DNA of 64,000 nucleotides. Origin: Prevotellaceae bacterium (GTDB lineage: Bacteria; Bacteroidota; Bacteroidia; Bacteroidales; Bacteroidaceae). The stretch's first letter is position 1, and each line of letters opens with the position of its first letter. The stretch is taken from positions 90,193 through 154,192 of the forward strand of contig JAQXTH010000034.1 in the NCBI GenBank assembly GCA_029219385.1. The letters run 5' to 3'. The notes beneath the pieces were generated by a model, which worked only from the letters and a program-made list of their open reading frames with translations, had not been told where the DNA came from and did not search any database. Positions 1 through 64,000 of this stretch are shown piece after piece. The position numbers and the translations under genes are program-made.

Positions 1-687
1 GAGGTCGGTCCACGGACCAAATTTCTCAATATTCTGTTCCATTTGTTCCGACGAGGCATAACCGGCAGTATATGCCATGGCTGATGAAGTGGAGAGGTTT
101 TCGCCATTGGCATTTTTCAACTGCTTGCTGGCACCAAAGTCAATCAACTGAATGTTTCCCTTAGTGTTGATCATGATGTTGGCAGGCTTCAGGTCAAGGT
201 GCCAAATTCCCTCGGCGTGTACGCACTCAAGAGCATCGAGAATTTGCGGAAGAATTAACATCAGTTCCGACTCGCTCATAGGTTTTTTAGTGCGTTTCAA
301 GCGGGCGGAGAGACTTTCGCCCTCCACAAAGTCCATCACATAATAAGAAGTGCCGTTTTCATCAAAAAGGTCATGCACACTGACAATATGAGGATTGGTC
401 AGTTTGCGTATTCTCTTGGCCTCCTTGCGAAATTTCTCCTGCTGTGCCGAAAAAGCCCGTTTGTTTTCGGTGAGACTTATGGATATTTCGGAAGAATCAT
501 CGGCGCGTCCGCAAACTCCCTTGATAAATAATTCCTTTATTGCAACCTTATCGTCAAACGCCGTGTCGGTGGCAACATATGTATTGCCAAAACCACCCGA
601 CGCAAGATATTGGTCTATGCGATATTTGCCGTTGGCGAGTGTGCTGCCCACCTTCAGCATACCTTCTTTCTGAATATTGTCAGCCAT
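1..687 (-). CDS. Serine/threonine protein kinase, partial (C-terminus outside window)
   Basis: Reverse-strand translation from ATG at 687: MADNIQKEGMLKVGSTLANGKYRIDQYLASGGFGNTYVATD...VAIKELF...HLDLKPANIMI...LIDFGASKQ; glycine loop, VAIK lysine, catalytic loop and DFG are all visible. Not in the ORF track because it is open at the window edge. Confidence 0.93.
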   Translation of the reverse strand, partial: MADNIQKEGMLKVGSTLANGKYRIDQYLASGGFGNTYVATDTAFDDKVAIKELFIKGVCGRADDSSEISISLTENKRAFSAQQEKFRKEAKRIRKLTNPHIVSVHDLFDENGTSYYVMDFVEGESLSARLKRTKKPMSESELMLILPQILDALECVHAEGIWHLDLKPANIMINTKGNIQLIDFGASKQLKNANGENLSTSSAMAYTAGYASSEQMEQNIEKFGPWTDL

Positions 688-700
688 TATGTGTTTTTTA

Positions 701-1699
701 TTATTTGTTTCTAGGTTTTATTGTACCCTGCGTATTATCTTTTTTCAAAACCGGATTATCACTGCTCGGAGCAAATAAAAAGAAAATACATACAAAAGTA
801 ACAATTATTACAATTACAGACAAAACAATCCAAATCAAATTTTTGTTTTTCTTTTGATTTTCAACAACAAAAGTTCTCACCTCATCTTTTGTTTCTTTTT
901 CATCAAGCATGACCATTGCAGACGGTTTTTCCAAACCCTCCACATCTTCCACCTCGATGATATATGCCGTGTTGTTGTCGCGAGTGTTTCTTTTTAGACA
1001 CTCATTTTTGAGATTAAGCAAACGATTGTTTAAAGAGCAGTCTTCGAGCAATATTTCTGACAAGTCGTTGTTTTCCAATTGCTCTATAACACCGTCGCAA
1101 CACAACATAAAGACATCTCCCTTTCTTACATCCTTTATTATATTATATGTTGCTTTGCAAGGATAATCCTGATGAGGCTGAATGGCACGCATAATAACAT
1201 TGCGCTGCGGAAAGGTTCTTGCGTCTTCCTCACTCAACTCTCCGGCAGCAATCAGTTCGTTCACCAAAGAATGGTCGCGAGTTTGAAAGACAACACCTTC
1301 TCCCTTGCGAAACTGATAGACGCGACTGTCGCCAATATGAGCCACAAATATGCCGTCTGAGCAAAGAGCCATAAAGGTGAGGGTAGTGCCCATTTTTCTT
1401 TGAGACTGCGAATTGTCGAGTTTGTCAAGGTTTTCATACGCTTGTTTGAGAGCATTCTGAAACGTGATTTTCATTTCGGCAGTGTCACACAAAGGTTTTC
1501 CCTCCATTATTCCACCTATGGTCTTTGCCACACAATCGCTTGCCACCTCGCCTTTTTCATGTCCGCCCATACCGTCGCACACAATGAAAACACGCGTCTC
1601 TTTTGTAGCCTCGCCAAGAAGAGGAAAAATAGAATCTTCCTGATTTGGTTTTCCGCCTATTTCACTATAGGCAAGAGGTTGTTGTATTTTTATCTTCAT
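701..1699 (-). CDS. PP2C-family Ser/Thr phosphatase with C-terminal transmembrane helix
   Basis: Motifs VCDGMGGHEKGEVAS, AHIGDSRVYQ, MLCCDGV; hydrophobic stretch LIWIVLSVIVIIVTFVCIFFLF. Confidence 0.93.
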   Translation of the reverse strand: MKIKIQQPLAYSEIGGKPNQEDSIFPLLGEATKETRVFIVCDGMGGHEKGEVASDCVAKTIGGIMEGKPLCDTAEMKITFQNALKQAYENLDKLDNSQSQRKMGTTLTFMALCSDGIFVAHIGDSRVYQFRKGEGVVFQTRDHSLVNELIAAGELSEEDARTFPQRNVIMRAIQPHQDYPCKATYNIIKDVRKGDVFMLCCDGVIEQLENNDLSEILLEDCSLNNRLLNLKNECLKRNTRDNNTAYIIEVEDVEGLEKPSAMVMLDEKETKDEVRTFVVENQKKNKNLIWIVLSVIVIIVTFVCIFFLFAPSSDNPVLKKDNTQGTIKPRNK

Positions 1700-1769
1700 G
1701 TTGCAATATTTTATGTGTTAAGGGTATATTATAAAACACCCCTGATGGATAATTTTGAAATAGCAGAAG

Positions 1770-2210
1770 TTATTCAAAATTATAGTCTAAATACATCTTT
1801 CTTCCTCCGAGAGTGAGACAATCGTTTACGTTGAGATAGATAATATCGTCTTTAATAAGTTCTATACCCTCCTTGTCGGTAGGATTTTTTCCATGCTCCT
1901 CAAAAGTGCATTCCACGCCTGAGGGAGTGCAGCGAAGTTCTATTATGGCATGTTTCTTGCTCATATAGCATGTTTTATCAGGTATTTGAACCTCGGCATC
2001 GTTTGTCTCGGTTTTTCTTCCAATCCATTGTCTGCCAAAGTGCAACTGATAGTTTTTATTATCAACCTTGAGACTGTATTTTGGCAGGTAGTCTTTTATG
2101 GCCGATAATTTCTTACACTTGGGACAAGCGGCATTTTTTTCTTCGAGCCCCGTTGCGGAGGTTACTTGTAATTCCCCTCCGCAATGGGGACATTTAATGG
2201 ATATATTCAT
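1770..2210 (-). CDS. Zinc-ribbon plus FHA-domain protein
   Basis: CPHCGGEL...CPKCKKL ribbon; FHA-like IGR...DKTCYMSKKHAIIEL...L.DGD-like region. Confidence 0.75.
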   Translation of the reverse strand: MNISIKCPHCGGELQVTSATGLEEKNAACPKCKKLSAIKDYLPKYSLKVDNKNYQLHFGRQWIGRKTETNDAEVQIPDKTCYMSKKHAIIELRCTPSGVECTFEEHGKNPTDKEGIELIKDDIIYLNVNDCLTLGGRKMYLDYNFE

Positions 2211-2222
2211 TGTTGATCATTA

Positions 2223-3227
2223 TTAAACTTCATAAGAAGTGACATCAGCATCGTTTGAGTAGTCGTTGACTTCATCATCTATGGCAGCAACGCTTCCACC
2301 CGTAATATCTTCGGCTGTGGGCATGGGAATATGTGCTTCTCTCACGTCGGCTATCTCATTGTCTTCTATTTCGCCATTATTGTTTTGGTCGGATATTGCC
2401 AAGTCTACCTCGCCATTTTGGCTTGCATCTATCAAAACAACATTTTGGTCGTTTATCGTGACGGCTGCCATATCGACAGTCTGACCATTCATATCAACAT
2501 CTTCAGAAACAGCAATAACATTCATCTCGGGTGTTTCTATCACAGCCTGATGTGTGGCCAAATCCTGACCGCTCATGTTGTATTGACGCATATCAATCAA
2601 CTCGCTTTCTTCGGGTTGACCATCATCGTTGGTGTCTACCATGGCGGTGATAATGCGCCCTTCAGAAGCATCTTCCATAAACACGGCTTGATGATTGTCA
2701 ACAGTGCCCGAATATACATTTACTCTGCTACCATTTTCAAGAGTATATTCTTCAACACCATCAATTCTCACATCGTGTTGCTCTAAAAATTCATTTTCAG
2801 TCTTACCACCGTTTTCTTCGTGGCGTTCCTGACTTTGTTGCTGACGCTCTTCCTCTTGACGCTGACGTTCTTCTTCGCGCTGTTGGCGTTCCAATTCACG
2901 TTGCTGACGCTCTTGTTCGTGTTGTTCGCGAATACGCTCTTTTTCTTCCAATTCAGCGATTTTTTTATCTACGTCTGATTGTGAAGAATTAGAATTTTTT
3001 GCGGAATTATTGTTTTGATTTTCTTCTTCAGTGGCAGATTGTGCCAATTCTTCTCCGCTTGTGATATGATTGGCTGCGTATGCTGCTCCTGCACCTGCCA
3101 AAATTCCAATTCCCGTGCCTGCGAGTATTTTTGCAATCATCGCATTCTTTGTCTTTGTCTTTTCTTCGTTAGGCTGATTTTGTTTCTGATTGCCTGCATA
3201 AAGAGTGTCGTTGTTTCCTGAAGTCAT
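2223..3227 (-). CDS. Membrane-anchored coiled-coil (Glu/Arg/Gln-rich) protein with EF-hand-like acidic loops
   Basis: TM/Gly-rich segment IAKILAGTGIGILAGAGAAYAA; ERQQRELERQQREEERQRQEEERQQQ coil; DTNDDGQPEESEL and DQNNNGEIEDNE loops. Confidence 0.65.
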   Translation of the reverse strand: MTSGNNDTLYAGNQKQNQPNEEKTKTKNAMIAKILAGTGIGILAGAGAAYAANHITSGEELAQSATEEENQNNNSAKNSNSSQSDVDKKIAELEEKERIREQHEQERQQRELERQQREEERQRQEEERQQQSQERHEENGGKTENEFLEQHDVRIDGVEEYTLENGSRVNVYSGTVDNHQAVFMEDASEGRIITAMVDTNDDGQPEESELIDMRQYNMSGQDLATHQAVIETPEMNVIAVSEDVDMNGQTVDMAAVTINDQNVVLIDASQNGEVDLAISDQNNNGEIEDNEIADVREAHIPMPTAEDITGGSVAAIDDEVNDYSNDADVTSYEV

Positions 3228-3321
3228 AGTTGTGTTGTTTTTTTATTGTTAATAATCTTCTTATGGTGTTATAGATTATTATGGAAAAAGAATATATCAG
3301 TGGGATGAAAATTTTTTTATT

Positions 3322-4077
3322 TTATTTCTTTGGGTTCCAATTCATAATGTGCATATTGTCGTTAAACTTGCCCCACATCACGGGATTTTGTTTCTTTTTG
3401 GTGCGCTCAGAAACCTTTGTAGATACATAATTAAAAATTTCTTTGGCTGTTATAATTCGGTTGCCGTCAACATCGGCTGCACCCTTTAGTCCTTTTAAAA
3501 TGTATTGAGTGAAATAACCATTGTCTGCCCAAATATTTTCTTGTGAAGTCTCGCCGGTGCGCGAACTTAGAAAAAGCATCACACCTTTTGTGTCAGACAT
3601 GAGTGGTGTGGAATTACTTTTGCCCGTATTTTTGTTGTTGTCTCTCAATCCTCCCGAAAAACATGCATCTATAAATAATTGTTTGTTGGCAGATTTGCAA
3701 CCGGCCATCACTTTTTGAATTTCTTTATAAGTTACCATTGTGTTGGCGGCCTTTGTGTCGTAGGCACACAAACCTCCCTTACCACCGTGACCACTGAAAA
3801 AGAAAACCACAATATCGTCTTCTGAGGCTTTTGAAAAACTCTCCCTCAAGGTGTTGAGAATATTATCGTGAGTTGCCTGACTGCCGAGCAATGTCTTTAT
3901 GTTTTTAGTATGAGTGAGATAGAGTTGTGAAAAGTTTTTTGCATCGTTTTCTGTGTTGCGCAAGTCCTTAATATATTTATAGTCGCATATACCCACAGAT
4001 ACCACATAGATAGTTCTGCCAAAGGCTGTTACAATCAAGACAAACAACAATAAAAAAAGCAACGAAAATCTTTTCAT
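3322..4077 (-). CDS. Caspase-like (peptidase C14 type) protein with signal peptide
   Basis: Signal peptide MKRFSLLFLLLFVLIVTAFG; His motif FFFSGHGGKGG; Cys motif LFIDACFSGG. Start taken at the second Met of the ORF (ORF start 4089). Confidence 0.88.
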   Translation of the reverse strand: MKRFSLLFLLLFVLIVTAFGRTIYVVSVGICDYKYIKDLRNTENDAKNFSQLYLTHTKNIKTLLGSQATHDNILNTLRESFSKASEDDIVVFFFSGHGGKGGLCAYDTKAANTMVTYKEIQKVMAGCKSANKQLFIDACFSGGLRDNNKNTGKSNSTPLMSDTKGVMLFLSSRTGETSQENIWADNGYFTQYILKGLKGAADVDGNRIITAKEIFNYVSTKVSERTKKKQNPVMWGKFNDNMHIMNWNPKK

Positions 4078-4709
4078 GGCAACGGACAATTACAAACCGG
4101 ATTTGGACAATATCTGTTTTGTTTCAATATCTTATAGGGAGTCAGAGACAAAAATTTATGACAATGAGGACACACATATTTCTCTTGCATCTCAGCATTG
4201 AGTTCAGCCATTCTGATATTTTTTCTTGCCACAATTCTTTCACTCACAATCATGGAAACTATCAAAACAAATATTGTCATGCCTATAGTTATGCCCATTC
4301 TTTGTCCGTTGTCGAGATTTTGACCTACAAACATTCCCAACAACATAGTGATTATAGAAGGCAAAATTCTGAGATAGTTCACGAGCATAGACTTTCTTTC
4401 CCACTGTCTTTTTTCTTTTTCATACTTATCCCATATTGCAGCCAGGTTTATGTCTGAAAAATCCTGCAACAGTTGTTTCACCGTGGTTTTAAACGTACCC
4501 AAAATAAATGGTGTGTCTTCTTTGATTGTCTTGCGCTTAATGCGCATTCCAAACACAAAAATTCCTTTTGCTGAATTATTGTCTTCTATCTGATATGTTC
4601 TTTCGCCCGTTTTGCGCAAAATAGCATGTTGAGGGTCTACACTCTGGTCTGCTATGTGCATGGGTTGTCTGCCCATGCGCCCTATTATTATTTCTTCTCC
4701 TATATTCAT
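4074..4709 (-). CDS. FHA-domain membrane protein with C-terminal zinc ribbon
   Basis: IIIGRMGRQPMHIADQSVDPQHAIL...IEDNNSAKGIFVFG FHA; two TM segments; CPHCHKFL...CPNPVCNC. Confidence 0.82.
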   Translation of the reverse strand: MNIGEEIIIGRMGRQPMHIADQSVDPQHAILRKTGERTYQIEDNNSAKGIFVFGMRIKRKTIKEDTPFILGTFKTTVKQLLQDFSDINLAAIWDKYEKEKRQWERKSMLVNYLRILPSIITMLLGMFVGQNLDNGQRMGITIGMTIFVLIVSMIVSERIVARKNIRMAELNAEMQEKYVCPHCHKFLSLTPYKILKQNRYCPNPVCNCPLP

Positions 4710-4724
4710 TTTTATAATATTTCT

Positions 4725-5198
4725 TTAAATCAAAAAATCGTCGCCCGACATATCGTCGACATTTTCATCTGTATTGTCTTGATTTAAATCGTTATTTTCT
4801 TTTTCTATTAAATCTTTCAAATCAATATCTTCCGGATTTTTTATGTAGTTATAACATTTTAATTCTGAAACATTAGACAAATGAACAGCATCTTCATCAC
4901 ATTCCATAATGCAACAATTGTCTTCAATGGCATATTCCAAATCAACAGTTTCAGTTTCGACTGTATTTAGTATTTCCGGCAATTCAATGTCCATGCCCGG
5001 CATTTCGTTTGTCAGCAACTCGGGATAACTCGTGTAAAAATCTGTTCGTTGATCAACCCTCATGACATCTTTCAAAATATCAGAACAATCATTATCGGCA
5101 TCTATATAGTCTGCCACTTTCTGCATTTCGTCCTCGCTGAGATTGCCGTCAAGAAATGCAGCAAAACTTTCTATACTTATGTCATTCATTTTTATCAT
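4725..5198 (-). CDS. Acidic putative anti-sigma-factor-like protein
   Basis: Immediately downstream of the sigma factor ORF; N-terminus ISIESFAAFLDGNLSEDEMQKVADYIDADNDC resembles anti-sigma N-termini; rest is highly acidic. Confidence 0.45.
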   Translation of the reverse strand: MIKMNDISIESFAAFLDGNLSEDEMQKVADYIDADNDCSDILKDVMRVDQRTDFYTSYPELLTNEMPGMDIELPEILNTVETETVDLEYAIEDNCCIMECDEDAVHLSNVSELKCYNYIKNPEDIDLKDLIEKENNDLNQDNTDENVDDMSGDDFLI

Positions 5199-5199
5199 G

Positions 5200-5817
5200 C
5201 TATTTTGTTCCGGTTTCTTTTCCTAATATAGAAATAAACTGCTCCTTGGCAAGTTTGTGTTTATTATAGAAATTTGCCATGGTCATACACAGAGCTTCGG
5301 CAGTCTCTTCGTTGTCCATGCCCTCTACATAGCGCAACCTTATTATTTCACGATAGCGCTTGTTGGTCATACGGTTTAAAAGAGTCTCTACGTCCATGTG
5401 GTTTATGCTGCTCATGTCAAAGGTTGTAGAGCAAGAATTTTCTAAAATTCTATCACCATAGTCATCATCGTCGTTATCGCATGGACTTAGATCTATAATG
5501 TCTATTTCCTTTCTTCTTTTATACTTTCTGTAACAATAGAAGAGGCAGGTTGTTTTAAGCCATGTGGCGAGAGTACTCTCTCCTCTGAAATTCTGCAACT
5601 GGCAATGACCGGTTTCTTTGTTGGGAGTGATTATAAGAGTGTAGATCTCATTTATAAATTCAACCACCGTTTCACAATCGGTATAATAATTGTCATAGAT
5701 TGATTTGAAAAGCGGATAACATTTGTTGTATAGATAATAACACGTCACCTTTTGGTCACGTTCTATTATTTCTTTAGCATAAAACAAATCTTCCACATAT
5801 ATCTTGGCAGCCGGCAT
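5200..5817 (-). CDS. RNA polymerase sigma factor (ECF/sigma-70-like)
   Basis: Sigma2-like FRGESTLATWLKTTCLFYCYRKYKRRK; sigma4-like LLNRMTNKRYREIIRLRYVEGMDNEETAEALCMTMANFYNKHKLAKEQF. Confidence 0.82.
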   Translation of the reverse strand: MPAAKIYVEDLFYAKEIIERDQKVTCYYLYNKCYPLFKSIYDNYYTDCETVVEFINEIYTLIITPNKETGHCQLQNFRGESTLATWLKTTCLFYCYRKYKRRKEIDIIDLSPCDNDDDDYGDRILENSCSTTFDMSSINHMDVETLLNRMTNKRYREIIRLRYVEGMDNEETAEALCMTMANFYNKHKLAKEQFISILGKETGTK

Positions 5818-6084
5818 CTCTATAATATATATAAGGTATAATCAGGGTGTAAAATTAGTGATTTATTTTAAAATGATTGAAAATTAAACAATAAATTTAA
5901 ATTACATAAAGACTTTGGCATTTAAAGTAGCGAAGTCAAACAAAGATAAAGTGTTTTCAACATCTCATAACAATATTATATTTCATTTTATTTTTATATT
6001 ATTTTTTAATGATACTGATGTATTGTTAATAATATAGCGGTTGAATCTGTTGAAGTCTGTATATGTATTGACTCTCTATTTTTA

Positions 6085-6367
6085 TTGTCCACATATATGG
6101 TTGTTTTATCAACCGGTTATAAACAGCTTAATAGGTTTGTAAAATACTGATCTTGTTATGTGTTGTAGGTATAGAAAATATATTTTTCCACAAGGATTAG
6201 ATAAATCGTTAAAAGTTATATTTGTATATTTTTGTGGCTGTCGATAACTGTTTATAACGCTATTGAAAAGTGAGTTTTGCTTGTGATTTGTTGTGGAAAA
6301 ACATCAACAGCCTTTCAGGTGTGTGTGTAAACAGATTTTCCACCACTTATAAACATGGTTTTCCACC
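6085..6367. other. Candidate replication origin segment (DnaA-box-like cluster)
   Basis: TTGTCCACA 6085-6093; TTTTCCACA 6184-6192; TGTGGAAAA (reverse) 6292-6300; TTTTCCACC 6337-6345 and 6359-6367; TTATAAACA 6117-6125 and 6347-6355, and TGTTTATAA 6249-6257. Lies in a gene-free AT-rich ~1.1 kb. Confidence 0.45.
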
Positions 6368-6547
6368 GTGATGTGAATAGTGAAAAGGTCAAATATATTT
6401 ATTATAGAAAATAGTAGAAAAACTGATTTATAAAATTTTTTTGGACTTCAATCTAAAGTAAAATTAAAGCGGGGTATATAAATTTCCATTTTAATGTTAT
6501 TATGATATGAATAAAGATAAAAATAATTTGAGCGGACTTCTCTATTT

Positions 6548-6635
6548 ATTTCCGGCCGAAGATACTAAGATTTCCGCCCGGAGATACTAGTATTTTCGCC
6601 CGGAGATACTAAGATTTCCGGCCGAGAATAAATCG
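6548..6635. repeat. 22-bp direct tandem repeat array, ~4 copies
   Basis: ATTTCCGGCCGAAGATACTAAG / ATTTCCGCCCGGAGATACTAGT / ATTTTCGCCCGGAGATACTAAG / ATTTCCGGCCGAGAATAAATCG (last copy degenerate). Confidence 0.9.
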
Positions 6636-6929
6636 TTAAGTGCGTTTCTGTGAAATTATTGATGAATTATAAACTTTTTAGAGTGTCATAAAATATATTA
6701 TTGACATTTTAAATTTAATTATATGAAGAATGAATTATCTTAATTCTTTATTTTGTAATATTTTTAAAATAAAAATTTATTTATGCACTAATTAAATTTT
6801 TTGGTATCAATAAAAAATATATTTCGACTTCGGTATGAATTGTTTATCGTTTAATTATAAGGATATTAAAAATGGTGTGTCGAAATTATGACACACCATT
6901 TTTAATGATTTAAGAAGAAATGTAAATAG

Positions 6930-8519
6930 TTATTTATAGTCGTATGCGTGTTTGGCATAGTCTATAGTGTAGTGAAGACCGCGACTTTCCTTGCGTTCGA
7001 TTGCTTGTCGAGTGACGAGATAGCCCACATTGATTGCATTGCGCAATTCGCAGATGTCGCGTGTGGCTTTCACACGCTTAAAGAGTTCTTCGGTTTCTTC
7101 ATATATAAGATCGAGTCGAATCCATGCGCGATGAAGTCTGAGGTCGCTACGCACAATGCCTACATAGTTTGACATGATTTGCCCCACTTCGCGCATATCT
7201 TGTGCCACGAGCACTTTTTCTTCATTAGTCATTGTGCCCTCATCGTTCCATTCGGGTATCTTGTTATTAAAGTCATAGTTGTTAATCATGCTCAAAACGT
7301 GTTTTGCGGCAGCGTCGGCATAGACAACGGCTTCAATCAGTGAGTTGCTGGCAAGGCGATTGCCACCGTGGAGCCCGGTGCACGAACATTCGCCCACGGC
7401 ATATAGTCTCTTTATGCTGCTCTCGGCATTGAGGTCTACCTTTATGCCGCCACACAGGTAGTGGGCACAAGGAGTGACGGGAATATATTCCTTTGTGATG
7501 TCAATGCCAATGGAGAGACATTTTGCATAGATGTTTGGAAAATGATTTTTTGTTTGTTCGGGGTCTTTGTGGGTTACGTCGAGACAAACATGGTCAATGC
7601 CGTGTATTTTCATTTCCTTGTCAATGGCTCGGGCCACTATGTCGCGCGGTGCGAGAGAGAGACGTTTGTCGTATTTTTGCATAAACTCCTCACCATTGGG
7701 CAGACGCAAAATGCCTCCATAGCCGCGCATGGCTTCGGTGATGAGATAAGCAGGGTGGGTTTCACCGGGATGATAAAGAGCGGTGGGGTGGAATTGCACA
7801 AACTCCATGTCTTTTACGGTGGCTTTGGCTCTATATGCCATTGCGATGCCGTCGCCTGTGGCAATGTTGGGGTTGGTGGTGGTGTTATAGATTGCACCTA
7901 TGCCTCCGGTGGCGAGCAGTGTCACCTTAGAGAGGAAAGTGTCTACTTTTCCGGTGTCGGGGTCGAGAATGTAGGCACCATAACATTCAATGTTGGGTGT
8001 GTGGCGATTTACTTCTACTCCCAAATGATGTTGTGTTATGATTTCTACGGCAAAATGATTTTCCAGCACTTTTATGTTGGGATGTTTTCTTACGGCTTCA
8101 ATCAGTCCGCGTTGTATTTCAAAGCCCGAGTCATCGGCGTGGTGGAGTATTCTGAACTCAGAGTGTCCGCCCTCTCTGTGGAGGTCGAAAGAACCGTCTT
8201 CTTTACGGTCGAAATTAACTCCCCAACCAACTAACCGTTCTATGCCGGCAGGTGCGTTTTTGACAACTTGTTCTACAGCAGCGGGGTCGCTGATATAGTC
8301 ACCGGCAATCATAGTGTCTTTAATGTGTTTGTCGAAATTGTCTACCTCAAGGTTGGTCACCGAGGCAATGCCGCCTTGTGCTTTTGCTGTGTTTGCTTCA
8401 TCGATAGTGGTTTTGCAGACAAGAGCCACTTTTCCTTTTCCTGCATTAGCCACCTGGAGGGCAAACGACATTCCGGCAACACCCGAACCTATCACAAGAA
8501 AATCAAATTTGCGTATCAT
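6930..8519 (-). CDS. nadB: L-aspartate oxidase
   Basis: FAD-binding GSGVAGMSFALQ; AKAQGGIASV; CAHYLCGGIKVD; GGNRLASNSLIEAVVYA. Confidence 0.95.
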   Translation of the reverse strand: MIRKFDFLVIGSGVAGMSFALQVANAGKGKVALVCKTTIDEANTAKAQGGIASVTNLEVDNFDKHIKDTMIAGDYISDPAAVEQVVKNAPAGIERLVGWGVNFDRKEDGSFDLHREGGHSEFRILHHADDSGFEIQRGLIEAVRKHPNIKVLENHFAVEIITQHHLGVEVNRHTPNIECYGAYILDPDTGKVDTFLSKVTLLATGGIGAIYNTTTNPNIATGDGIAMAYRAKATVKDMEFVQFHPTALYHPGETHPAYLITEAMRGYGGILRLPNGEEFMQKYDKRLSLAPRDIVARAIDKEMKIHGIDHVCLDVTHKDPEQTKNHFPNIYAKCLSIGIDITKEYIPVTPCAHYLCGGIKVDLNAESSIKRLYAVGECSCTGLHGGNRLASNSLIEAVVYADAAAKHVLSMINNYDFNNKIPEWNDEGTMTNEEKVLVAQDMREVGQIMSNYVGIVRSDLRLHRAWIRLDLIYEETEELFKRVKATRDICELRNAINVGYLVTRQAIERKESRGLHYTIDYAKHAYDYK

Positions 8520-8590
8520 TATGTTTTCTCAATAAAATAATTATGAAATAATTAACTATATTATTGCAGCCTATTTTCGCTGTTATGCTG

Positions 8591-8598
8591 CAAAGGTA
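8591..8598 (-). promoter_or_regulatory. Bacteroidetes-type -7 element (TACCTTTG) for nadB
   Basis: TAnnTTTG match on the minus strand, ~70 bp upstream of the nadB start. Confidence 0.55.
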
Positions 8599-8620
8599 CT
8601 CTTATTTTTGAACAAAGGGC

Positions 8621-8649
8621 TTTTGTTTGGTAGATTTTTAGTATTTTTG
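8621..8649 (+). promoter_or_regulatory. Bacteroidetes-type promoter (TTTTG...TATTTTTG) for the carboxypeptidase gene
   Basis: -7 TATTTTTG at 8642-8649, ~15 bp before the ATG; divergent with the nadB promoter. Confidence 0.55.
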
Positions 8650-8663
8650 CCCACATTTAAAAC

Positions 8664-9953
8664 ATGATAATGATGAAATTGAGACATATAACGGTTGTAT
8701 TGGCGGTTGTATTGTTTTTCGTTGCCAACACTTTTGCTTTTGGAAAGGGTTCTTTGAATGTTGGAAGAGTGGTGATGAAAAACAACGTGGCCGATAGTGA
8801 CAGTGTGGTTTGTGCAGACACGGCCGAAGTTAAAGAAATAATTTTAGAGTGGCCCGAGTCGATGACTCATGGCATAGACAAGTTGCTGGAAAATAATATG
8901 TTTGAACGTTCGCAGGTGGGCATAATGGTCTATGACCTCGATGGCGACTCAGTGATGTATGAACACAATGGGCGACAACTGATGAGACCGGCATCAGTGA
9001 TGAAATTGTTTACAGCCTGTGCGGCACTCGACAATCTCGGTGATGACTATTTGTTTCAGACCGAATTATATTATAAAGGTGAGATTTGCGACTCCGTGTT
9101 GCACGGCGACATATATATAAAAGGAGGTTTCGACCCATTATTTGGAACCGACGATATGTATTCGTTTGTGAGCAAAATGAAACAAAAAGGCATATTTTCG
9201 ATCGATGGAAATATTTATGCCGATGTTTCACTAAAGGACACTCTGAAATGGGGTGAAGGTTGGTGTTGGGACGACAAGGAGGTGAGTCTCACACCTTTGA
9301 TTTATGAGGGAAAAGACGTGTTTATGCCGAATTTTATGAAATTTCTCACAAATCAATGCGTGAAACACCCCTTGAACTATGGGTTAAACCACATAAGCAG
9401 CAATGATGTGGTTTTGATTGACAGACGAAGCCACACGATAGACCAAATGATGGGTCAAATGATGAAAGCGTCTGACAATCTTTATGCCGAATCACTCTTT
9501 TATCAACTCGGTGCTGCAAAATCAAATCCATACGCCGCCACAAAAAAATCGGCCGACAAGGTCTATGAACTCATAGGTCGATTGGGGCTTAATCCTGCGG
9601 AATATACCGTGGCAGATGGCAGCGGATTGTCACTCTATAACTATCTCACTCCGCAATCGGTGGTTTGGCTGTTGAAATATGCCTTTAAACGCAACAACAT
9701 CTTCAATCATCTTTATCCCACATTGCCCGTGTCGGGAGTGGACGGCACATTGAAAAACAGAATGAAAGATTCTCCGGCATACGGATTGATTCATGCCAAA
9801 ACCGGCACTCTGAGAAAAGTCAGCACTCTGGCGGGATATACTAAGAGTCCCAACGGCACAAACCTGGCTTTCTGCATATTCAACCAAGGCATTCTCAACT
9901 CGGCAGAGGGACGCGACTTTCAAGACCGTGTGTGCGAATTGCTTGTGAAATAA
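8664..9953 (+). CDS. dacB: D-alanyl-D-alanine carboxypeptidase/endopeptidase (PBP4, peptidase S13)
   Basis: RPASVMKLFTACAAL (SxxK), SDNLYAE (SxN), HAKTGTL (KTG). Confidence 0.9.
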   Translation: MIMMKLRHITVVLAVVLFFVANTFAFGKGSLNVGRVVMKNNVADSDSVVCADTAEVKEIILEWPESMTHGIDKLLENNMFERSQVGIMVYDLDGDSVMYEHNGRQLMRPASVMKLFTACAALDNLGDDYLFQTELYYKGEICDSVLHGDIYIKGGFDPLFGTDDMYSFVSKMKQKGIFSIDGNIYADVSLKDTLKWGEGWCWDDKEVSLTPLIYEGKDVFMPNFMKFLTNQCVKHPLNYGLNHISSNDVVLIDRRSHTIDQMMGQMMKASDNLYAESLFYQLGAAKSNPYAATKKSADKVYELIGRLGLNPAEYTVADGSGLSLYNYLTPQSVVWLLKYAFKRNNIFNHLYPTLPVSGVDGTLKNRMKDSPAYGLIHAKTGTLRKVSTLAGYTKSPNGTNLAFCIFNQGILNSAEGRDFQDRVCELLVK

Positions 9954-9981
9954 AGAATAACGCAAAAATATATTTGTCACT

Positions 9982-12519
9982 ATGATAAAGAAAACATTAC
10001 TTTTCTTGTTGATGGTCTTGATTTTTTCAAGTGGAAAGGCTGTGCTCAAAGAGAAAAACCTCAACCAAACCATTTCGGTGCTGAGGGCAGAACTCGAAAA
10101 TTCCTTGAAAGAGCAAGAGCAGACCATGACGCGCTATTATCAGAGAGTAAAGACGCAACACCAAAACATGGTGGCGATAATGCAGCGCAGTTATCAAATT
10201 TCTCTCATGCTATATTCTCAGAAAGAGGACTATACGTTTGACCTCAGTTATGCCTGCCATGAGGCCACAGAGCAATATCGCGATTTCAAATTCAATCGTA
10301 TGCCCTTTGACAAAATAACGGAGCGTCTCGAAAACGAGATTACGCGATATAACTCGCTCATTGAAACACTCGAAAATTTGCCGCCCAACAAAAAGATGTC
10401 TCAAAAAGTGGTGGAGAAAAAAAAGAACTCTCCTTTCATGTTGAGCGAAAAGAACCAACGCTTTCGCGACGAGTGTGTGGAGATGGCGACCAAGTTGCGC
10501 GACAATTTGCTCGAAATGAAAAATGGAATAGAAAAAGACAAACAATATTACACACGCATAGAGAAACGTTTGAAGAAGGTCAACGACTATGCCGTGAAAC
10601 GCTATGGGGATATTCAGCGCAGCATTTTCATTAACGGCGGCGACAGTTATTTCACTGTTTTGAAGAGTTTGAAACGGTCGTATAACGAGGCCAAAACCGA
10701 TGCAACCGAAAAATATCGCTCTGAGACAATCGATACGGCCGATGGCAACAAGGTGAGTATCAATTCGCAGTGGCGTGGGCCGATAGTGTTGTTTTTGGCA
10801 ATGTTCATATTGTTTTATCTCACGATTGCCGCTGCATTGAGTGGAGCAATAATGAAATGGATTGTGCCAAAGAAATTGCGCACCGAGGAGTTTATGAAGA
10901 AAAAGGTGTGCATAATGCTCATGGCGGCAATAGTGATATTTGCGTTGGTGCTGTCGGTGGTGCGATTGTATATGGGTCACCATAACTTCATACTCATGGC
11001 GAGCGGACTGTTGATAGAGTTTTCGTGGTTGGTGGGTGTGATATTGATGTCGCTGCTGATACGTCTCAACGGCAATCAGATAAAGAGCGGTTTCCATATA
11101 TATGCTCCCATAATGTTGATAGGTTTTGTGGTGATTAGTTTCCGCATTATTTTTATTCCAAATAATTTGGTGAACCTTATTTTTCCACCCATAATGTTGG
11201 CGGTGATGGTGTGGAATTTTGTCATAATGCGTCGTTGTGGCAAGATAATTCCCAAGAGCGATATTATATATACATGGATTTCGCTGATTATGATAATTGT
11301 TTCCACGGTGGCTTCGTGGTCGGGCTATACGCTGATGGCAGTGCAGATATTGATTTGGTGGCTGTTTCAACTCACGAGCATTCAGACCATCACCTGTCTG
11401 TTTGACTTGCTCGGCATATATGAACTAAATCATATTGTGAGAAACATCAAGGGACTCATTCCGGCCGAACAGTTGCGCGAAAAAAACATAAGTAGAGAGA
11501 TAATGGCAAAGGCGGTCGATAAACTGAAAAACAATAAAGGAGCATACATTGACAAGACATGGTTTTTCGATTTGATATACAAGGCTCTCGTGCCGATACT
11601 CGGTGTGATGTCGATAATGTGGTCTATATGGTGGGCTGCCGATGTCTTTGACCTCACAGAGTCGATAGCCAAATATTTCACTTTGAATTTCCTCAACATT
11701 CCGGGTGTAATCTCACTTTCGCTTCAAAAGATTGTAATGGCAATGTCGATGTGGTTTCTGTTTCGCTATATCAGCTATTTGTTTAAGTCGCTTTACAAGA
11801 AATATAAAAAACAAAACAAAAAGACAGGCAACAAGCCCAATTTCACGCTTGCCAATAATATTATCAGCATTTTGGTGTGGGGCAGTTACATAATCATCTG
11901 CATGATAATGTTGCGCATTCCGGCAGGCGCGATAGAGACCGTTTCGGCAGGTTTGGCAGCAGGTCTTGGTTTTGCGATGAAAGACTTGCTCGAAAACTTC
12001 TTCTATGGCATTTCGCTGATGAGCGGTCGTGTGAGGGTAGGCGACTATATAGAGTGCGACGGAGTGAGGGGAAAGGTGGAGAGCATCACCTATCAGAGCA
12101 CTCACATTGCCGCTGCCGATGGGTCGGTGATGGCTTTCATGAACTCTGCCTTGTTTAATAAAAACTTCAAAAACCTCACTCGCACGGGCAGCTATGAGTT
12201 TGTGAAATTGCCTGTTGGTGTGGCATACGGCACCAACGTGGAGAAAGTGCGCAAAATTCTAACCAATGCCGTCACGTCGATTTATTCCAAAACCAAAGAC
12301 GGGCGCGACACGATTAACGTGAAAAAGCCGATAGAGGTGGTTATCGACGAGTTTGGCGACAACAGCGTGAACATGTTTTTCACCTGCTGGGTATTGGTGG
12401 AAGAGAAATTTGCCACCATCGGAAAGATAAAGGAATTGATCTATAACACGCTCAACGAAAACAACATCGAGATTCCTTTCCCACAGCGCGATGTTTACAT
12501 CAAGAATTATAAAAACTAA
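9982..12519 (+). CDS. MscS-family mechanosensitive channel with long N-terminal coiled-coil and TM region
   Basis: [61 protein letters not shown] typical MscS core. Confidence 0.9.
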
Positions 12520-12539
12520 AAATAAAACATTATATAATT

Positions 12540-14021
12540 ATGCAACCATTACTTATTTACAACACGCTCAGTAGAAATAAAGAGCTGTTTCGTCCCGTCA
12601 ACGAGGGGCGCGTGGGTATGTATGTTTGTGGTCCCACGGTCTATGGTGATGCCCATTTGGGTCATGCCCGTCCGGCCATCACATTCGACATCTTGTTTCG
12701 CTATTTGCAACACATAGGCTATAAGGTGCGCTATGTGCGCAACATCACCGATGTGGGCCACCTTGAGCACGATGCCGACGAGGGAGAAGACAAAATTGCC
12801 AAAAAGGCTCGTCTCGAACAACTCGAACCCATGGAGGTGGCACAATACTACACAAACCGTTTCCACCAAGCCATGGACGCACTCAACGTGTTGCCACCGA
12901 GCATCGAACCCCATGCCTCGGGCCACATCATAGAGCAACAGCAGTTGGTGAAGGAAATTCTTGACAACGGCTATGCCTATGAGAGCGAAGGCAGTGTTTA
13001 TTTTGATGTGGAGAAATACAACAAAGACCATCGCTATGGTGTTTTATCAAATCGCAATCTCACCGATGTGATTAACCACAGCCGAACTCTCGATGGTCAG
13101 GACGAGAAACACAACCAGGTGGATTTTGCTCTTTGGAAAAAAGCGCAGCCACTCCACATCATGCGTTGGCCGTCGCCCTGGAGCGAGGGTTTCCCCGGTT
13201 GGCATTGTGAGTGTACTGCCATGGGCCGCAAGTATCTTGGCAACAAGTTTGACATTCACGGTGGAGGCATGGATCTTGTCTTTCCTCACCACGAGTGTGA
13301 GATAGCCCAGGCGGTGGCTTCGCAGGGCAGCGACATGGTGAAATATTGGATGCACAACAATATGATTACCATTGAGGGCAAGAAGATGGGTAAGTCGTAT
13401 AACAATTTCATCACGTTGCAACAATTCTTTGAGGGCAGTCATGAGAAATTACAGGAGGCCTACAGTCCCATGACCATACGTTTCTTTATCTTGCAGGCAC
13501 ACTATCGTTCTACGGTTGATTTCTCAAACGAGGCTCTTCAGGCTGCTCGCAAGGGCATGGAGCGTTTGTTTGATGCCATCAAGCAGCTTGACCGTCTTGC
13601 CGGTGTGGCCGACGGTGATGTCAAGATAGAGTATGCCAATGAGGTGGAGCAGAAATGTTATGATGCAATGAATGATGACCTCAACACGCCTATTGTCATC
13701 AGCCATTTGTTTGATGCCTGCAGAGTGATAAATCAAGTAGCAGACCACCGTCAGACCATCACTGTTGAGGCACTCGAAGCCCTTAAGAAAGTGTTCCACA
13801 CGTTTGCTTTCGACATTCTCGGACTGAAGGCCGAGACCAACGGCAGCAACGATCGTGAGGAAGCCTATTCTGCTGCCGTGGACCTTTTGCTCGAGACACG
13901 CGCCAAGGCCAAGGCCAACAAAGACTGGGCCACCAGCGACCTTATACGCGACCGCATGTCACAACTCGGCTTTGAGGTGAAAGACACCAAAGACGGTGTT
14001 ACCTGGAAACTGAACAAGTAA
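12540..14021 (+). CDS. cysS: Cysteinyl-tRNA synthetase
   Basis: [47 protein letters not shown] (KMSKS variant). Confidence 0.97.
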
Positions 14022-14044
14022 CACAACTTTTGAAAAATAAAAAA

Positions 14045-14088
14045 CGAGACCGGGCTGCATTTACTCTTGCAGCTCAGTCTCGCTTTTC
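14045..14088 (+). terminator. Intrinsic terminator after cysS
   Basis: CGAGAC..GCTGCA-loop-TGCAGC..GTCTCG followed by CTTTTCT. Confidence 0.8.
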
Positions 14089-14199
14089 TATGTTTTGTTA
14101 ATCAGTGTTATTGTCTTAATGGTGATTTTTGGGTTTGTTGTTTTATGGTTTACAGTAAATTCAGAAGGGCATAGAATAACAATCAAAATAAAAATTTGG

Positions 14200-14252
14200 T
14201 TAGTAAACCAGCGGAATGTGAGTTTTTTAACGACATTCCGCTGGTTTACTAA
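14200..14252. repeat. Perfect 20-bp inverted repeat, 13-nt loop
   Basis: TTAGTAAACCAGCGGAATGT (14200-14219) and its exact reverse complement ACATTCCGCTGGTTTACTAA (14233-14252). Confidence 0.95.
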
Positions 14253-14264
14253 CGAAAAAGGTGT

Positions 14265-14272
14265 TATCTTTG
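14265..14272 (+). promoter_or_regulatory. -7 element TATCTTTG
   Basis: Exact TAnnTTTG match 13 bp after the inverted repeat and ~60 bp before ATG 14332. Confidence 0.6.
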
Positions 14273-14291
14273 TGGTGTAAACAAGCATAAC

Positions 14292-14895
14292 TACTGAGGT
14301 TGACAGACTGATTTTCTCACCGGATGGGGAGTTGCATGATGAGTTTGAAATGTTATATGCCTCATTGTTTAAAAAGCCGGATGCATATATTCGTGTCATT
14401 GAATTATTGGCAAAAAAGAAGATGGGTATGACGCGTCAAGAATTGTTATCGGGTGGAGGATTTGAAGACAATGGAATTTTTTCTGATATTCTAAAAGATT
14501 TGGAGTGGTGTGGCTTGGCATTTGAACGCACCTGTCTATGGCATGTTGACCAGATTAAAAAGAAACTTGGTATTAGTGGAATATTGACAAATGAATATGC
14601 TTGGCGTTGCTTGCCGGATGAGAATGTTGGTCGATTAGGAGTTCAGATAGATCTTTTAATAGACCGTAGTGACGGAATAATTGATGTTTGTGAAATGAAA
14701 TATTCAAAGGATTCCTTCACCATTACTTCGGATTATGCTAATAAATTAGCTCTCAAACGAAACGTGTTTCAGGCTGTTACAGGAACAAAAAAGGCCATTC
14801 ATTCTATTATGGTTACTACTGATGGTCTAACTCGGAATGAATATCGAGCAGATGTTCAGGCTGAAGTTCAATTGGACGATTTGTATGAACTATAA
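14292..14895 (+). pseudogene. Remnant of AAA/archaeal-type ATPase (DUF234-like C-terminal part), lacking its P-loop N-terminus
   Basis: Frame is open upstream of ATG 14332 (..TEVDRLIFSPDGELHDEFEMLYASLF..). The C-terminus DLLIDRSDGIIDVCEMKYSKDSFTIT..YANKLALKRNVFQAVTGTKKAIHSIMVTTDGL is typical of the nuclease-like domain of these ATPases. No Walker A is present. Confidence 0.65.
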
Positions 14896-14938
14896 ACATG
14901 ATTGGTTTTTCGTCTATCTTCATAACGTTCTTTTGATA

Positions 14939-15997
14939 TTACTCTGTGTAATTTTTGCTCATGCCACCGATGAGGAGTTTGTTGTAGGAACAGCCCTTCA
15001 TCGTTGCGTCTTCTTCGCGCAGATGCATCGCACCGCCACGGCATACATTCCACACTTTACACTCTGTGCACTCATCGCGCTTCATCCAATTCCTATCGCG
15101 AAACAGTTGGAAGCGGTTGTTCCATACGTCCATAAAACTGTCGTTGTAGATATTGCCTTGGTCGAAGTGGCTCCTGATGCTCAGACACCCTGAAATAGCA
15201 CCGTCGTAACGTACCGAAGCAGTGTTAATGCCTGCACCGCAGAAGAATGGATAGTTTCTGACCTTCAGTTCATAACCTCCAAGGTATCCTTCGCAGGAGT
15301 AGGACACACAGATGTCGCCCTTTTCACGTTCTGTTTTGATAAATTCCATAAGATAGCGGAATTGTTCCGGTGTCAACTGTAATTCCTTGTCGTTTTTTGC
15401 TCTACCCATTGGAAAAACTGTGAATATACGCCAATATTTTACTCCGAGTTTTACCAAAAAATCTTTGAAAAGGGGTAGGGAGGAGAAGTTTCGTGCATTG
15501 ACACACGTTATGACATCCCATGTGATTTCTGATTTTTTCAATGCTTCGATAGCAATTATTGTCTTTTGGAAACTCTTGTCGTTTCCGCGCATCCAATTAT
15601 GTTCTTTTTCAAATCCGTCTAAGCTGATGGCAATAGTCTTTAGTCCGCCATTGATTAGTTGATTTAGTTTCTCGTCGTCAAGTAGCATCCCATTTGACAC
15701 CATTCCCCAAATGAATCCTCTTCGGCTTATTTCTCTGCCACATTCCACGATGTCTTTTCTCACCAGAGGTTCACCTCCGGTGGTGATAATCATGATTTTA
15801 GACGGGTCTTTCTCTCGAGCAATATCATCAAGCACTCGGGCAAAGTTGGCAAAGGGCATATCTTGTGGCATATCGTCTTTTCGACAGTCGCTTCCACAAT
15901 GCCTACAATTCAGATTGCAGCGCAAAGTACATTCCCAAAACACCTCTTGCAGCAGTTGTCTGCGGGTTCTTGTCTCCACAAATTCTTCAATAGTCAT
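14939..15997 (-). CDS. Radical SAM/SPASM protein (resembles the TIGR04133-type family)
   Basis: CNLNCRHC (CxxxCxxC) in WECTLRCNLNCRHCGSDC; TTGGEPLVRKDI; SPASM cysteines CGAG..GCLSI..CTECKVWNVCRGG. Confidence 0.9.
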   Translation of the reverse strand: MTIEEFVETRTRRQLLQEVFWECTLRCNLNCRHCGSDCRKDDMPQDMPFANFARVLDDIAREKDPSKIMIITTGGEPLVRKDIVECGREISRRGFIWGMVSNGMLLDDEKLNQLINGGLKTIAISLDGFEKEHNWMRGNDKSFQKTIIAIEALKKSEITWDVITCVNARNFSSLPLFKDFLVKLGVKYWRIFTVFPMGRAKNDKELQLTPEQFRYLMEFIKTEREKGDICVSYSCEGYLGGYELKVRNYPFFCGAGINTASVRYDGAISGCLSIRSHFDQGNIYNDSFMDVWNNRFQLFRDRNWMKRDECTECKVWNVCRGGAMHLREEDATMKGCSYNKLLIGGMSKNYTE

Positions 15998-16046
15998 ATA
16001 GCGTATGTTTAATTTCGTAGGAGGAAATCAAATCACAGTACACCTG

Positions 16047-16517
16047 TTATTTCTTTCGCTTTTTCCCAAAAAGTCGGCCAAAAAAGCCTCTCTTTTCCTC
16101 TACAAATTTTTCTATATCTTCGGCTGTTTTCTTTTTCTTAGGAATAACATCTTTTATAGTTGTAATAGGTGGCATTGGGCCATAGATGTCCTCTGTTGGC
16201 ATATCAACAAGTTCATCTATTTTTTTCTCGGAAATACTATTTTCTGTTGATGAGGGTGCCATCGGACCGTACACATTGGGTATTCGTTCATCACAGTCTT
16301 GTGTTTCCCTTTCGCGCTGCATACGCCTTTGTCTATTGCGCTCTTCGATTTCTTGAATTCTATTTTTGAATCTCCGTGCGGAAGGATGGTTATCGTCTAA
16401 ATTTCCATTACGGTCATACCATTCCGGTGGACCGTACACACAGGGTATTCGTTTGTCAACCATATCTTTTGGATTAAAAGATGATTTCCCCACATTTTTT
16501 TCTGAATCTTGTTTCAT
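16047..16517 (-). CDS. Small hydrophilic protein with three YGP-type motifs; putative radical-SAM substrate
   Basis: IPCVYGPPEWYDR, IPNVYGPMAPSS, EDIYGPMPPITT; ends 49 bp upstream of the radical SAM ORF on the same strand. Confidence 0.6.
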   Translation of the reverse strand: MKQDSEKNVGKSSFNPKDMVDKRIPCVYGPPEWYDRNGNLDDNHPSARRFKNRIQEIEERNRQRRMQRERETQDCDERIPNVYGPMAPSSTENSISEKKIDELVDMPTEDIYGPMPPITTIKDVIPKKKKTAEDIEKFVEEKRGFFGRLFGKKRKK

Positions 16518-16648
16518 ACCTTATTATTATTATAATGATATAATATTTTGTACATATTATAAAAGTGTGTCCACGTCTATTTTCGCTATTATTTGGTCAC
16601 TATACATTCCGTTCTTCATGCCAAATGTAGTGATATTTCTTATAAAAA

Positions 16649-16707
16649 CCCTCCGATAGCCTGCGAAAGTTTGAAAAAAAACGAAACTTTCGCAGATTAT
16701 CGGAGGG
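16649..16707 (-). terminator. Long inverted repeat / minus-strand terminator
   Basis: CCTCCGATA..CTGCGAAAGTTT-loop-AAACTTTCGCAG..TATCGGAGG; followed on the minus strand by GTTTTTAT. Confidence 0.75.
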
Positions 16708-16848
16708 TTGATTGTAATTTCTCAATGGACGATTGATAAATTAAGGAGTGGTAAGTGTGTGTTATGATAAGAGTGTTATTCTACGCGTTTCTAATTGTTC
16801 AATGTTCTTTGATTTATGTCAAACAGTGAGTTTAATTTGGATTCTATT

Positions 16849-17319
16849 TTATTCATTTTTAACTGTTTTTGTCAAATATCCTTTACCGTAACACCAATTA
16901 CATCTGCTCTTTATTTGTTGTGTTTCTCCGTCACCCATGTAAATTGTGCGATAATTGTAACCGCCATCGCAATGTTCACAAGTCACATTTTCTTTGTGAT
17001 AATCATTTACAGTGTTAGGTGTCACATAGGTTCCATCATAGGTCATAACTCCGGGCATTGGTGTAACCGGATTGGTTTGCAACCATTGATAGGCAGTAGC
17101 AGCTTGCTGTCTGTAATAATTTAAAACTTGCTGACGCATAATATTGTTTTTTATCTGCATCGAAGTTATTCGCTGGTCCATTTGAGCACACCATATAACA
17201 CCTCCGGGACTATAGTCATAGACATAATCAGGGACATAATACTGTGCATTAACTTTACTTGTCGAAGCAACAAATATAATTGCTAAACAAATTGTCTTAA
17301 ATAAAACAGAGGCCTTCAT
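16849..17319 (-). CDS. Secreted protein with DnaJ-like CxxCxG zinc motifs
   Basis: Signal peptide MKASVLFKTICLAIIFVASTSKVNAQ; CEHCDGG and CNWCYGKG. Confidence 0.6.
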   Translation of the reverse strand: MKASVLFKTICLAIIFVASTSKVNAQYYVPDYVYDYSPGGVIWCAQMDQRITSMQIKNNIMRQQVLNYYRQQAATAYQWLQTNPVTPMPGVMTYDGTYVTPNTVNDYHKENVTCEHCDGGYNYRTIYMGDGETQQIKSRCNWCYGKGYLTKTVKNE

Positions 17320-17450
17320 TGTTGATTACACTTATTTGTGTCGTGCGCAACCTTTAAATTGTTATTAAATGTTTTTTTGTCTGTTTATGTAACAAAAGCC
17401 TTTCAAGTAACCCCATAAAGAAAATATTTTTCACCTAAATATTAAAAGAG

Positions 17451-17487
17451 AAGGCTGTGCAGTAAAACTCAATTACGACACAGCCTT
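17451..17487. terminator. Hairpin terminator
   Basis: AAGGCTGTG-loop-CACAGCCTT. Confidence 0.55.
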
Positions 17488-17493
17488 TTCAAA

Positions 17494-17679
17494 TTAGTTA
17501 AATGTAGAAAAGTTGAGAATTAATCCTAAAATAAAGCCTCCTAATGCGGAATATAAATATGCAGAAGCATTTTCAACTTTGTCCTTATTAACAAAATAGC
17601 AAATAATTCCTATGATAGGAAATAAGAAGGAAAAAATCAGAGCAATAACACCGGCTCTTTCGGTTCTTTCATCTGTCAT
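17494..17679 (-). CDS. Small two-TM protein
   Basis: 61 aa with two hydrophobic stretches (VIALIFSFLFPIIGIICYFV; YLYSALGGFILGLIL). Confidence 0.45.
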   Translation of the reverse strand: MTDERTERAGVIALIFSFLFPIIGIICYFVNKDKVENASAYLYSALGGFILGLILNFSTFN

Positions 17680-17712
17680 AATAATAAATTTTAAAAATTA
17701 AACAATTAAGTG

Positions 17713-17913
17713 TTATTTGAATCGCACAGAATTAAGTAATTCGTTTACATATTCTGTAGACTTATCGATGTCGTAGAAAGAAGCAAGGAATACTTTTCCT
17801 GTTGGGCTAAAGAGTAAATAAAAGCGCCAATATACATACACACCATTTATATAGTGTTTTGAAATTTTATATAAACAATCATTTCCATTAATCTTAATTG
17901 TACCACTGTCCAC
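17713..17913 (-). CDS. Hypothetical protein, frame open further upstream without ATG (possibly 5'-truncated)
   Basis: Upstream in-frame reading IKNDSIGDCTICSDYDSDKSRLNFDNYWNNWKDNDKNILYTVNVDSGTIKINGNDC looks coding but has no in-frame ATG. Confidence 0.35.
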   Translation of the reverse strand: MDSGTIKINGNDCLYKISKHYINGVYVYWRFYLLFSPTGKVFLASFYDIDKSTEYVNELLNSVRFK

Positions 17914-18079
17914 ATTGACTGTATATAAGATATTTTTATCGTTATCTTTCCAATTGTTCCAATAATTATCAAAGTTTAAACGAGACTTGTCTGAATCATA
18001 ATCTGAACAGATTGTACAATCTCCTATACTGTCATTTTTAATAGTAAATATTTTTATAAACTATATTGTCAGAATAAAA

Positions 18080-18436
18080 TCATTTTGCCCTTTTCAAAGC
18101 ATATTCTGCTTTTCTCATGTAGTCTTGTGCGCGCTCACGGGCATTTTTTGCTTTTCGAGTATAATCTTCGGCTTTGTCTGTTGCATTCTTTGCACGTTGT
18201 TGATAGGTTTTTACATTATCATAATTTTTGCGTTTTGAATAGTATTCGGCTTCTCTTAGATAGCCTTGTGCTTGTCGATTGTAATAGTCTGCTTCGCGTT
18301 CGTATCCCAATGCTTGTTTTGTATAGTATTCTGCTTCACGTTGATAGGATTGTGCTTGCTTGATATAGTAGTCGTTTTGTGCCTTGAGAGGCAATAGGCA
18401 AAATAACGTGATTGTAAGAAAAAAGAGATGCTTCAT
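18080..18436 (-). CDS. Secreted protein built of ~14-aa tandem repeats (YYxKQAxGYxREAE)
   Basis: Signal peptide then YYIKQAQSYQREAE/YYTKQALGYEREAD/YYNRQAQGYLREAE/YYSKRK... and degenerate copies. Confidence 0.65.
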   Translation of the reverse strand: MKHLFFLTITLFCLLPLKAQNDYYIKQAQSYQREAEYYTKQALGYEREADYYNRQAQGYLREAEYYSKRKNYDNVKTYQQRAKNATDKAEDYTRKAKNARERAQDYMRKAEYALKRAK

Positions 18437-18464
18437 AGTTTAAATTTTGAGAGTAGCATTGTGT

Positions 18465-18989
18465 TTATACGTCAAAAAATAGTTTATATAGAAGTGATAA
18501 CAGATATAATACTAAAGGTAATACTAAAAGTAATACTAAAGGACCGGCTAAACCAATTAAAATGATTATAAGTTCTTTGTATTGAATATAGAATTTTTCT
18601 TTTTCATTTATGTTGAGCATTACTTTAGACCAATCAAAATTGCCGGTAATAGAGTCTATCCAATATGCAACAATTAGGTTGTATGATTTTTCAGAAACAG
18701 AAAAGACTTCTTCACCTCCGTCTTTTAGTTTTAGACATATAAACAACGATTCTTCACTGTCATAACTAATATCTTCGATTTCATTCCATCTGATTGAGCA
18801 ATATGATTTGTCCATAATATATGGTCGCGAACCAAAGTCGATTAGATTTTTGTCAACAAAAAATCCTTTACTAATTGTTGCACCCTTTTCAATAGGGAAG
18901 TATTTCCACCTCCTTACGTTTTTTATTAGTTTATCTTCAAGACGGGGTTCTCTTTTCATTGTTTTATACCCTTGATCTGTGTCGGGCAC
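18465..18989 (-). CDS. Hypothetical membrane protein
   Basis: C-terminal hydrophobic region LIIILIGLAGPLVLLLVLPLVLYLLSLLYKLFF. Confidence 0.5.
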   Translation of the reverse strand: MPDTDQGYKTMKREPRLEDKLIKNVRRWKYFPIEKGATISKGFFVDKNLIDFGSRPYIMDKSYCSIRWNEIEDISYDSEESLFICLKLKDGGEEVFSVSEKSYNLIVAYWIDSITGNFDWSKVMLNINEKEKFYIQYKELIIILIGLAGPLVLLLVLPLVLYLLSLLYKLFFDV

Positions 18990-19067
18990 AATCTTTAGTT
19001 TTTACTTGCTTTGTTTATCTATTTGTTTATGAATATTTGTTTGTGAAAGTAACTCTTTGGTATGATT

Positions 19068-19502
19068 TTATTCTTTAATAATTTCATATTCAGCACCAAA
19101 CCATTCGTTTAGAGTATTGTCAACTTTATAGTTGACGTCGGGAGTGATACGCTCTTTTATCTTTTTATAAACAAACAGCATGGCTGCACCCTCGTCAAGA
19201 ACACCAAGCACCTTGAACACAGCACTCGGAATGAGGCTCACGGAAGAGATGGTGTAGAGAATAGCAGTATAGACAAGAACGCGGTCGAGGGTGGGAGTTT
19301 TTTCGTCGGTCATAACATAGTAGAATTGCAGCAACGGCTTCGCTGCCACACGTCTCACTTTGATAGCATATGGTCTAATCCATTTCATTACTTCATCAGC
19401 CTTACGCTTCCAATCCACATCTCCAATTTTCTTCATTAGTTCTTTGATGTCCTTGCCCATGATGCAATAGGCAAGAATAGTGATACAAATAATTGTTGTC
19501 AT
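19068..19502 (-). CDS. YkvA/DUF1232-like membrane protein
   Basis: TPTLDRVLVYTAILYTISSVSLIPSAVFKVLGVLDEGAAMLFVYKKIKERITPDV is typical of DUF1232. Confidence 0.7.
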   Translation of the reverse strand: MTTIICITILAYCIMGKDIKELMKKIGDVDWKRKADEVMKWIRPYAIKVRRVAAKPLLQFYYVMTDEKTPTLDRVLVYTAILYTISSVSLIPSAVFKVLGVLDEGAAMLFVYKKIKERITPDVNYKVDNTLNEWFGAEYEIIKE

Positions 19503-19759
19503 AATATTAACGAAATCGGTTTCTGCTTATTTAGAGTGTGCACAGATGAATTTTATATCATAGATAGTCAGAAAATAATAACTTATTGGGTATTCTTTCA
19601 GATAATTGCCATGAGTGTTAATATAATGCCATAGCATGGTATCGCTTGTTTTTCACCGACCTTGCATTTGTCGCTTTCGAAAGTCCATATTCCATCATAT
19701 TTACAAGAAATCTTTTATGCCCCATAAACATTATAGAATCCCCATTTCCCATGCTTTAG

Positions 19760-20332
19760 TTATGTGTTTGAGAAATTGATTTTGCAAATGGCGTTTTTTA
19801 ATTGATGAAATTGGTTTTCTTCAAATTCAATGCTTGAAACTCCATCCATAAGTGCTTGACCACTTTTCACTCCGCCCATTCCTGCAACTTGAGTAGAAGC
19901 ACCTCCTACGAGAGCACACGCGCCTGCTAGTAAACCTCCAACAATACCCGTGACATCTTTTTTATTTCGTTCCCACCAAGACGAATTGAACTGTATGGTG
20001 TTTATATTTTTTTGCAACTGTCTAACGTTATTATAATCTCTTTGATACCAATAGCATATCATTTCACCCAAATACGCTAATAATTGCCTATTTCTACATT
20101 CTTCAGATGTTGCTTTATGAAATAACTCAATTGCATTAGGGAAATGGGCATAAATCTCATAATTAGGCATTCTACCTAACCTTTGAAATAAAACCAATGC
20201 TTTTTCAAATGATGCGTTTACAGTCACTCTAGAAGCATATTGCTTTTTAATAAGAGATAAATATCTATTTATGCCTTCATTCGGAAATGTTTTATCGAAA
20301 ATAAGGAATATGAATTGCTCTAAATCTTCCAT
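19760..20332 (-). CDS. Hypothetical protein with Gly-rich (glycine-zipper-like) hydrophobic segment
   Basis: DVTGIVGGLLAGACALVGGASTQVAGMGGVKSGQALMDG. Confidence 0.5.
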   Translation of the reverse strand: MEDLEQFIFLIFDKTFPNEGINRYLSLIKKQYASRVTVNASFEKALVLFQRLGRMPNYEIYAHFPNAIELFHKATSEECRNRQLLAYLGEMICYWYQRDYNNVRQLQKNINTIQFNSSWWERNKKDVTGIVGGLLAGACALVGGASTQVAGMGGVKSGQALMDGVSSIEFEENQFHQLKNAICKINFSNT

Positions 20333-20338
20333 ACAATT

Positions 20339-20767
20339 TTATTCTACATCTTGGGTGTAAATAGTTTGTCCCATTGCCGTTGAGAAATCCTGTTGAAGAA
20401 CCTCCATTACATGAGTATCTAATTTTGATTGTTTAATCATACCCCATATTTGTGCCAATAATACCGGCCATAGAACCAGCATTGTTATCATTGTTGGAAT
20501 TGCTTGCTGTGCAAAAATACCAACTCCGGTTTTAACGAGTACGTTAGGTGATGTCGAATGCATTTCTATTTTTAGCGCAGATTTCATTCCAAGAATAGCT
20601 TTGAACATCCCTCCTTTTTTTATAGTGATATTCCATTTTCCATCTGAGATTTTTTGAGCATTTATATCAAAACCTTCTTGTTGCATTTGTTCTGAGAATT
20701 GTTTTGCTACTTTATCAATATAGCTGTCACAATTATAAAATATTTTAGATGAACTAAATTTTCCCAT
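20339..20767 (-). CDS. Hypothetical membrane protein
   Basis: Start moved to MGKFSSSKIF because the upstream part of the ORF overlaps the hairpin at 20801-20843; TM segment IPTMITMLVLWPVLLAQIWGMI. Confidence 0.5.
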   Translation of the reverse strand: MGKFSSSKIFYNCDSYIDKVAKQFSEQMQQEGFDINAQKISDGKWNITIKKGGMFKAILGMKSALKIEMHSTSPNVLVKTGVGIFAQQAIPTMITMLVLWPVLLAQIWGMIKQSKLDTHVMEVLQQDFSTAMGQTIYTQDVE

Positions 20768-20800
20768 AATGATTTGATTAAAAAAATTATAATTGTAGAA

Positions 20801-20843
20801 ACAGACTCTTACCAAATGTATACTTACAATGGTAAGAGTCTGT
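20801..20843 (-). terminator. 14-bp perfect stem hairpin between small ORFs
   Basis: ACAGACTCTTACCA (20801-20814) / TGGTAAGAGTCTGT (20830-20843). Confidence 0.65.
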
Positions 20844-20850
20844 ATAGTAT

Positions 20851-21186
20851 TTATTTTATATTATAAATATTTCGTTTATTAACTTGACGTTTTAAGAACA
20901 TTGCGTTTCGTTTGGGATCATGAAGGAGCATACCATATGCTAAGATTATAGCGGGATCCTTCATTTTAAGTGTATCTCTAAGGAATTTAACGTCGATGCC
21001 TTCAATAGGTTCGAATTTTCGAATCTTATTTGTCTCCAACCATTCCTCAAGCATTGCATAGGCATCGGGATTTTCAATATTTTTAAGATTGAGAAGGTTT
21101 TCCACAGTATTATCTAAACCAAACTCGGGAATATATCCACAATCAATCAATCTTTGTCTCAAATTGTTTTTATCTATTGTTTTCAT
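20851..21186 (-). CDS. Hypothetical protein (111 aa)
   Basis: Intact ORF, 4 bp from its neighbour in a collinear operon. Confidence 0.45.
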   Translation of the reverse strand: MKTIDKNNLRQRLIDCGYIPEFGLDNTVENLLNLKNIENPDAYAMLEEWLETNKIRKFEPIEGIDVKFLRDTLKMKDPAIILAYGMLLHDPKRNAMFLKRQVNKRNIYNIK

Positions 21187-21190
21187 ATTT

Positions 21191-22108
21191 TTAAGCCATT
21201 AAATTAATTCCGTCATTAAACATTTGACTAGTAACATTTCTAACGACAGTGTTGCCTGCATAGTTAGAATCAATCTCAAGAGGGTTATATGAATACCCCC
21301 AAGGATCGAAACATGTGGGTTCATCATAATTATATATAGCAGTTGCCACAGCCCACTCATTTCTTACTTCGTCAGAAACATCATGATAACCATTTATACA
21401 TTCGCTTTGATATTGATGACGTAATTCGTGAGTAACAGTATCCAAAATTTGGAAAGGTGTTGTATATTCTCCAATAAGTTGTTCAGATATATGAATCACA
21501 CCATCACCATTATTTGAACCGAGAACGCCAGGTTCCATCTCTTCAATGCATACGCCTTTGTAATTCTCCAATTCAAATGCTTCAGCAACTTTTTCTGCAT
21601 ACATGCAAGCAATATCCTTTCTTTCTTCAGGACTCATATTGCCCCATTCGGCAATAACACCAGGATTGAAGATTTCCAAAGCTGCCTCAGAACATTTCTC
21701 TAATCCAAATTCGCGTCCTTCTGTAATGCCTTCATTTAATTTTGCAGTCTCTGGGAATTGAATATCAGATAAGGATTTCTTTTCATTGTGTGTAAAAAAA
21801 TCTTTAACGTTCTCGTACACACCACAGCAATAATCCTTTATTCCCTCTGACACTTTTGTGCCAAATTCAACAATCGTTTCTTTAGCATTTTCCATAGCAT
21901 TGTTAAACACTTCTTTACAGTCTTGAATTTTTTCATTGACCGCAGGGATATCAGAAATACGCTGTATTCCATACGCAATTGCTCCAGCTTGACCTCCTGT
22001 CATTGCTCTCATCTCTTTTGTGTTGTCAATAATTTCTTGACTAACATCTTGGTTTGTAGACTCAATATTATTATTGAGTTCTTCCATGTTTTGAAATTCG
22101 TAACCCAT
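21191..22108 (-). CDS. Putative zinc metallopeptidase-like protein (HExxH)
   Basis: TVTHELRHQYQSE (HELRH); 305 aa. Confidence 0.5.
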   Translation of the reverse strand: MGYEFQNMEELNNNIESTNQDVSQEIIDNTKEMRAMTGGQAGAIAYGIQRISDIPAVNEKIQDCKEVFNNAMENAKETIVEFGTKVSEGIKDYCCGVYENVKDFFTHNEKKSLSDIQFPETAKLNEGITEGREFGLEKCSEAALEIFNPGVIAEWGNMSPEERKDIACMYAEKVAEAFELENYKGVCIEEMEPGVLGSNNGDGVIHISEQLIGEYTTPFQILDTVTHELRHQYQSECINGYHDVSDEVRNEWAVATAIYNYDEPTCFDPWGYSYNPLEIDSNYAGNTVVRNVTSQMFNDGINLMA

Positions 22109-22133
22109 TTTAGTATGTTTTAAATAATAAGAT

Positions 22134-22703
22134 TCACTTCACTGTTACCAGCCCTTTTTCAAAAATTTCTCCATTATATGTCCAATAAGGTGCTTCAACT
22201 ATGCATTCCTGACCAGGTTGAACAGATGTTGGTTTGTAATATTTTTTAATGGATTGATTACTCCATGTGATTGTTTTCTCATTTTGAGAACGAATACCGC
22301 ATTTTAATAAAATATTCATTATCTCAGTTGCTTTGTCCTTATAGAGTACAATATCCCATGTATTTCTATCTTTTGAAAATATAGAAAACCACTTTTTTAG
22401 TTCTTCATTGTTGCGAGCCGCAATAATTTGCTCAAGATTATTAAAATTAATTTCAGCAATATATAATTCAGAGGAACCATTTATAATGTCACATAAACTA
22501 TTCATTGTTCCAGAAAAATGTTTTATATGTAATGAAAATAGTTCTACAATACTATTGTTTTGTGTTCCTGTTTGTGAAGTCTGTATGACTTTTTTCTTCC
22601 TTAATTTATCTTTTTTATAAAATTGTACTATACAGTACCCTATACCAATAACGAACAGTCCTCCCAAAACAGGCCAAATTGGATTAATTGAATTTGTTGA
22701 CAT
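22134..22703 (-). CDS. Membrane-anchored hypothetical protein
   Basis: N-terminal TM PIWPVLGGLFVIGIGYCIVQFY then cytoplasmic domain. Confidence 0.5.
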   Translation of the reverse strand: MSTNSINPIWPVLGGLFVIGIGYCIVQFYKKDKLRKKKVIQTSQTGTQNNSIVELFSLHIKHFSGTMNSLCDIINGSSELYIAEINFNNLEQIIAARNNEELKKWFSIFSKDRNTWDIVLYKDKATEIMNILLKCGIRSQNEKTITWSNQSIKKYYKPTSVQPGQECIVEAPYWTYNGEIFEKGLVTVK

Positions 22704-22714
22704 AATGACTATAT

Positions 22715-25450
22715 TTATAAGTTAATAATTGGTTTCGCAATTTTTACCCAGGATGCTGCATCATCCAAATCTCCTGCAATGATTGCATTACCTTGTTCCA
22801 ATGTTGGAATAATGCCTTTTTGGTCATCTCTCAATGCGAGAGATTGAGCCATTACAGCACAATCGTCAATAGCTGCCATTCTATGACAAATTTTGTAATT
22901 GGTATTTTTTATCACATCAGGAATTAACTTAGTTGGAACTTGGTCTATTATCATAAAGCCTTCGCCAAGCGACCTAATTTCAGATAGCATATTTGAAAAT
23001 AGGTCAGCTACAACTTGTTGAGGATTTCCTGAACCTTCTGCAGCAAGACTTGGCTTTGATAATACATTATGAGCTTCCTCTATAACCGTTAGGTGCATTA
23101 GTTCATTAGCCTGTGCCATTTTCCTATATTGTTCATCATACGAATATGCAGATGTGCGATATTCATACAATGAAAGTAGAATCATTGACATGATTAAAGC
23201 CTTATCTTTGGCATTAGGTATTTTACTTAAATTGATAACACAATTCTGATTGAATAGTTTTGTATATGAAGTTGAAATATATTCATTTAATATTTTACCT
23301 CGTTTGCCTCTTGTTAAATACTTGAATCTGGTTTCAAGAGCTGCTACAAAACTATCTGTGACACGTTGCTCATATCCTCTATTTTGCAGTATACGTTTCG
23401 CTACACCCAAAGCTCCTTCCAACAATGGATATTTAGGCAACTGATCCATTTCTTCCTCTTCAAAATCATCTACCTTCTCCTTCAAATAAGCATATAATGC
23501 TTCATCCATGATAACAGGAAGAATATCTCCTGTTGGCAATGTCGCATTAATCAATGCTGTAATCTTTTCACACCGGGTTTGCATATCTATAGGAGCTCCA
23601 TCAATTGCTGCCGGTTGGAAAGGGTTTAGACGAAGGTTTGACAACATTGTTCCCTCAAACATTGATAATCCCGGCTCGAAGATTGTTATTCTTCGTTTTG
23701 CTTTCTCATTCTCAGGAAGATTTAATTTATCAATTTCTTGATTTTGTTTAATTGCCCAGCGTACCCATTCATCCTTGGCAGGTTCAATAATCAACACCGG
23801 TTTCTGTTTCTCAAGAACAGCATTTATAAGTGTCTTGCAAGTTGTAGTTTTTCCACATCCTGTAGAACCAACTATTAATGCGTGCCTAACAAGAGAATTG
23901 ACCGAGATGGTATAAGGATTATTTTGTACGATTCCTGTATCTACAATATTTCCTATTTTTACAAGTTCCTCGTTTGTATGATTTTTACCAGGGTTATTTG
24001 CAAAGCGTACGGCATTTTTCACAAAACGGATTCCTGGCACATCCTTACGTGGCAAAGATGTAAAAAGCGATAATTCCTCGGTATTTACAGGAGTACTAAC
24101 ATATTGATATGCTTTACCAAACATATGCCACTCATCTTCATCTTTAACAAATTCATTTGCATCTGGATTTAAGATGGGTATTAAGTTAAAATTCTTTATT
24201 GTATCTAAAGCAGATTTAGAATTGAATATATGTGTACGTATTGGTTCAACTCTTGTGTAATCTCCAGAGTAAACCGAACGTAATGTTCCAGTTATTAAAT
24301 CTACATTGTCAAGCGTGTCAGCTAAAATGTAAACACCTGCATTCCAAAAACCGATATCACGACCGGAACGCAATCTTTCACAATGTTTGTCTGTAAGCAT
24401 TTCAGAATATTGAGCAAACTTATTTAAATAGTCTTTAGCTACAGATTGGCTATAAGAAACACTATTACTTGTGGATAAACTTCTACTAAATCCAATATTC
24501 CCTTGTATGCCTAACGCTCGCATGAATACACTGATTGTGTTTTTTGCAGCTAATGCCGCAGGATTGGCGGATAATAATGCACCTGTAACAAGATTGGTTA
24601 AAGGGCCTAAATTACCTTGTCCTAATCCAAATCCAAAACCTCCGTTCATACCAGTATAACTACCTTCAGAGTAGGAGTGACTGCTACTTTCAGTAACATG
24701 ACGTGTGACTTCAGAATGTATATCACTACCTAATTGTTGATATTTTGCTATTATATCGGTTATTTGACTATCTGTTAAAGGATCTGCGATTACAATTAGT
24801 GAGTAATTTGCATTAATACCATTAGTATTTTTAAAACCAAATGCTAATTTGTCTAATGTTTGGAGCACTCCAAATTGAGTCCCTTTACGAAAAGAGGGAA
24901 TACCTGTAATTGCACCACAACAAGCAGAATATGAAATTTGTTTATTTATGGATTTAATATCTTTTCTGGAAACATCATCGCCAAGAGATAATTCTTTCAA
25001 ATCAATTCCAGGCATAGAACCGACCAATGCACATTTGCATTTTTTTAATTGTTCAGATATATTATTACCCTTTACTCCAAGATACAAATGTGTTTCTCCG
25101 TTACGTCTTTGCAAAAGGAATATCAATTTTTGTTTCCAAGCATGCAAAGAGGATAATACTCCTTGCCATCTTGATAATAAATCATAGTCGTCTATACGTA
25201 ACGGAGACACAGGTAACCGTTCTATACGAATCCAACCAATTTCTTCATATTCTGGCAATTCTATAATATTAAAATCCGTTCTTTGTGATACATCTTCTAA
25301 ATAAGAACGTTCTAACATATAGTCCATTAGTGGATTTGCTAAATCTACCGGTAATTCATAAATTGGTTTTTGCTTTTGCTTTAAGTTATCAATACTATCT
25401 TGAACATTAAAACAGTCTTTTCCAAAAAATCTTTTTAAGAATCTACTCAT
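22715..25450 (-). CDS. HerA/FtsK-superfamily (DUF87-like) ATPase, 911 aa
   Basis: Walker A ALIVGSTGCGKTTTCKTLI; Walker B LTVIEEAHNVLSK; EPAKDEW and SMILLSLYEYR context. Confidence 0.8.
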   Translation of the reverse strand: MSRFLKRFFGKDCFNVQDSIDNLKQKQKPIYELPVDLANPLMDYMLERSYLEDVSQRTDFNIIELPEYEEIGWIRIERLPVSPLRIDDYDLLSRWQGVLSSLHAWKQKLIFLLQRRNGETHLYLGVKGNNISEQLKKCKCALVGSMPGIDLKELSLGDDVSRKDIKSINKQISYSACCGAITGIPSFRKGTQFGVLQTLDKLAFGFKNTNGINANYSLIVIADPLTDSQITDIIAKYQQLGSDIHSEVTRHVTESSSHSYSEGSYTGMNGGFGFGLGQGNLGPLTNLVTGALLSANPAALAAKNTISVFMRALGIQGNIGFSRSLSTSNSVSYSQSVAKDYLNKFAQYSEMLTDKHCERLRSGRDIGFWNAGVYILADTLDNVDLITGTLRSVYSGDYTRVEPIRTHIFNSKSALDTIKNFNLIPILNPDANEFVKDEDEWHMFGKAYQYVSTPVNTEELSLFTSLPRKDVPGIRFVKNAVRFANNPGKNHTNEELVKIGNIVDTGIVQNNPYTISVNSLVRHALIVGSTGCGKTTTCKTLINAVLEKQKPVLIIEPAKDEWVRWAIKQNQEIDKLNLPENEKAKRRITIFEPGLSMFEGTMLSNLRLNPFQPAAIDGAPIDMQTRCEKITALINATLPTGDILPVIMDEALYAYLKEKVDDFEEEEMDQLPKYPLLEGALGVAKRILQNRGYEQRVTDSFVAALETRFKYLTRGKRGKILNEYISTSYTKLFNQNCVINLSKIPNAKDKALIMSMILLSLYEYRTSAYSYDEQYRKMAQANELMHLTVIEEAHNVLSKPSLAAEGSGNPQQVVADLFSNMLSEIRSLGEGFMIIDQVPTKLIPDVIKNTNYKICHRMAAIDDCAVMAQSLALRDDQKGIIPTLEQGNAIIAGDLDDAASWVKIAKPIINL

Positions 25451-25455
25451 ATTAA

Positions 25456-27153
25456 TTAATTTTTAAATGATACGACTTTTCGTGGATGATAAAAACCATC
25501 TTGACCTATAAAAATAACTTCACCACTAATGTTGATAGGTTTACCATCGTCTATTATAATTTTGCTCGTAGACGTTACGTCATATTTATTACCACCGAAG
25601 AAGAATTCTATTAATCCTAAATTTAAGCTTATATCTATTTTGTCAAATATATCTTTATTTAAAATTTCTCCTGTAAAAACCTTAAAGTATCCCCGGAAAT
25701 CATTATTAAGTTTTACTTGATAATCTGTTTGGATTAAACCAAGATTTACTGATACCTCTTTTTCACATGGAAGCACCATTCCTTGTGTTACGACCTCAAT
25801 AACTTCGCTTTCCTTATCATTAATTACTAATTGCATCCATATATTGTTTGCAGCAGAAGGACAGATTTCAATTGTGTCATCAATATAACATAATCCATTA
25901 GCGACACTTTCCTGTGGTTTAGGATCTAAAAAGCGTTCGATTCGATATGGTTCTTTTATTAATTTTTCAAATTTTACGTTGCTGACACTATTATTATTAT
26001 CATCATCTTTTATTTTCCCAATAGAACCAAAAACGCCTTCCCCATTGAATAGTTTTTGAACAGTATACCATTTACTGTGACCACCTGTTAAACACAGCAA
26101 ATCTATATCTTTTGCACCAATCCCATATAATGATTGGTATTTTTTAATTGCCGAACAAATCAGCCCATATAGATTGCGCCAATGTTGTTGCGTAAGAGAT
26201 TCAAATACTGCGCGGTCAAAATAGAATGATTTATTAACATCGTGACCTCCTGATTTACATCTAAGTAATTTAACAAAATCATCAGGAAGGTTTGATTTGT
26301 TGTCTAATTTTAGAGCGTTAGACATAAAGCCATCTTTCCATTTTTTAGCAGAGAGTTCTTCGAAATCACCTTCTTCTAAAATTACGTTATATTTTCTGCA
26401 ATATTGATGAACATAATCGTAGAGTAGTTGATCTATTTCTCTACCACCATTTAAACAAGGATTGTCAACAGGTGGATATGGAAGCATATGATCAAGTGTA
26501 TATTCACCATCATTTTTTACTAAAAATCTGAAGATAGTAATGTCACTCGTTCCTGCTCCCATATCAAGCATGAAAACATGTAAAGGTTTATCAACCTGCA
26601 ACAGTTTGCTCTCAACAAGACTACGTTTATGGTTGTGCAACATATTAAACATTGCAGCATTTGGCTCGTTTTGTCTAATTGGTTCATTTAGAGGCCTAAA
26701 TCCCGCTTCTTTAATAATATCCGCCATTGCATCGTTCATACTATGCTTCCATTTTGCAGGAAAACTAAATGCTAACTCATAGGGCTCATATTCAAGATCA
26801 GGTATTTGATTCTTTACTAATTTATAGATGTGTTCTTTAAAAAATTTTAGTATTAAATCCTCCGCTTGCTTTCTTTCTGGTGAATTTTTAGGCTGAAGCA
26901 AATCCATTTTAAAATTTATAAATAGTTGTCCTTGCGGTTCTTCTTGATTAAAAACAAAAGCGTGGTCGTTTATATATGCACTGATAGCCTCATGACCGTA
27001 TGCATAATATCCATTAGCACTTTTATAAACAGCAGTAGGGATAATTTTATTCCCATTACTGTCTATTATCTCTTTTGTTTCGTTATCACCATCATTACAA
27101 TACCGTACAACAGTAGTACTTGTACCAAAATCTATTCCGATTCTTCTTGCCAT
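25456..27153 (-). CDS. Hsp70/DnaK-like (actin-fold) ATPase
   Basis: RIGIDFGTSTTVVRY phosphate-1; VFMLDMGAGTSDITIFRF phosphate-2; LLCLTGGHSKW adenosine motif. Confidence 0.82.
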   Translation of the reverse strand: MARRIGIDFGTSTTVVRYCNDGDNETKEIIDSNGNKIIPTAVYKSANGYYAYGHEAISAYINDHAFVFNQEEPQGQLFINFKMDLLQPKNSPERKQAEDLILKFFKEHIYKLVKNQIPDLEYEPYELAFSFPAKWKHSMNDAMADIIKEAGFRPLNEPIRQNEPNAAMFNMLHNHKRSLVESKLLQVDKPLHVFMLDMGAGTSDITIFRFLVKNDGEYTLDHMLPYPPVDNPCLNGGREIDQLLYDYVHQYCRKYNVILEEGDFEELSAKKWKDGFMSNALKLDNKSNLPDDFVKLLRCKSGGHDVNKSFYFDRAVFESLTQQHWRNLYGLICSAIKKYQSLYGIGAKDIDLLCLTGGHSKWYTVQKLFNGEGVFGSIGKIKDDDNNNSVSNVKFEKLIKEPYRIERFLDPKPQESVANGLCYIDDTIEICPSAANNIWMQLVINDKESEVIEVVTQGMVLPCEKEVSVNLGLIQTDYQVKLNNDFRGYFKVFTGEILNKDIFDKIDISLNLGLIEFFFGGNKYDVTSTSKIIIDDGKPINISGEVIFIGQDGFYHPRKVVSFKN

Positions 27154-27197
27154 AATTTTAATTTATTTTATTTTATGTTATTTTACAATAATATATC

Positions 27198-28097
27198 CTA
27201 CATATATGTTACATTAATATTACATTCTTCATCAAAACTTGCACTAATAACTTTATTGTTAGGTTCTATTTTTGTTGACTTAAGTATTCCATCTTTATAC
27301 AGGATCATAATATCAGTCCCCTTTGCTTTTATATAAAGAGCCTCTTTGTTTTGCTCAAATATAAATTTTTGTTGCATAATTCGATCGCTCATTATTCTAG
27401 GTTTTCCATGTGAGTCAATATAAATATATCCATCGTCTGTTACAGCAAATGATATGACATCTTTATATAGCATCTGTTTTCCTGTGAATATAGTTTTAAC
27501 ATTCAGTGATGAAAAGAAATTACCTTCTTCAGAAACTAAATTCAAATCATATAGATTATTTTGTAGGTGTGTAGGCATAAATTCTATAAATAAATTTTCA
27601 ACCTCTGTCACATAAGTAAAATCTGTAGCGTATAGGGTAATGCTATCCTTTGTTCCAATTGTTATTATGGCAGGTTTATTGGAAATTCCATATACTTCTA
27701 TCTTATGGTAACGAAGATTTATATTATCAAATGTTTCATTGGTATATGACGGCAAATCCAATCTTGTGCCAGCCTGAACTCTAATAATTGGGTTTGATAA
27801 ATTAGGAATACTTTCATGCTCTTCTATCTCCTCATTTCTAATAGGACGATCTATAAGTACCTCCAAAGCGTGAATCCCATTTTGGATTATTGATTCTTCA
27901 GCATCTTTATCTTCATTAATCCAGGTGACAATATTATGATATGCATTTAGAAGTTCATTATTCCAATAATAAACTTTAGATGGATGCATATCACGGATAA
28001 ATTGTCTTCTATTTTCCCAGAATTCATTGTAATCAAAATGTTTGGCAAAATCAGGAAGAGTTACTATCAGGTTATTCTTTAGTTTCATTTTCCTCAA
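27198..28097 (-). CDS. Hypothetical protein, C-terminal beta-repeat-like region
   Basis: Intact 299-aa ORF in the operon; repeated DGYIYIDSHG / DIMILYKDGILKS beta-like motifs. Confidence 0.5.
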   Translation of the reverse strand: MRKMKLKNNLIVTLPDFAKHFDYNEFWENRRQFIRDMHPSKVYYWNNELLNAYHNIVTWINEDKDAEESIIQNGIHALEVLIDRPIRNEEIEEHESIPNLSNPIIRVQAGTRLDLPSYTNETFDNINLRYHKIEVYGISNKPAIITIGTKDSITLYATDFTYVTEVENLFIEFMPTHLQNNLYDLNLVSEEGNFFSSLNVKTIFTGKQMLYKDVISFAVTDDGYIYIDSHGKPRIMSDRIMQQKFIFEQNKEALYIKAKGTDIMILYKDGILKSTKIEPNNKVISASFDEECNINVTYM

Positions 28098-28100
28098 ATC

Positions 28101-30077
28101 TTAAACAGTTCGTAATTCTTTTGAATAATGATTTATCGCACCTACAATTGTATAATATAGAACCTTGTCATATTCGTTCTCCCATCTTTTTGCAGAGTTC
28201 GGATCATGAATGTACAAGCGTTTATCTGTATCATAGCAATCAAAATCTAGGATACAATTACCTCCTGCTGGAACAAATTCATTTTCATGAAGCTTCAAAA
28301 AACACTTTACAATGTCTTTGAGGTTAGTCTCTCCATAGGGTTTATAATTTCCTTCCTTAAAAATATTTCTCACCGCGTTCCCCATATTGGTTTCATTGTA
28401 GATGATAGTGCTATTATTATCCTTTGGTTCCGGGTAAATACGGAATTTAGCCTCCTTTATCAACGCAGAAATATCAGCACCTGTCATTAATTTATGTTTC
28501 GGTTTAGAAGATGAACTCCACATATATATAGGCGACTTTTCATTACCATGTTCATCCTTTATCCCCTCGTTGATATTTTTCAAAATACAAGCAGCAGTAT
28601 CTGAAGTACAACACTCATTTATAATCTTAAGCCAAAACGACTCTTCTTCCAATGCTGTAGCAAACAACTGTTTAGCTTGCTTATGTCGAAATCTAACAGG
28701 CATATTCTCGATTTCTGCATAATACGCTTTATTTTGTGCTTTTATGTTTGCTGCAAAGATTTTTGCACATTCTATTGCAGTTGGCATAAAAGTGAAGAAT
28801 TTTCTATCAAAGCGTTCGGAGCGGAACAGCTCTGGGGGTAGGCAGCTTATATCATTTGATGTAGCAAAAACAAAACATGCGGCTGATTTCTCTTGCATCC
28901 ATGTTAAAAATTTACCAAACATTCGGCGACCAACACCGCCATCACTCGATGACGCTCCTTGGGATGAACCAGAAAAAGCCTTTTCTATCTCATCTATCCA
29001 TAGTACACATGGAGCCATCTGCTCTGCCATAGCAAGGGCATTAATCATATTGTGTTCGGATTCTCCCATTATTCCTCCTAATAGTGCTCCCATATCAAGT
29101 GATATCAACGGCATATTTAATATTGTAGATGCAGTTTTAGCCATTAACGATTTACCAGACCCCGGAATACCTGAAATAAGCACACCATTAGGAATATCCA
29201 TGTGTTGTCTCCTCGCTAATTCAGGATCTTCAAATATTGCTTTTCTTGCATATAGCCACCTTGTAATATTATCTAATCCAGCCACTCCTGATATGGTTGA
29301 TTTTTCCCATTTTAACCCTTGACTATTATCCAACATCTGTTTTTTTGCAGAACGGATAATATTCAAGACTTCGCTAGCATTTACATATTCGAATTCTATG
29401 TATTGTTCAGCAATCATCAAACTCAAAAGTTGGAGAATTTTGTTGCGACTAAATCCTCTGAAACTTATGATCATTTGACTTAATAGATGAGAACTTATTA
29501 CCTCTGTAGGTATATTCTCAACCATCAATTTATTTAATGTTATGGCCTCTATTTCTTCGTCACTAAGAGCAGGCACTCTGACTATCTGAACATAAGGAGC
29601 AAACATATCTGGGATTACTTCTTCTTTAGGAGATACCACAATGTATAACGATCGTTTAACTGCATCTGTAATACCAGGGTTGGTTTGATTCTCCGATTTT
29701 TTAATGCCCAAATACAGCGAAATATAGTTCTTAACATTATTGGATACACTATTCCAATCACTGATATATGACACAATGATAGATGGAATTTTTATGTTAT
29801 CAGAATTTCCTCCTATCTTGTAGTTATCAACAATACTTTTGAATGTACCATTAGTATTGTCAATTTCAGCAATTTCATTAACCTCAAGTTTAGTTATCTC
29901 ATTATTTCTTGAGCATACACGAGGTACTAAAGAATCTATACAATCATTCCCATAGAGAAGTTCTTGTATTATTTCCAATTGATCTGTTGGAATATATACT
30001 ATCGGAGTATGAGCAAGCATTGCTCTTTTTACATCTTCAAGCATACGACCCAATTGTGTTTTATTAAACTCCATCAT
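28101..30077 (-). CDS. Classical AAA+ ATPase (Ycf46/FtsH/spastin-like core)
   Basis: NGVLISGIPGSGKSLMAKTAS Walker A; APCVLWIDEIEKAFSG Walker B; FVFATSND sensor 1; PPELFRSERFDRKF arginine-finger region. Confidence 0.88.
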   Translation of the reverse strand: MMEFNKTQLGRMLEDVKRAMLAHTPIVYIPTDQLEIIQELLYGNDCIDSLVPRVCSRNNEITKLEVNEIAEIDNTNGTFKSIVDNYKIGGNSDNIKIPSIIVSYISDWNSVSNNVKNYISLYLGIKKSENQTNPGITDAVKRSLYIVVSPKEEVIPDMFAPYVQIVRVPALSDEEIEAITLNKLMVENIPTEVISSHLLSQMIISFRGFSRNKILQLLSLMIAEQYIEFEYVNASEVLNIIRSAKKQMLDNSQGLKWEKSTISGVAGLDNITRWLYARKAIFEDPELARRQHMDIPNGVLISGIPGSGKSLMAKTASTILNMPLISLDMGALLGGIMGESEHNMINALAMAEQMAPCVLWIDEIEKAFSGSSQGASSSDGGVGRRMFGKFLTWMQEKSAACFVFATSNDISCLPPELFRSERFDRKFFTFMPTAIECAKIFAANIKAQNKAYYAEIENMPVRFRHKQAKQLFATALEEESFWLKIINECCTSDTAACILKNINEGIKDEHGNEKSPIYMWSSSSKPKHKLMTGADISALIKEAKFRIYPEPKDNNSTIIYNETNMGNAVRNIFKEGNYKPYGETNLKDIVKCFLKLHENEFVPAGGNCILDFDCYDTDKRLYIHDPNSAKRWENEYDKVLYYTIVGAINHYSKELRTV

Positions 30078-30086
30078 TGCATTATA

Positions 30087-30506
30087 TTATTTTTCAATAA
30101 TCTCAATATCTTCTTTATTCTCTTCTTCATCAATGCTTGATTCTTTAGAATTGAGTTTTTCCAGAACCTTTTCTAACATTTCTTTGTCAGATTCTGTTAC
30201 AGTTTGAGGTGCTTTGTGTTGCTCTATTTCCATATACCTCATAGCAATAGCAGGTTCACGGCGAATCCAATCCAACATAAGAATAGCTCTTATCGGTTTC
30301 ATTTTATCATTATTGATAAGTTCCTCCAAAGAAATATCGTGATATTCCACATATGGAATCTTTCCTTCAATAACATCCAAAACTGCAAGTTTCAATTCGT
30401 TTGGCAACTGTCGAATTTTCTGTATTGTTCTACAAGCATTGATCGGATTAGCATCCTCTTCTGTTACTAAATAATTGAACAACTGTATATATTTAATAAT
30501 TTTCAT
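30087..30506 (-). CDS. Hypothetical protein (139 aa)
   Basis: Intact collinear ORF with Glu-rich tail. Confidence 0.45.
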   Translation of the reverse strand: MKIIKYIQLFNYLVTEEDANPINACRTIQKIRQLPNELKLAVLDVIEGKIPYVEYHDISLEELINNDKMKPIRAILMLDWIRREPAIAMRYMEIEQHKAPQTVTESDKEMLEKVLEKLNSKESSIDEEENKEDIEIIEK

Positions 30507-30521
30507 ATATTCTATTATTTA

Positions 30522-31217
30522 TTATATAACTTCAAATTGTCTTTCTCCCTTGAGTATCGTTTCAAATCCAAAAGCATCGAATTCAACAGGTTGTTTTCGA
30601 TACAACTCATCACTCACACAAGTCGGGATGTAATGGTTGAAATTTTCTGCCCAGATTTTTATCTGTTCGTCCGAATAGCCATAGTCTTTTATACCATTAA
30701 GTTTTCCCTCTACTGCTGCCCATTGGCGAGCATGCTTTAACTCATGGAATATTGTATAAACTTGTTCTTCTATCAATTTTGGCTCTCCGGATAAAATAAA
30801 TGCTACATTGATATGAAGTGATCTGTCAGAATGGCTATAATAACCGCAATAGCCACAAGTTGGTGGTTCATCCGTTGAATAAAAATCAACCGTTCCAACA
30901 TTTACATCCATTAATTGTTGAGCATCTTCTACCATTCTTTCAAAAAGACTTAACAACTCTTCCTTTGACATATTTTGAGTACGTTCGTTTATGCCATTTG
31001 GAAAAACTTGATATAAATACTCTTTACATCTTAATGCCATTTCCACATCTGGTTTCTCTGGACGATATTCTGCGTCCATCTTTTCCAATTGCTCTATATA
31101 CCCACTGTTTTGTTGGATATATTCTCTCTTTTCTCTCCAAAATCTAATTCTTCCAAATACATATTGAAGAGCATACGAGACTCCGGCAATTAACAATGCT
31201 ATACCAATTTCTATCAT
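30522..31217 (-). CDS. Putative membrane-anchored HExxH metallopeptidase-like protein
   Basis: N-terminal TM IEIGIALLIAGVSYALQYVFG; YTIFHELKHARQWAAVEG. Confidence 0.55.
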   Translation of the reverse strand: MIEIGIALLIAGVSYALQYVFGRIRFWREKREYIQQNSGYIEQLEKMDAEYRPEKPDVEMALRCKEYLYQVFPNGINERTQNMSKEELLSLFERMVEDAQQLMDVNVGTVDFYSTDEPPTCGYCGYYSHSDRSLHINVAFILSGEPKLIEEQVYTIFHELKHARQWAAVEGKLNGIKDYGYSDEQIKIWAENFNHYIPTCVSDELYRKQPVEFDAFGFETILKGERQFEVI

Positions 31218-31231
31218 AGTAAATATAAATT

Positions 31232-31290
31232 AATAGCCACAACACTCCTTAAAATGTGCATATATAACTTCTAAGGGTGTTGTGGCTATT
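31232..31290 (-). terminator. Long hairpin within the operon (terminator/attenuator-like)
   Basis: AATAGCCACAACAC...GTGTTGTGGCTATT; followed on the minus strand by an AT-rich TTAATTTATATTT tract. Confidence 0.65.
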
Positions 31291-31313
31291 CATAATAATT
31301 GCATTATTAAAGA

Positions 31314-32723
31314 TTACATTGTTGATACTATTACATTATCATCATTCTGTTGCACCTCAACTATTGACTTTTTTTGAAAAAGCGAAACAAACCAATCCTT
31401 GATACCTCGCAGTACCACAAATATGCTTGGCCATACAGTTTCTCTCCATGTGTCAACAACAACATCAAAAATTCGAGAAGACCAGTTTATGATTTTTTCT
31501 CCAGCATTGAATGCACTATTAGTCAAGGACCAAACGACAAACAAAGAAGCAAGGAAAGCACCAATTGTTGCAATAGTTGTAGAACCAAAAGCTACCATAA
31601 ACATCACCATAGATAGTGTACCAATGGCTGTGATGCAATTAAAAGCTACATATGCGAGTAACGAGAATAATGCGATACCTCCAATAATCTTCAGAACCTT
31701 GATGGCTTTATCTACAGTTGTTCGTCCAGAATTCAAGTCATTCATGACATGCATTTCTTCAATTCCTGCTGCAACGGAAATAGCAATTGCTTCCGGAGTC
31801 AACTCCTGTCCTCTGAGCGATTCTAATTCTTCATTCTGATATGCAATGTAGGTTGCCATTGATGTAATCATCTTTTCTCGCATATCCTGTTCGGAATTAA
31901 TTACAACACTTTCAACCGCTTCAGAACCGTTCGGCAATTCATCAATTAGTTCCTTAAGGCTTTCAAGAGACCCCAGACAGAAATTATTGTTCTTAAGCAA
32001 TTGACCAATTTTGTCTTCTACATCGCATAGCATTTCCTCTGTAACTTCATCTTTAACAATCAATCTTTGACGAATTGTTTGAAAATTCTCTATCTGGGAA
32101 GCTTGCTCTGTAGAGAGATTGCCAACGCTTAGAGTTTGTAATGCCGCAAGGAAGTTGATATAAAGTTCATACTTCTCATTAATTGGCATTTCTGAAGCTA
32201 ACTCTTTCAACTCGGTTGCGTAATCAAATTCTCCATTTTCCAATGCTTTCTTCAAATTAGCATTGAATGAAACAATGCCAGATTCCAAACCATTGGTGAT
32301 AGCATGTGCATCTTCAAGAAGTGCTCCTGGTCGCTGAGATAGATAAAACGTCACCAAATTCTCTTTTAGAGACAATTCTGAATTGTAAGACTCATTAAAA
32401 TTCACTACAAGATCCTGAACTTTCAAGATTTCTTCTTTAGATAATTTGTTTTCCATTGTTGAATTTTTTAAAATTAAACTGTTGTTGTTTGTTTCTTTTG
32501 AGTCATTATATAGTGATGTTCTATCTTTTGTAGTAATACTTTTTTCGTCTATTCCTAACAAATCATCAGCATAGTCTTTGTTAATTGAATGGTTTAATAT
32601 ACTTGCTTGAAGCGAAACATTAATTTCACCATCTTTAATTAATGTCTTTTCAATTTCAATCATCTTTGCCTGTGGAAGATCATTATTCACAAAACGACAA
32701 AATGTAATATCATCTACTCCCAT
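31314..32723 (-). CDS. Membrane protein with N-terminal anti-sigma-like extension (internal start possible at 32456)
   Basis: First ~60 aa resemble the sigma-adjacent protein at 4725-5198; main domain starts MENKLSKEE; C-terminal TM block IGGIALFSLLAYVAFNCITAIGTLSMVMFMVAFGSTTIATIGAFLASLFVVW. Confidence 0.6.
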   Translation of the reverse strand: MGVDDITFCRFVNNDLPQAKMIEIEKTLIKDGEINVSLQASILNHSINKDYADDLLGIDEKSITTKDRTSLYNDSKETNNNSLILKNSTMENKLSKEEILKVQDLVVNFNESYNSELSLKENLVTFYLSQRPGALLEDAHAITNGLESGIVSFNANLKKALENGEFDYATELKELASEMPINEKYELYINFLAALQTLSVGNLSTEQASQIENFQTIRQRLIVKDEVTEEMLCDVEDKIGQLLKNNNFCLGSLESLKELIDELPNGSEAVESVVINSEQDMREKMITSMATYIAYQNEELESLRGQELTPEAIAISVAAGIEEMHVMNDLNSGRTTVDKAIKVLKIIGGIALFSLLAYVAFNCITAIGTLSMVMFMVAFGSTTIATIGAFLASLFVVWSLTNSAFNAGEKIINWSSRIFDVVVDTWRETVWPSIFVVLRGIKDWFVSLFQKKSIVEVQQNDDNVIVSTM

Positions 32724-32729
32724 AATTAT

Positions 32730-33431
32730 TTAAAACTCATTTTTTATTGATCTAAAATTATCTTGCAAATGCTTTAGTGCATATCCTTTTAAGAGAGACA
32801 AAGCATCTTGACGTTGTTTGTTTGTCCATGATTGTTTGACTTCATCAGATGTCAGTCCGTCTTTTGGTCTTGGGTGTATATATTGTTCCAACAGAGGAAA
32901 TGCATCTAATGCAGGCATCTTTTCTATAACTAAGTAGTGTAAAACTAAACGATAGCGTTCTGATAACATTTGATATGCTTTTCTAACACATTTCGTTTGC
33001 ATATCATCTTCTTCGTCGAATGCAGACTCACATCTAATAAGAGACTCATAATCTACATATTCTAGCAATTCTCCGTCTTTTTCTAGTTTTCGTTTTTCTT
33101 TATTTGACAATTTGCAAAAATACCTACAAGTAATATTTGAAGTATAAGTACTTAATAAACAATTGATACCTTTGTATAAATCAACGCGATGCCATAAAGG
33201 CTTTTCTGCTTGTTTATCGTATGGAAAACTTAAAAACATATAATATTCGGCTGTTATATCGCGATGCATTATTGAATATTCTATATGCTTCATTATGGGC
33301 ATCCCTATCTCTGTTAAATAATAAAACACGGCCTTAGTATCATTAGAAACAACCATTTTTGCCAATTCTTTATTGGCATAATAATCAGTGTCATTATTAA
33401 GCCGCTTTTTGAAATCATTCCAGTCTGTCAT
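32730..33431 (-). CDS. Divergent sigma-70-like regulatory protein
   Basis: CVRKAYQMLSERYRLVLHYLVIEKMPALDAFPLLEQYI resembles a sigma region 4 context; operon-leading position followed by an anti-sigma-like ORF. Confidence 0.45.
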   Translation of the reverse strand: MTDWNDFKKRLNNDTDYYANKELAKMVVSNDTKAVFYYLTEIGMPIMKHIEYSIMHRDITAEYYMFLSFPYDKQAEKPLWHRVDLYKGINCLLSTYTSNITCRYFCKLSNKEKRKLEKDGELLEYVDYESLIRCESAFDEEDDMQTKCVRKAYQMLSERYRLVLHYLVIEKMPALDAFPLLEQYIHPRPKDGLTSDEVKQSWTNKQRQDALSLLKGYALKHLQDNFRSIKNEF

Positions 33432-33448
33432 AAATAACTATATTAATA

Positions 33449-33877
33449 TTATCGAATCCTTCTTATATATTTCCACACACTTTTAAACACTTTACTTGCA
33501 TTCTTACCGCCTCTTATTCTTGTACCCGATGAAGCTGAAGAAGGTATATACTTCCAGGTTCCAATACATTGATTTCCCCAATAAAGAGATACTGTGTCCC
33601 CGAATGTGAAGTTAATTCCATTTGCTTTGCCTATGGTTATATATTTTCCATATTCCCATACAAAAGGAAAAGCATACATATCGGTTCCATTAATCACAAG
33701 AGAGATATTTTGAAGATTTTGTCCCCAACCATTATACACATAAGAATTTTTACATGCAAAATAGGGTTCTTTATCAACCCAAGCGTCAGGATCTGCATGA
33801 TAGAACCCCCCATAGAACTGAGCACTTACACTAAGAGTTGTAAATGCAAAAACTAATGTAATTACTAAATTCTTCAT
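33449..33877 (-). CDS. Small secreted basic-tailed protein
   Basis: Signal peptide MKNLVITLVFAFTTLSVSAQ (start taken here rather than at 33934); C-terminus SKVFKSVWKYIRRIR. Confidence 0.5.
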   Translation of the reverse strand: MKNLVITLVFAFTTLSVSAQFYGGFYHADPDAWVDKEPYFACKNSYVYNGWGQNLQNISLVINGTDMYAFPFVWEYGKYITIGKANGINFTFGDTVSLYWGNQCIGTWKYIPSSASSGTRIRGGKNASKVFKSVWKYIRRIR

Positions 33878-34282
33878 TTTCTTATATTTTTTATATTGGA
33901 ATGCGCGATTATTCGATAATTCTGTGCTTGCCATATTTTCTGTTTTAAACTCCTGATTGTGGGAAGAAAAACTATAACATTATGAGTTACAATATAGTTG
34001 TATATTTTTCTTTCTAGTCCAAAGGTTGTTATGGGTGCATATCAACAAAGTGTGTCAAAAGAAGTGTTTTTTGATTTATGACTCTTTCTTTTATGTGATA
34101 CACTATTGGTGGATACCCTTGTATATAAGTTTCCAACCTGTGAGGTATTAATTTCAGGGAGGACGCAGGAGGTAAGTCCTACATTGGGAGGGGATTGCTT
34201 TCTACCTCCATTGAATTTTATATCTGATGTGGTGCAATACATATTTATATCGTGATGGCATCTTGTTAGAATATAAAACACA

Positions 34283-34748
34283 AAAAAGCGTGGAGACCTC
34301 TTGTTGTTTATTCTTCCTGTTCCGGCTCTAGCAAATGCCAATCATAGTAGAACAAACAACGTTGGTGTCCACGCCGATATGATATACCTACCGTTAAGAG
34401 ACCTCGGTAAACAACAATTTGTGCTTGCTTGTACGATAAAACAACAAACATGCAACGTATGCTTACAAGGTCTCCACGGGGTTGATGCTATCACACCCGG
34501 GACATCTACCGCTGACTTGGTCTGAGAAACTATGATCCTAAATGAACTTGCTAGATTCGAACAGGAACCCCAAACACCGCGTCGGTAAACGCCTTCAATA
34601 TGTCTTTTGACTACCTCTTCCCACCTAATACCCGCTTTGTGTAGATTATCTGTGAATTTGTTGTAATTGTTATTACCGAAGCACTACACTTGGCACGGCG
34701 TGGACCTGTTGCATATCTGCTATTGAAGCAATAACAACAATGGTAATC
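34283..34748 (-). ncRNA. Candidate ~465-nt structured non-coding RNA
   Basis: Minus-strand -7 TATCTTTG at 34755-34762. Long-range pairs: GGGGTT/AACCCC (34566-34571 with 34478-34483), GAGACC/GGTCTC, and a terminal GCGTGGAcACC/GGTcTCCACGC hairpin followed by TTTTTT (34288-34375). No plausible conserved ORF. Confidence 0.6.
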
Positions 34749-34754
34749 TGTGAG

Positions 34755-34762
34755 CAAAGATA
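34755..34762 (-). promoter_or_regulatory. -7 element TATCTTTG of the ncRNA candidate
   Basis: Exact TAnnTTTG on the minus strand. Confidence 0.6.
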
Positions 34763-34910
34763 CAAAATTTTTCTTAATGCGTATGTTTTTGGTGAAAAAA
34801 TATTATCAAATCTTAATTTTTTTGCGAGAAATTGTAGCACATGATTAGACAAATATTTTTCCCTGCAACCTTTGCCAATTTAACATATTGGCGTTCGATA
34901 AACAATAAGA

Positions 34911-34952
34911 AAAAAATCTCACCCAAAACTATTGTGGAGGGTGAGATTTTTT
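34911..34952. terminator. Bidirectional terminator downstream of the alkaline phosphatase gene
   Basis: AAAAAATCTCACCC-loop-GGGTGAGATTTTTT. Confidence 0.85.
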
Positions 34953-34988
34953 GTTTTGTCTTATGAATATGACTGTTTGATTAGTTTG

Positions 34989-36686
34989 CTATCTCAGATA
35001 TTTAGTGAGGTCGGCAGGCAGATAAAACATATTGTTGCGGTCTACGTATGTGATGACACTTGGCAGTTCCACCACGTTGGTTTTGCCATTTGTTGTAACC
35101 TCAATGCTGTTTGTAAATGGGCGTATGGTGAGACGCTTGCCCGACGTGGGGTTTTTCACGTTCAAAACAGGATATGACTTTTTGTTTTCCGGTTTGACGA
35201 TTTCTATTTCATAACCCTTGAAGACATCTGCGTGGCGTGCAAAGATTTGGTCGTTGAATTGCTGCATCTTGCCATACACACCGAAAAGGGCCTGCATATA
35301 TTCTGCCAACTGCACATTGGTGTTGACTCCCATTATGCGTTGAGAGGCATTTGGGTGATAGCAAGCCAAAAAGACGTCTTCGCCCGTGTGACCACTCGAT
35401 GTCCAGCCAAAAGGTGTGTGGGCAGATAGTATCTTGGTGATTACACCCGAAAGATAACTGCTATAGAGAGGTGACTCTTTGTCGGGTGTGCGCAACTCTT
35501 CGGGTATCGGGCTGTTTTTATAACCTTTGTTGTTGACAAGCAGATTTATTTCTTCTTTTGAGAGGTCAATAGAGGCATATTGTTTGAAAATAGATTTGAG
35601 GCTGTCGAATGGCAGGGTATTCATCTTTTTTTCTATGCCGTCGCCACTGAGTTTGAAGTTTGAGACTGTTTCAAACAATTGTTGCACGCTTAAACGGCTA
35701 TAGTCGGCAAGTCCATAACGACCGAGGGTGAAACCACTGTTGCCGTGGTCGGAAGTTATGATAACAACGGTGTTGCCATCTTTGCGTGCATAATCTAATG
35801 CAACTCCGCAGGCTTTGTCGAAAGCAAGAAAGTCGTTGAGCAATGCTCCGGGGTCGTTGGCATGGGCAGCCCAGTCTACTTTTGAGCCTTCGACCATAAG
35901 GAAGAAGCCGTTTTTGTTTTTAGAGAGTTTGGAGATTGCCGTCTCTGTCATTTCGGCAAGAGAGGGTTGCTCGTTGGGGTTGCGGTCGATGTCATAATCC
36001 ATGTCGGCGGGGGAAAACAGAGCCCACATCTTATTGCTCTTATCCTTGCGCATGGCGGCAATGTCGTCGCGATAGACGTTGACTCCGTGATTTTTGAGAT
36101 ATTCTTCGTTTGGCTTGTTGAGATAACTTGTGCCACCGCCAATCACCACGTCGAGATTGTTGTGAACCATTTGGTCGGCAAGGATGCCATATTCTGAGCG
36201 ATTGTAATAATGGGCAGAACAGTCGGCCGGAGTGGCATGGGGGAACTGACAGGTAAACACCAGTCCGGCACTTTTACCTTTGAGTTGCGTGGCTGCCTCA
36301 AGCAGTGTGGCTGCTGGGGCGTATGCCCGTGTGGAATCTACAAAGCCAATGTTTGCTTTTCCCTTATAGGGCGGAAATGTGGCCACATATCCGGCGCGAG
36401 AGCGGTGGCCGGTCATGTAACACGATGTGGTGGGGGCAGAGTCTCCAATTGGAGCGTCGGAGTTGCAGGTTATCACCGTGCCACTCACCCAAGGGTCAAC
36501 ATTGAGACTTGTAATTGAGGGGTCACGATAGTATTGAAGCCAACGGGAGGCACCGAGCACACCGATGGAATTGCCATCGGTAATCATAAGAATAACGTTT
36601 TTAACAGGTTTCACTTTTGCCGGTTCTATGGCAAAAGAAAGCATGGAAATGATGGCGAATGCGCTCATCAGCATTGTTTTTTTCAT
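34989..36686 (-). CDS. Alkaline phosphatase
   Basis: NVILMITDGNSIGV, GDSAPTTSCYMTGHRSRAG, EGSKVDWAAHANDPG, VIITSDHGNSGF, SSGHTGEDVFLACYHP. Confidence 0.9.
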   Translation of the reverse strand: MKKTMLMSAFAIISMLSFAIEPAKVKPVKNVILMITDGNSIGVLGASRWLQYYRDPSITSLNVDPWVSGTVITCNSDAPIGDSAPTTSCYMTGHRSRAGYVATFPPYKGKANIGFVDSTRAYAPAATLLEAATQLKGKSAGLVFTCQFPHATPADCSAHYYNRSEYGILADQMVHNNLDVVIGGGTSYLNKPNEEYLKNHGVNVYRDDIAAMRKDKSNKMWALFSPADMDYDIDRNPNEQPSLAEMTETAISKLSKNKNGFFLMVEGSKVDWAAHANDPGALLNDFLAFDKACGVALDYARKDGNTVVIITSDHGNSGFTLGRYGLADYSRLSVQQLFETVSNFKLSGDGIEKKMNTLPFDSLKSIFKQYASIDLSKEEINLLVNNKGYKNSPIPEELRTPDKESPLYSSYLSGVITKILSAHTPFGWTSSGHTGEDVFLACYHPNASQRIMGVNTNVQLAEYMQALFGVYGKMQQFNDQIFARHADVFKGYEIEIVKPENKKSYPVLNVKNPTSGKRLTIRPFTNSIEVTTNGKTNVVELPSVITYVDRNNMFYLPADLTKYLR

Positions 36687-36732
36687 TATAAACAGAGGTT
36701 TTTGTGGTTTTATGATTGGTTAGAAAATAATA

Positions 36733-37509
36733 TTAGAGTGTTATAACTGTGCCACCTTGCGCCAAACGGTCGGCACGGGTGATGACCACTTTGTTCACTC
36801 CGCCTCGAAGGGCAGCAAAACTGTTTTCGAGTTTTGGCAACATTCCTCCGCTCACAATGCCTTCGGCTTTGAGTTGTTCGTAAAGTTGGGTATCAATATG
36901 TGGTATGACGCTGTCGTCGTCGTTTCCATCGAGCAACACGCCTTTCTTCTCAAAACAAAACATCAGTGTCACGTCATAAAGTCGGCTCATGGCCTTGGCG
37001 GTTTCGCCTGCCACAGTGTCGGCATTAGTGTTGAGCAGACAACCGTTTTCGCCCAAGGTAAGCGGAGCTACCACCGGTGTGACACCTCCCTCTATGAGCA
37101 TTGCAATGGCATCTTGGTCTACGCTGTCGACATCTCCCACAAAACCAAAGTCGATACCCTCGGATGTGACGGGCCGTTTGTGAGAGCGTATCACGTTCAT
37201 GTCTGCTCCGGTGAGTCCTAATGCTTTGTAGCCTTTGGCAGAAAGAGAAGACACGATATTCTTGTTTACCAAACCGCCATATACCATTGTCACCACGCGC
37301 AACATCTCTGCATCGGTGATGCGACGGCCTCCTGCCATTTTAGTTTCTATGCCCAAGCGACCGGCAATCTCGGTGGCTGTGCGTCCACCGCCATGCACAA
37401 GCATTTTAGGTCCCTTTATCTTTATAAAACCGTCAAGCAAAGTAGCGAGCGACTCGGGTTCTTCCACTATTTTTCCGCCAACTTTGACTAAAGTGAGTGA
37501 TTGTTTCAT
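36733..37509 (-). CDS. argB: Acetylglutamate kinase
   Basis: VKVGGKIVEEP, LVHGGGRTATEIAGRLGIE, NTNADTVAGETA, GGMLPKLENSFAALRGGVNKVVI. Confidence 0.92.
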   Translation of the reverse strand: MKQSLTLVKVGGKIVEEPESLATLLDGFIKIKGPKMLVHGGGRTATEIAGRLGIETKMAGGRRITDAEMLRVVTMVYGGLVNKNIVSSLSAKGYKALGLTGADMNVIRSHKRPVTSEGIDFGFVGDVDSVDQDAIAMLIEGGVTPVVAPLTLGENGCLLNTNADTVAGETAKAMSRLYDVTLMFCFEKKGVLLDGNDDDSVIPHIDTQLYEQLKAEGIVSGGMLPKLENSFAALRGGVNKVVITRADRLAQGGTVITL

Positions 37510-37533
37510 TTTATAGTCTAAATTTACTGTCTA

Positions 37534-39456
37534 TTATTTTTCCAGATAAGTATATCCGTAAAGACCGCTTTGGAAATTGGATATGAAATCTTTACCTTCG
37601 CGCGGTGTGATACGCTTCTCTTCTATGGCCTTGTCGACCCATGTTTCCAAACGTCTTACAAGTTGTTTGGGGTCATATTGCACATAGTCGAGCACGTCGG
37701 CCACGGTTTCGCCATCGATTATCTGGTCAATAGTGTAGCTGCCGTCTTTGTTGACTGAAACGTGAACCGCGTTGGTGTCGCCAAAGAGGTTGTGCATATT
37801 GCCGAGGATTTCCTGATATGCGCCCACAAGGAAAACGCCTATGTAATAAGGTTTGTTTTTTTTCAGTCCGTGGAGTGGCACATAACTTGTTTGGCGGCCG
37901 TTATATACAAAAGTCTCAATTTTGCCGTCGCTGTCGCAAGTAATGTCTTGGATTGTGGCGTTGTGGTCGGGTTTTTCGGCCAGGCGATGTATGGGCATGA
38001 TTGGGAACAGCTGGTCTATTGCCCACGAGTCGGGCATAGACTGAAACAGCGAGAAGTTGCAATAATATTTGTCGGCCAGAATTTTGTCTAACTTGCGCAA
38101 CTCGTCGGGCATGTGTTTTTGTGTGTGGGCAATGGCATTGACTTCGCGGGTGATGCTCCAATAGACGCTTTCTATTTGTGCGCGTGTCTTCAGGTCAATC
38201 AGTCCGTGGCGGAAAAGGTCGAGTCCCTCTTCGCGTATCTGCTCGGCATCGTGCCAATCTTCAAGCATGGAGCGCGCCGACACCTTGTCCCATATTTCAG
38301 AGAGGTCGCGCACTAATTTGTGGTCGTCGGGTGAAGCTTCCCACGACTCGTCCATTGAGGGCTGTGTGGTCGAATCAAACGCTTCGAGTATTAGCACCGA
38401 GTGATGAGCCGATAGTGAGCGGCCACCTTCGGAAATAATGTTGGGGTGGGGAATACCGTTGCGGTCGGAGGCTTCGACAAACGTATAGAGGCAGTCGTTG
38501 ATATATTCCTGAATGGAATAGTTGACCGAACTCTCGCTGTTTGACGACCGGGTGCCGTCGTAGTCGACCCCGAGGCCACCTCCACAGTCTATAAACTCAA
38601 TGGGAAATCCCATTTTGTGGAGTTGCACATAGAATTGTGCGGCCTCGGTCAGCGCAAACTGAATGCGGCGTATTTTGGTTATCTGGCTGCCGATGTGGAA
38701 GTGCATCAACTTGAGACAATCTTGCATCTCGTGTTTGTGCAAAAATTCGAGTGCTCTCAGCAAATCAGAAGAATCAAGGCCAAATTTGCTCGCGTCGCCA
38801 CCGCTCTCTTCCCATTTGCCGGCTCCCGACGAGGCAAGTTTTATGCGTATGCCTATTTGGGGGCGCAGGTTCATGGTGTTGGCGGTAGAGACGATAGTTT
38901 CAAGTTCTTCAAACTTTTCTACCACCAGGAAGATGCGTTTGCCCATTTTTTGTGCGAGCAGGGCCAATTCTATGAAATTATGGTCTTTGTGGCCGTTGCA
39001 TATAATCAGACTGTCGGAGTCCATGTTGGCTGCAATCACCGCGTGGAGTTCGGGTTTTGAGCCGGCTTCCAAGCCAAGGTTATAGCGTTTGCCATGGCTG
39101 ATGATTTCTTCCACCACGGGTCTCATCTGATTGACCTTTATGGGGAAAATGATAAAATGCTCTCCCTTGAAATGATACTCGGCGGCAGCCTTTTCAAAAC
39201 AGTCGGCTGTCTTTTCGATGCGACTGTCGAGTATGTCGGGAAAGCGGAGCAACATGGGTGTTGCCGTGCGGTTGGCCACAAGGTCGTCTACGAGTTCTTT
39301 CAAGTCAATGCGGTTTCCGTCTTTGCAGGGTGTTACATAGACATGACCCTTTTTGTTTATTCCAAAGAAGTTGACTCCCCATCCTCCTATATTATAGAGT
39401 TCCTCAGAGTCTTCAATTCTCCATTTTGCCATTTTCTGTGTTTGAGATTTGGTCAC
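37534..39456 (-). CDS. speA: Biosynthetic arginine decarboxylase
   Basis: YNIGGWGVNFFGINKKGHVYVTP, IFPIKVNQMRPVVEEI, CGGGLGVDYDGTRS, ISEGGRSLSAHHSVLI. Confidence 0.95.
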   Translation of the reverse strand: MTKSQTQKMAKWRIEDSEELYNIGGWGVNFFGINKKGHVYVTPCKDGNRIDLKELVDDLVANRTATPMLLRFPDILDSRIEKTADCFEKAAAEYHFKGEHFIIFPIKVNQMRPVVEEIISHGKRYNLGLEAGSKPELHAVIAANMDSDSLIICNGHKDHNFIELALLAQKMGKRIFLVVEKFEELETIVSTANTMNLRPQIGIRIKLASSGAGKWEESGGDASKFGLDSSDLLRALEFLHKHEMQDCLKLMHFHIGSQITKIRRIQFALTEAAQFYVQLHKMGFPIEFIDCGGGLGVDYDGTRSSNSESSVNYSIQEYINDCLYTFVEASDRNGIPHPNIISEGGRSLSAHHSVLILEAFDSTTQPSMDESWEASPDDHKLVRDLSEIWDKVSARSMLEDWHDAEQIREEGLDLFRHGLIDLKTRAQIESVYWSITREVNAIAHTQKHMPDELRKLDKILADKYYCNFSLFQSMPDSWAIDQLFPIMPIHRLAEKPDHNATIQDITCDSDGKIETFVYNGRQTSYVPLHGLKKNKPYYIGVFLVGAYQEILGNMHNLFGDTNAVHVSVNKDGSYTIDQIIDGETVADVLDYVQYDPKQLVRRLETWVDKAIEEKRITPREGKDFISNFQSGLYGYTYLEK

Positions 39457-39523
39457 AAAGAGCCAATGCCTGCCGGTGGGGATTGTGGGCGTGGGGTGCT
39501 CTTTATTTGTTAAGGTTAAAATA

Positions 39524-40057
39524 TTATTGTTTGAAATCTAATTGTTTTACTATTGATTCGACGAGAGCATCTATTTTGTCGAAATTGTCGAGCGTGTCGA
39601 CATTCACCGTGAGTTGTGCACGCGTGTAATAAGGTTTGCGTTCTTCTATTTGGCGTGAAATATGGTCGAGCAATTCGTCTCCTTGTTTGTCTTTGAGAAG
39701 GGGTCTTACCGTGTGGCTTATCTTGAGGTGTTGCACAATGGTAGAGGGTGAGGCATCGAGAAAAATTGTAATGCCTCTCTCGTTGAGATAGTCCATGTTG
39801 TCGAAAAAGCAAGGAGTGCCACCGCCAAGCGATAAAACCACGTCTTCAAACTCGGCCACCTCGTGGAGCAGATTATACTCAATGCGGCGAAATCCCTCTT
39901 CGCCTTTTTCGGCAAAAAGGTCGCAGATTTTTTTGCGGAAACGTTCCTCTATATACCAATCGAGGTCATAAAACTGCATTCCAAGCCTGCGGGCCAGAAC
40001 TTTGCCGACCGAAGTCTTGCCGGCTCCCATATATCCTATCAGAATAATGTTTTTCAT
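39524..40057 (-). CDS. aroK: Shikimate kinase
   Basis: MKNIILIGYMGAGKTSVGKVLA; FYDLDWYIEER; LGGGTPCF. ORF track start (40144) trimmed. Confidence 0.9.
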   Translation of the reverse strand: MKNIILIGYMGAGKTSVGKVLARRLGMQFYDLDWYIEERFRKKICDLFAEKGEEGFRRIEYNLLHEVAEFEDVVLSLGGGTPCFFDNMDYLNERGITIFLDASPSTIVQHLKISHTVRPLLKDKQGDELLDHISRQIEERKPYYTRAQLTVNVDTLDNFDKIDALVESIVKQLDFKQ

Positions 40058-40083
40058 TTTAAAACCTATATAGAATGAAAGGG

Positions 40084-42393
40084 TTATGAATGTTTGCGTC
40101 GGCGAGTGCCTGTTTCGACGGCTTTGTCTATCACCTCGCGACATTGTTGTGGCGTTATGACATCAAGGTTTTCTGCCAAAGCCTTTGGCAAGCGATAGTT
40201 CTTTCCATTATATGCGATATATGGACCATAGCGTCCGTTCATCACTTCAATGCCATCGTCAAAGGAATGGATCACACGTTTCTTTTCTGCTTCGTCTTTT
40301 TCTTCTATCAGTTGCATGGCCTGTTCGAGCGTGATTTCCATCACGTCTATCTCTTTGGGTATTGATACATTGCGGTGATTATAACTGATATAAGGACCAA
40401 AGCGGCTCACGTTGGCAATCACCTCGCGGTCGTCTACCTTGCCCAACACGCGTGGCAGTTTAAAGAGTTCGAGAGCCTCTTCGAGGGTAATGGAGCCCAT
40501 GCTTTTTCCCTCTGTGAGGCGTGCAAAGCGGGGTTTCTCTTTGTCAGAGGCAAGTCCCATTTGAACTACCGGGCCATAGCGACCTATCTTGACACTCAAT
40601 ATTCTTCCGCTGGCGGGGTCAACACCCAAACGGCGTTCGCCCACGCGCAACTCTGTCTGTTTATCAGAAGCTTTGGAAACAAGTGGGGTGAAATTGTTGT
40701 AGAATTTGTGTGCAAGCTTGTTCCAGTCTTTTTTACCCTCGGCCACGGCATCGAAGTCTTTTTCCACCTTTGCCGTAAACTCAAGGTCAAGAATGGCGGG
40801 AAACCATTCTATGAGATAGTCGTTTACAATTTTGCCTGTGTCGGTGGGGAAAAGTTTTCCTTTTTCCGCTCCGGTGGTTTCTTCTTTTAGTGAGTTCTTA
40901 ACTGTATTTCCGGCAAGTTCCAAGTAGACATAATTGCGTTTCACTCCTTCTTTATTGCCTTTTTCTACATAGCCACGTTGTTGAATGGTGCTGATGGTCG
41001 GGGCGTATGTAGAGGGGCGGCCAATGCCAAGTTCCTCCATTTTGTGTACGAGCGAAGCCTCGCTGTAGCGCACCGGGCGTTGTCCGAATTTTTGTGTGGC
41101 AAAAATTTTGCAGGCGTTGAGTGTGCCGCCCGACTTCAGTTTGGGCAGGAGAGGCGTTTCACCGTCAGTCTCTTCTTCCGAAGACTCGCGATATACTTTT
41201 ATGAAACCATCAAACTTCATCACTTCGCCTGTGGCCACAAACTTTTCCTCACAACCGTCAAAGCCGATTGTCGCAACGGTTTTTTCAAACAAAGCGTCGG
41301 CCATTTGAGATGCCAATGTGCGCATATAAATCAAGCGATAGAGACGTTTCTCTTGTGGAGTGCCGCTTATCTCGTTTACGTCGAGTTGTGTGGGGCGAAT
41401 GGCTTCGTGGGCTTCTTGTGCACCTTTGGCGCGTGTTTGGAAATTACGCGATTTTGAATATTTCTCGCCCATTGTCTCTACCACCACTTGTTTTGTGGCA
41501 GCAATGCAATAAGAACTCAGGTTGAGAGAGTCGGTACGCATATATGTGATATAACCCTTTTCATATAATCCTTGGGCAATGCGCATGGTCTGGCTCACGG
41601 AATAACCCAATTTGCGTGCAGCCTCTTGCTGCAAGGTTGATGTCATGAAAGGAGGTGCCGGTGAGCGTTTCACCGGTTTTTTCTCCAATGCTTCGATGTG
41701 AAATTCCTTTTCCGCGCATTTCTCTAAGAAAGCAGTGGCTTCTTCAACGGTTTCAAAGCGTTTGTTGAGTTCTGCCTTTACTGTTGTGCTGGGAGCGTCT
41801 GAAGGCTCGAATATGGCGCTGACCACAAACACGGGCTTGGGTTCATAGTTTTCTATTTCGCGCTCGCGCTCCACCACCAGTCTCACTGCCACACTCTGCA
41901 CACGGCCTGCCGACAGACCCGGTTTTATCTTGCGCCACAACACGGGCGAAAGTTCAAAACCCACTATGCGGTCGAGCACACGGCGGGCTTGTTGGGCATT
42001 CACCAAATTGCGGTCTATGTGGCGCGGATTTTCGATAGCGGCAAGAATGGCCTGCTTGGTGATTTCGTGAAACACAATGCGGTTGGTAGTGTCGACATCG
42101 AGATCCAACACTTCTGCTAAATGCCATGAGATGGCTTCTCCCTCGCGGTCTTCATCAGACGCGAGCCAAACCTTGTCTGACTTCTTCGCAGCCTCGCGCA
42201 AATTTTTCACAAGGCTCAGTTTGTCGTCGGGTATGATATATTCGGGCATTAAAGTCTCGGTATCAATGCTGAAAGAGTGTGGTTTCAAATCGCGTATGTG
42301 TCCATGGCTCGACATCACTTTAAAATCGTCGCCAAGATATTTGCCCACCGTTTTGGCTTTGGCGGGCGACTCCACTATAACAAGATTTTTCAT
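40084..42393 (-). CDS. topA: DNA topoisomerase I
   Basis: LVIVESPAKAKTVGKYLG, LASDEDREGEAISWHLAE, GYITYMRTDSLNLS; C-terminal repeats FGPYISYN/YGPYIAYN. Confidence 0.97.
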   Translation of the reverse strand: MKNLVIVESPAKAKTVGKYLGDDFKVMSSHGHIRDLKPHSFSIDTETLMPEYIIPDDKLSLVKNLREAAKKSDKVWLASDEDREGEAISWHLAEVLDLDVDTTNRIVFHEITKQAILAAIENPRHIDRNLVNAQQARRVLDRIVGFELSPVLWRKIKPGLSAGRVQSVAVRLVVEREREIENYEPKPVFVVSAIFEPSDAPSTTVKAELNKRFETVEEATAFLEKCAEKEFHIEALEKKPVKRSPAPPFMTSTLQQEAARKLGYSVSQTMRIAQGLYEKGYITYMRTDSLNLSSYCIAATKQVVVETMGEKYSKSRNFQTRAKGAQEAHEAIRPTQLDVNEISGTPQEKRLYRLIYMRTLASQMADALFEKTVATIGFDGCEEKFVATGEVMKFDGFIKVYRESSEEETDGETPLLPKLKSGGTLNACKIFATQKFGQRPVRYSEASLVHKMEELGIGRPSTYAPTISTIQQRGYVEKGNKEGVKRNYVYLELAGNTVKNSLKEETTGAEKGKLFPTDTGKIVNDYLIEWFPAILDLEFTAKVEKDFDAVAEGKKDWNKLAHKFYNNFTPLVSKASDKQTELRVGERRLGVDPASGRILSVKIGRYGPVVQMGLASDKEKPRFARLTEGKSMGSITLEEALELFKLPRVLGKVDDREVIANVSRFGPYISYNHRNVSIPKEIDVMEITLEQAMQLIEEKDEAEKKRVIHSFDDGIEVMNGRYGPYIAYNGKNYRLPKALAENLDVITPQQCREVIDKAVETGTRRRKHS

Positions 42394-42470
42394 ATTTCAG
42401 TATGTTTCGTTATTATCTGTTTTCCGTGATTTCCTACCTTATTATATAGGAACATCGTTTTAAGCGTCGG

Positions 42471-42478
42471 CAAAAGTA
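42471..42478 (-). promoter_or_regulatory. -7 element TACTTTTG upstream of topA
   Basis: TAnnTTTG match on the minus strand, 78 bp before the topA start. Confidence 0.5.
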
Positions 42479-42591
42479 AATAAAAATATTCAACTCTCAC
42501 CTTGTTTTAATAAAAGAAATGACATATAGTAGTCTTTTTCACCGAAACAGACAATAGAATTTTTATTGTTGCAAATATTTATCTGCTTGGG

Positions 42592-43728
42592 TTAAATTCG
42601 TTTCAACCATAAGTCCATAAATTTGTCGTAAACAACATAGCCTTGAGGAGTGCGATACACCAATTCTTTGTTTTCAAGCACTTTGAGAGCAGCCTTTGTG
42701 CTACTTGCTCCACTGAGCCTATGGGAGGCAATAAATTTGGCAGATGTTGGTTGGGAAACAATGCTGTCTTTGGCTATGGCTTTGAGAAGGTCAAACTGAT
42801 TTGCAGTGAAAAACTGCGTAAGAGTTTCATATTGCGCCTCTCTGCTATTGACAATAGACAAAAGTGAGTGGTTTATTTGATCGACATTGTCCACTCGGTT
42901 TTCTATTTCATAAAGACGGTTCATCACACACTGCACATACCAAGTGTGGCCGTCAAACATATCATAGACATAATTAAAAACCTCGACGGCAAGGTCTCCG
43001 CCTTTGTCTACAAAAAAATTCTTGCAAAAGTCATAATACACATCGCGCTTCAAGGCTTTTAGGTTTAAGAGTTCTGTGCTTTGGTAAAAGGCGCGTTTTG
43101 GAGAACCAAAAATTTCTGACATAAGATGAAATTTGCTTCCCGAGAAAATGAAGTGAACATTACGGGTAAACTGTATGTAGGAACGCAATAATGCCTCTGT
43201 GCCTTTTTCAGGATATTCTGCTATTTGTTGAAACTCATCGATGGCAATATAAATTTCTTTGCCACTTATGTTGAGATAGTCAAACACATTGCGTAGGGTG
43301 ATTTCTTCTTGTGCCGGTTCTATGGTAATAGAAACATTGGGGGCACCCGTAAGGGTATCAATACTGAACACCGGTCGTAAAGAGCCAAAAAATGAAAGAA
43401 TCTTTTGCGTGAGTGAAGAGTTTTTGGTGACAAAATCATTTATGACCATTGTGCCAAACTGTCTCACAAAATCATTCAGATTTTTTGTGGAAAAGATGTC
43501 GATATAAAGACACACGGCGCTGTTGTCGCTTTTTTGCAAATGGTGGAATGTGTTTTTTATTAGTCCTGTTTTTCCCATTCTGCGTGGAGAAACGAGTGTT
43601 ACATTTCTTCCATTTTTCAAGTGGGAGAGCAGTGTCTGTGTTTCTTCTTGTCTATCGCAAAAATAATCAGGTCCTTCATAACCTTGAAACACAAAAGGAT
43701 TAACCGGTTTTTCGTAGGTTTGCTTCAT
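42592..43728 (-). CDS. Archaeal-type AAA ATPase (complete)
   Basis: NVTLVSPRRMGKTGLIKNTFHH P-loop; IYIAIDEFQQIAEYP Walker B; C-terminal winged-helix region. Confidence 0.8.
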   Translation of the reverse strand: MKQTYEKPVNPFVFQGYEGPDYFCDRQEETQTLLSHLKNGRNVTLVSPRRMGKTGLIKNTFHHLQKSDNSAVCLYIDIFSTKNLNDFVRQFGTMVINDFVTKNSSLTQKILSFFGSLRPVFSIDTLTGAPNVSITIEPAQEEITLRNVFDYLNISGKEIYIAIDEFQQIAEYPEKGTEALLRSYIQFTRNVHFIFSGSKFHLMSEIFGSPKRAFYQSTELLNLKALKRDVYYDFCKNFFVDKGGDLAVEVFNYVYDMFDGHTWYVQCVMNRLYEIENRVDNVDQINHSLLSIVNSREAQYETLTQFFTANQFDLLKAIAKDSIVSQPTSAKFIASHRLSGASSTKAALKVLENKELVYRTPQGYVVYDKFMDLWLKRI

Positions 43729-43768
43729 TTTGTATTACACAAATTTTGTTACAACATTTTTGTAATGG

Positions 43769-43776
43769 CAAAAATA
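43769..43776 (-). promoter_or_regulatory. -7 element TATTTTTG upstream of the ATPase
   Basis: TAnnTTTG match, 40 bp before the ATG. Confidence 0.5.
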
Positions 43777-44196
43777 ATGCTTATTTTCTTATCTGGCAAG
43801 CCATAAGGCGAAAATGTTGGGTGGTCGAGAAATCTGGCAGGAAATCACTCGGATTATTTGCATAAGAATTGTTGAGGACACCATTCTACTATAATAGCCA
43901 AAATCTTTATATTGACACACCCTCATAAAGAAACGTCTTTTCTTTCAATGAATAAAACTTTTCTGTATTTTTATTATGTTAAAAATTGGTTTGTTGTCTT
44001 TTAAAAGCGAGACAAAAGTAATGGGGTGCAATTCAGAAAAGAACTGCACCCCATTGAAGATTGTTTTGTAAGGTTTTTCGCTCCCCTCACAGGAAGCATT
44101 GAGGTTTTATTGAGAGAGTTGAAACCTATGAATGTATGTTTGGTTTTAATAATTCGTTGTCTGCGTGGTATGTCTAAATATGAATGAAGCTGACTT

Positions 44197-44754
44197 TTAG
44201 TTTTGCAACATATTGAGGAGGTCGACAAAATCGTTTGTAAACACTCCGGTGAGATTGAGAATGCGCATCTCGGGCGATTGGGCATCGGGGTCGAGCATGG
44301 TGATTATCTCAACCACTTTGTTGCCCGAGCGACGGGTCCAGATATGTGTCTTGGCAGCGTCGGGAGTAGCATTTTCACTTTTGAATATTTTATATATGCG
44401 TTTGTTGTCTTGTGCAGTTTTGTAGACCAACTGCCGATATGAGTCTATATTTTCTGATGCCACAAAAATTCTCAGGCTCTTCACGCTTTTGAGCAGTTTG
44501 CCGATAATCTCGCGGTTGGCCGACTCTTGTCCCCGACCATTTTGTTCAATGGAGGTGAGCATTTCGACCACACTTTGCATCATTGTGGGGCTCACGGTGA
44601 TTTGTTTATACTCTGATGGTTGATACAGAGAGGGCTGCCCTGAGATTTCTTTCATCATTCGCGCCACAAAGTCGTTGTCTTTGCCGGCTTGGGCCGAAGT
44701 GGCAACCATGAGCAACAACAGGAGCGTTGTGAAGTGTTTTAATATTGAGTTCAT
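44197..44754 (-). CDS. DUF4252-like protein
   Basis: Signal peptide; FVARMMKEISGQPSLYQPSEYKQITVSPTMMQSVVEML...SLRIFVAS. Confidence 0.6.
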   Translation of the reverse strand: MNSILKHFTTLLLLLMVATSAQAGKDNDFVARMMKEISGQPSLYQPSEYKQITVSPTMMQSVVEMLTSIEQNGRGQESANREIIGKLLKSVKSLRIFVASENIDSYRQLVYKTAQDNKRIYKIFKSENATPDAAKTHIWTRRSGNKVVEIITMLDPDAQSPEMRILNLTGVFTNDFVDLLNMLQN

Positions 44755-44780
44755 GTTTGTTTGTCGGTTGGTTTGGCCTG

Positions 44781-45320
44781 TTATTGCAGTTGTTTGCCGG
44801 TGGCGGCTTCTGAAATGGTGGTGGTGTCGGTCACTCCGATGTTGTTGCTCTTAAACGCTTTGCTGAGGTCGTTGAGCGCACTGCTCACCTGGCTGTAGGC
44901 CACTTGTGGGTCGGAATAGGTGTCGTGGTATTTGGCATAGTTGTATTCCACCGTGTCGCCCTCTTTTGAGTTGAAATATTCAGATGCGCTCATGCCCACT
45001 GTGATGATGAGTGCAACAGAGGCCACTGCTTTGTAGAAAGGTTTCAAAGTGAGGTTGATATTGCTCAATTTGCGGGTGAAAGGTGAAGTCTTTTGTTGCA
45101 ATTCCAAATTTGAAATTTCTGCCATCACCTTGTTGTCGAAATCGTCGGGCAATTCCACGCGGCTCTCTTGGTTGAGAGTTTCAAACAAGGGTTTGTATTG
45201 CACGAGGTTTTCGGGCAACTCGTCTTGCATGAAAAAACTGCGCAAGATTTGTTCTTCTATCAATGTGGTTTTGCAATCGAAGTATCGCTCCACAAGATTT
45301 TCAATGTATTTATAGTCCAT
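44781..45320 (-). CDS. Putative membrane anti-sigma-like protein
   Basis: YFDCKTTLIEEQILRSFFMQDELPENL; TM SVALIITVGMSASEYF; directly downstream of the sigma factor. Confidence 0.5.
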   Translation of the reverse strand: MDYKYIENLVERYFDCKTTLIEEQILRSFFMQDELPENLVQYKPLFETLNQESRVELPDDFDNKVMAEISNLELQQKTSPFTRKLSNINLTLKPFYKAVASVALIITVGMSASEYFNSKEGDTVEYNYAKYHDTYSDPQVAYSQVSSALNDLSKAFKSNNIGVTDTTTISEAATGKQLQ

Positions 45321-45816
45321 CTCTTTCTTTGTTTTTAAACGAGTTTTTCAATGCCTGTCGTGCTCTGAAAAGATTGATTTTTACTTGTTCTTCGCTCATG
45401 TTGAGCGCGTCGGCAATTTTTTTGTAGGAAAGTCCCTCGATGTCGCGCAGTTGAAGCACATATTTCTGTCGATCGGGCAAGGTGTTGATTTGTTTCAACA
45501 ACAATTGCCGCTGCTGATTTCGAGAGATTGTTTCGAGAGGCGAAAGGGCAGTGTCGGCAAGATTGATTTGGTCGTCGTCGAGATTGTCGTGGTCTCTTCC
45601 CTCGCGCCTGTAGGTGTCGATTGCCAGATTATGGCAAATGGTCAGTCCCAGGGCTTCTGCCTCGTCGGCATTTGCCAGGGTTTCGGAGCGTCGCCAAAGC
45701 CTGATGAGCGTTTCCTGTGTGACGTCTTGTGCCTCTTCGTGGTTGTGCAAGACACGCAATGCAAGTCTGTAAAACTTGTTCTTCAGCGGCATTACGTCTT
45801 TGTTGAAATTTATCAT
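45310..45816 (-). CDS. ECF-type RNA polymerase sigma factor
   Basis: RLALRVLHNHEEAQDVTQETLIRLWRR; LPDRQKYVLQLRDIEGLSYKKIADALNMSEEQVKINLFRARQALKNSF. Confidence 0.92.
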   Translation of the reverse strand: MINFNKDVMPLKNKFYRLALRVLHNHEEAQDVTQETLIRLWRRSETLANADEAEALGLTICHNLAIDTYRREGRDHDNLDDDQINLADTALSPLETISRNQQRQLLLKQINTLPDRQKYVLQLRDIEGLSYKKIADALNMSEEQVKINLFRARQALKNSFKNKERDGL

Positions 45817-45985
45817 TGCTCTGCGGTGCTCTCTGATGATAAAACGATTGAAAACAAAAAAAGTTACACTTTTCTCAAAAAAAGTTTGGGTTTAGGTGTC
45901 CGAAAAAGACTTCTCGAGCGTATTAGTATATAGAGGGACGCACGAGAAGTCTGTGTGTATTAACTGTGTTTATATGTTTCGATGC

Positions 45986-47293
45986 TTAGAAAAATATCAG
46001 TCTTTGCAGGAAATAAACTCCCATGCCGCTCAGCATTGCCACAAAGGCGAGCAGACTGAAATGTTTGAGATACCAGCCGAAACTGATTTTCTCCAATCCC
46101 ATTACTATCACTCCGGCTGCTGAACCGATGATGAGAATGCTGCCACCCGTGCCGGCGCAATAGGCCAAGAGTTGCCAGAAGATGCCGTCGGGTTGGAAAT
46201 CCACGCCCATGTCGGCACTATACATACCCATGCAGCTTGCCACCAGCGGCACATTGTCAACCACCGATGATGCCACACCTATTATGCCATTCACGAGATA
46301 GTGGTTGCCTCCGGTCATTTGGTCGAGCATAATGCCAAACTGTTTGAGTGCGCCGGTTTCTTCGAGTGCGGAGACTGCCATCAATATGCCGAGGAAGAAG
46401 AGAATGGTCGACATATCTATGTTTTTAAGAATGCGACTCACGCGCTTGGTGCGGTTGCTTTCGATTTTCCGTCTGCTGTAGAAACATTCGGTGATTACCC
46501 ACAAGAGGCTCAACACCAGTATTACGCCCATAAATGGGGGCAGTCCTGTAATGCCACGAAAGAAAGGCACAAACATCAGTCCGCACACTCCCACATAAAA
46601 CACAACGTTGCGTTGGGTGAGCGAAAAGTCATATTCTTCGCCCTCGTTAGAGGTGTTGTCGCTTGGCTGAAGTTTTCCTTTCATGTTGAAATGCAAGATG
46701 AGGCCCGGAATCAGCACTGTGGCCAGCGAAGGCAAAATCAATTCTTTTATCACTCCGAGCGAAGTTACGTTGCCCTTGATCCAAAGCATAATGGTTGTCA
46801 CATCGCCAATGGGTGAAAACGCTCCGCCCGCGTTGGCAGCAATCACCACCATGCCACAATAGAGCATACGGGTCACCTTGCTCCTCACAAGTTTGCGCAA
46901 CACCATGACCATCACAATCGAAGTGGTGAGGTTATCCAATATGGCCGACAAGAAAAAGGTGATGATGATTATCTTCCATAGCAGCGAATGCTTGCTTTTT
47001 GATGCCAATTTGTTGCGCACGAAGTTAAAGCCGCCGTTGGTGTCGACCACTTCGACTATTGTCATTGCGCCCAAGAGGAAGAAAATGATTTCACTCGTGT
47101 CGCCCACATGACGCAGAAACATTTCGCCAAACTCCGTGCCGGCAGGCAGGTAGTTGTCTATGTTGAATGTGAAGAGCGACCACATCACCACGCTCAGCAA
47201 CAGAGCGATGGCTGTCTTGTTGACCTTGAGGTTATTTTCAAGAGTGATGAAAAGATAACCCACCAAAAATACAATTATGATTACTGTTGTCAT
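45986..47293 (-). CDS. nhaD: NhaD-family Na+/H+ antiporter
   Basis: EIIFFLLGAMTIVEVVDTNGGFNFV, FFLSAILDNLTTSIVMVMVLRKL, NAGGAFSPIGDVTTIMLW. Confidence 0.85.
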   Translation of the reverse strand: MTTVIIIVFLVGYLFITLENNLKVNKTAIALLLSVVMWSLFTFNIDNYLPAGTEFGEMFLRHVGDTSEIIFFLLGAMTIVEVVDTNGGFNFVRNKLASKSKHSLLWKIIIITFFLSAILDNLTTSIVMVMVLRKLVRSKVTRMLYCGMVVIAANAGGAFSPIGDVTTIMLWIKGNVTSLGVIKELILPSLATVLIPGLILHFNMKGKLQPSDNTSNEGEEYDFSLTQRNVVFYVGVCGLMFVPFFRGITGLPPFMGVILVLSLLWVITECFYSRRKIESNRTKRVSRILKNIDMSTILFFLGILMAVSALEETGALKQFGIMLDQMTGGNHYLVNGIIGVASSVVDNVPLVASCMGMYSADMGVDFQPDGIFWQLLAYCAGTGGSILIIGSAAGVIVMGLEKISFGWYLKHFSLLAFVAMLSGMGVYFLQRLIFF

Positions 47294-47409
47294 AATGATT
47301 ATAAAGAGAATTATGAGTTTATTAGTGAATATATATTCCTATTTTGCTTTTTTGCGACGATAGCCCGGTTTCGTGGTCGAAACAAAGGAGCCATCTGTAA
47401 AAACGATTG

Positions 47410-47417
47410 CAAAGTTA
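47410..47417 (-). promoter_or_regulatory. -7 element TAACTTTG upstream of nhaD
   Basis: TAnnTTTG match on the minus strand. Confidence 0.45.
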
Positions 47418-47574
47418 GTAATAAATGTCAATATTTAATAATGTGTAACGGAGCATATTTTTAAAAAATTAGATGTTTTCAAAATCTTAACCCGTTTTTC
47501 AAAATATTTAAACACAAACAGCGCGTAGTTTGTGCAATATTGCTGTTGCGAGGGTTGTGGAAATTATAGTTGCC

Positions 47575-47666
47575 TAACTTAGGGTGCTATAGTTTCTTAG
47601 TATAGGGTGTTATAGCACGCTAATTTAGGGTGCTTTAGTTCGCTAACGTAGCGAACTATGAAATGG
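47575..47666. repeat. 23-bp tandem repeat array (3 clear copies plus one divergent copy with hairpin)
   Basis: TAACTTAGGGTGCTATAGTTTCT / TAGTATAGGGTGTTATAGCACGC / TAATTTAGGGTGCTTTAGTTCGC / TAACGTAGCGAACTATGAAATGG. Confidence 0.85.
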
Positions 47667-47839
47667 ACGCGTTAAATTATCGTTTTTTTTGTTTAAAAAT
47701 AATTTCTTAACTCCGTATTTTGGCAACGGGTGGGGCGAAAGCAGATTTAAGGGTAGTTTTTTTTGTTGACTCAAAAAAAAATTATTCCTTTGTATATTTA
47801 AGACAACTCGCGCGCGTAGTCAAGCGATTTTAAAGAAGA

Positions 47840-49597
47840 ATGAACACACGGCATTCCACAACCAATCATAGCACAATTTCACGCCTCGCTGATTTTTTTC
47901 TGTTGCCGGCAAAACACTGCAAGACTTTTTTTGTGGTAGGCATATTGGCGTGGATATTGGTGTTTGAACTCACCAACTGGACTTCTGACAGTTTGTGGGT
48001 GTGGTTGCCGGCATTGGTGGGCGACCTTTATGTCTTGACGCTCATTGTGTGTTTGCTGCCACGCAAATGGCGCGGTGTGACTCTCTTGTTGTTTTATCTG
48101 ATTGTCTATATCAGTGGTTTCACGGAAACATATATATATCAACGCTATTATTGCCACATCACTCCCCAGACTCTCGCCATGCTCACCGAGACTACACCCG
48201 AAGAGACGCGTGGTTTTCTCAATTTGTGCATATCGTCATCGAAATTTTGGCAGACACTGGCGTGGTGGGGTGGATTGTTGGTTTTTCACATTGCCATACA
48301 GATTTTTTGTCGCAAGATAAGACTTCAAGAGTGGGTAGAGAGGAGCCTCACGGTTGTCGTGGCCTTATGTCTCATAAAATGGGTGCCCACACAAATTGAG
48401 ATAGGTCGTTTTCTCAGTCTCGACCAAACTGCCAAGGCAGAGCGCATTAACTACTCTGTGTTTCATTCTACGCAATGGCGAATGGTTTATGCTCTGAAAT
48501 TTGACCGGCTCACACAATGCGAAATGCAAACCCTTGCCCATAACATGAAACAGATCTCTGTGGGCGAGAGCAAAAATGGTGTTCCATATATAGTTTTGGT
48601 GGTGGGCGAGAGCCACAACAAACACCATTCGGCTGTTTATGGATATGCTTTGCCCACCACGCCTTTTCAATGCGAAATGGTGGAAGGGGGCAACATGGTG
48701 GCCATGAGCAATGCCGTGACACCGTGGAATGTCACCTCGATGGTTTTCAAACAAATGTTTTCCACTCGCTCGAGCGACGAAAAGGCTCCGTGGACCGACG
48801 GCGTTCTCTTTCCCGCCATATTGCGCAAGGGTGGCTATCGCGTGTCGTTTTTCAGCAATCAGTTCTACAAGTCAAATCGCCAGACCACAGCCGATTACAA
48901 CGGTTCGTTTTTTCTCAACAAACAGCCGTTTGACAGCCTGTGTTTTGACTCGCGAAACACAAAACACTATCTCTACGACATGGGACTGTTGAGAGAGATA
49001 CCCAAAGACCCTTTGCCCGAAAAGCAGTTTATTATCCTCCACCTGCTCGGGCAACATCAGCCCTACGCCGACAGAATACCAAAAAATCAAGGCGTGTTTA
49101 AGGTCGACGACATCAAACGCCGCGACCTCACTCGCGAAGAGAGGCAGATTGTTGCCGACTACGACAATGCCACTCTCATAAACGATCGTGTGTTGCAGAA
49201 AGTATATCAACGCTTTGCCGACAAAAAAGCCGTGATAATCTATGTTGCCGACCACGGCGAAGAGGTCTACGACGGCAACATCAAGATGTTTGGTCGCAAC
49301 CACAGCGCGCAGCCCTCGCCACAGATAATGCACGCCGAGTTTGAGGTGCCGCTCGAATTTTTCGTAACTCCTTTGCTTAAAAAAGATTCTCCGCAACTCA
49401 TCGCTGCCCTGCGCGAGGCACAGGAAAAACCCTGCTCGATTGACGACCTGCCACACACAATAATCCGTCTGGCCGGAATCGACTGCAAATACTATAATCC
49501 TCAACGCGATATTCTCTCACCAAAATTCAAGAAACGCCCGCGCAAGGTGAAAAACCTCAATCTCACCTACGACGATATAATAAACCAAAAGAAATAA
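47840..49597 (+). CDS. Phosphoethanolamine transferase (EptA-like sulfatase fold)
   Basis: VLVVGESHNKHHSAVYGYALPTTPF; nucleophile-region AVTPWNVTSMVFKQMFSTRS; VIIYVADHGEEVYDG. Confidence 0.85.
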   Translation: MNTRHSTTNHSTISRLADFFLLPAKHCKTFFVVGILAWILVFELTNWTSDSLWVWLPALVGDLYVLTLIVCLLPRKWRGVTLLLFYLIVYISGFTETYIYQRYYCHITPQTLAMLTETTPEETRGFLNLCISSSKFWQTLAWWGGLLVFHIAIQIFCRKIRLQEWVERSLTVVVALCLIKWVPTQIEIGRFLSLDQTAKAERINYSVFHSTQWRMVYALKFDRLTQCEMQTLAHNMKQISVGESKNGVPYIVLVVGESHNKHHSAVYGYALPTTPFQCEMVEGGNMVAMSNAVTPWNVTSMVFKQMFSTRSSDEKAPWTDGVLFPAILRKGGYRVSFFSNQFYKSNRQTTADYNGSFFLNKQPFDSLCFDSRNTKHYLYDMGLLREIPKDPLPEKQFIILHLLGQHQPYADRIPKNQGVFKVDDIKRRDLTREERQIVADYDNATLINDRVLQKVYQRFADKKAVIIYVADHGEEVYDGNIKMFGRNHSAQPSPQIMHAEFEVPLEFFVTPLLKKDSPQLIAALREAQEKPCSIDDLPHTIIRLAGIDCKYYNPQRDILSPKFKKRPRKVKNLNLTYDDIINQKK

Positions 49598-50700
49598 TGT
49601 CAAGACAAACCGTTCAATTGCTCAAAGGTATCGGCATAATGCTCATTATCGCCCACAACTATACGCACTGGCTGCCCGAGTGTGTGGACGAAAACGAATA
49701 TACCTTCAGCGTTGAGCGCATCAACAAATTGGTTTTATATCTGGAGCAGGGGGGACCCCATGTGTTGCTCAATATCATGAGTCATTTCGGCCACTATGGC
49801 GTGGCGATATTTTTGTTTGTGAGTGGCTATGGACTGACAAAGAAATATGAACGCCCCGGCGAGGAAAGGCCAAAATTCTTTGCCTTTATATTCAGACACG
49901 CCGTGAAGTTGTGGAAACTCATGATACCGGCCGTGTTGATATTTCTGGCAATAGAGATGTATCGTGGCACATGGAACCGCCCCCTCGATCGTCTTTTGCC
50001 GCTGTTGGGTTTTTATAGCAACCTGCAGGTGAAGCGCGATTTGATATTGGGGCCGTGGTGGTGGTTTGGACTGATGATGCAACTCTATGTGGTGTGGCGC
50101 ATTTTTATTTGTGGCCGGGGCAAAAAGATGCTCTATGCGGTCATCGCTCTGTGTCTGATTGCTCAAATTGCAGTCACCTGGATTGAGCGTGGCAATCTTG
50201 TTTCGACCGACACAACGGTGTGTTATCTTCATTATAATTTCCCCTGCTCCATGTTGGCTTTTGGTCTCGGCGTGGCCCATTCGCGCTATGATTTGGAGTG
50301 GCTGCGCGGGCGTTGGTCACCGTTTGTGGGCACAGTAATCTTGATTGTCGGAGCGTTTAACGCCGGAATATGGTGCATCAGTTCGGTGGGCATTCTGATG
50401 ATTGTGATAGCTCTTTTCGGTAATGAGTCAAAGCCTTCGCCTGTTGTCGACAATACATATAGTATCTCATGGCGTCACGTCTTTTCCTTTCTCGGCACAA
50501 TCTCACCCTGGCTCTTCGCTCTTCACCCCATTGTGAGAGCCTATACCATAAAGATTGCCATGCGCGACGGCATTTACCATGTCTACCTTTCGCTTCTGAT
50601 ATATTTTGGCGCGACCATATTGTCAGCATGGCTGTTTAGCATTGCCACAAACAAAAAATCGCTTTCTCCACACAATAAAAAGCACCTGTTTCAGTTATGA
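49597..50700 (+). CDS. Membrane acyltransferase (OafA/acyltransferase-3 like)
   Basis: QLLKGIGIMLIIAHNYTHW...FGHYGVAIFLFVSGYGLTKKY. Confidence 0.8.
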   Translation: MSRQTVQLLKGIGIMLIIAHNYTHWLPECVDENEYTFSVERINKLVLYLEQGGPHVLLNIMSHFGHYGVAIFLFVSGYGLTKKYERPGEERPKFFAFIFRHAVKLWKLMIPAVLIFLAIEMYRGTWNRPLDRLLPLLGFYSNLQVKRDLILGPWWWFGLMMQLYVVWRIFICGRGKKMLYAVIALCLIAQIAVTWIERGNLVSTDTTVCYLHYNFPCSMLAFGLGVAHSRYDLEWLRGRWSPFVGTVILIVGAFNAGIWCISSVGILMIVIALFGNESKPSPVVDNTYSISWRHVFSFLGTISPWLFALHPIVRAYTIKIAMRDGIYHVYLSLLIYFGATILSAWLFSIATNKKSLSPHNKKHLFQL

Positions 50701-51671
50701 GTTATAGACTTTTTATGAAAATTGCAATACACGACATATTTAAGACACTCATTGTCGGTGTGACCCTTTGTTGCACGACAATCTTTGCCAAGGCTCAATA
50801 CGACCCCGCATTCACACATTTTTGGATGGTAGAGAGCCAATACAATCCTGCGGCAGTGGGCAACAGCAACCTGCTCAGGGCAGTGGGTGCATACAACGCC
50901 CAACTCACAGGCTATGAAAACTCGCCCAACACCATGTTGGCTTCGGTTGATTTGCCCATGTTTTTTGTGGGGCCGCAACATGGCATGGGGGCATATTTCA
51001 TGAACGACGAGGCCGGCTTTTTCTCAATGAAGACCATCGCTTTGCAATATGCACACCATCGCAAATTGTTTGGTGGCACAATAAGCATTGGTGTTGAGGC
51101 CGATTTGCTCAACGAGAGTTTTGATGGCTCGAAACTTGACCTCGACGAGTCGGGCGACCAAGCGTTTGCCAACGGTTCGGTGACCGGTTCCAAATTTGAT
51201 GCCTCTATAGGATTGTCTTATTGTTGGCGCGACCTCAGGGTGTCGCTGTCGGCAAAACATCTCACTGCTCCCACCATTCTATTGGGCGAGACAAACGAAA
51301 TAAGCGTTAAACGAGCATATTATTTTACCGCAGGATACAATATCCCACTTAAAAATCCGTTATTCAGCATACACCCCGATGTCTTTTGGATGTATGACGG
51401 TGTAGACCACAAAGGATATATTCACGCTCGTTTGCAATACGACAACGACGGAAAAATGTTGTTTGGAGGACTGAGCTACAGCCCTTCAACTTCGGTGGCT
51501 TTGATAGCGGGCGGCAAATTCCACGGTGTGGTGTTGAGTTATTCCTATGAGGCATTCACCTCGGGCGTTGGTTTTGGCAACGGAAACCACGAAATCATTC
51601 TTTCCTACCAAACCCCGCTAAACATATATAAGAAAGGGCGCAACCGCCACAAAAGCGTGCGCCTGCTCTGA
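50697..51671 (+). CDS. porP: PorP/SprF-family type IX secretion system membrane protein
   Basis: AQYDPAFTHFWMVESQYNPAAVGNSN...; position directly upstream of gldK. Confidence 0.88.
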   Translation: MSYRLFMKIAIHDIFKTLIVGVTLCCTTIFAKAQYDPAFTHFWMVESQYNPAAVGNSNLLRAVGAYNAQLTGYENSPNTMLASVDLPMFFVGPQHGMGAYFMNDEAGFFSMKTIALQYAHHRKLFGGTISIGVEADLLNESFDGSKLDLDESGDQAFANGSVTGSKFDASIGLSYCWRDLRVSLSAKHLTAPTILLGETNEISVKRAYYFTAGYNIPLKNPLFSIHPDVFWMYDGVDHKGYIHARLQYDNDGKMLFGGLSYSPSTSVALIAGGKFHGVVLSYSYEAFTSGVGFGNGNHEIILSYQTPLNIYKKGRNRHKSVRLL

Positions 51672-51716
51672 CAACAGCAAATATAAAAATCACAACAAAA
51701 ACAGAGTTCTATAAAT

Positions 51717-53219
51717 ATGAAAAAACTTAGAAACATTACAATCGGCATAGTGAGCCTCATGGTTCTCAGTTCTTGCTTTGGCGGCGGAGGTCTGCAACAG
51801 GGAGGCGAAGTGACCGGAGTGCCGGGCAAAGCCTTTGTAGAGCCTACCCCATATGGCATGATAAAGGTTGAAAAGGGTTTTCTGAAAGTCGGATTGTCTG
51901 AAAACGACACTCTTTGGGGAGCCGATGTGCCAAGCAAGGAAATATCGGTAGACGGATTTTGGATGGACCAAAAGGAAATCACCAACTCGCAATATCGCCA
52001 ATTTGTGATGTGGGTGCGCGACTCCATCATACGCGAACGTCTTGCCGACCCCAACTATGGCGGCGACGAGGCATATAAGATACAAGAAGACAAAGAAGGC
52101 AATCCGCTCGACAAGCCTTATCTCGATTGGACACGGCGCATTCCCTATAAAAACCTCACCGAGGCTGAAGAATTGGCCATCAACTCTGTCTATACCATCC
52201 ACCCTGTGACAGGAGAGAAAATGCTCGATGCCTCGCAGATGAACTATCGCTATGAAATCTATGACTATCAGAAGGCCTCAATGCGCAAATATCGTCTTAA
52301 TCCGGCCGAGCGCAACCTCAACACCGATGTCAAGACCGACCCCAACGAGGTGATTATGATTTCCAAAGACACGGCCTATATCGACGACGACGGCAACATT
52401 GTGAGACAGACCATCACCCGTCCGCTCACTTCATACTATGATTTTCTCAATACCTATATTGTAAATATCTATCCCGACACCACCTGCTGGATCAACGATT
52501 TTGCCAATGCCAACAATGAGAAATATACAAAACTCTATTTCTCGTCGACCGACTACAACGACTATCCCGTTGTGGGAGTGACCTGGGAACAGGCCACCGC
52601 TTTTTGTGCTTGGCGCACGGAATATCTTCTCAAAGGTTTGGGCAAAGAGGCTCGTCAGTTGCAACGCTACCGCCTGCCCACCGAGATTGAATGGGAGTAT
52701 GCCGCCCGCGGAAAAGAGGGCAATCCTTTCCCATGGACCGACTCGACAATGGTAAACGAAAAAGGCTGCTATTATGCCAACTTCAAGCCCGACCGTGGCA
52801 ACTATACACAAGACGGCAACCTCATCACATCGCGCTGTGGCATTTATGGAGCCAACTCCAACGGTCTCTATGACATGGCGGGCAACGTGGCCGAATGGAC
52901 CTCTACGGTTTATACTCAGGCCGGAGTGCAGATGATGAGCGACCTCAACCCCGAACTCACCTACAAGGCAGCACAAGAAGACCCCTACTTCTTGAAACAA
53001 AAAGTGGTGAGAGGCGGTTCGTGGAAAGACCCCGAGTCGATGATACGCTCTGCTTGGAGACAAAAGGAATATCAGAATCAACCGCGCTCGTTCATAGGCT
53101 TCCGCTGCGTGCGTTCGCTCGCTTCGACAAGCAACTCACGCGCCACCAAAGCCGGCAACACAAAGAGTGGAGGCGGTTCTTCATCGCCACGTCTCTCTGT
53201 TCGCAAAGCAAGAAGATAA
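51717..53219 (+). CDS. gldK: Type IX secretion lipoprotein GldK/PorK
   Basis: Lipobox VLSSCFGGGG; formylglycine-generating-enzyme-like fold RLPTEIEWEYAARG, GLYDMAGNVAEWT, RGGSWKD, FIGFRCVR. Confidence 0.93.
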   Translation: MKKLRNITIGIVSLMVLSSCFGGGGLQQGGEVTGVPGKAFVEPTPYGMIKVEKGFLKVGLSENDTLWGADVPSKEISVDGFWMDQKEITNSQYRQFVMWVRDSIIRERLADPNYGGDEAYKIQEDKEGNPLDKPYLDWTRRIPYKNLTEAEELAINSVYTIHPVTGEKMLDASQMNYRYEIYDYQKASMRKYRLNPAERNLNTDVKTDPNEVIMISKDTAYIDDDGNIVRQTITRPLTSYYDFLNTYIVNIYPDTTCWINDFANANNEKYTKLYFSSTDYNDYPVVGVTWEQATAFCAWRTEYLLKGLGKEARQLQRYRLPTEIEWEYAARGKEGNPFPWTDSTMVNEKGCYYANFKPDRGNYTQDGNLITSRCGIYGANSNGLYDMAGNVAEWTSTVYTQAGVQMMSDLNPELTYKAAQEDPYFLKQKVVRGGSWKDPESMIRSAWRQKEYQNQPRSFIGFRCVRSLASTSNSRATKAGNTKSGGGSSSPRLSVRKARR

Positions 53220-53267
53220 CAAACTCATCATATACAAGCAACCTACAAAAAAAAACACTGACATATC

Positions 53268-54119
53268 ATGAATATAGTTGTAATTCTGCAACGCTGGATG
53301 GACAGCAAGGCAGGCCAGACTTTTCTTAACTACGCATATAGCTGGGGCGCGTCAATCGTTATTCTCGGCACACTGTTTAAACTCACCCACCTGCCGGGAG
53401 CCAACCTGATGCTATTTATCGGTATGGGCACCGAGGTCGTGGTGTTTTTCCTTTCGGCATTCGATCGCCCCTTTGAGAAGTCATCAGAAACAGAAACTTC
53501 TGTTGCAACCACAACAGCAAATAGTGCTACCGAAGAGTGTGTTGACGACAATACCGAAACATCTGAGCCGACTCATGGCGGCGGCACAGTTATTGGCGGT
53601 GGCGGCACCATCGTTATAGGCGGAGGTATCAACAACGCTGTCTCGGGCGAAGCAATACAACAGCCCGGTGTCTTCACACCCTCAGAAGGGTTGCAGGCCG
53701 CAGCGAGCGGACAGGGTATCGACTCGACCAACCTGCTCGACATTATTCGTCTTGCTAACGAGGAATTGCTGCAGCGCGCCCAAGCCTCGCTCACTCCCGA
53801 AATGGAAGAGGCCTCTAAACAATATGTCGAAAAACTGCAGTTGCTCACCGAAACGCTCGACCGCGTAGAGAAACAGTCGGCACGCCTCACTACCGACAGT
53901 GAGGAGATGACCAACCTCAACCGCACACTCACCGGCATTAACACCGTCTATGAACTGCAACTCAAGAGCGTGAGCCAGCAAATAGGCACCATCGACTCCA
54001 TCAATGAGCAAACGCGCAAGATGGCAGCACAAATCGAAGAACTTAACGGCGTTTACTCACGCATGATTAAAGCACTCACCGTAAATATGAAAAATGCCGC
54101 CACATCAATGGGCGACTGA
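53268..54119 (+). CDS. gldL: Type IX secretion/gliding inner-membrane protein GldL/PorL
   Basis: SKAGQTFLNYAYSWGASIVILGTLFKLTHLPGANLMLFIGMGTEVVVFFLSAFDRP. Confidence 0.93.
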   Translation: MNIVVILQRWMDSKAGQTFLNYAYSWGASIVILGTLFKLTHLPGANLMLFIGMGTEVVVFFLSAFDRPFEKSSETETSVATTTANSATEECVDDNTETSEPTHGGGTVIGGGGTIVIGGGINNAVSGEAIQQPGVFTPSEGLQAAASGQGIDSTNLLDIIRLANEELLQRAQASLTPEMEEASKQYVEKLQLLTETLDRVEKQSARLTTDSEEMTNLNRTLTGINTVYELQLKSVSQQIGTIDSINEQTRKMAAQIEELNGVYSRMIKALTVNMKNAATSMGD

Positions 54120-54136
54120 TCTCACAACTGCTTAAC

Positions 54137-55711
54137 ATGGCAATCAAGAAGAAAATAATATCACCCCGCCAGAAGATGATCAACCTCATGTATGTGGTGT
54201 TGATGGCAATGCTGGCGCTCAATGTGTCAAACGACGTGCTCAAAGGTCTGCAACTTGTCAGCGACAGCCTCAAACGCTCGTCGGAAAACGCAGAGTCGGA
54301 AATTAAGGCCCTCTACGACAGTTTTGCCGAACAGATGAGCAAAAATCCGTCGAAGGTGAAGCCCTGGTATGACAAAGCTCAGGAAATAAGAAAACGAAGC
54401 GACGAGATCTTCAACTTCGCGCAACAAATGAAAATCGCCATTGCCCGCGAAGCCGACGGCAAAGACGCCAATCCGGATAATCTTGTCAACAAAGAAGACC
54501 TCGAGGCTGCACAACAGATTATGCTCGCTCCGGGTCGGGGAAACGGAAAAAAACTTTATGAGATGATTAACAGCTATCGCGACTTCATGGTGAGACTCAC
54601 TCCCGACAAGCGACAAATAGCTATTATCTCGTCAAATCTATCAACCGAGATTCCAAAAAACCAAGCCACTCCGGGCAAAAATTGGCAGCAGTATATGTTT
54701 GAGACCATGCCTGCCATTGCTGCCACCACAATGCTCACCAAACTTCAGACCGACGTGCGCCAGGCCGAGAGCGAAGTGTTGCGCGAACTCATCACCAACA
54801 TCGACATAAAGGACATTCGCGTGAACGAACTTGCTGCATATTGCTTGCCCGAAGCCACCACGCTGTTTCCGGGCGACGAGTTTCGCAGCCGTATCTTCAT
54901 GGCTGCCATTGACACCACCCAACGTCCCGAGATATATGTGAACGGCAACAAGATAAATCCCAACGGCACATACAACTTTCGCGTGGGCGGTCCCGGCGAA
55001 TATTCTTTTAAAGGATATATCACCATGCCCAATGCAGCCGGCGACGTGATACGCCGTGAGTTCATACAGAAATACAACGTCATTATGCCACCCTCGGGAG
55101 CCACTGTTGCCGCCGACATGATGAATGTGTTGTATGCCGGCTATAACAACCCCGTCTCTGTGTCGGCCAGCGGTATTTCGCCCGACAAAATCAGTTTGAG
55201 CATCAATGGTGGCACGCTCACACCCAATGGTGGCAACGGCCACTATATAGCACGCCCTACAGCGGTGGGGCAGGATGTCACTTTCAACGTGACGGGCATT
55301 GTGAACGGAAAATCACAACAGATGGGAGCATTCACATTCAAAGTGCGCAAACTGCCCGACCCGACTGCCTTTATTCCATATAAAGACGACAAAGGAAACG
55401 AAATACACTTTATGGGCGGACGCACCTTCCCCAAGACGACCCTGCTCCGCACTGAAGGCATAGGAGCCGCCATTGACGACGGATTGCTCAACATCTCGTT
55501 TCAGGTGATAAGTTTTGAAACAACATTCTTCGACAACATGGGTAATGCAATTCCCGAAAAATCGGCAGGAGCGAAATTCTCCGATCGCCAGCGCGAGATG
55601 TTTCGCAGGTTGTCGGCAGGCAAACGGTTCTATATCAACCGCGTGAAAGCACTCGGCCCCGACGGTATACAACGCGACCTGCCACAAGCCCTTGAAGTAA
55701 TCGTGAGATAA
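54137..55711 (+). CDS. gldM: Type IX secretion/gliding protein GldM/PorM
   Basis: SPRQKMINLMYVVLMAMLALNVSNDVLKGL; gene order. Confidence 0.93.
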   Translation: MAIKKKIISPRQKMINLMYVVLMAMLALNVSNDVLKGLQLVSDSLKRSSENAESEIKALYDSFAEQMSKNPSKVKPWYDKAQEIRKRSDEIFNFAQQMKIAIAREADGKDANPDNLVNKEDLEAAQQIMLAPGRGNGKKLYEMINSYRDFMVRLTPDKRQIAIISSNLSTEIPKNQATPGKNWQQYMFETMPAIAATTMLTKLQTDVRQAESEVLRELITNIDIKDIRVNELAAYCLPEATTLFPGDEFRSRIFMAAIDTTQRPEIYVNGNKINPNGTYNFRVGGPGEYSFKGYITMPNAAGDVIRREFIQKYNVIMPPSGATVAADMMNVLYAGYNNPVSVSASGISPDKISLSINGGTLTPNGGNGHYIARPTAVGQDVTFNVTGIVNGKSQQMGAFTFKVRKLPDPTAFIPYKDDKGNEIHFMGGRTFPKTTLLRTEGIGAAIDDGLLNISFQVISFETTFFDNMGNAIPEKSAGAKFSDRQREMFRRLSAGKRFYINRVKALGPDGIQRDLPQALEVIVR

Positions 55712-55752
55712 TAAAACAACAGATATAAACAACCATACACAATCATACAGTC

Positions 55753-56850
55753 ATGAAACGCACCTTAATCATATTTTCGCTCACAATCATGTCGCTGGGC
55801 ATGGTGGCGCAACCACCCGCACGCTTGCGTCAACAGGCTGCCTCACAAGACACCAAAAGCAAAACGCAAAGCCCCACAACAACCCTTAGCGAACGAGCAG
55901 CCCTCGAATTTCCCACAAGTGGAGCTATGCCCGAAGATGTGGCATGGCGCAGAGACGTATATAAAGTGCTCGACTTGTCAAAAGACCGCAACGCAGTGCT
56001 TTATTATCCCGAAGAACCTCAGGGCGACCAAATGAACTTGTTTACCTATCTGTTTAAACTCGTGTTGCGCAAGCAGGTGAAGGCATACGAATATACTATC
56101 GACGGCAACGAGCATTTCACTGACAAAAATGCGATGAAACCTACCGTGATACTCACGCGCTTTGAAATTCCCCATGAGACAAATGGCGACAAAGTGAGGG
56201 TGGAAGATGCCGATATTCCTTCTGCTCAGGTGAAATCCTATTACATAAAGGAAACCACATTCTATGACCAAAACACAGCCCAATTCCAAACAAGGGTGAC
56301 TGCCATTTGCCCTGTGCGCAGAAACATAGGAGAATTTGGAGAATATGGTGAAGAGGCTCCCACACCTCTCTTTTGGCTCGACTATGCTGAAGTCAGCCCC
56401 TATCTCGCCAAACTCACCGTGATGAACTCCAACTATAACAATGCTTCAAAAATTTCGGCAAACGACTATTTCACACTCAATCAATATGAGGGTAAAATAT
56501 ATAAGACCGTAAACCTGCAGGGCAAAGTGTTGGCCAACTACTGCGAGACAGACTCCGACCTTGTGAAAGAGCAGACGCGCATAGAGAAGGAAATACGCAC
56601 ACTGCAAGACCACGTGTGGGGCATTGACTCCGCAAAAATAAAGGCGAAAGCCAAAGCCGACTCTATTTTGGCTGCTCAGCAGGATTCTATCGCGAAAAGT
56701 GGCAAGCCGGCTCGCACCTCACAAAAGAAACAGAGCAAAACAGAAAGTCAGTCAACGTCAAGTCGCTCGCAATTGAAACGCGAGCAGTCAAACGGCACGT
56801 CAAACAGCGCAACCAAGCCTCGTTTCTCTGCCCGCCGACAACGACACTGA
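55753..56850 (+). CDS. gldN: Type IX secretion/gliding protein GldN/PorN
   Basis: VAWRRDVYKVLDLSKDRNAVLYYPEEPQGDQMNLFTYLFKLVLRKQVKAYEY; gene order. Confidence 0.93.
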   Translation: MKRTLIIFSLTIMSLGMVAQPPARLRQQAASQDTKSKTQSPTTTLSERAALEFPTSGAMPEDVAWRRDVYKVLDLSKDRNAVLYYPEEPQGDQMNLFTYLFKLVLRKQVKAYEYTIDGNEHFTDKNAMKPTVILTRFEIPHETNGDKVRVEDADIPSAQVKSYYIKETTFYDQNTAQFQTRVTAICPVRRNIGEFGEYGEEAPTPLFWLDYAEVSPYLAKLTVMNSNYNNASKISANDYFTLNQYEGKIYKTVNLQGKVLANYCETDSDLVKEQTRIEKEIRTLQDHVWGIDSAKIKAKAKADSILAAQQDSIAKSGKPARTSQKKQSKTESQSTSSRSQLKREQSNGTSNSATKPRFSARRQRH

Positions 56851-56873
56851 TCTTCTCTTTTTATAAAGAAAAA

Positions 56874-56915
56874 GACGGCTGCGACAAATCTTTTTACAGA
56901 TATGACGCAGCCGTC
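56874..56915 (-). terminator. Terminator hairpin of the small wHTH gene
   Basis: GACGGCTGCG-loop-CGCAGCCGTC followed on the minus strand by TTTTTCTTT. Confidence 0.7.
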
Positions 56916-57019
56916 AGAGTTGATGGTGGTTGCAGTGATAACACTGCCCGAAAATAAGCAGTTGCAATCCGCTGCACGTTTAGATAAAACTAATAGGAAA
57001 TCTATCGACCGATTTGGGA

Positions 57020-57199
57020 TTATTGGGCAGGAGTCCATTTGCAGCGCACGGGAGACACAATAGTGCCCTCTTCTTTCATCTGCTTCATGGCTTTGTCTAC
57101 CTCTTTGCGGTCTATTCCGCTGAGTTCGGCAATCTTGCCGGCGTTGAGCGGTGTGCCGGCCTGCTTCATTGTTTCAAGAATTTTTTCTTTTACGTCCAT
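57020..57199 (-). CDS. Small winged-helix-like transcriptional regulator (59 aa; below the ORF-track cutoff)
   Basis: Reverse strand: [59 protein letters not shown]. Confidence 0.8.
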
Positions 57200-57370
57200 A
57201 ATATTTGTGTTTTAAAATGATTAGTGTCAACAAATATGTTGATGAGAATGTTTTCGACAGCAAATTTAAATAATTATCTTTGATTTGCCGTGGTATTGAA
57301 CGCGCCAAAATTTTTTTATTCATAGCGAAGCGGCAAAAAGGGATTTTTCGCAAAAATGAGAGATAAAATC

Positions 57371-57400
57371 TTTTGCATTAAGCATTTTTTGCTATTTTTG
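57371..57400 (+). promoter_or_regulatory. Promoter (TTTTG...TATTTTTG) of the C10 protease gene
   Basis: -7 TATTTTTG at 57393-57400, ~24 bp before the ATG. Confidence 0.6.
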
Positions 57401-57423
57401 CACATAACACAATCCATAACATT

Positions 57424-59586
57424 ATGAAAGTCTGTTTTTCCTTCTACAAATTACTGCTGTTTGTCATTGTTGGGCAATTATGCCTTGTCTCTGTTGCACA
57501 ACAACGTGATATTAATGATGTGTTGAATATTATAGAAACACGCGGAAACAAATTGTTGGGCCATAGAGCCATCGATGCACTGAAGAGCAAAAGTTTTTCT
57601 CAAAAGGCAAATGCTATTGTCCCGGCAAGTGACATTAAATCACTCAACACCACGGCAAATGCTTCGGGGGCCGAGGCGTTTTATGTTTATAATGCTGACG
57701 GCGACAATGGTTTTATTATCGTGTCGGGCGATGAGCGCATGTCTCCCGTGTTGGCCTATTCCAATCAAGGCAATCTCAATCTCGACAGTTTGCCCGACAA
57801 CGCCAAAGCGTGGTTGCTGGCATATATCGGTGAGGCAAAAAGTCTGGATTCTCAAACACATACTCTCAACAAGCAGTATGTGAAATCCGACGATTATCTT
57901 GCACCGCTTTTGTCTACTCAATGGGGACAAAGTTTTCCTTATAATGCGCTCTGTCCTTATTATGCAGAAGGCAGACAAGCGGTAACCGGCTGTGTGGCAA
58001 CCTCAATGGCTCAGGCAATGAACTATTATCGTTTCCCAACCTCAGGCACCGGTTCACACTCTTATACCACCGCCACTCATCATATCTCTATGAGCAAGGA
58101 TTTTTCTGCCACTACGTTTAAATGGGATTTGCTGAAAAATTCTTATCCGGCAGACGGAAACACCGAGGAGGAAGTTGAGGCTATTGCCGATTTGATGCTC
58201 ACTTGTGGCGTGAGCGTGGATATGGACTATGATTCCGAGAGCGGTAGTTCCAACACTGACAACATGAATGCTTTGGCAAAATATTTTGGTTATGATAACG
58301 ATATGTATATCGCCCACAAGGATTTCATGACCGAAAACGAATGGCACAACCTTTTGTTGAGTGAACTTGATTCATATCGCCCATTGATGTTTTCTGCCGA
58401 AACACCCAAAGGTTATGGTCACGCTTTTATTATCGATGGCTATCAGGCCGATGAGGGAGACTATCCGTTTTATCATGTAAACTGGGGTTGGAAAGGTAAT
58501 GCCGACGGATTTTTTAAGATGAACAACATGAACGACGGACAAGACGTAGACGACAACTATATACTCAATGTTTCGACAATCGCCAATTTCATGCCCGACA
58601 ACAACAAGGAGGACAACGTTTGCTTTTTGCAAATTCGTTCTTTAAAACCAAACTCAAATACGATAGACTTGGGGGCAGGTGAAAAACTCACTCTCAAATT
58701 AGACACTTTGATGAACGGCAGCAACAAAACATTTAACGGAAAAATCAAATTCTGTTTGAGCGATGCCGGCAATACCAAAACCACAATATACACATTTGCT
58801 GTCAGTGACGTAAAGACAAGTTATTTTGCATCTATGGAGAGTATTCAATGCAACATTCCCAATTCAATGGACGATGGTCAATATACACTCGAAGTATATG
58901 CTTGTCCCGATGGCAGCGATACTGAGAGCCGCGTTTCGTGTGGCAATAATCCCATTACGATAGCCCTCACAAACAACAAGAATTTCTTCTACCCCTCAAT
59001 TATGGCCACCGAAGTGGAAGTCGCAAGTTCAGGCAAAAACAGTTTTCAGATGTCGGCAACAAATCTGTGTAACATGGGTGACGTGACATTCAATGGAGTA
59101 GTTCAAATGCTCATCACCGATAACAACGACAAAACTATTGCCACATTCGGAAATAAAGTAAACATCAACAATCTCAATACTTATGGTTATCTTGCACGCA
59201 CATATGATTTCTCGGGAACCGTGCCGTCTGATTTGCCCATTGGAGAATATCGCCTTCACCTTGGAGCACAACAAACGGGTTATTCCAATTGGAGTCCGGT
59301 TGAGAAATATGTTATTGAGGGCGGATATATCACCAATCTGGGGATTGATGCCTATACAACCTTTTGGCTCACCGACAGCGGCGTAACACTTGACGACCCA
59401 TTTGGCAGAGGCGATGTAGACTGCGATGGTAAAGTCAATTCGGCAGATATCATTGCAATATATAATTTCATCATAGATCCATCAACATCGGGCGTTGATG
59501 AAAAGCGGGTTGATATTAACGGCGACGGAACTGTAAACTCTGCCGATGTTACTGCTACATACAATATTATTATTGGCAAAAACTAA
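57424..59586 (+). CDS. C10-family (streptopain-like) cysteine protease with C-terminal dockerin-like repeats
   Basis: Prodomain ending FIIVSGDERMSPVLAYS; LLSTQWGQSFPYNALCP, TGCVATSMAQAMNYYRFP, GHAFIIDGYQ, NWGWKGNADGFF; duplicated DxDxDGxVNSADIxAxYNxII. Confidence 0.92.
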   Translation: MKVCFSFYKLLLFVIVGQLCLVSVAQQRDINDVLNIIETRGNKLLGHRAIDALKSKSFSQKANAIVPASDIKSLNTTANASGAEAFYVYNADGDNGFIIVSGDERMSPVLAYSNQGNLNLDSLPDNAKAWLLAYIGEAKSLDSQTHTLNKQYVKSDDYLAPLLSTQWGQSFPYNALCPYYAEGRQAVTGCVATSMAQAMNYYRFPTSGTGSHSYTTATHHISMSKDFSATTFKWDLLKNSYPADGNTEEEVEAIADLMLTCGVSVDMDYDSESGSSNTDNMNALAKYFGYDNDMYIAHKDFMTENEWHNLLLSELDSYRPLMFSAETPKGYGHAFIIDGYQADEGDYPFYHVNWGWKGNADGFFKMNNMNDGQDVDDNYILNVSTIANFMPDNNKEDNVCFLQIRSLKPNSNTIDLGAGEKLTLKLDTLMNGSNKTFNGKIKFCLSDAGNTKTTIYTFAVSDVKTSYFASMESIQCNIPNSMDDGQYTLEVYACPDGSDTESRVSCGNNPITIALTNNKNFFYPSIMATEVEVASSGKNSFQMSATNLCNMGDVTFNGVVQMLITDNNDKTIATFGNKVNINNLNTYGYLARTYDFSGTVPSDLPIGEYRLHLGAQQTGYSNWSPVEKYVIEGGYITNLGIDAYTTFWLTDSGVTLDDPFGRGDVDCDGKVNSADIIAIYNFIIDPSTSGVDEKRVDINGDGTVNSADVTATYNIIIGKN

Positions 59587-59600
59587 TTTGTAGCCATAAA

Positions 59601-59637
59601 AACAGTGCCGCGAGAAAATATTTCCCGCGGCACTGTT
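59601..59637. terminator. Bidirectional terminator between convergent genes
   Basis: AACAGTGCCGCG-loop-CGCGGCACTGTT. Confidence 0.8.
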
Positions 59638-59652
59638 TGCGTTTGTAGGTTA

Positions 59653-62600
59653 CTATTTCTTAACCACTTTGTTGTTTATAATATAAAGTCCGTTTTCAGG
59701 TGTCTTGACACTGCGGCCTTGAAGGTCATAGACTTTTTCATTGTCTGAAGAAACCATTGCAGATATATCTTCGACACCATCTATAAGATTGTCGAAATCA
59801 AACGTGTAGTATTGCAAATCGGGCATTTCGGCACTCTTGGCTATATATATCTCATTGTCGGAAACGATATTGCTGAGCAGCGCGCGCTTCATTTTCGCTT
59901 CGCCGTTGGAGGTGGTGAGAACGTAGTATTCGTTTTTCTTGAGTGTGGACGGCTTAAACAGGCAACCGCTAAAGATGTTTTTGCCCACATAGGTTTGCTG
60001 ATTGTTCGACACAATGCCAAATACAATGTTTTCAGAGGGGTTTCCTTTTATAAGTATTGGAGTGAGGGCAGGAATTGTGTCTTTTACGGAAGCTAGTTTC
60101 ACCACTCCATCATCGGTGACTCTATAGGCAACATAAACCTCTCTGCCTTCGGGAACGATAAGGTCAAAATCCACATAGAGTTGGGCAACGCCCACGTTGT
60201 TTGTGCGCACAGTATATTCGTTCACCTTGTCGATGGTCCACAACGCTTCTGCATTTCCGGCAGCAACAGAGGCTGCAGAACTGCCACTGATACCTACGGC
60301 GTATGTGGGATAAGAGTGGTCGGAGAAATTGAATATGCCCGGCGACTTTTCTGTGAGATAATATTTGGCGGCATTGTCGGGTGTCGTGGTGGGAATGGGA
60401 CCGCCCTTAGGACTTCCGGTTGTGTTTTTGGGAAGCATGGAGAGGCTTTTGCCCTGAGAAGAAACGATCACGCCTTCGCCCGAGTAGTTCACTTTCCACA
60501 CCATTCCGGGCTTGATGGTGCTTGAAGCTGTGGCAGTAAGGCCGGTGGATGTCATGCCGAGGTTTGTGGCAGACGTGGCAGAAGCAGAAGTGAATTTGTA
60601 AACATTTTTAGTGTCGAGCTCAAGCAACTTAATGTTTTCTACGCCCTCAATAAACTCCATTATGTTTTCGCTTTTAACATCACCACCGTTATAGAGGGTT
60701 TCAAGGCGTGTCTTGGTTTCAGACTCTATGCTGCCAATGCGCCCCTCCGGGACATCAAGAAGCGACACGAAACGTGTTTTGGCAGCCTCGAGACGCTCAT
60801 TGGTGAAACTTTTCTCAACTATGGCAAGTGCCTCGGCATTGTCGGGGCGCATATAGTAGTCTTCGAGGAGATAAAATCGTGAGTTGTCGTTAAGCGTTCC
60901 CCACGAAAATGGGTTGGCGAGCGAAGTGTTGAGATTTAAATAACTATTAAATTCGGCAGCACCCTGTTTGGCAGAACGTAATGAACAGCCCTTGCCCGAA
61001 ATACCAACGGCAAAGGGGTATGGTTCGTCGCTAAACCAGTTTTGGCTTTCGGGATTGAGATATTTCTTCAAACCAATGTTATAGACATATACATTTTCAA
61101 ACTTGTCGCTGCGAACAATTTGCCATGTGTTGAGCGGCTCGGTGGCAGAAGCATTTCCTTTGGCGTAGTCGAGAGCCGTGGCGGCAGAGGCTCCCTTGGC
61201 AACAAGACCGTTTTGAATGTCTGCGCAAAGAAAACCATAGCCGGCACAGTTTTGCATCATATAAGCCTTGGTGGCTGTGATGTAGGAAGTGGCTGACGCG
61301 CGACCATACATGAGTGGGAAGCAATCACGGTAGATGCGGCGTATTTCGGCAGAGAGCAAATCCACGTTGGTGCATGAGCCGTTGTCATAGATATATTTAA
61401 GGCGGGCGATGTCTTCGGTCTTGTAAAACTGAAGAGCGTTTTCATTGTCAATAATCTCTTTGGCAACAGCCTTGATTTTGTCGAGATCATAGTCTCCGCG
61501 GAAAGCGAGAGTAGAAATTTTGAGCCTTGCCGAAGCATGGGAGTTTATTTGCTCGTGGAAGAAAAGTTTGAAATATTGGCCTCTGATGGTGACAGGCAGA
61601 GTAACTTCGTTGTCGTCTTCGTTGTTGATAAACACATCTTTTGCTCCGAGTGTCCAATTCTCGCCATCGCCCGAGGTGTAGGCATCGACATAGCGCACAC
61701 GCGAATTATAGCCGTCGGGGTGATGAATGCGGAAAGAGTTGATTGGCACTTCGCCACTGTTGGATTTAAACACAATCTCATGGCCTCCGGCCGAAGTTGA
61801 CTCCCAATAGCTATATTTGTTATCGTTGAGAAGGCTTGAGCCTCCCGATCCCGTGGCGCTCACCACAGTCCAATTGCTATAGGGATATTCTTCGCTGTTT
61901 CTGTTAAACTCTTCGTTTAGTGAGAAATGACGCCACAGTTGTGCTGCCTTGTCTATGCGTTTGTTGAGTGGGTCGAGGTTAATTGTGTCAACAGCGATGT
62001 CTGTTTTGGGCAGTCCTGCCACGTTGCCGCTGTCGGTGGCAAGTCCCCAGCCGCCATAGGTCATCTGGAAAGCGTTTTCATATAGGTTGGTCGTGCCGCT
62101 ATAGCGGTCGGTGCGCGTGGTGCGGTCACCATAGTGATTGAAGCCCACTTTGTTGCGGTTATACCACTTTCCCGAAGCTGCTGAGCGCATATAACCGTGG
62201 CGATAATACACCTTGTGGGGTTGGTGTCCCTCGCTACCGCCAAAATTCTCTATAAACGAATACCACGAGCCCATCATCTCATTCTTGCAGGCTTCGCGAA
62301 TGGTGGCAAGATAAGTCCACGCTGAGTCGGAAGCCATCTTATACCACACGGTCAGCAGGGTGTTTTCCACATCGTGGGCCTCATACTCACCCGAGTTGAT
62401 GTTTTTCTCTATTTCGGTGGCACTCTCCGGTCGTGCGTTTACAAGAAATTGCACCCATTCGTCCGAACGCCACCAGGTCGTTTCGTTGTTGAGCTGAATG
62501 GTGCCCGAAGAGCCCTCGCCGCCACCATGTCCGCTCACTCCGAGGTGGTTATAGTCATATACCTTTGCACGCAGATAGTGGGGCAGGTTGGGGTCTTCGT

Positions 62601-63369
62601 CTGTATTTCCCGAGTCCCAACACGAGAAGAGCACAGTGCGGTTAAAGCCGTCGCCCACACGTCCTAACGTCTGTATGCCCATATAGCACTGAAGAGTGGC
62701 AATGGTGCAGTAGTAGTCGGCGGGGTGCTGATATGCGCGAGGCACGAGCACCTCTTGATAGGCCCAGTCGTAGGCTTGTCCTGTCGGTGCATCGGGTATG
62801 GTGGAAGCCCATGTGAAAAGGTGTTGCCCATATCCGCCTTGGGGGTGTTGGAGAATGGGAAGTTCCGAAGTGCGTTGAAAAATGAAATATTTCACGTTGG
62901 TGATATACGACCAGTTGTCACACTTCAATTCAAAACGATAATATTCGTCGGCGGGAAAATTTGTGTGAGGAAGCAAGTCAGCCTTAATTTCTTTGCCGGT
63001 CAGGGCAAGTGTAGTGTTTTGTGTCTCTGCGGTGCAAAGGGTGTCTCCGGTGCTCACGCGAGTGACCGTAAGTGATACTTTTGGCATACGCGCATATTTG
63101 GGCGTATAGACAAAATCGGCGCGCGCTCCGGTTTCAGGAATGCGCAGATAATAGACAAGACTAAGCCCTGAAGATGGCGTGGACAGCGACGTTATCACGC
63201 CTTTGGTTTCTTGTTTGGAATAAAAATCTCCGTTTTGGAATTTATAACACCAGTTTCCCCAAGCAGTGTCGGCTTTGGTCTGGTATGTCTGTGCCGTTAA
63301 ATTGTTGCAAGAAAACATTCCTGCCACAATAACAGACATGGTAATAAAAAAGTTTGTAAATTTTTTCAT
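59653..63369 (-). CDS. Large secreted protein: DUF3472/DUF5077-like, F5/8 type C-like region, C-terminal T9SS-type tail
   Basis: N-terminal signal; SLVYYLRIPETGARADFVY; WASTIPDAPTGQAYDW..VLFSCWDSG; EYPYSNWTVVSATGSGGSSLLNDNKYSYWES discoidin-like; C-terminus VYDLQGRSVKTPENGLYIINNKVVKK. Confidence 0.7.
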   Translation of the reverse strand: MKKFTNFFITMSVIVAGMFSCNNLTAQTYQTKADTAWGNWCYKFQNGDFYSKQETKGVITSLSTPSSGLSLVYYLRIPETGARADFVYTPKYARMPKVSLTVTRVSTGDTLCTAETQNTTLALTGKEIKADLLPHTNFPADEYYRFELKCDNWSYITNVKYFIFQRTSELPILQHPQGGYGQHLFTWASTIPDAPTGQAYDWAYQEVLVPRAYQHPADYYCTIATLQCYMGIQTLGRVGDGFNRTVLFSCWDSGNTDEDPNLPHYLRAKVYDYNHLGVSGHGGGEGSSGTIQLNNETTWWRSDEWVQFLVNARPESATEIEKNINSGEYEAHDVENTLLTVWYKMASDSAWTYLATIREACKNEMMGSWYSFIENFGGSEGHQPHKVYYRHGYMRSAASGKWYNRNKVGFNHYGDRTTRTDRYSGTTNLYENAFQMTYGGWGLATDSGNVAGLPKTDIAVDTINLDPLNKRIDKAAQLWRHFSLNEEFNRNSEEYPYSNWTVVSATGSGGSSLLNDNKYSYWESTSAGGHEIVFKSNSGEVPINSFRIHHPDGYNSRVRYVDAYTSGDGENWTLGAKDVFINNEDDNEVTLPVTIRGQYFKLFFHEQINSHASARLKISTLAFRGDYDLDKIKAVAKEIIDNENALQFYKTEDIARLKYIYDNGSCTNVDLLSAEIRRIYRDCFPLMYGRASATSYITATKAYMMQNCAGYGFLCADIQNGLVAKGASAATALDYAKGNASATEPLNTWQIVRSDKFENVYVYNIGLKKYLNPESQNWFSDEPYPFAVGISGKGCSLRSAKQGAAEFNSYLNLNTSLANPFSWGTLNDNSRFYLLEDYYMRPDNAEALAIVEKSFTNERLEAAKTRFVSLLDVPEGRIGSIESETKTRLETLYNGGDVKSENIMEFIEGVENIKLLELDTKNVYKFTSASATSATNLGMTSTGLTATASSTIKPGMVWKVNYSGEGVIVSSQGKSLSMLPKNTTGSPKGGPIPTTTPDNAAKYYLTEKSPGIFNFSDHSYPTYAVGISGSSAASVAAGNAEALWTIDKVNEYTVRTNNVGVAQLYVDFDLIVPEGREVYVAYRVTDDGVVKLASVKDTIPALTPILIKGNPSENIVFGIVSNNQQTYVGKNIFSGCLFKPSTLKKNEYYVLTTSNGEAKMKRALLSNIVSDNEIYIAKSAEMPDLQYYTFDFDNLIDGVEDISAMVSSDNEKVYDLQGRSVKTPENGLYIINNKVVKK

Positions 63370-63451
63370 TTTGTTTGGTTGTTTAATTGTCTTATCACTC
63401 TTAGACTTTTAGACTCTTAGTCTCTTAGACTTTGTCTTTCTGAATGCAAAT

Positions 63452-63658
63452 TTAGAAAAAATATTCGGATAAGGCATTATACAAAGGGCCTTTTTCTACA
63501 TAGTATTCATTGTCGCAAGAGATATGCAATGAATATTCAACTGTATATAAACTTTTTTGGGGTGAGTTAAGTTTGGGTTGTCCGGCCTTCACCCTCTCTG
63601 CAATTTGCAAAGCGACATCTTTTGGAGAAAGGAAACTAAATGCTATTATATTATTCAT
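63452..63658 (-). CDS. Small ORF, possibly a truncated HTH (HipB-like) remnant
   Basis: N-terminus FSFLSPKDVALQIAERVKA resembles the start of HTH_XRE antitoxin-like proteins, then diverges. Confidence 0.25.
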   Translation of the reverse strand: MNNIIAFSFLSPKDVALQIAERVKAGQPKLNSPQKSLYTVEYSLHISCDNEYYVEKGPLYNALSEYFF

Positions 63659-63893
63659 TGTTTTGATTTTTTCCTATCTACAAACAAAAAATTGTTCATT
63701 ATAAAGAAATGATTTATCGGTGTCTGCAAAAACCTTATAGATGTTTTAGTTTGTCCTTTCTACAAAGAGGGGATAGAAAATTCAGTTCTGCCTTGTCTCT
63801 CCATGGAAAAACGCGGGTCAGTAGAAATTTAGTGGGGATAGGCATATAATTTTGAAATACACTACAAATAGTAGATAGCTATAAGAAGCCAAA

Positions 63894-63930
63894 CAGGAGA
63901 CAAACCTTTGAGAAAAAGGATTGTCTCCTG
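63894..63930. terminator. Hairpin
   Basis: CAGGAGACAA-loop-TTGTCTCCTG. Confidence 0.6.
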
Positions 63931-63953
63931 TTATAATTGGCAGATTTAATTAG

Positions 63954-63961
63954 TATTTTTG
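63954..63961 (+). promoter_or_regulatory. -7 element TATTTTTG for a gene beyond the window end
   Basis: TAnnTTTG match. Confidence 0.4.
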
Positions 63962-64000
63962 CCATGTCTATCGTCGGATTCTCTTGTTTATTTTTGCAAC

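What the first reader, a model, noticed from the sequence alone, without database searches (positions are those of the whole stretch)
34283..34762. ~465-nt structured ncRNA with its own promoter and terminator, directly upstream of the NTPase locus
Seen on the minus strand: TATCTTTG (TAnnTTTG) at 34755-34762, then ~465 nt without a credible ORF. It contains long-range complementarity: GGGGTT/AACCCC; GTGGAGACC with ACCGAGGTCTC; TTGTTGTTATT with AATAACAATTACAACAA. It ends in GCGTGGACACC-AAC-GTTGTTTGTTC...GAATAAACAACAAGAGGTCTCCACGC-TTTTTT. Motifs recur about four times: GTTGTTT-like, and GCGTGGA/CGTGGAGACC-like. It does not show the RNase P GAGGAAAGTCC core, a tmRNA tag with CCA end, or a tRNA.
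Basis: seen in the sequence. Interest (0 to 1): 0.78.

Follow-up and report, generated by a model that had tools for sequence, protein, structure and literature searches.

The report
Bacteroidales terminator-switch leader RNA family
The stretch is not a stand-alone non-coding RNA but one copy of an apparently uncatalogued, widespread structured RNA that forms the start of long gene strings in gut Bacteroidales and probably decides, by switching between two foldings, whether RNA polymerase stops or goes on into the genes.

Summary
A TANNTTTG promoter, ~470 nt of folded RNA and a terminator lie at 34282-34762 (-), with no Rfam match. The interpretation needs changing: this is a 5' leader, not an independent ncRNA. 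Homologues occur in 287 of 400 Bacteroidaceae genomes sampled, in other Bacteroidales families, and in 0 of 198 other Bacteroidota. There are often several copies per genome; the window's own genome has at least 5. The downstream gene is co-oriented in 99 of 105 loci, median 47 nt after the T-run, usually heading a long operon. In 65 of 116 loci it is a UpxY/NusG-type antiterminator; others start kinase, FHA, LytTR, sigma-factor or Cys-rich-peptide operons. The window's own UpxY is a truncated pseudogene. Conserved, covarying helices suggest a switch. P1+P3 end at the T-run. P0 pairs a 5' element with the strand that P1 (or P2) needs. A local hairpin H is a third competing form. Best reading: a transcription-attenuation leader of a new RNA family, partly but not only coupled to UpxY-type antiterminators. 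The signal, the polarity of the switch and any transcript are untested.

The parts
34755..34762 (-). -7 promoter element TATCTTTG (TANNTTTG)
   Evidence: sequence; TANNTTTG at the matching place in 106 of 118 homologues, 16 expected from shuffles
34282..34754 (-). leader RNA, about 470 nt
   Evidence: model R1 87.9 bits for 34281-34382
34696..34705 (-). P0 5' strand GTCCACGCCG
   Evidence: RNAalifold consensus, pair counts, covariation across subfamilies
34585..34593 (-). conserved GGCGTTTAC, 5' strand of helix PA
34501..34509 (-). conserved GTAGATGTC, 3' strand of helix PA
34492..34497 (-). GGTGTG, 5' strand of helix P4
34376..34381 (-). CATATC, 3' strand of helix P4 (nearly invariant)
34367..34376 (-). 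P0 3' strand CGGCGTGGAC, overlaps the P1 5' strand
34368..34374 (-). P1 5' strand GCGTGGA
34350..34360 (-). P3 5' strand GTTGTTTGTTC
34303..34313 (-). P3 3' strand GAATAAACAAC
34282..34294 (-). P1 3' strand TCCACGC followed by T6: terminator end
33943..34248 (-). UpxY (NusG-type antiterminator) pseudogene: residues about 1-104 of about 244 with one in-frame TGA; first 66 codons open (34045-34242)
   Evidence: tblastn of homologous UpxY proteins and whole-genome search
14939..33934 (-). run of about 20 co-oriented genes below the leader (AAA ATPase, Hsp70-like, HerA/FtsK-type ATPase, radical SAM/SPASM and many unknowns), the likely regulated operon
   Evidence: single transcription unit inferred, not shown

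Best explanation
It is one copy of a new family of long 5' leader RNAs in Bacteroidales that work by transcription attenuation. Transcription starts at the TANNTTTG promoter. The nascent leader folds into a multi-helix domain (P0, PA, a GAC/GUC helix and P4). At its 3' end it makes a terminator built of P1 (GCGTGG/CCACGC, directly before the T-run) and P3 (GTTGTCTGTTC/GAACGGACAAC), with P2 crossing P3 as a pseudoknot. A 5' element (CYACGCCGA) can pair with the start of the 3' domain (UCGGCGUGG, or further along it in some subfamilies). That pairing, P0, excludes P1 and/or P2. I think P0 is the antiterminator and P1+P3 the terminator, so the operon is read only when P0 wins. The large conserved core between the P0 strands would be the part that takes the signal: a bound protein, the modified elongation complex, or a ligand. 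At loci whose first gene is a specialised NusG (UpxY type), that protein is the likely helper that carries polymerase past the terminator. Where UpxY is missing (the window genome, and the single-contig genome G401) another input must serve. Shown here: the family, its spread, position, promoter, helices and their covariation. Inferred: the switch, its polarity, the signal, and the role of UpxY.
For: Leader position: downstream gene co-oriented in 99/105, median 47 nt after the T-run, long co-oriented gene runs in most loci. Promoter: 106/118 against 16 expected. Helices: P1 99.7% and P3 99.8% of cells paired, with double changes in P3, and slid controls for the whole structure far lower; P1 and P3 kept in 21 of 21 loci examined, 19 of which the pattern would not find. 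P0: predicted by RNAalifold, 96.6% of cells paired, and remade with different letters in divergent copies (CCGAAAGTCCCG/TGGGGCTTTCGG, CCAGCTAGCCC/GGGCTAGCTGG, CGCAGAAAGCCT/GGGCTTTCTGCG). Local hairpin H: A-U to G-C exchange, Fisher p = 1e-16 without correction for relatedness, while its P3 partner never varies. States forced to P0 or to P1 differ by a median of 2.2 kcal/mol, compatible with a switch. UpxY: two representatives of the downstream cluster pass the NCBIfam NF033644 cut-off; 65 members in the cluster. Window copy: P0, P1 and P3 all kept, with compensating changes, although H and UpxY are lost.
Against: No transcript, termination or read-through was measured. The core between the P0 strands is so conserved that most of its pairs show little covariation. 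H also abuts the T-run, so the opposite polarity (P0 leads to H and stop) is not excluded; in some copies the P0-forced fold does form H. In some subfamilies P0 covers P2 rather than P1. Several homologues show no clear P0. UpxY is absent from some genomes rich in the RNA, so the UpxY link is not general. E-values from R1 are rough and weak hits (below about 40 bits) may be false.
Confidence: 0.68

Rival explanations
1. Same leader, opposite polarity: P0 forms by default, leaves CCACGC free, and the local hairpin H (GTGGAAC/GTTCCAC) terminates; the P1/P2/P3 pseudoknot takes both arms of H and is the antiterminator.
For: H is a standard local intrinsic terminator, conserved and covarying; P0-forced folds of some copies form H; P3 sequesters the GAAC of H.
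Against: H is lost or very weak in the window copy and in several others (L177, L186, L183), whereas P1+P3, which also end at the T-run, are kept in all 21 copies examined.
Confidence: 0.25
2. A dedicated recruitment site for UpxY-type antiterminators only (like ops for RfaH), the RNA structure being just the pause and terminator.
For: The first gene is UpxY-like in 65 of 116 loci; UpxY proteins of B. fragilis prevent premature termination in the leader upstream of upxY (PMC7819879, citing Chatzidaki-Livanis 2009).
Against: G401 (single contig) has 7 good copies and only a split UpxY, G000 has 5 copies and no UpxY; most UpxY loci of Bacteroides genomes such as G279 and G257 have no R1 match.
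Confidence: 0.2
3. An independent ncRNA gene (trans-acting, 6S-like or regulatory) that happens to lie upstream of operons.
For: Own promoter and terminator; conserved core larger than in most leaders; several copies per genome.
Against: Co-orientation with the next gene in 99/105 and a median gap of 47 nt; alternative helices centred on the terminator.
Confidence: 0.1
4. Leader-peptide attenuation: a short ORF in the leader is read and ribosome stalling sets the fold.
For: Known kind of attenuator; long 5' UTRs with possible small ORFs are reported in B. thetaiotaomicron (PMC7366714).
Against: No conserved ORF stood out in the leader alignment (inspected, not formally tested); the conserved motifs are at RNA level.
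Confidence: 0.05

Closest known systems
UpxY-regulated capsule leaders of Bacteroides fragilis (Chatzidaki-Livanis 2009; Saba 2024, Nat Commun 15:10862, not readable here)
   Same: Bacteroidales; long leader with premature termination upstream of a UpxY gene that is first in a long operon
   Different: R1 is not found at most UpxY loci of Bacteroides genomes; here many operons are not capsule loci and several have no UpxY; this RNA is not described in any paper I could read
LoaP and the dfn/mln leader hairpin and terminator (Bacillus velezensis, PMC12691694)
   Same: specialised NusG, structured leader RNA and an intrinsic terminator before a long operon
   Different: dfn needs a small UNCG hairpin; here a ~400-nt multi-helix RNA with a pseudoknotted terminator and a long-range competitor helix
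EAR/epsC RNA (RF01735) and JUMPstart/ops with RfaH (RF01707)
   Same: leader RNA or DNA elements that let polymerase through long operons, often for polysaccharides
   Different: no model match; CGGTAG in the core resembles ops only loosely
Riboswitches with terminator platforms
   Same: a closing helix competes with the expression platform
   Different: no ligand known; downstream genes have no common metabolic theme

Membership tests
Any Rfam 15 family | covariance-model score over the gathering cut-off | tested here: not met
   window, close-up and 28 homologous loci: no match at the RNA
tRNA / tmRNA | ARAGORN detection | tested here: not met
Transcription attenuator leader (kind, not family) | intrinsic terminator between promoter and a co-oriented first gene | tested here: met
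Transcription attenuator leader (kind, not family) | mutually exclusive conserved helices that include the terminator | tested here: met
   P0/P1, P1/H and P3/H
Transcription attenuator leader (kind, not family) | regulated read-through | not testable with these tools
   needs RNA-seq or a reporter
UpxY-controlled leader | UpxY-family gene (NF033644) directly downstream | tested here: inconclusive
   UpxY-like cluster in 65 of 116 loci; in the window only a pseudogene
UpxY-controlled leader | termination in the leader relieved by UpxY | not testable with these tools
   needs a deletion or in vitro transcription
Riboswitch | direct ligand binding by the leader | not testable with these tools
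   needs binding or in-line probing
Phage or plasmid RNA (GOLLD/ROOL-like) | found on phages or plasmids | tested here: not met
   no match in IMG/VR by exact pattern, nor in phage or plasmid records by blastn

The most novel reading that the evidence does not exclude
A new, very large class of signal-sensing leader RNA in Bacteroidales, several copies per genome. By a P0/P1 switch around a pseudoknotted terminator it co-ordinates a regulon of long operons (FHA, kinase, phosphatase, caspase, tubulin-like, sigma, RiPP and surface-polysaccharide genes), independently of UpxY and possibly by sensing a small molecule or a cell state.
Probability: 0.3. Interest if true: 0.9.

Novelty: new variant of a known kind. 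Interest (0 to 1): 0.74.

Why it matters
About 70% of sampled Bacteroidaceae genomes carry it, often in several copies, yet it is not in Rfam. It would give a common RNA control point to the long, poorly understood signalling and surface operons of gut Bacteroidales, and suggest that UpxY-type antiterminators belong to a larger RNA-based system. It makes the question of how these long operons are switched on directly testable.

Tried and rejected
Rfam with gathering and relaxed thresholds (only chance matches). tRNA/tmRNA. Phage, plasmid and IMG/VR origin (no match). Independent ncRNA (gene orientation speaks against it). A UpxY-only recruitment site (genomes with the RNA and without intact UpxY). 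Saba 2024 could not be read. No paper found describes this RNA; the search covers open-licence papers only. Homology between the window operon's proteins and proteins of other RNA-headed loci: none for the operon itself except a weak match of the AAA protein, so the operons differ from copy to copy.

Full report
Observation. The minus strand of 34282-34762 holds TATCTTTG, about 470 nt without a convincing gene and a terminator with T6. No Rfam family, tRNA or tmRNA matches. The strand folds much better than shuffles (z -4.9).

Relatives. A DNA search found two more copies in the same genome (C38, C58; 67% identical) and pieces in related genomes. It gave none in IMG/VR, and blastn found none in phages or plasmids. 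A covariance model of the 3' domain (R1) finds the family in 287 of 400 Bacteroidaceae genomes at E <= 1e-3, in 29 of 247 order-wide genomes at E <= 1e-6, and, apart from the window's own genome, in none of 198 phylum-wide Bacteroidota genomes. The window's own genome has 5 clear copies (C34, C38, C58, C20, C35). Of 19 copies that R1 found and the pattern would not, 18 carry GCGTTT and 18 the TANNTTTG upstream (1.7 and 3.4 expected), although neither motif was part of the model.

It is a leader. The next gene is co-oriented in 99 of 105 loci with enough sequence, the median gap after the T-run is 47 nt, and most loci run on in one direction to the end of the fetched piece. The promoter element is present in 106 of 118 (16 expected), and the median leader length is 430 nt. 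In 65 of 116 loci the first ORF belongs to one cluster. Two representatives of it pass the NCBIfam cut-off for UpxY family antiterminators and carry NusG and KOW domains, with a 45-70 aa N-terminal extension. Other first or early genes are LytTR, protein kinase, FHA, sigma-like factor, DA1-like, Hsp70, tubulin-like, VWA, caspase, PP2C and Cys-Xaa-Xaa-Xaa repeat peptides. Some loci look like polysaccharide loci, judged from the starts of the translated genes only.

The window. Below the leader lie residues about 1-104 of a UpxY-type gene with an in-frame TGA, the rest gone. Then comes a run of co-oriented genes from 33934 to 14939, including an AAA ATPase, an Hsp70-like and a HerA-type ATPase. 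The genome (87.6% complete) shows no other UpxY, only the housekeeping NusG. In a single-contig genome (G401) 7 good copies stand beside one split UpxY. So the RNA outlives UpxY and cannot serve it alone.

Structure. In 53 aligned 3' domains P1 (GCGTGG/CCACGC) is formed in 99.7% and P3 (11 bp) in 99.8% of cells, with double changes in P3. P2 crosses P3 and is formed in 77%. A local hairpin H that shares strands with P1 and P3 is formed in 95%. One of its pairs swaps A-U for G-C with Fisher p = 1e-16, not corrected for relatedness, while its P3 partner never varies. RNAalifold on 68 longer sequences adds P0 (CYACGCCG with CGGCGTGG), PA (GGCGUUUAC/GUAGAUGUC), a GAC/GUC helix and P4 (GRURUG/CAUAUC). 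P0 has 96.6% of cells paired but only peripheral double changes in this set, which was chosen for having the 5' motif. The stronger evidence is that divergent copies remake it with other letters: 79 of 108 pattern-set and 10 of 20 model-found leaders have a P0-like pairing at p <= 0.01 by shuffling, and several of the misses are cases where the 5' segment was cut too short by the script. P0 uses the strand needed by P1, or by P2 in some subfamilies. P1 and P3 are kept in all 21 copies compared, whereas H is lost or weak in several, the window among them. With P0 or P1 enforced, energies differ by a median of 2.2 kcal/mol, P1 usually lower. In the window the change GTGGGC to GTGGAC is matched on the P0 side (GTCCACGCCG) and on the P1 side (TCCACGC), and P3 carries compensated changes.

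Mechanism. The simplest reading is attenuation: P1+P3 is the terminator, P0 the competing antiterminator, and the conserved core the sensor or protein-binding part. Polarity is inferred from the greater constancy of P1+P3 over H; the opposite polarity stays at about one in four. The LoaP work (PMC12691694) shows that a specialised NusG with a leader RNA hairpin can carry polymerase past a leader terminator. For UpxY, relief of termination in the leader is reported in B. fragilis (PMC7819879). The detailed 2024 study of UpxY (cited in PMC12632263) could not be read here, so an overlap with its leader features cannot be excluded, but R1 is absent from most Bacteroides UpxY loci.

Limits. Counts come from loose first looks, so copy numbers are lower bounds and weak hits may be false. 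Gene calls were mechanical. The covariation controls do not model the tree; R-scape was not available. No expression data were seen.

Noticed in passing
window 701-5817 (-): A second gene cluster (sigma-like factor, putative anti-sigma, FHA, caspase, PP2C) whose relatives lie in RNA-led operons elsewhere (L012, L078, L090, L025, L058, L056), yet R1 finds no leader above it here.
   Followed up: partly
window 34045-34242; L026 4341-4541: The N-terminal extension of the UpxY gene stays open for 66 codons in the window pseudogene, and L026 likewise has only the extension; it may be plain decay or may have a role of its own.
   Followed up: partly
L174 (G401:1350078-1350580): The only UpxY-like gene of a single-contig genome with 7 leaders is split into two adjacent pieces.
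   Followed up: no
L169 (G401:2873015 and 2880473): Two leaders 7.5 kb apart head similar secreted-protein genes, suggesting duplication of leader and gene together.
   Followed up: no
window 34298-34289 with 34478-34469: In the window copy the terminator's 3' arm (GGTCTCCACG) is also perfectly complementary to CGTGGAGACC in the middle of the leader, a possible extra antiterminator specific to this copy.
   Followed up: no
L171 589-625 (-): An abiF RNA (RF03085) lies close to a leader copy in G401.
   Followed up: no
L008, L075, L118, L060, L177: Several leaders lie above Cys-Xaa-Xaa-Xaa repeat peptide genes (TIGR04117 in two of them), in some with a radical SAM-like gene next to them; likely RiPP operons.
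   Followed up: partly
L013, L106, L093: Records labelled Clostridium, Dechloromonas and Parabacteroides carry the RNA; mixed assemblies are likely for the first two.
   Followed up: no
window 34905-34957: A strong hairpin with T-run just below the alkaline phosphatase gene (34989-36686), probably an ordinary terminator.
   Followed up: no
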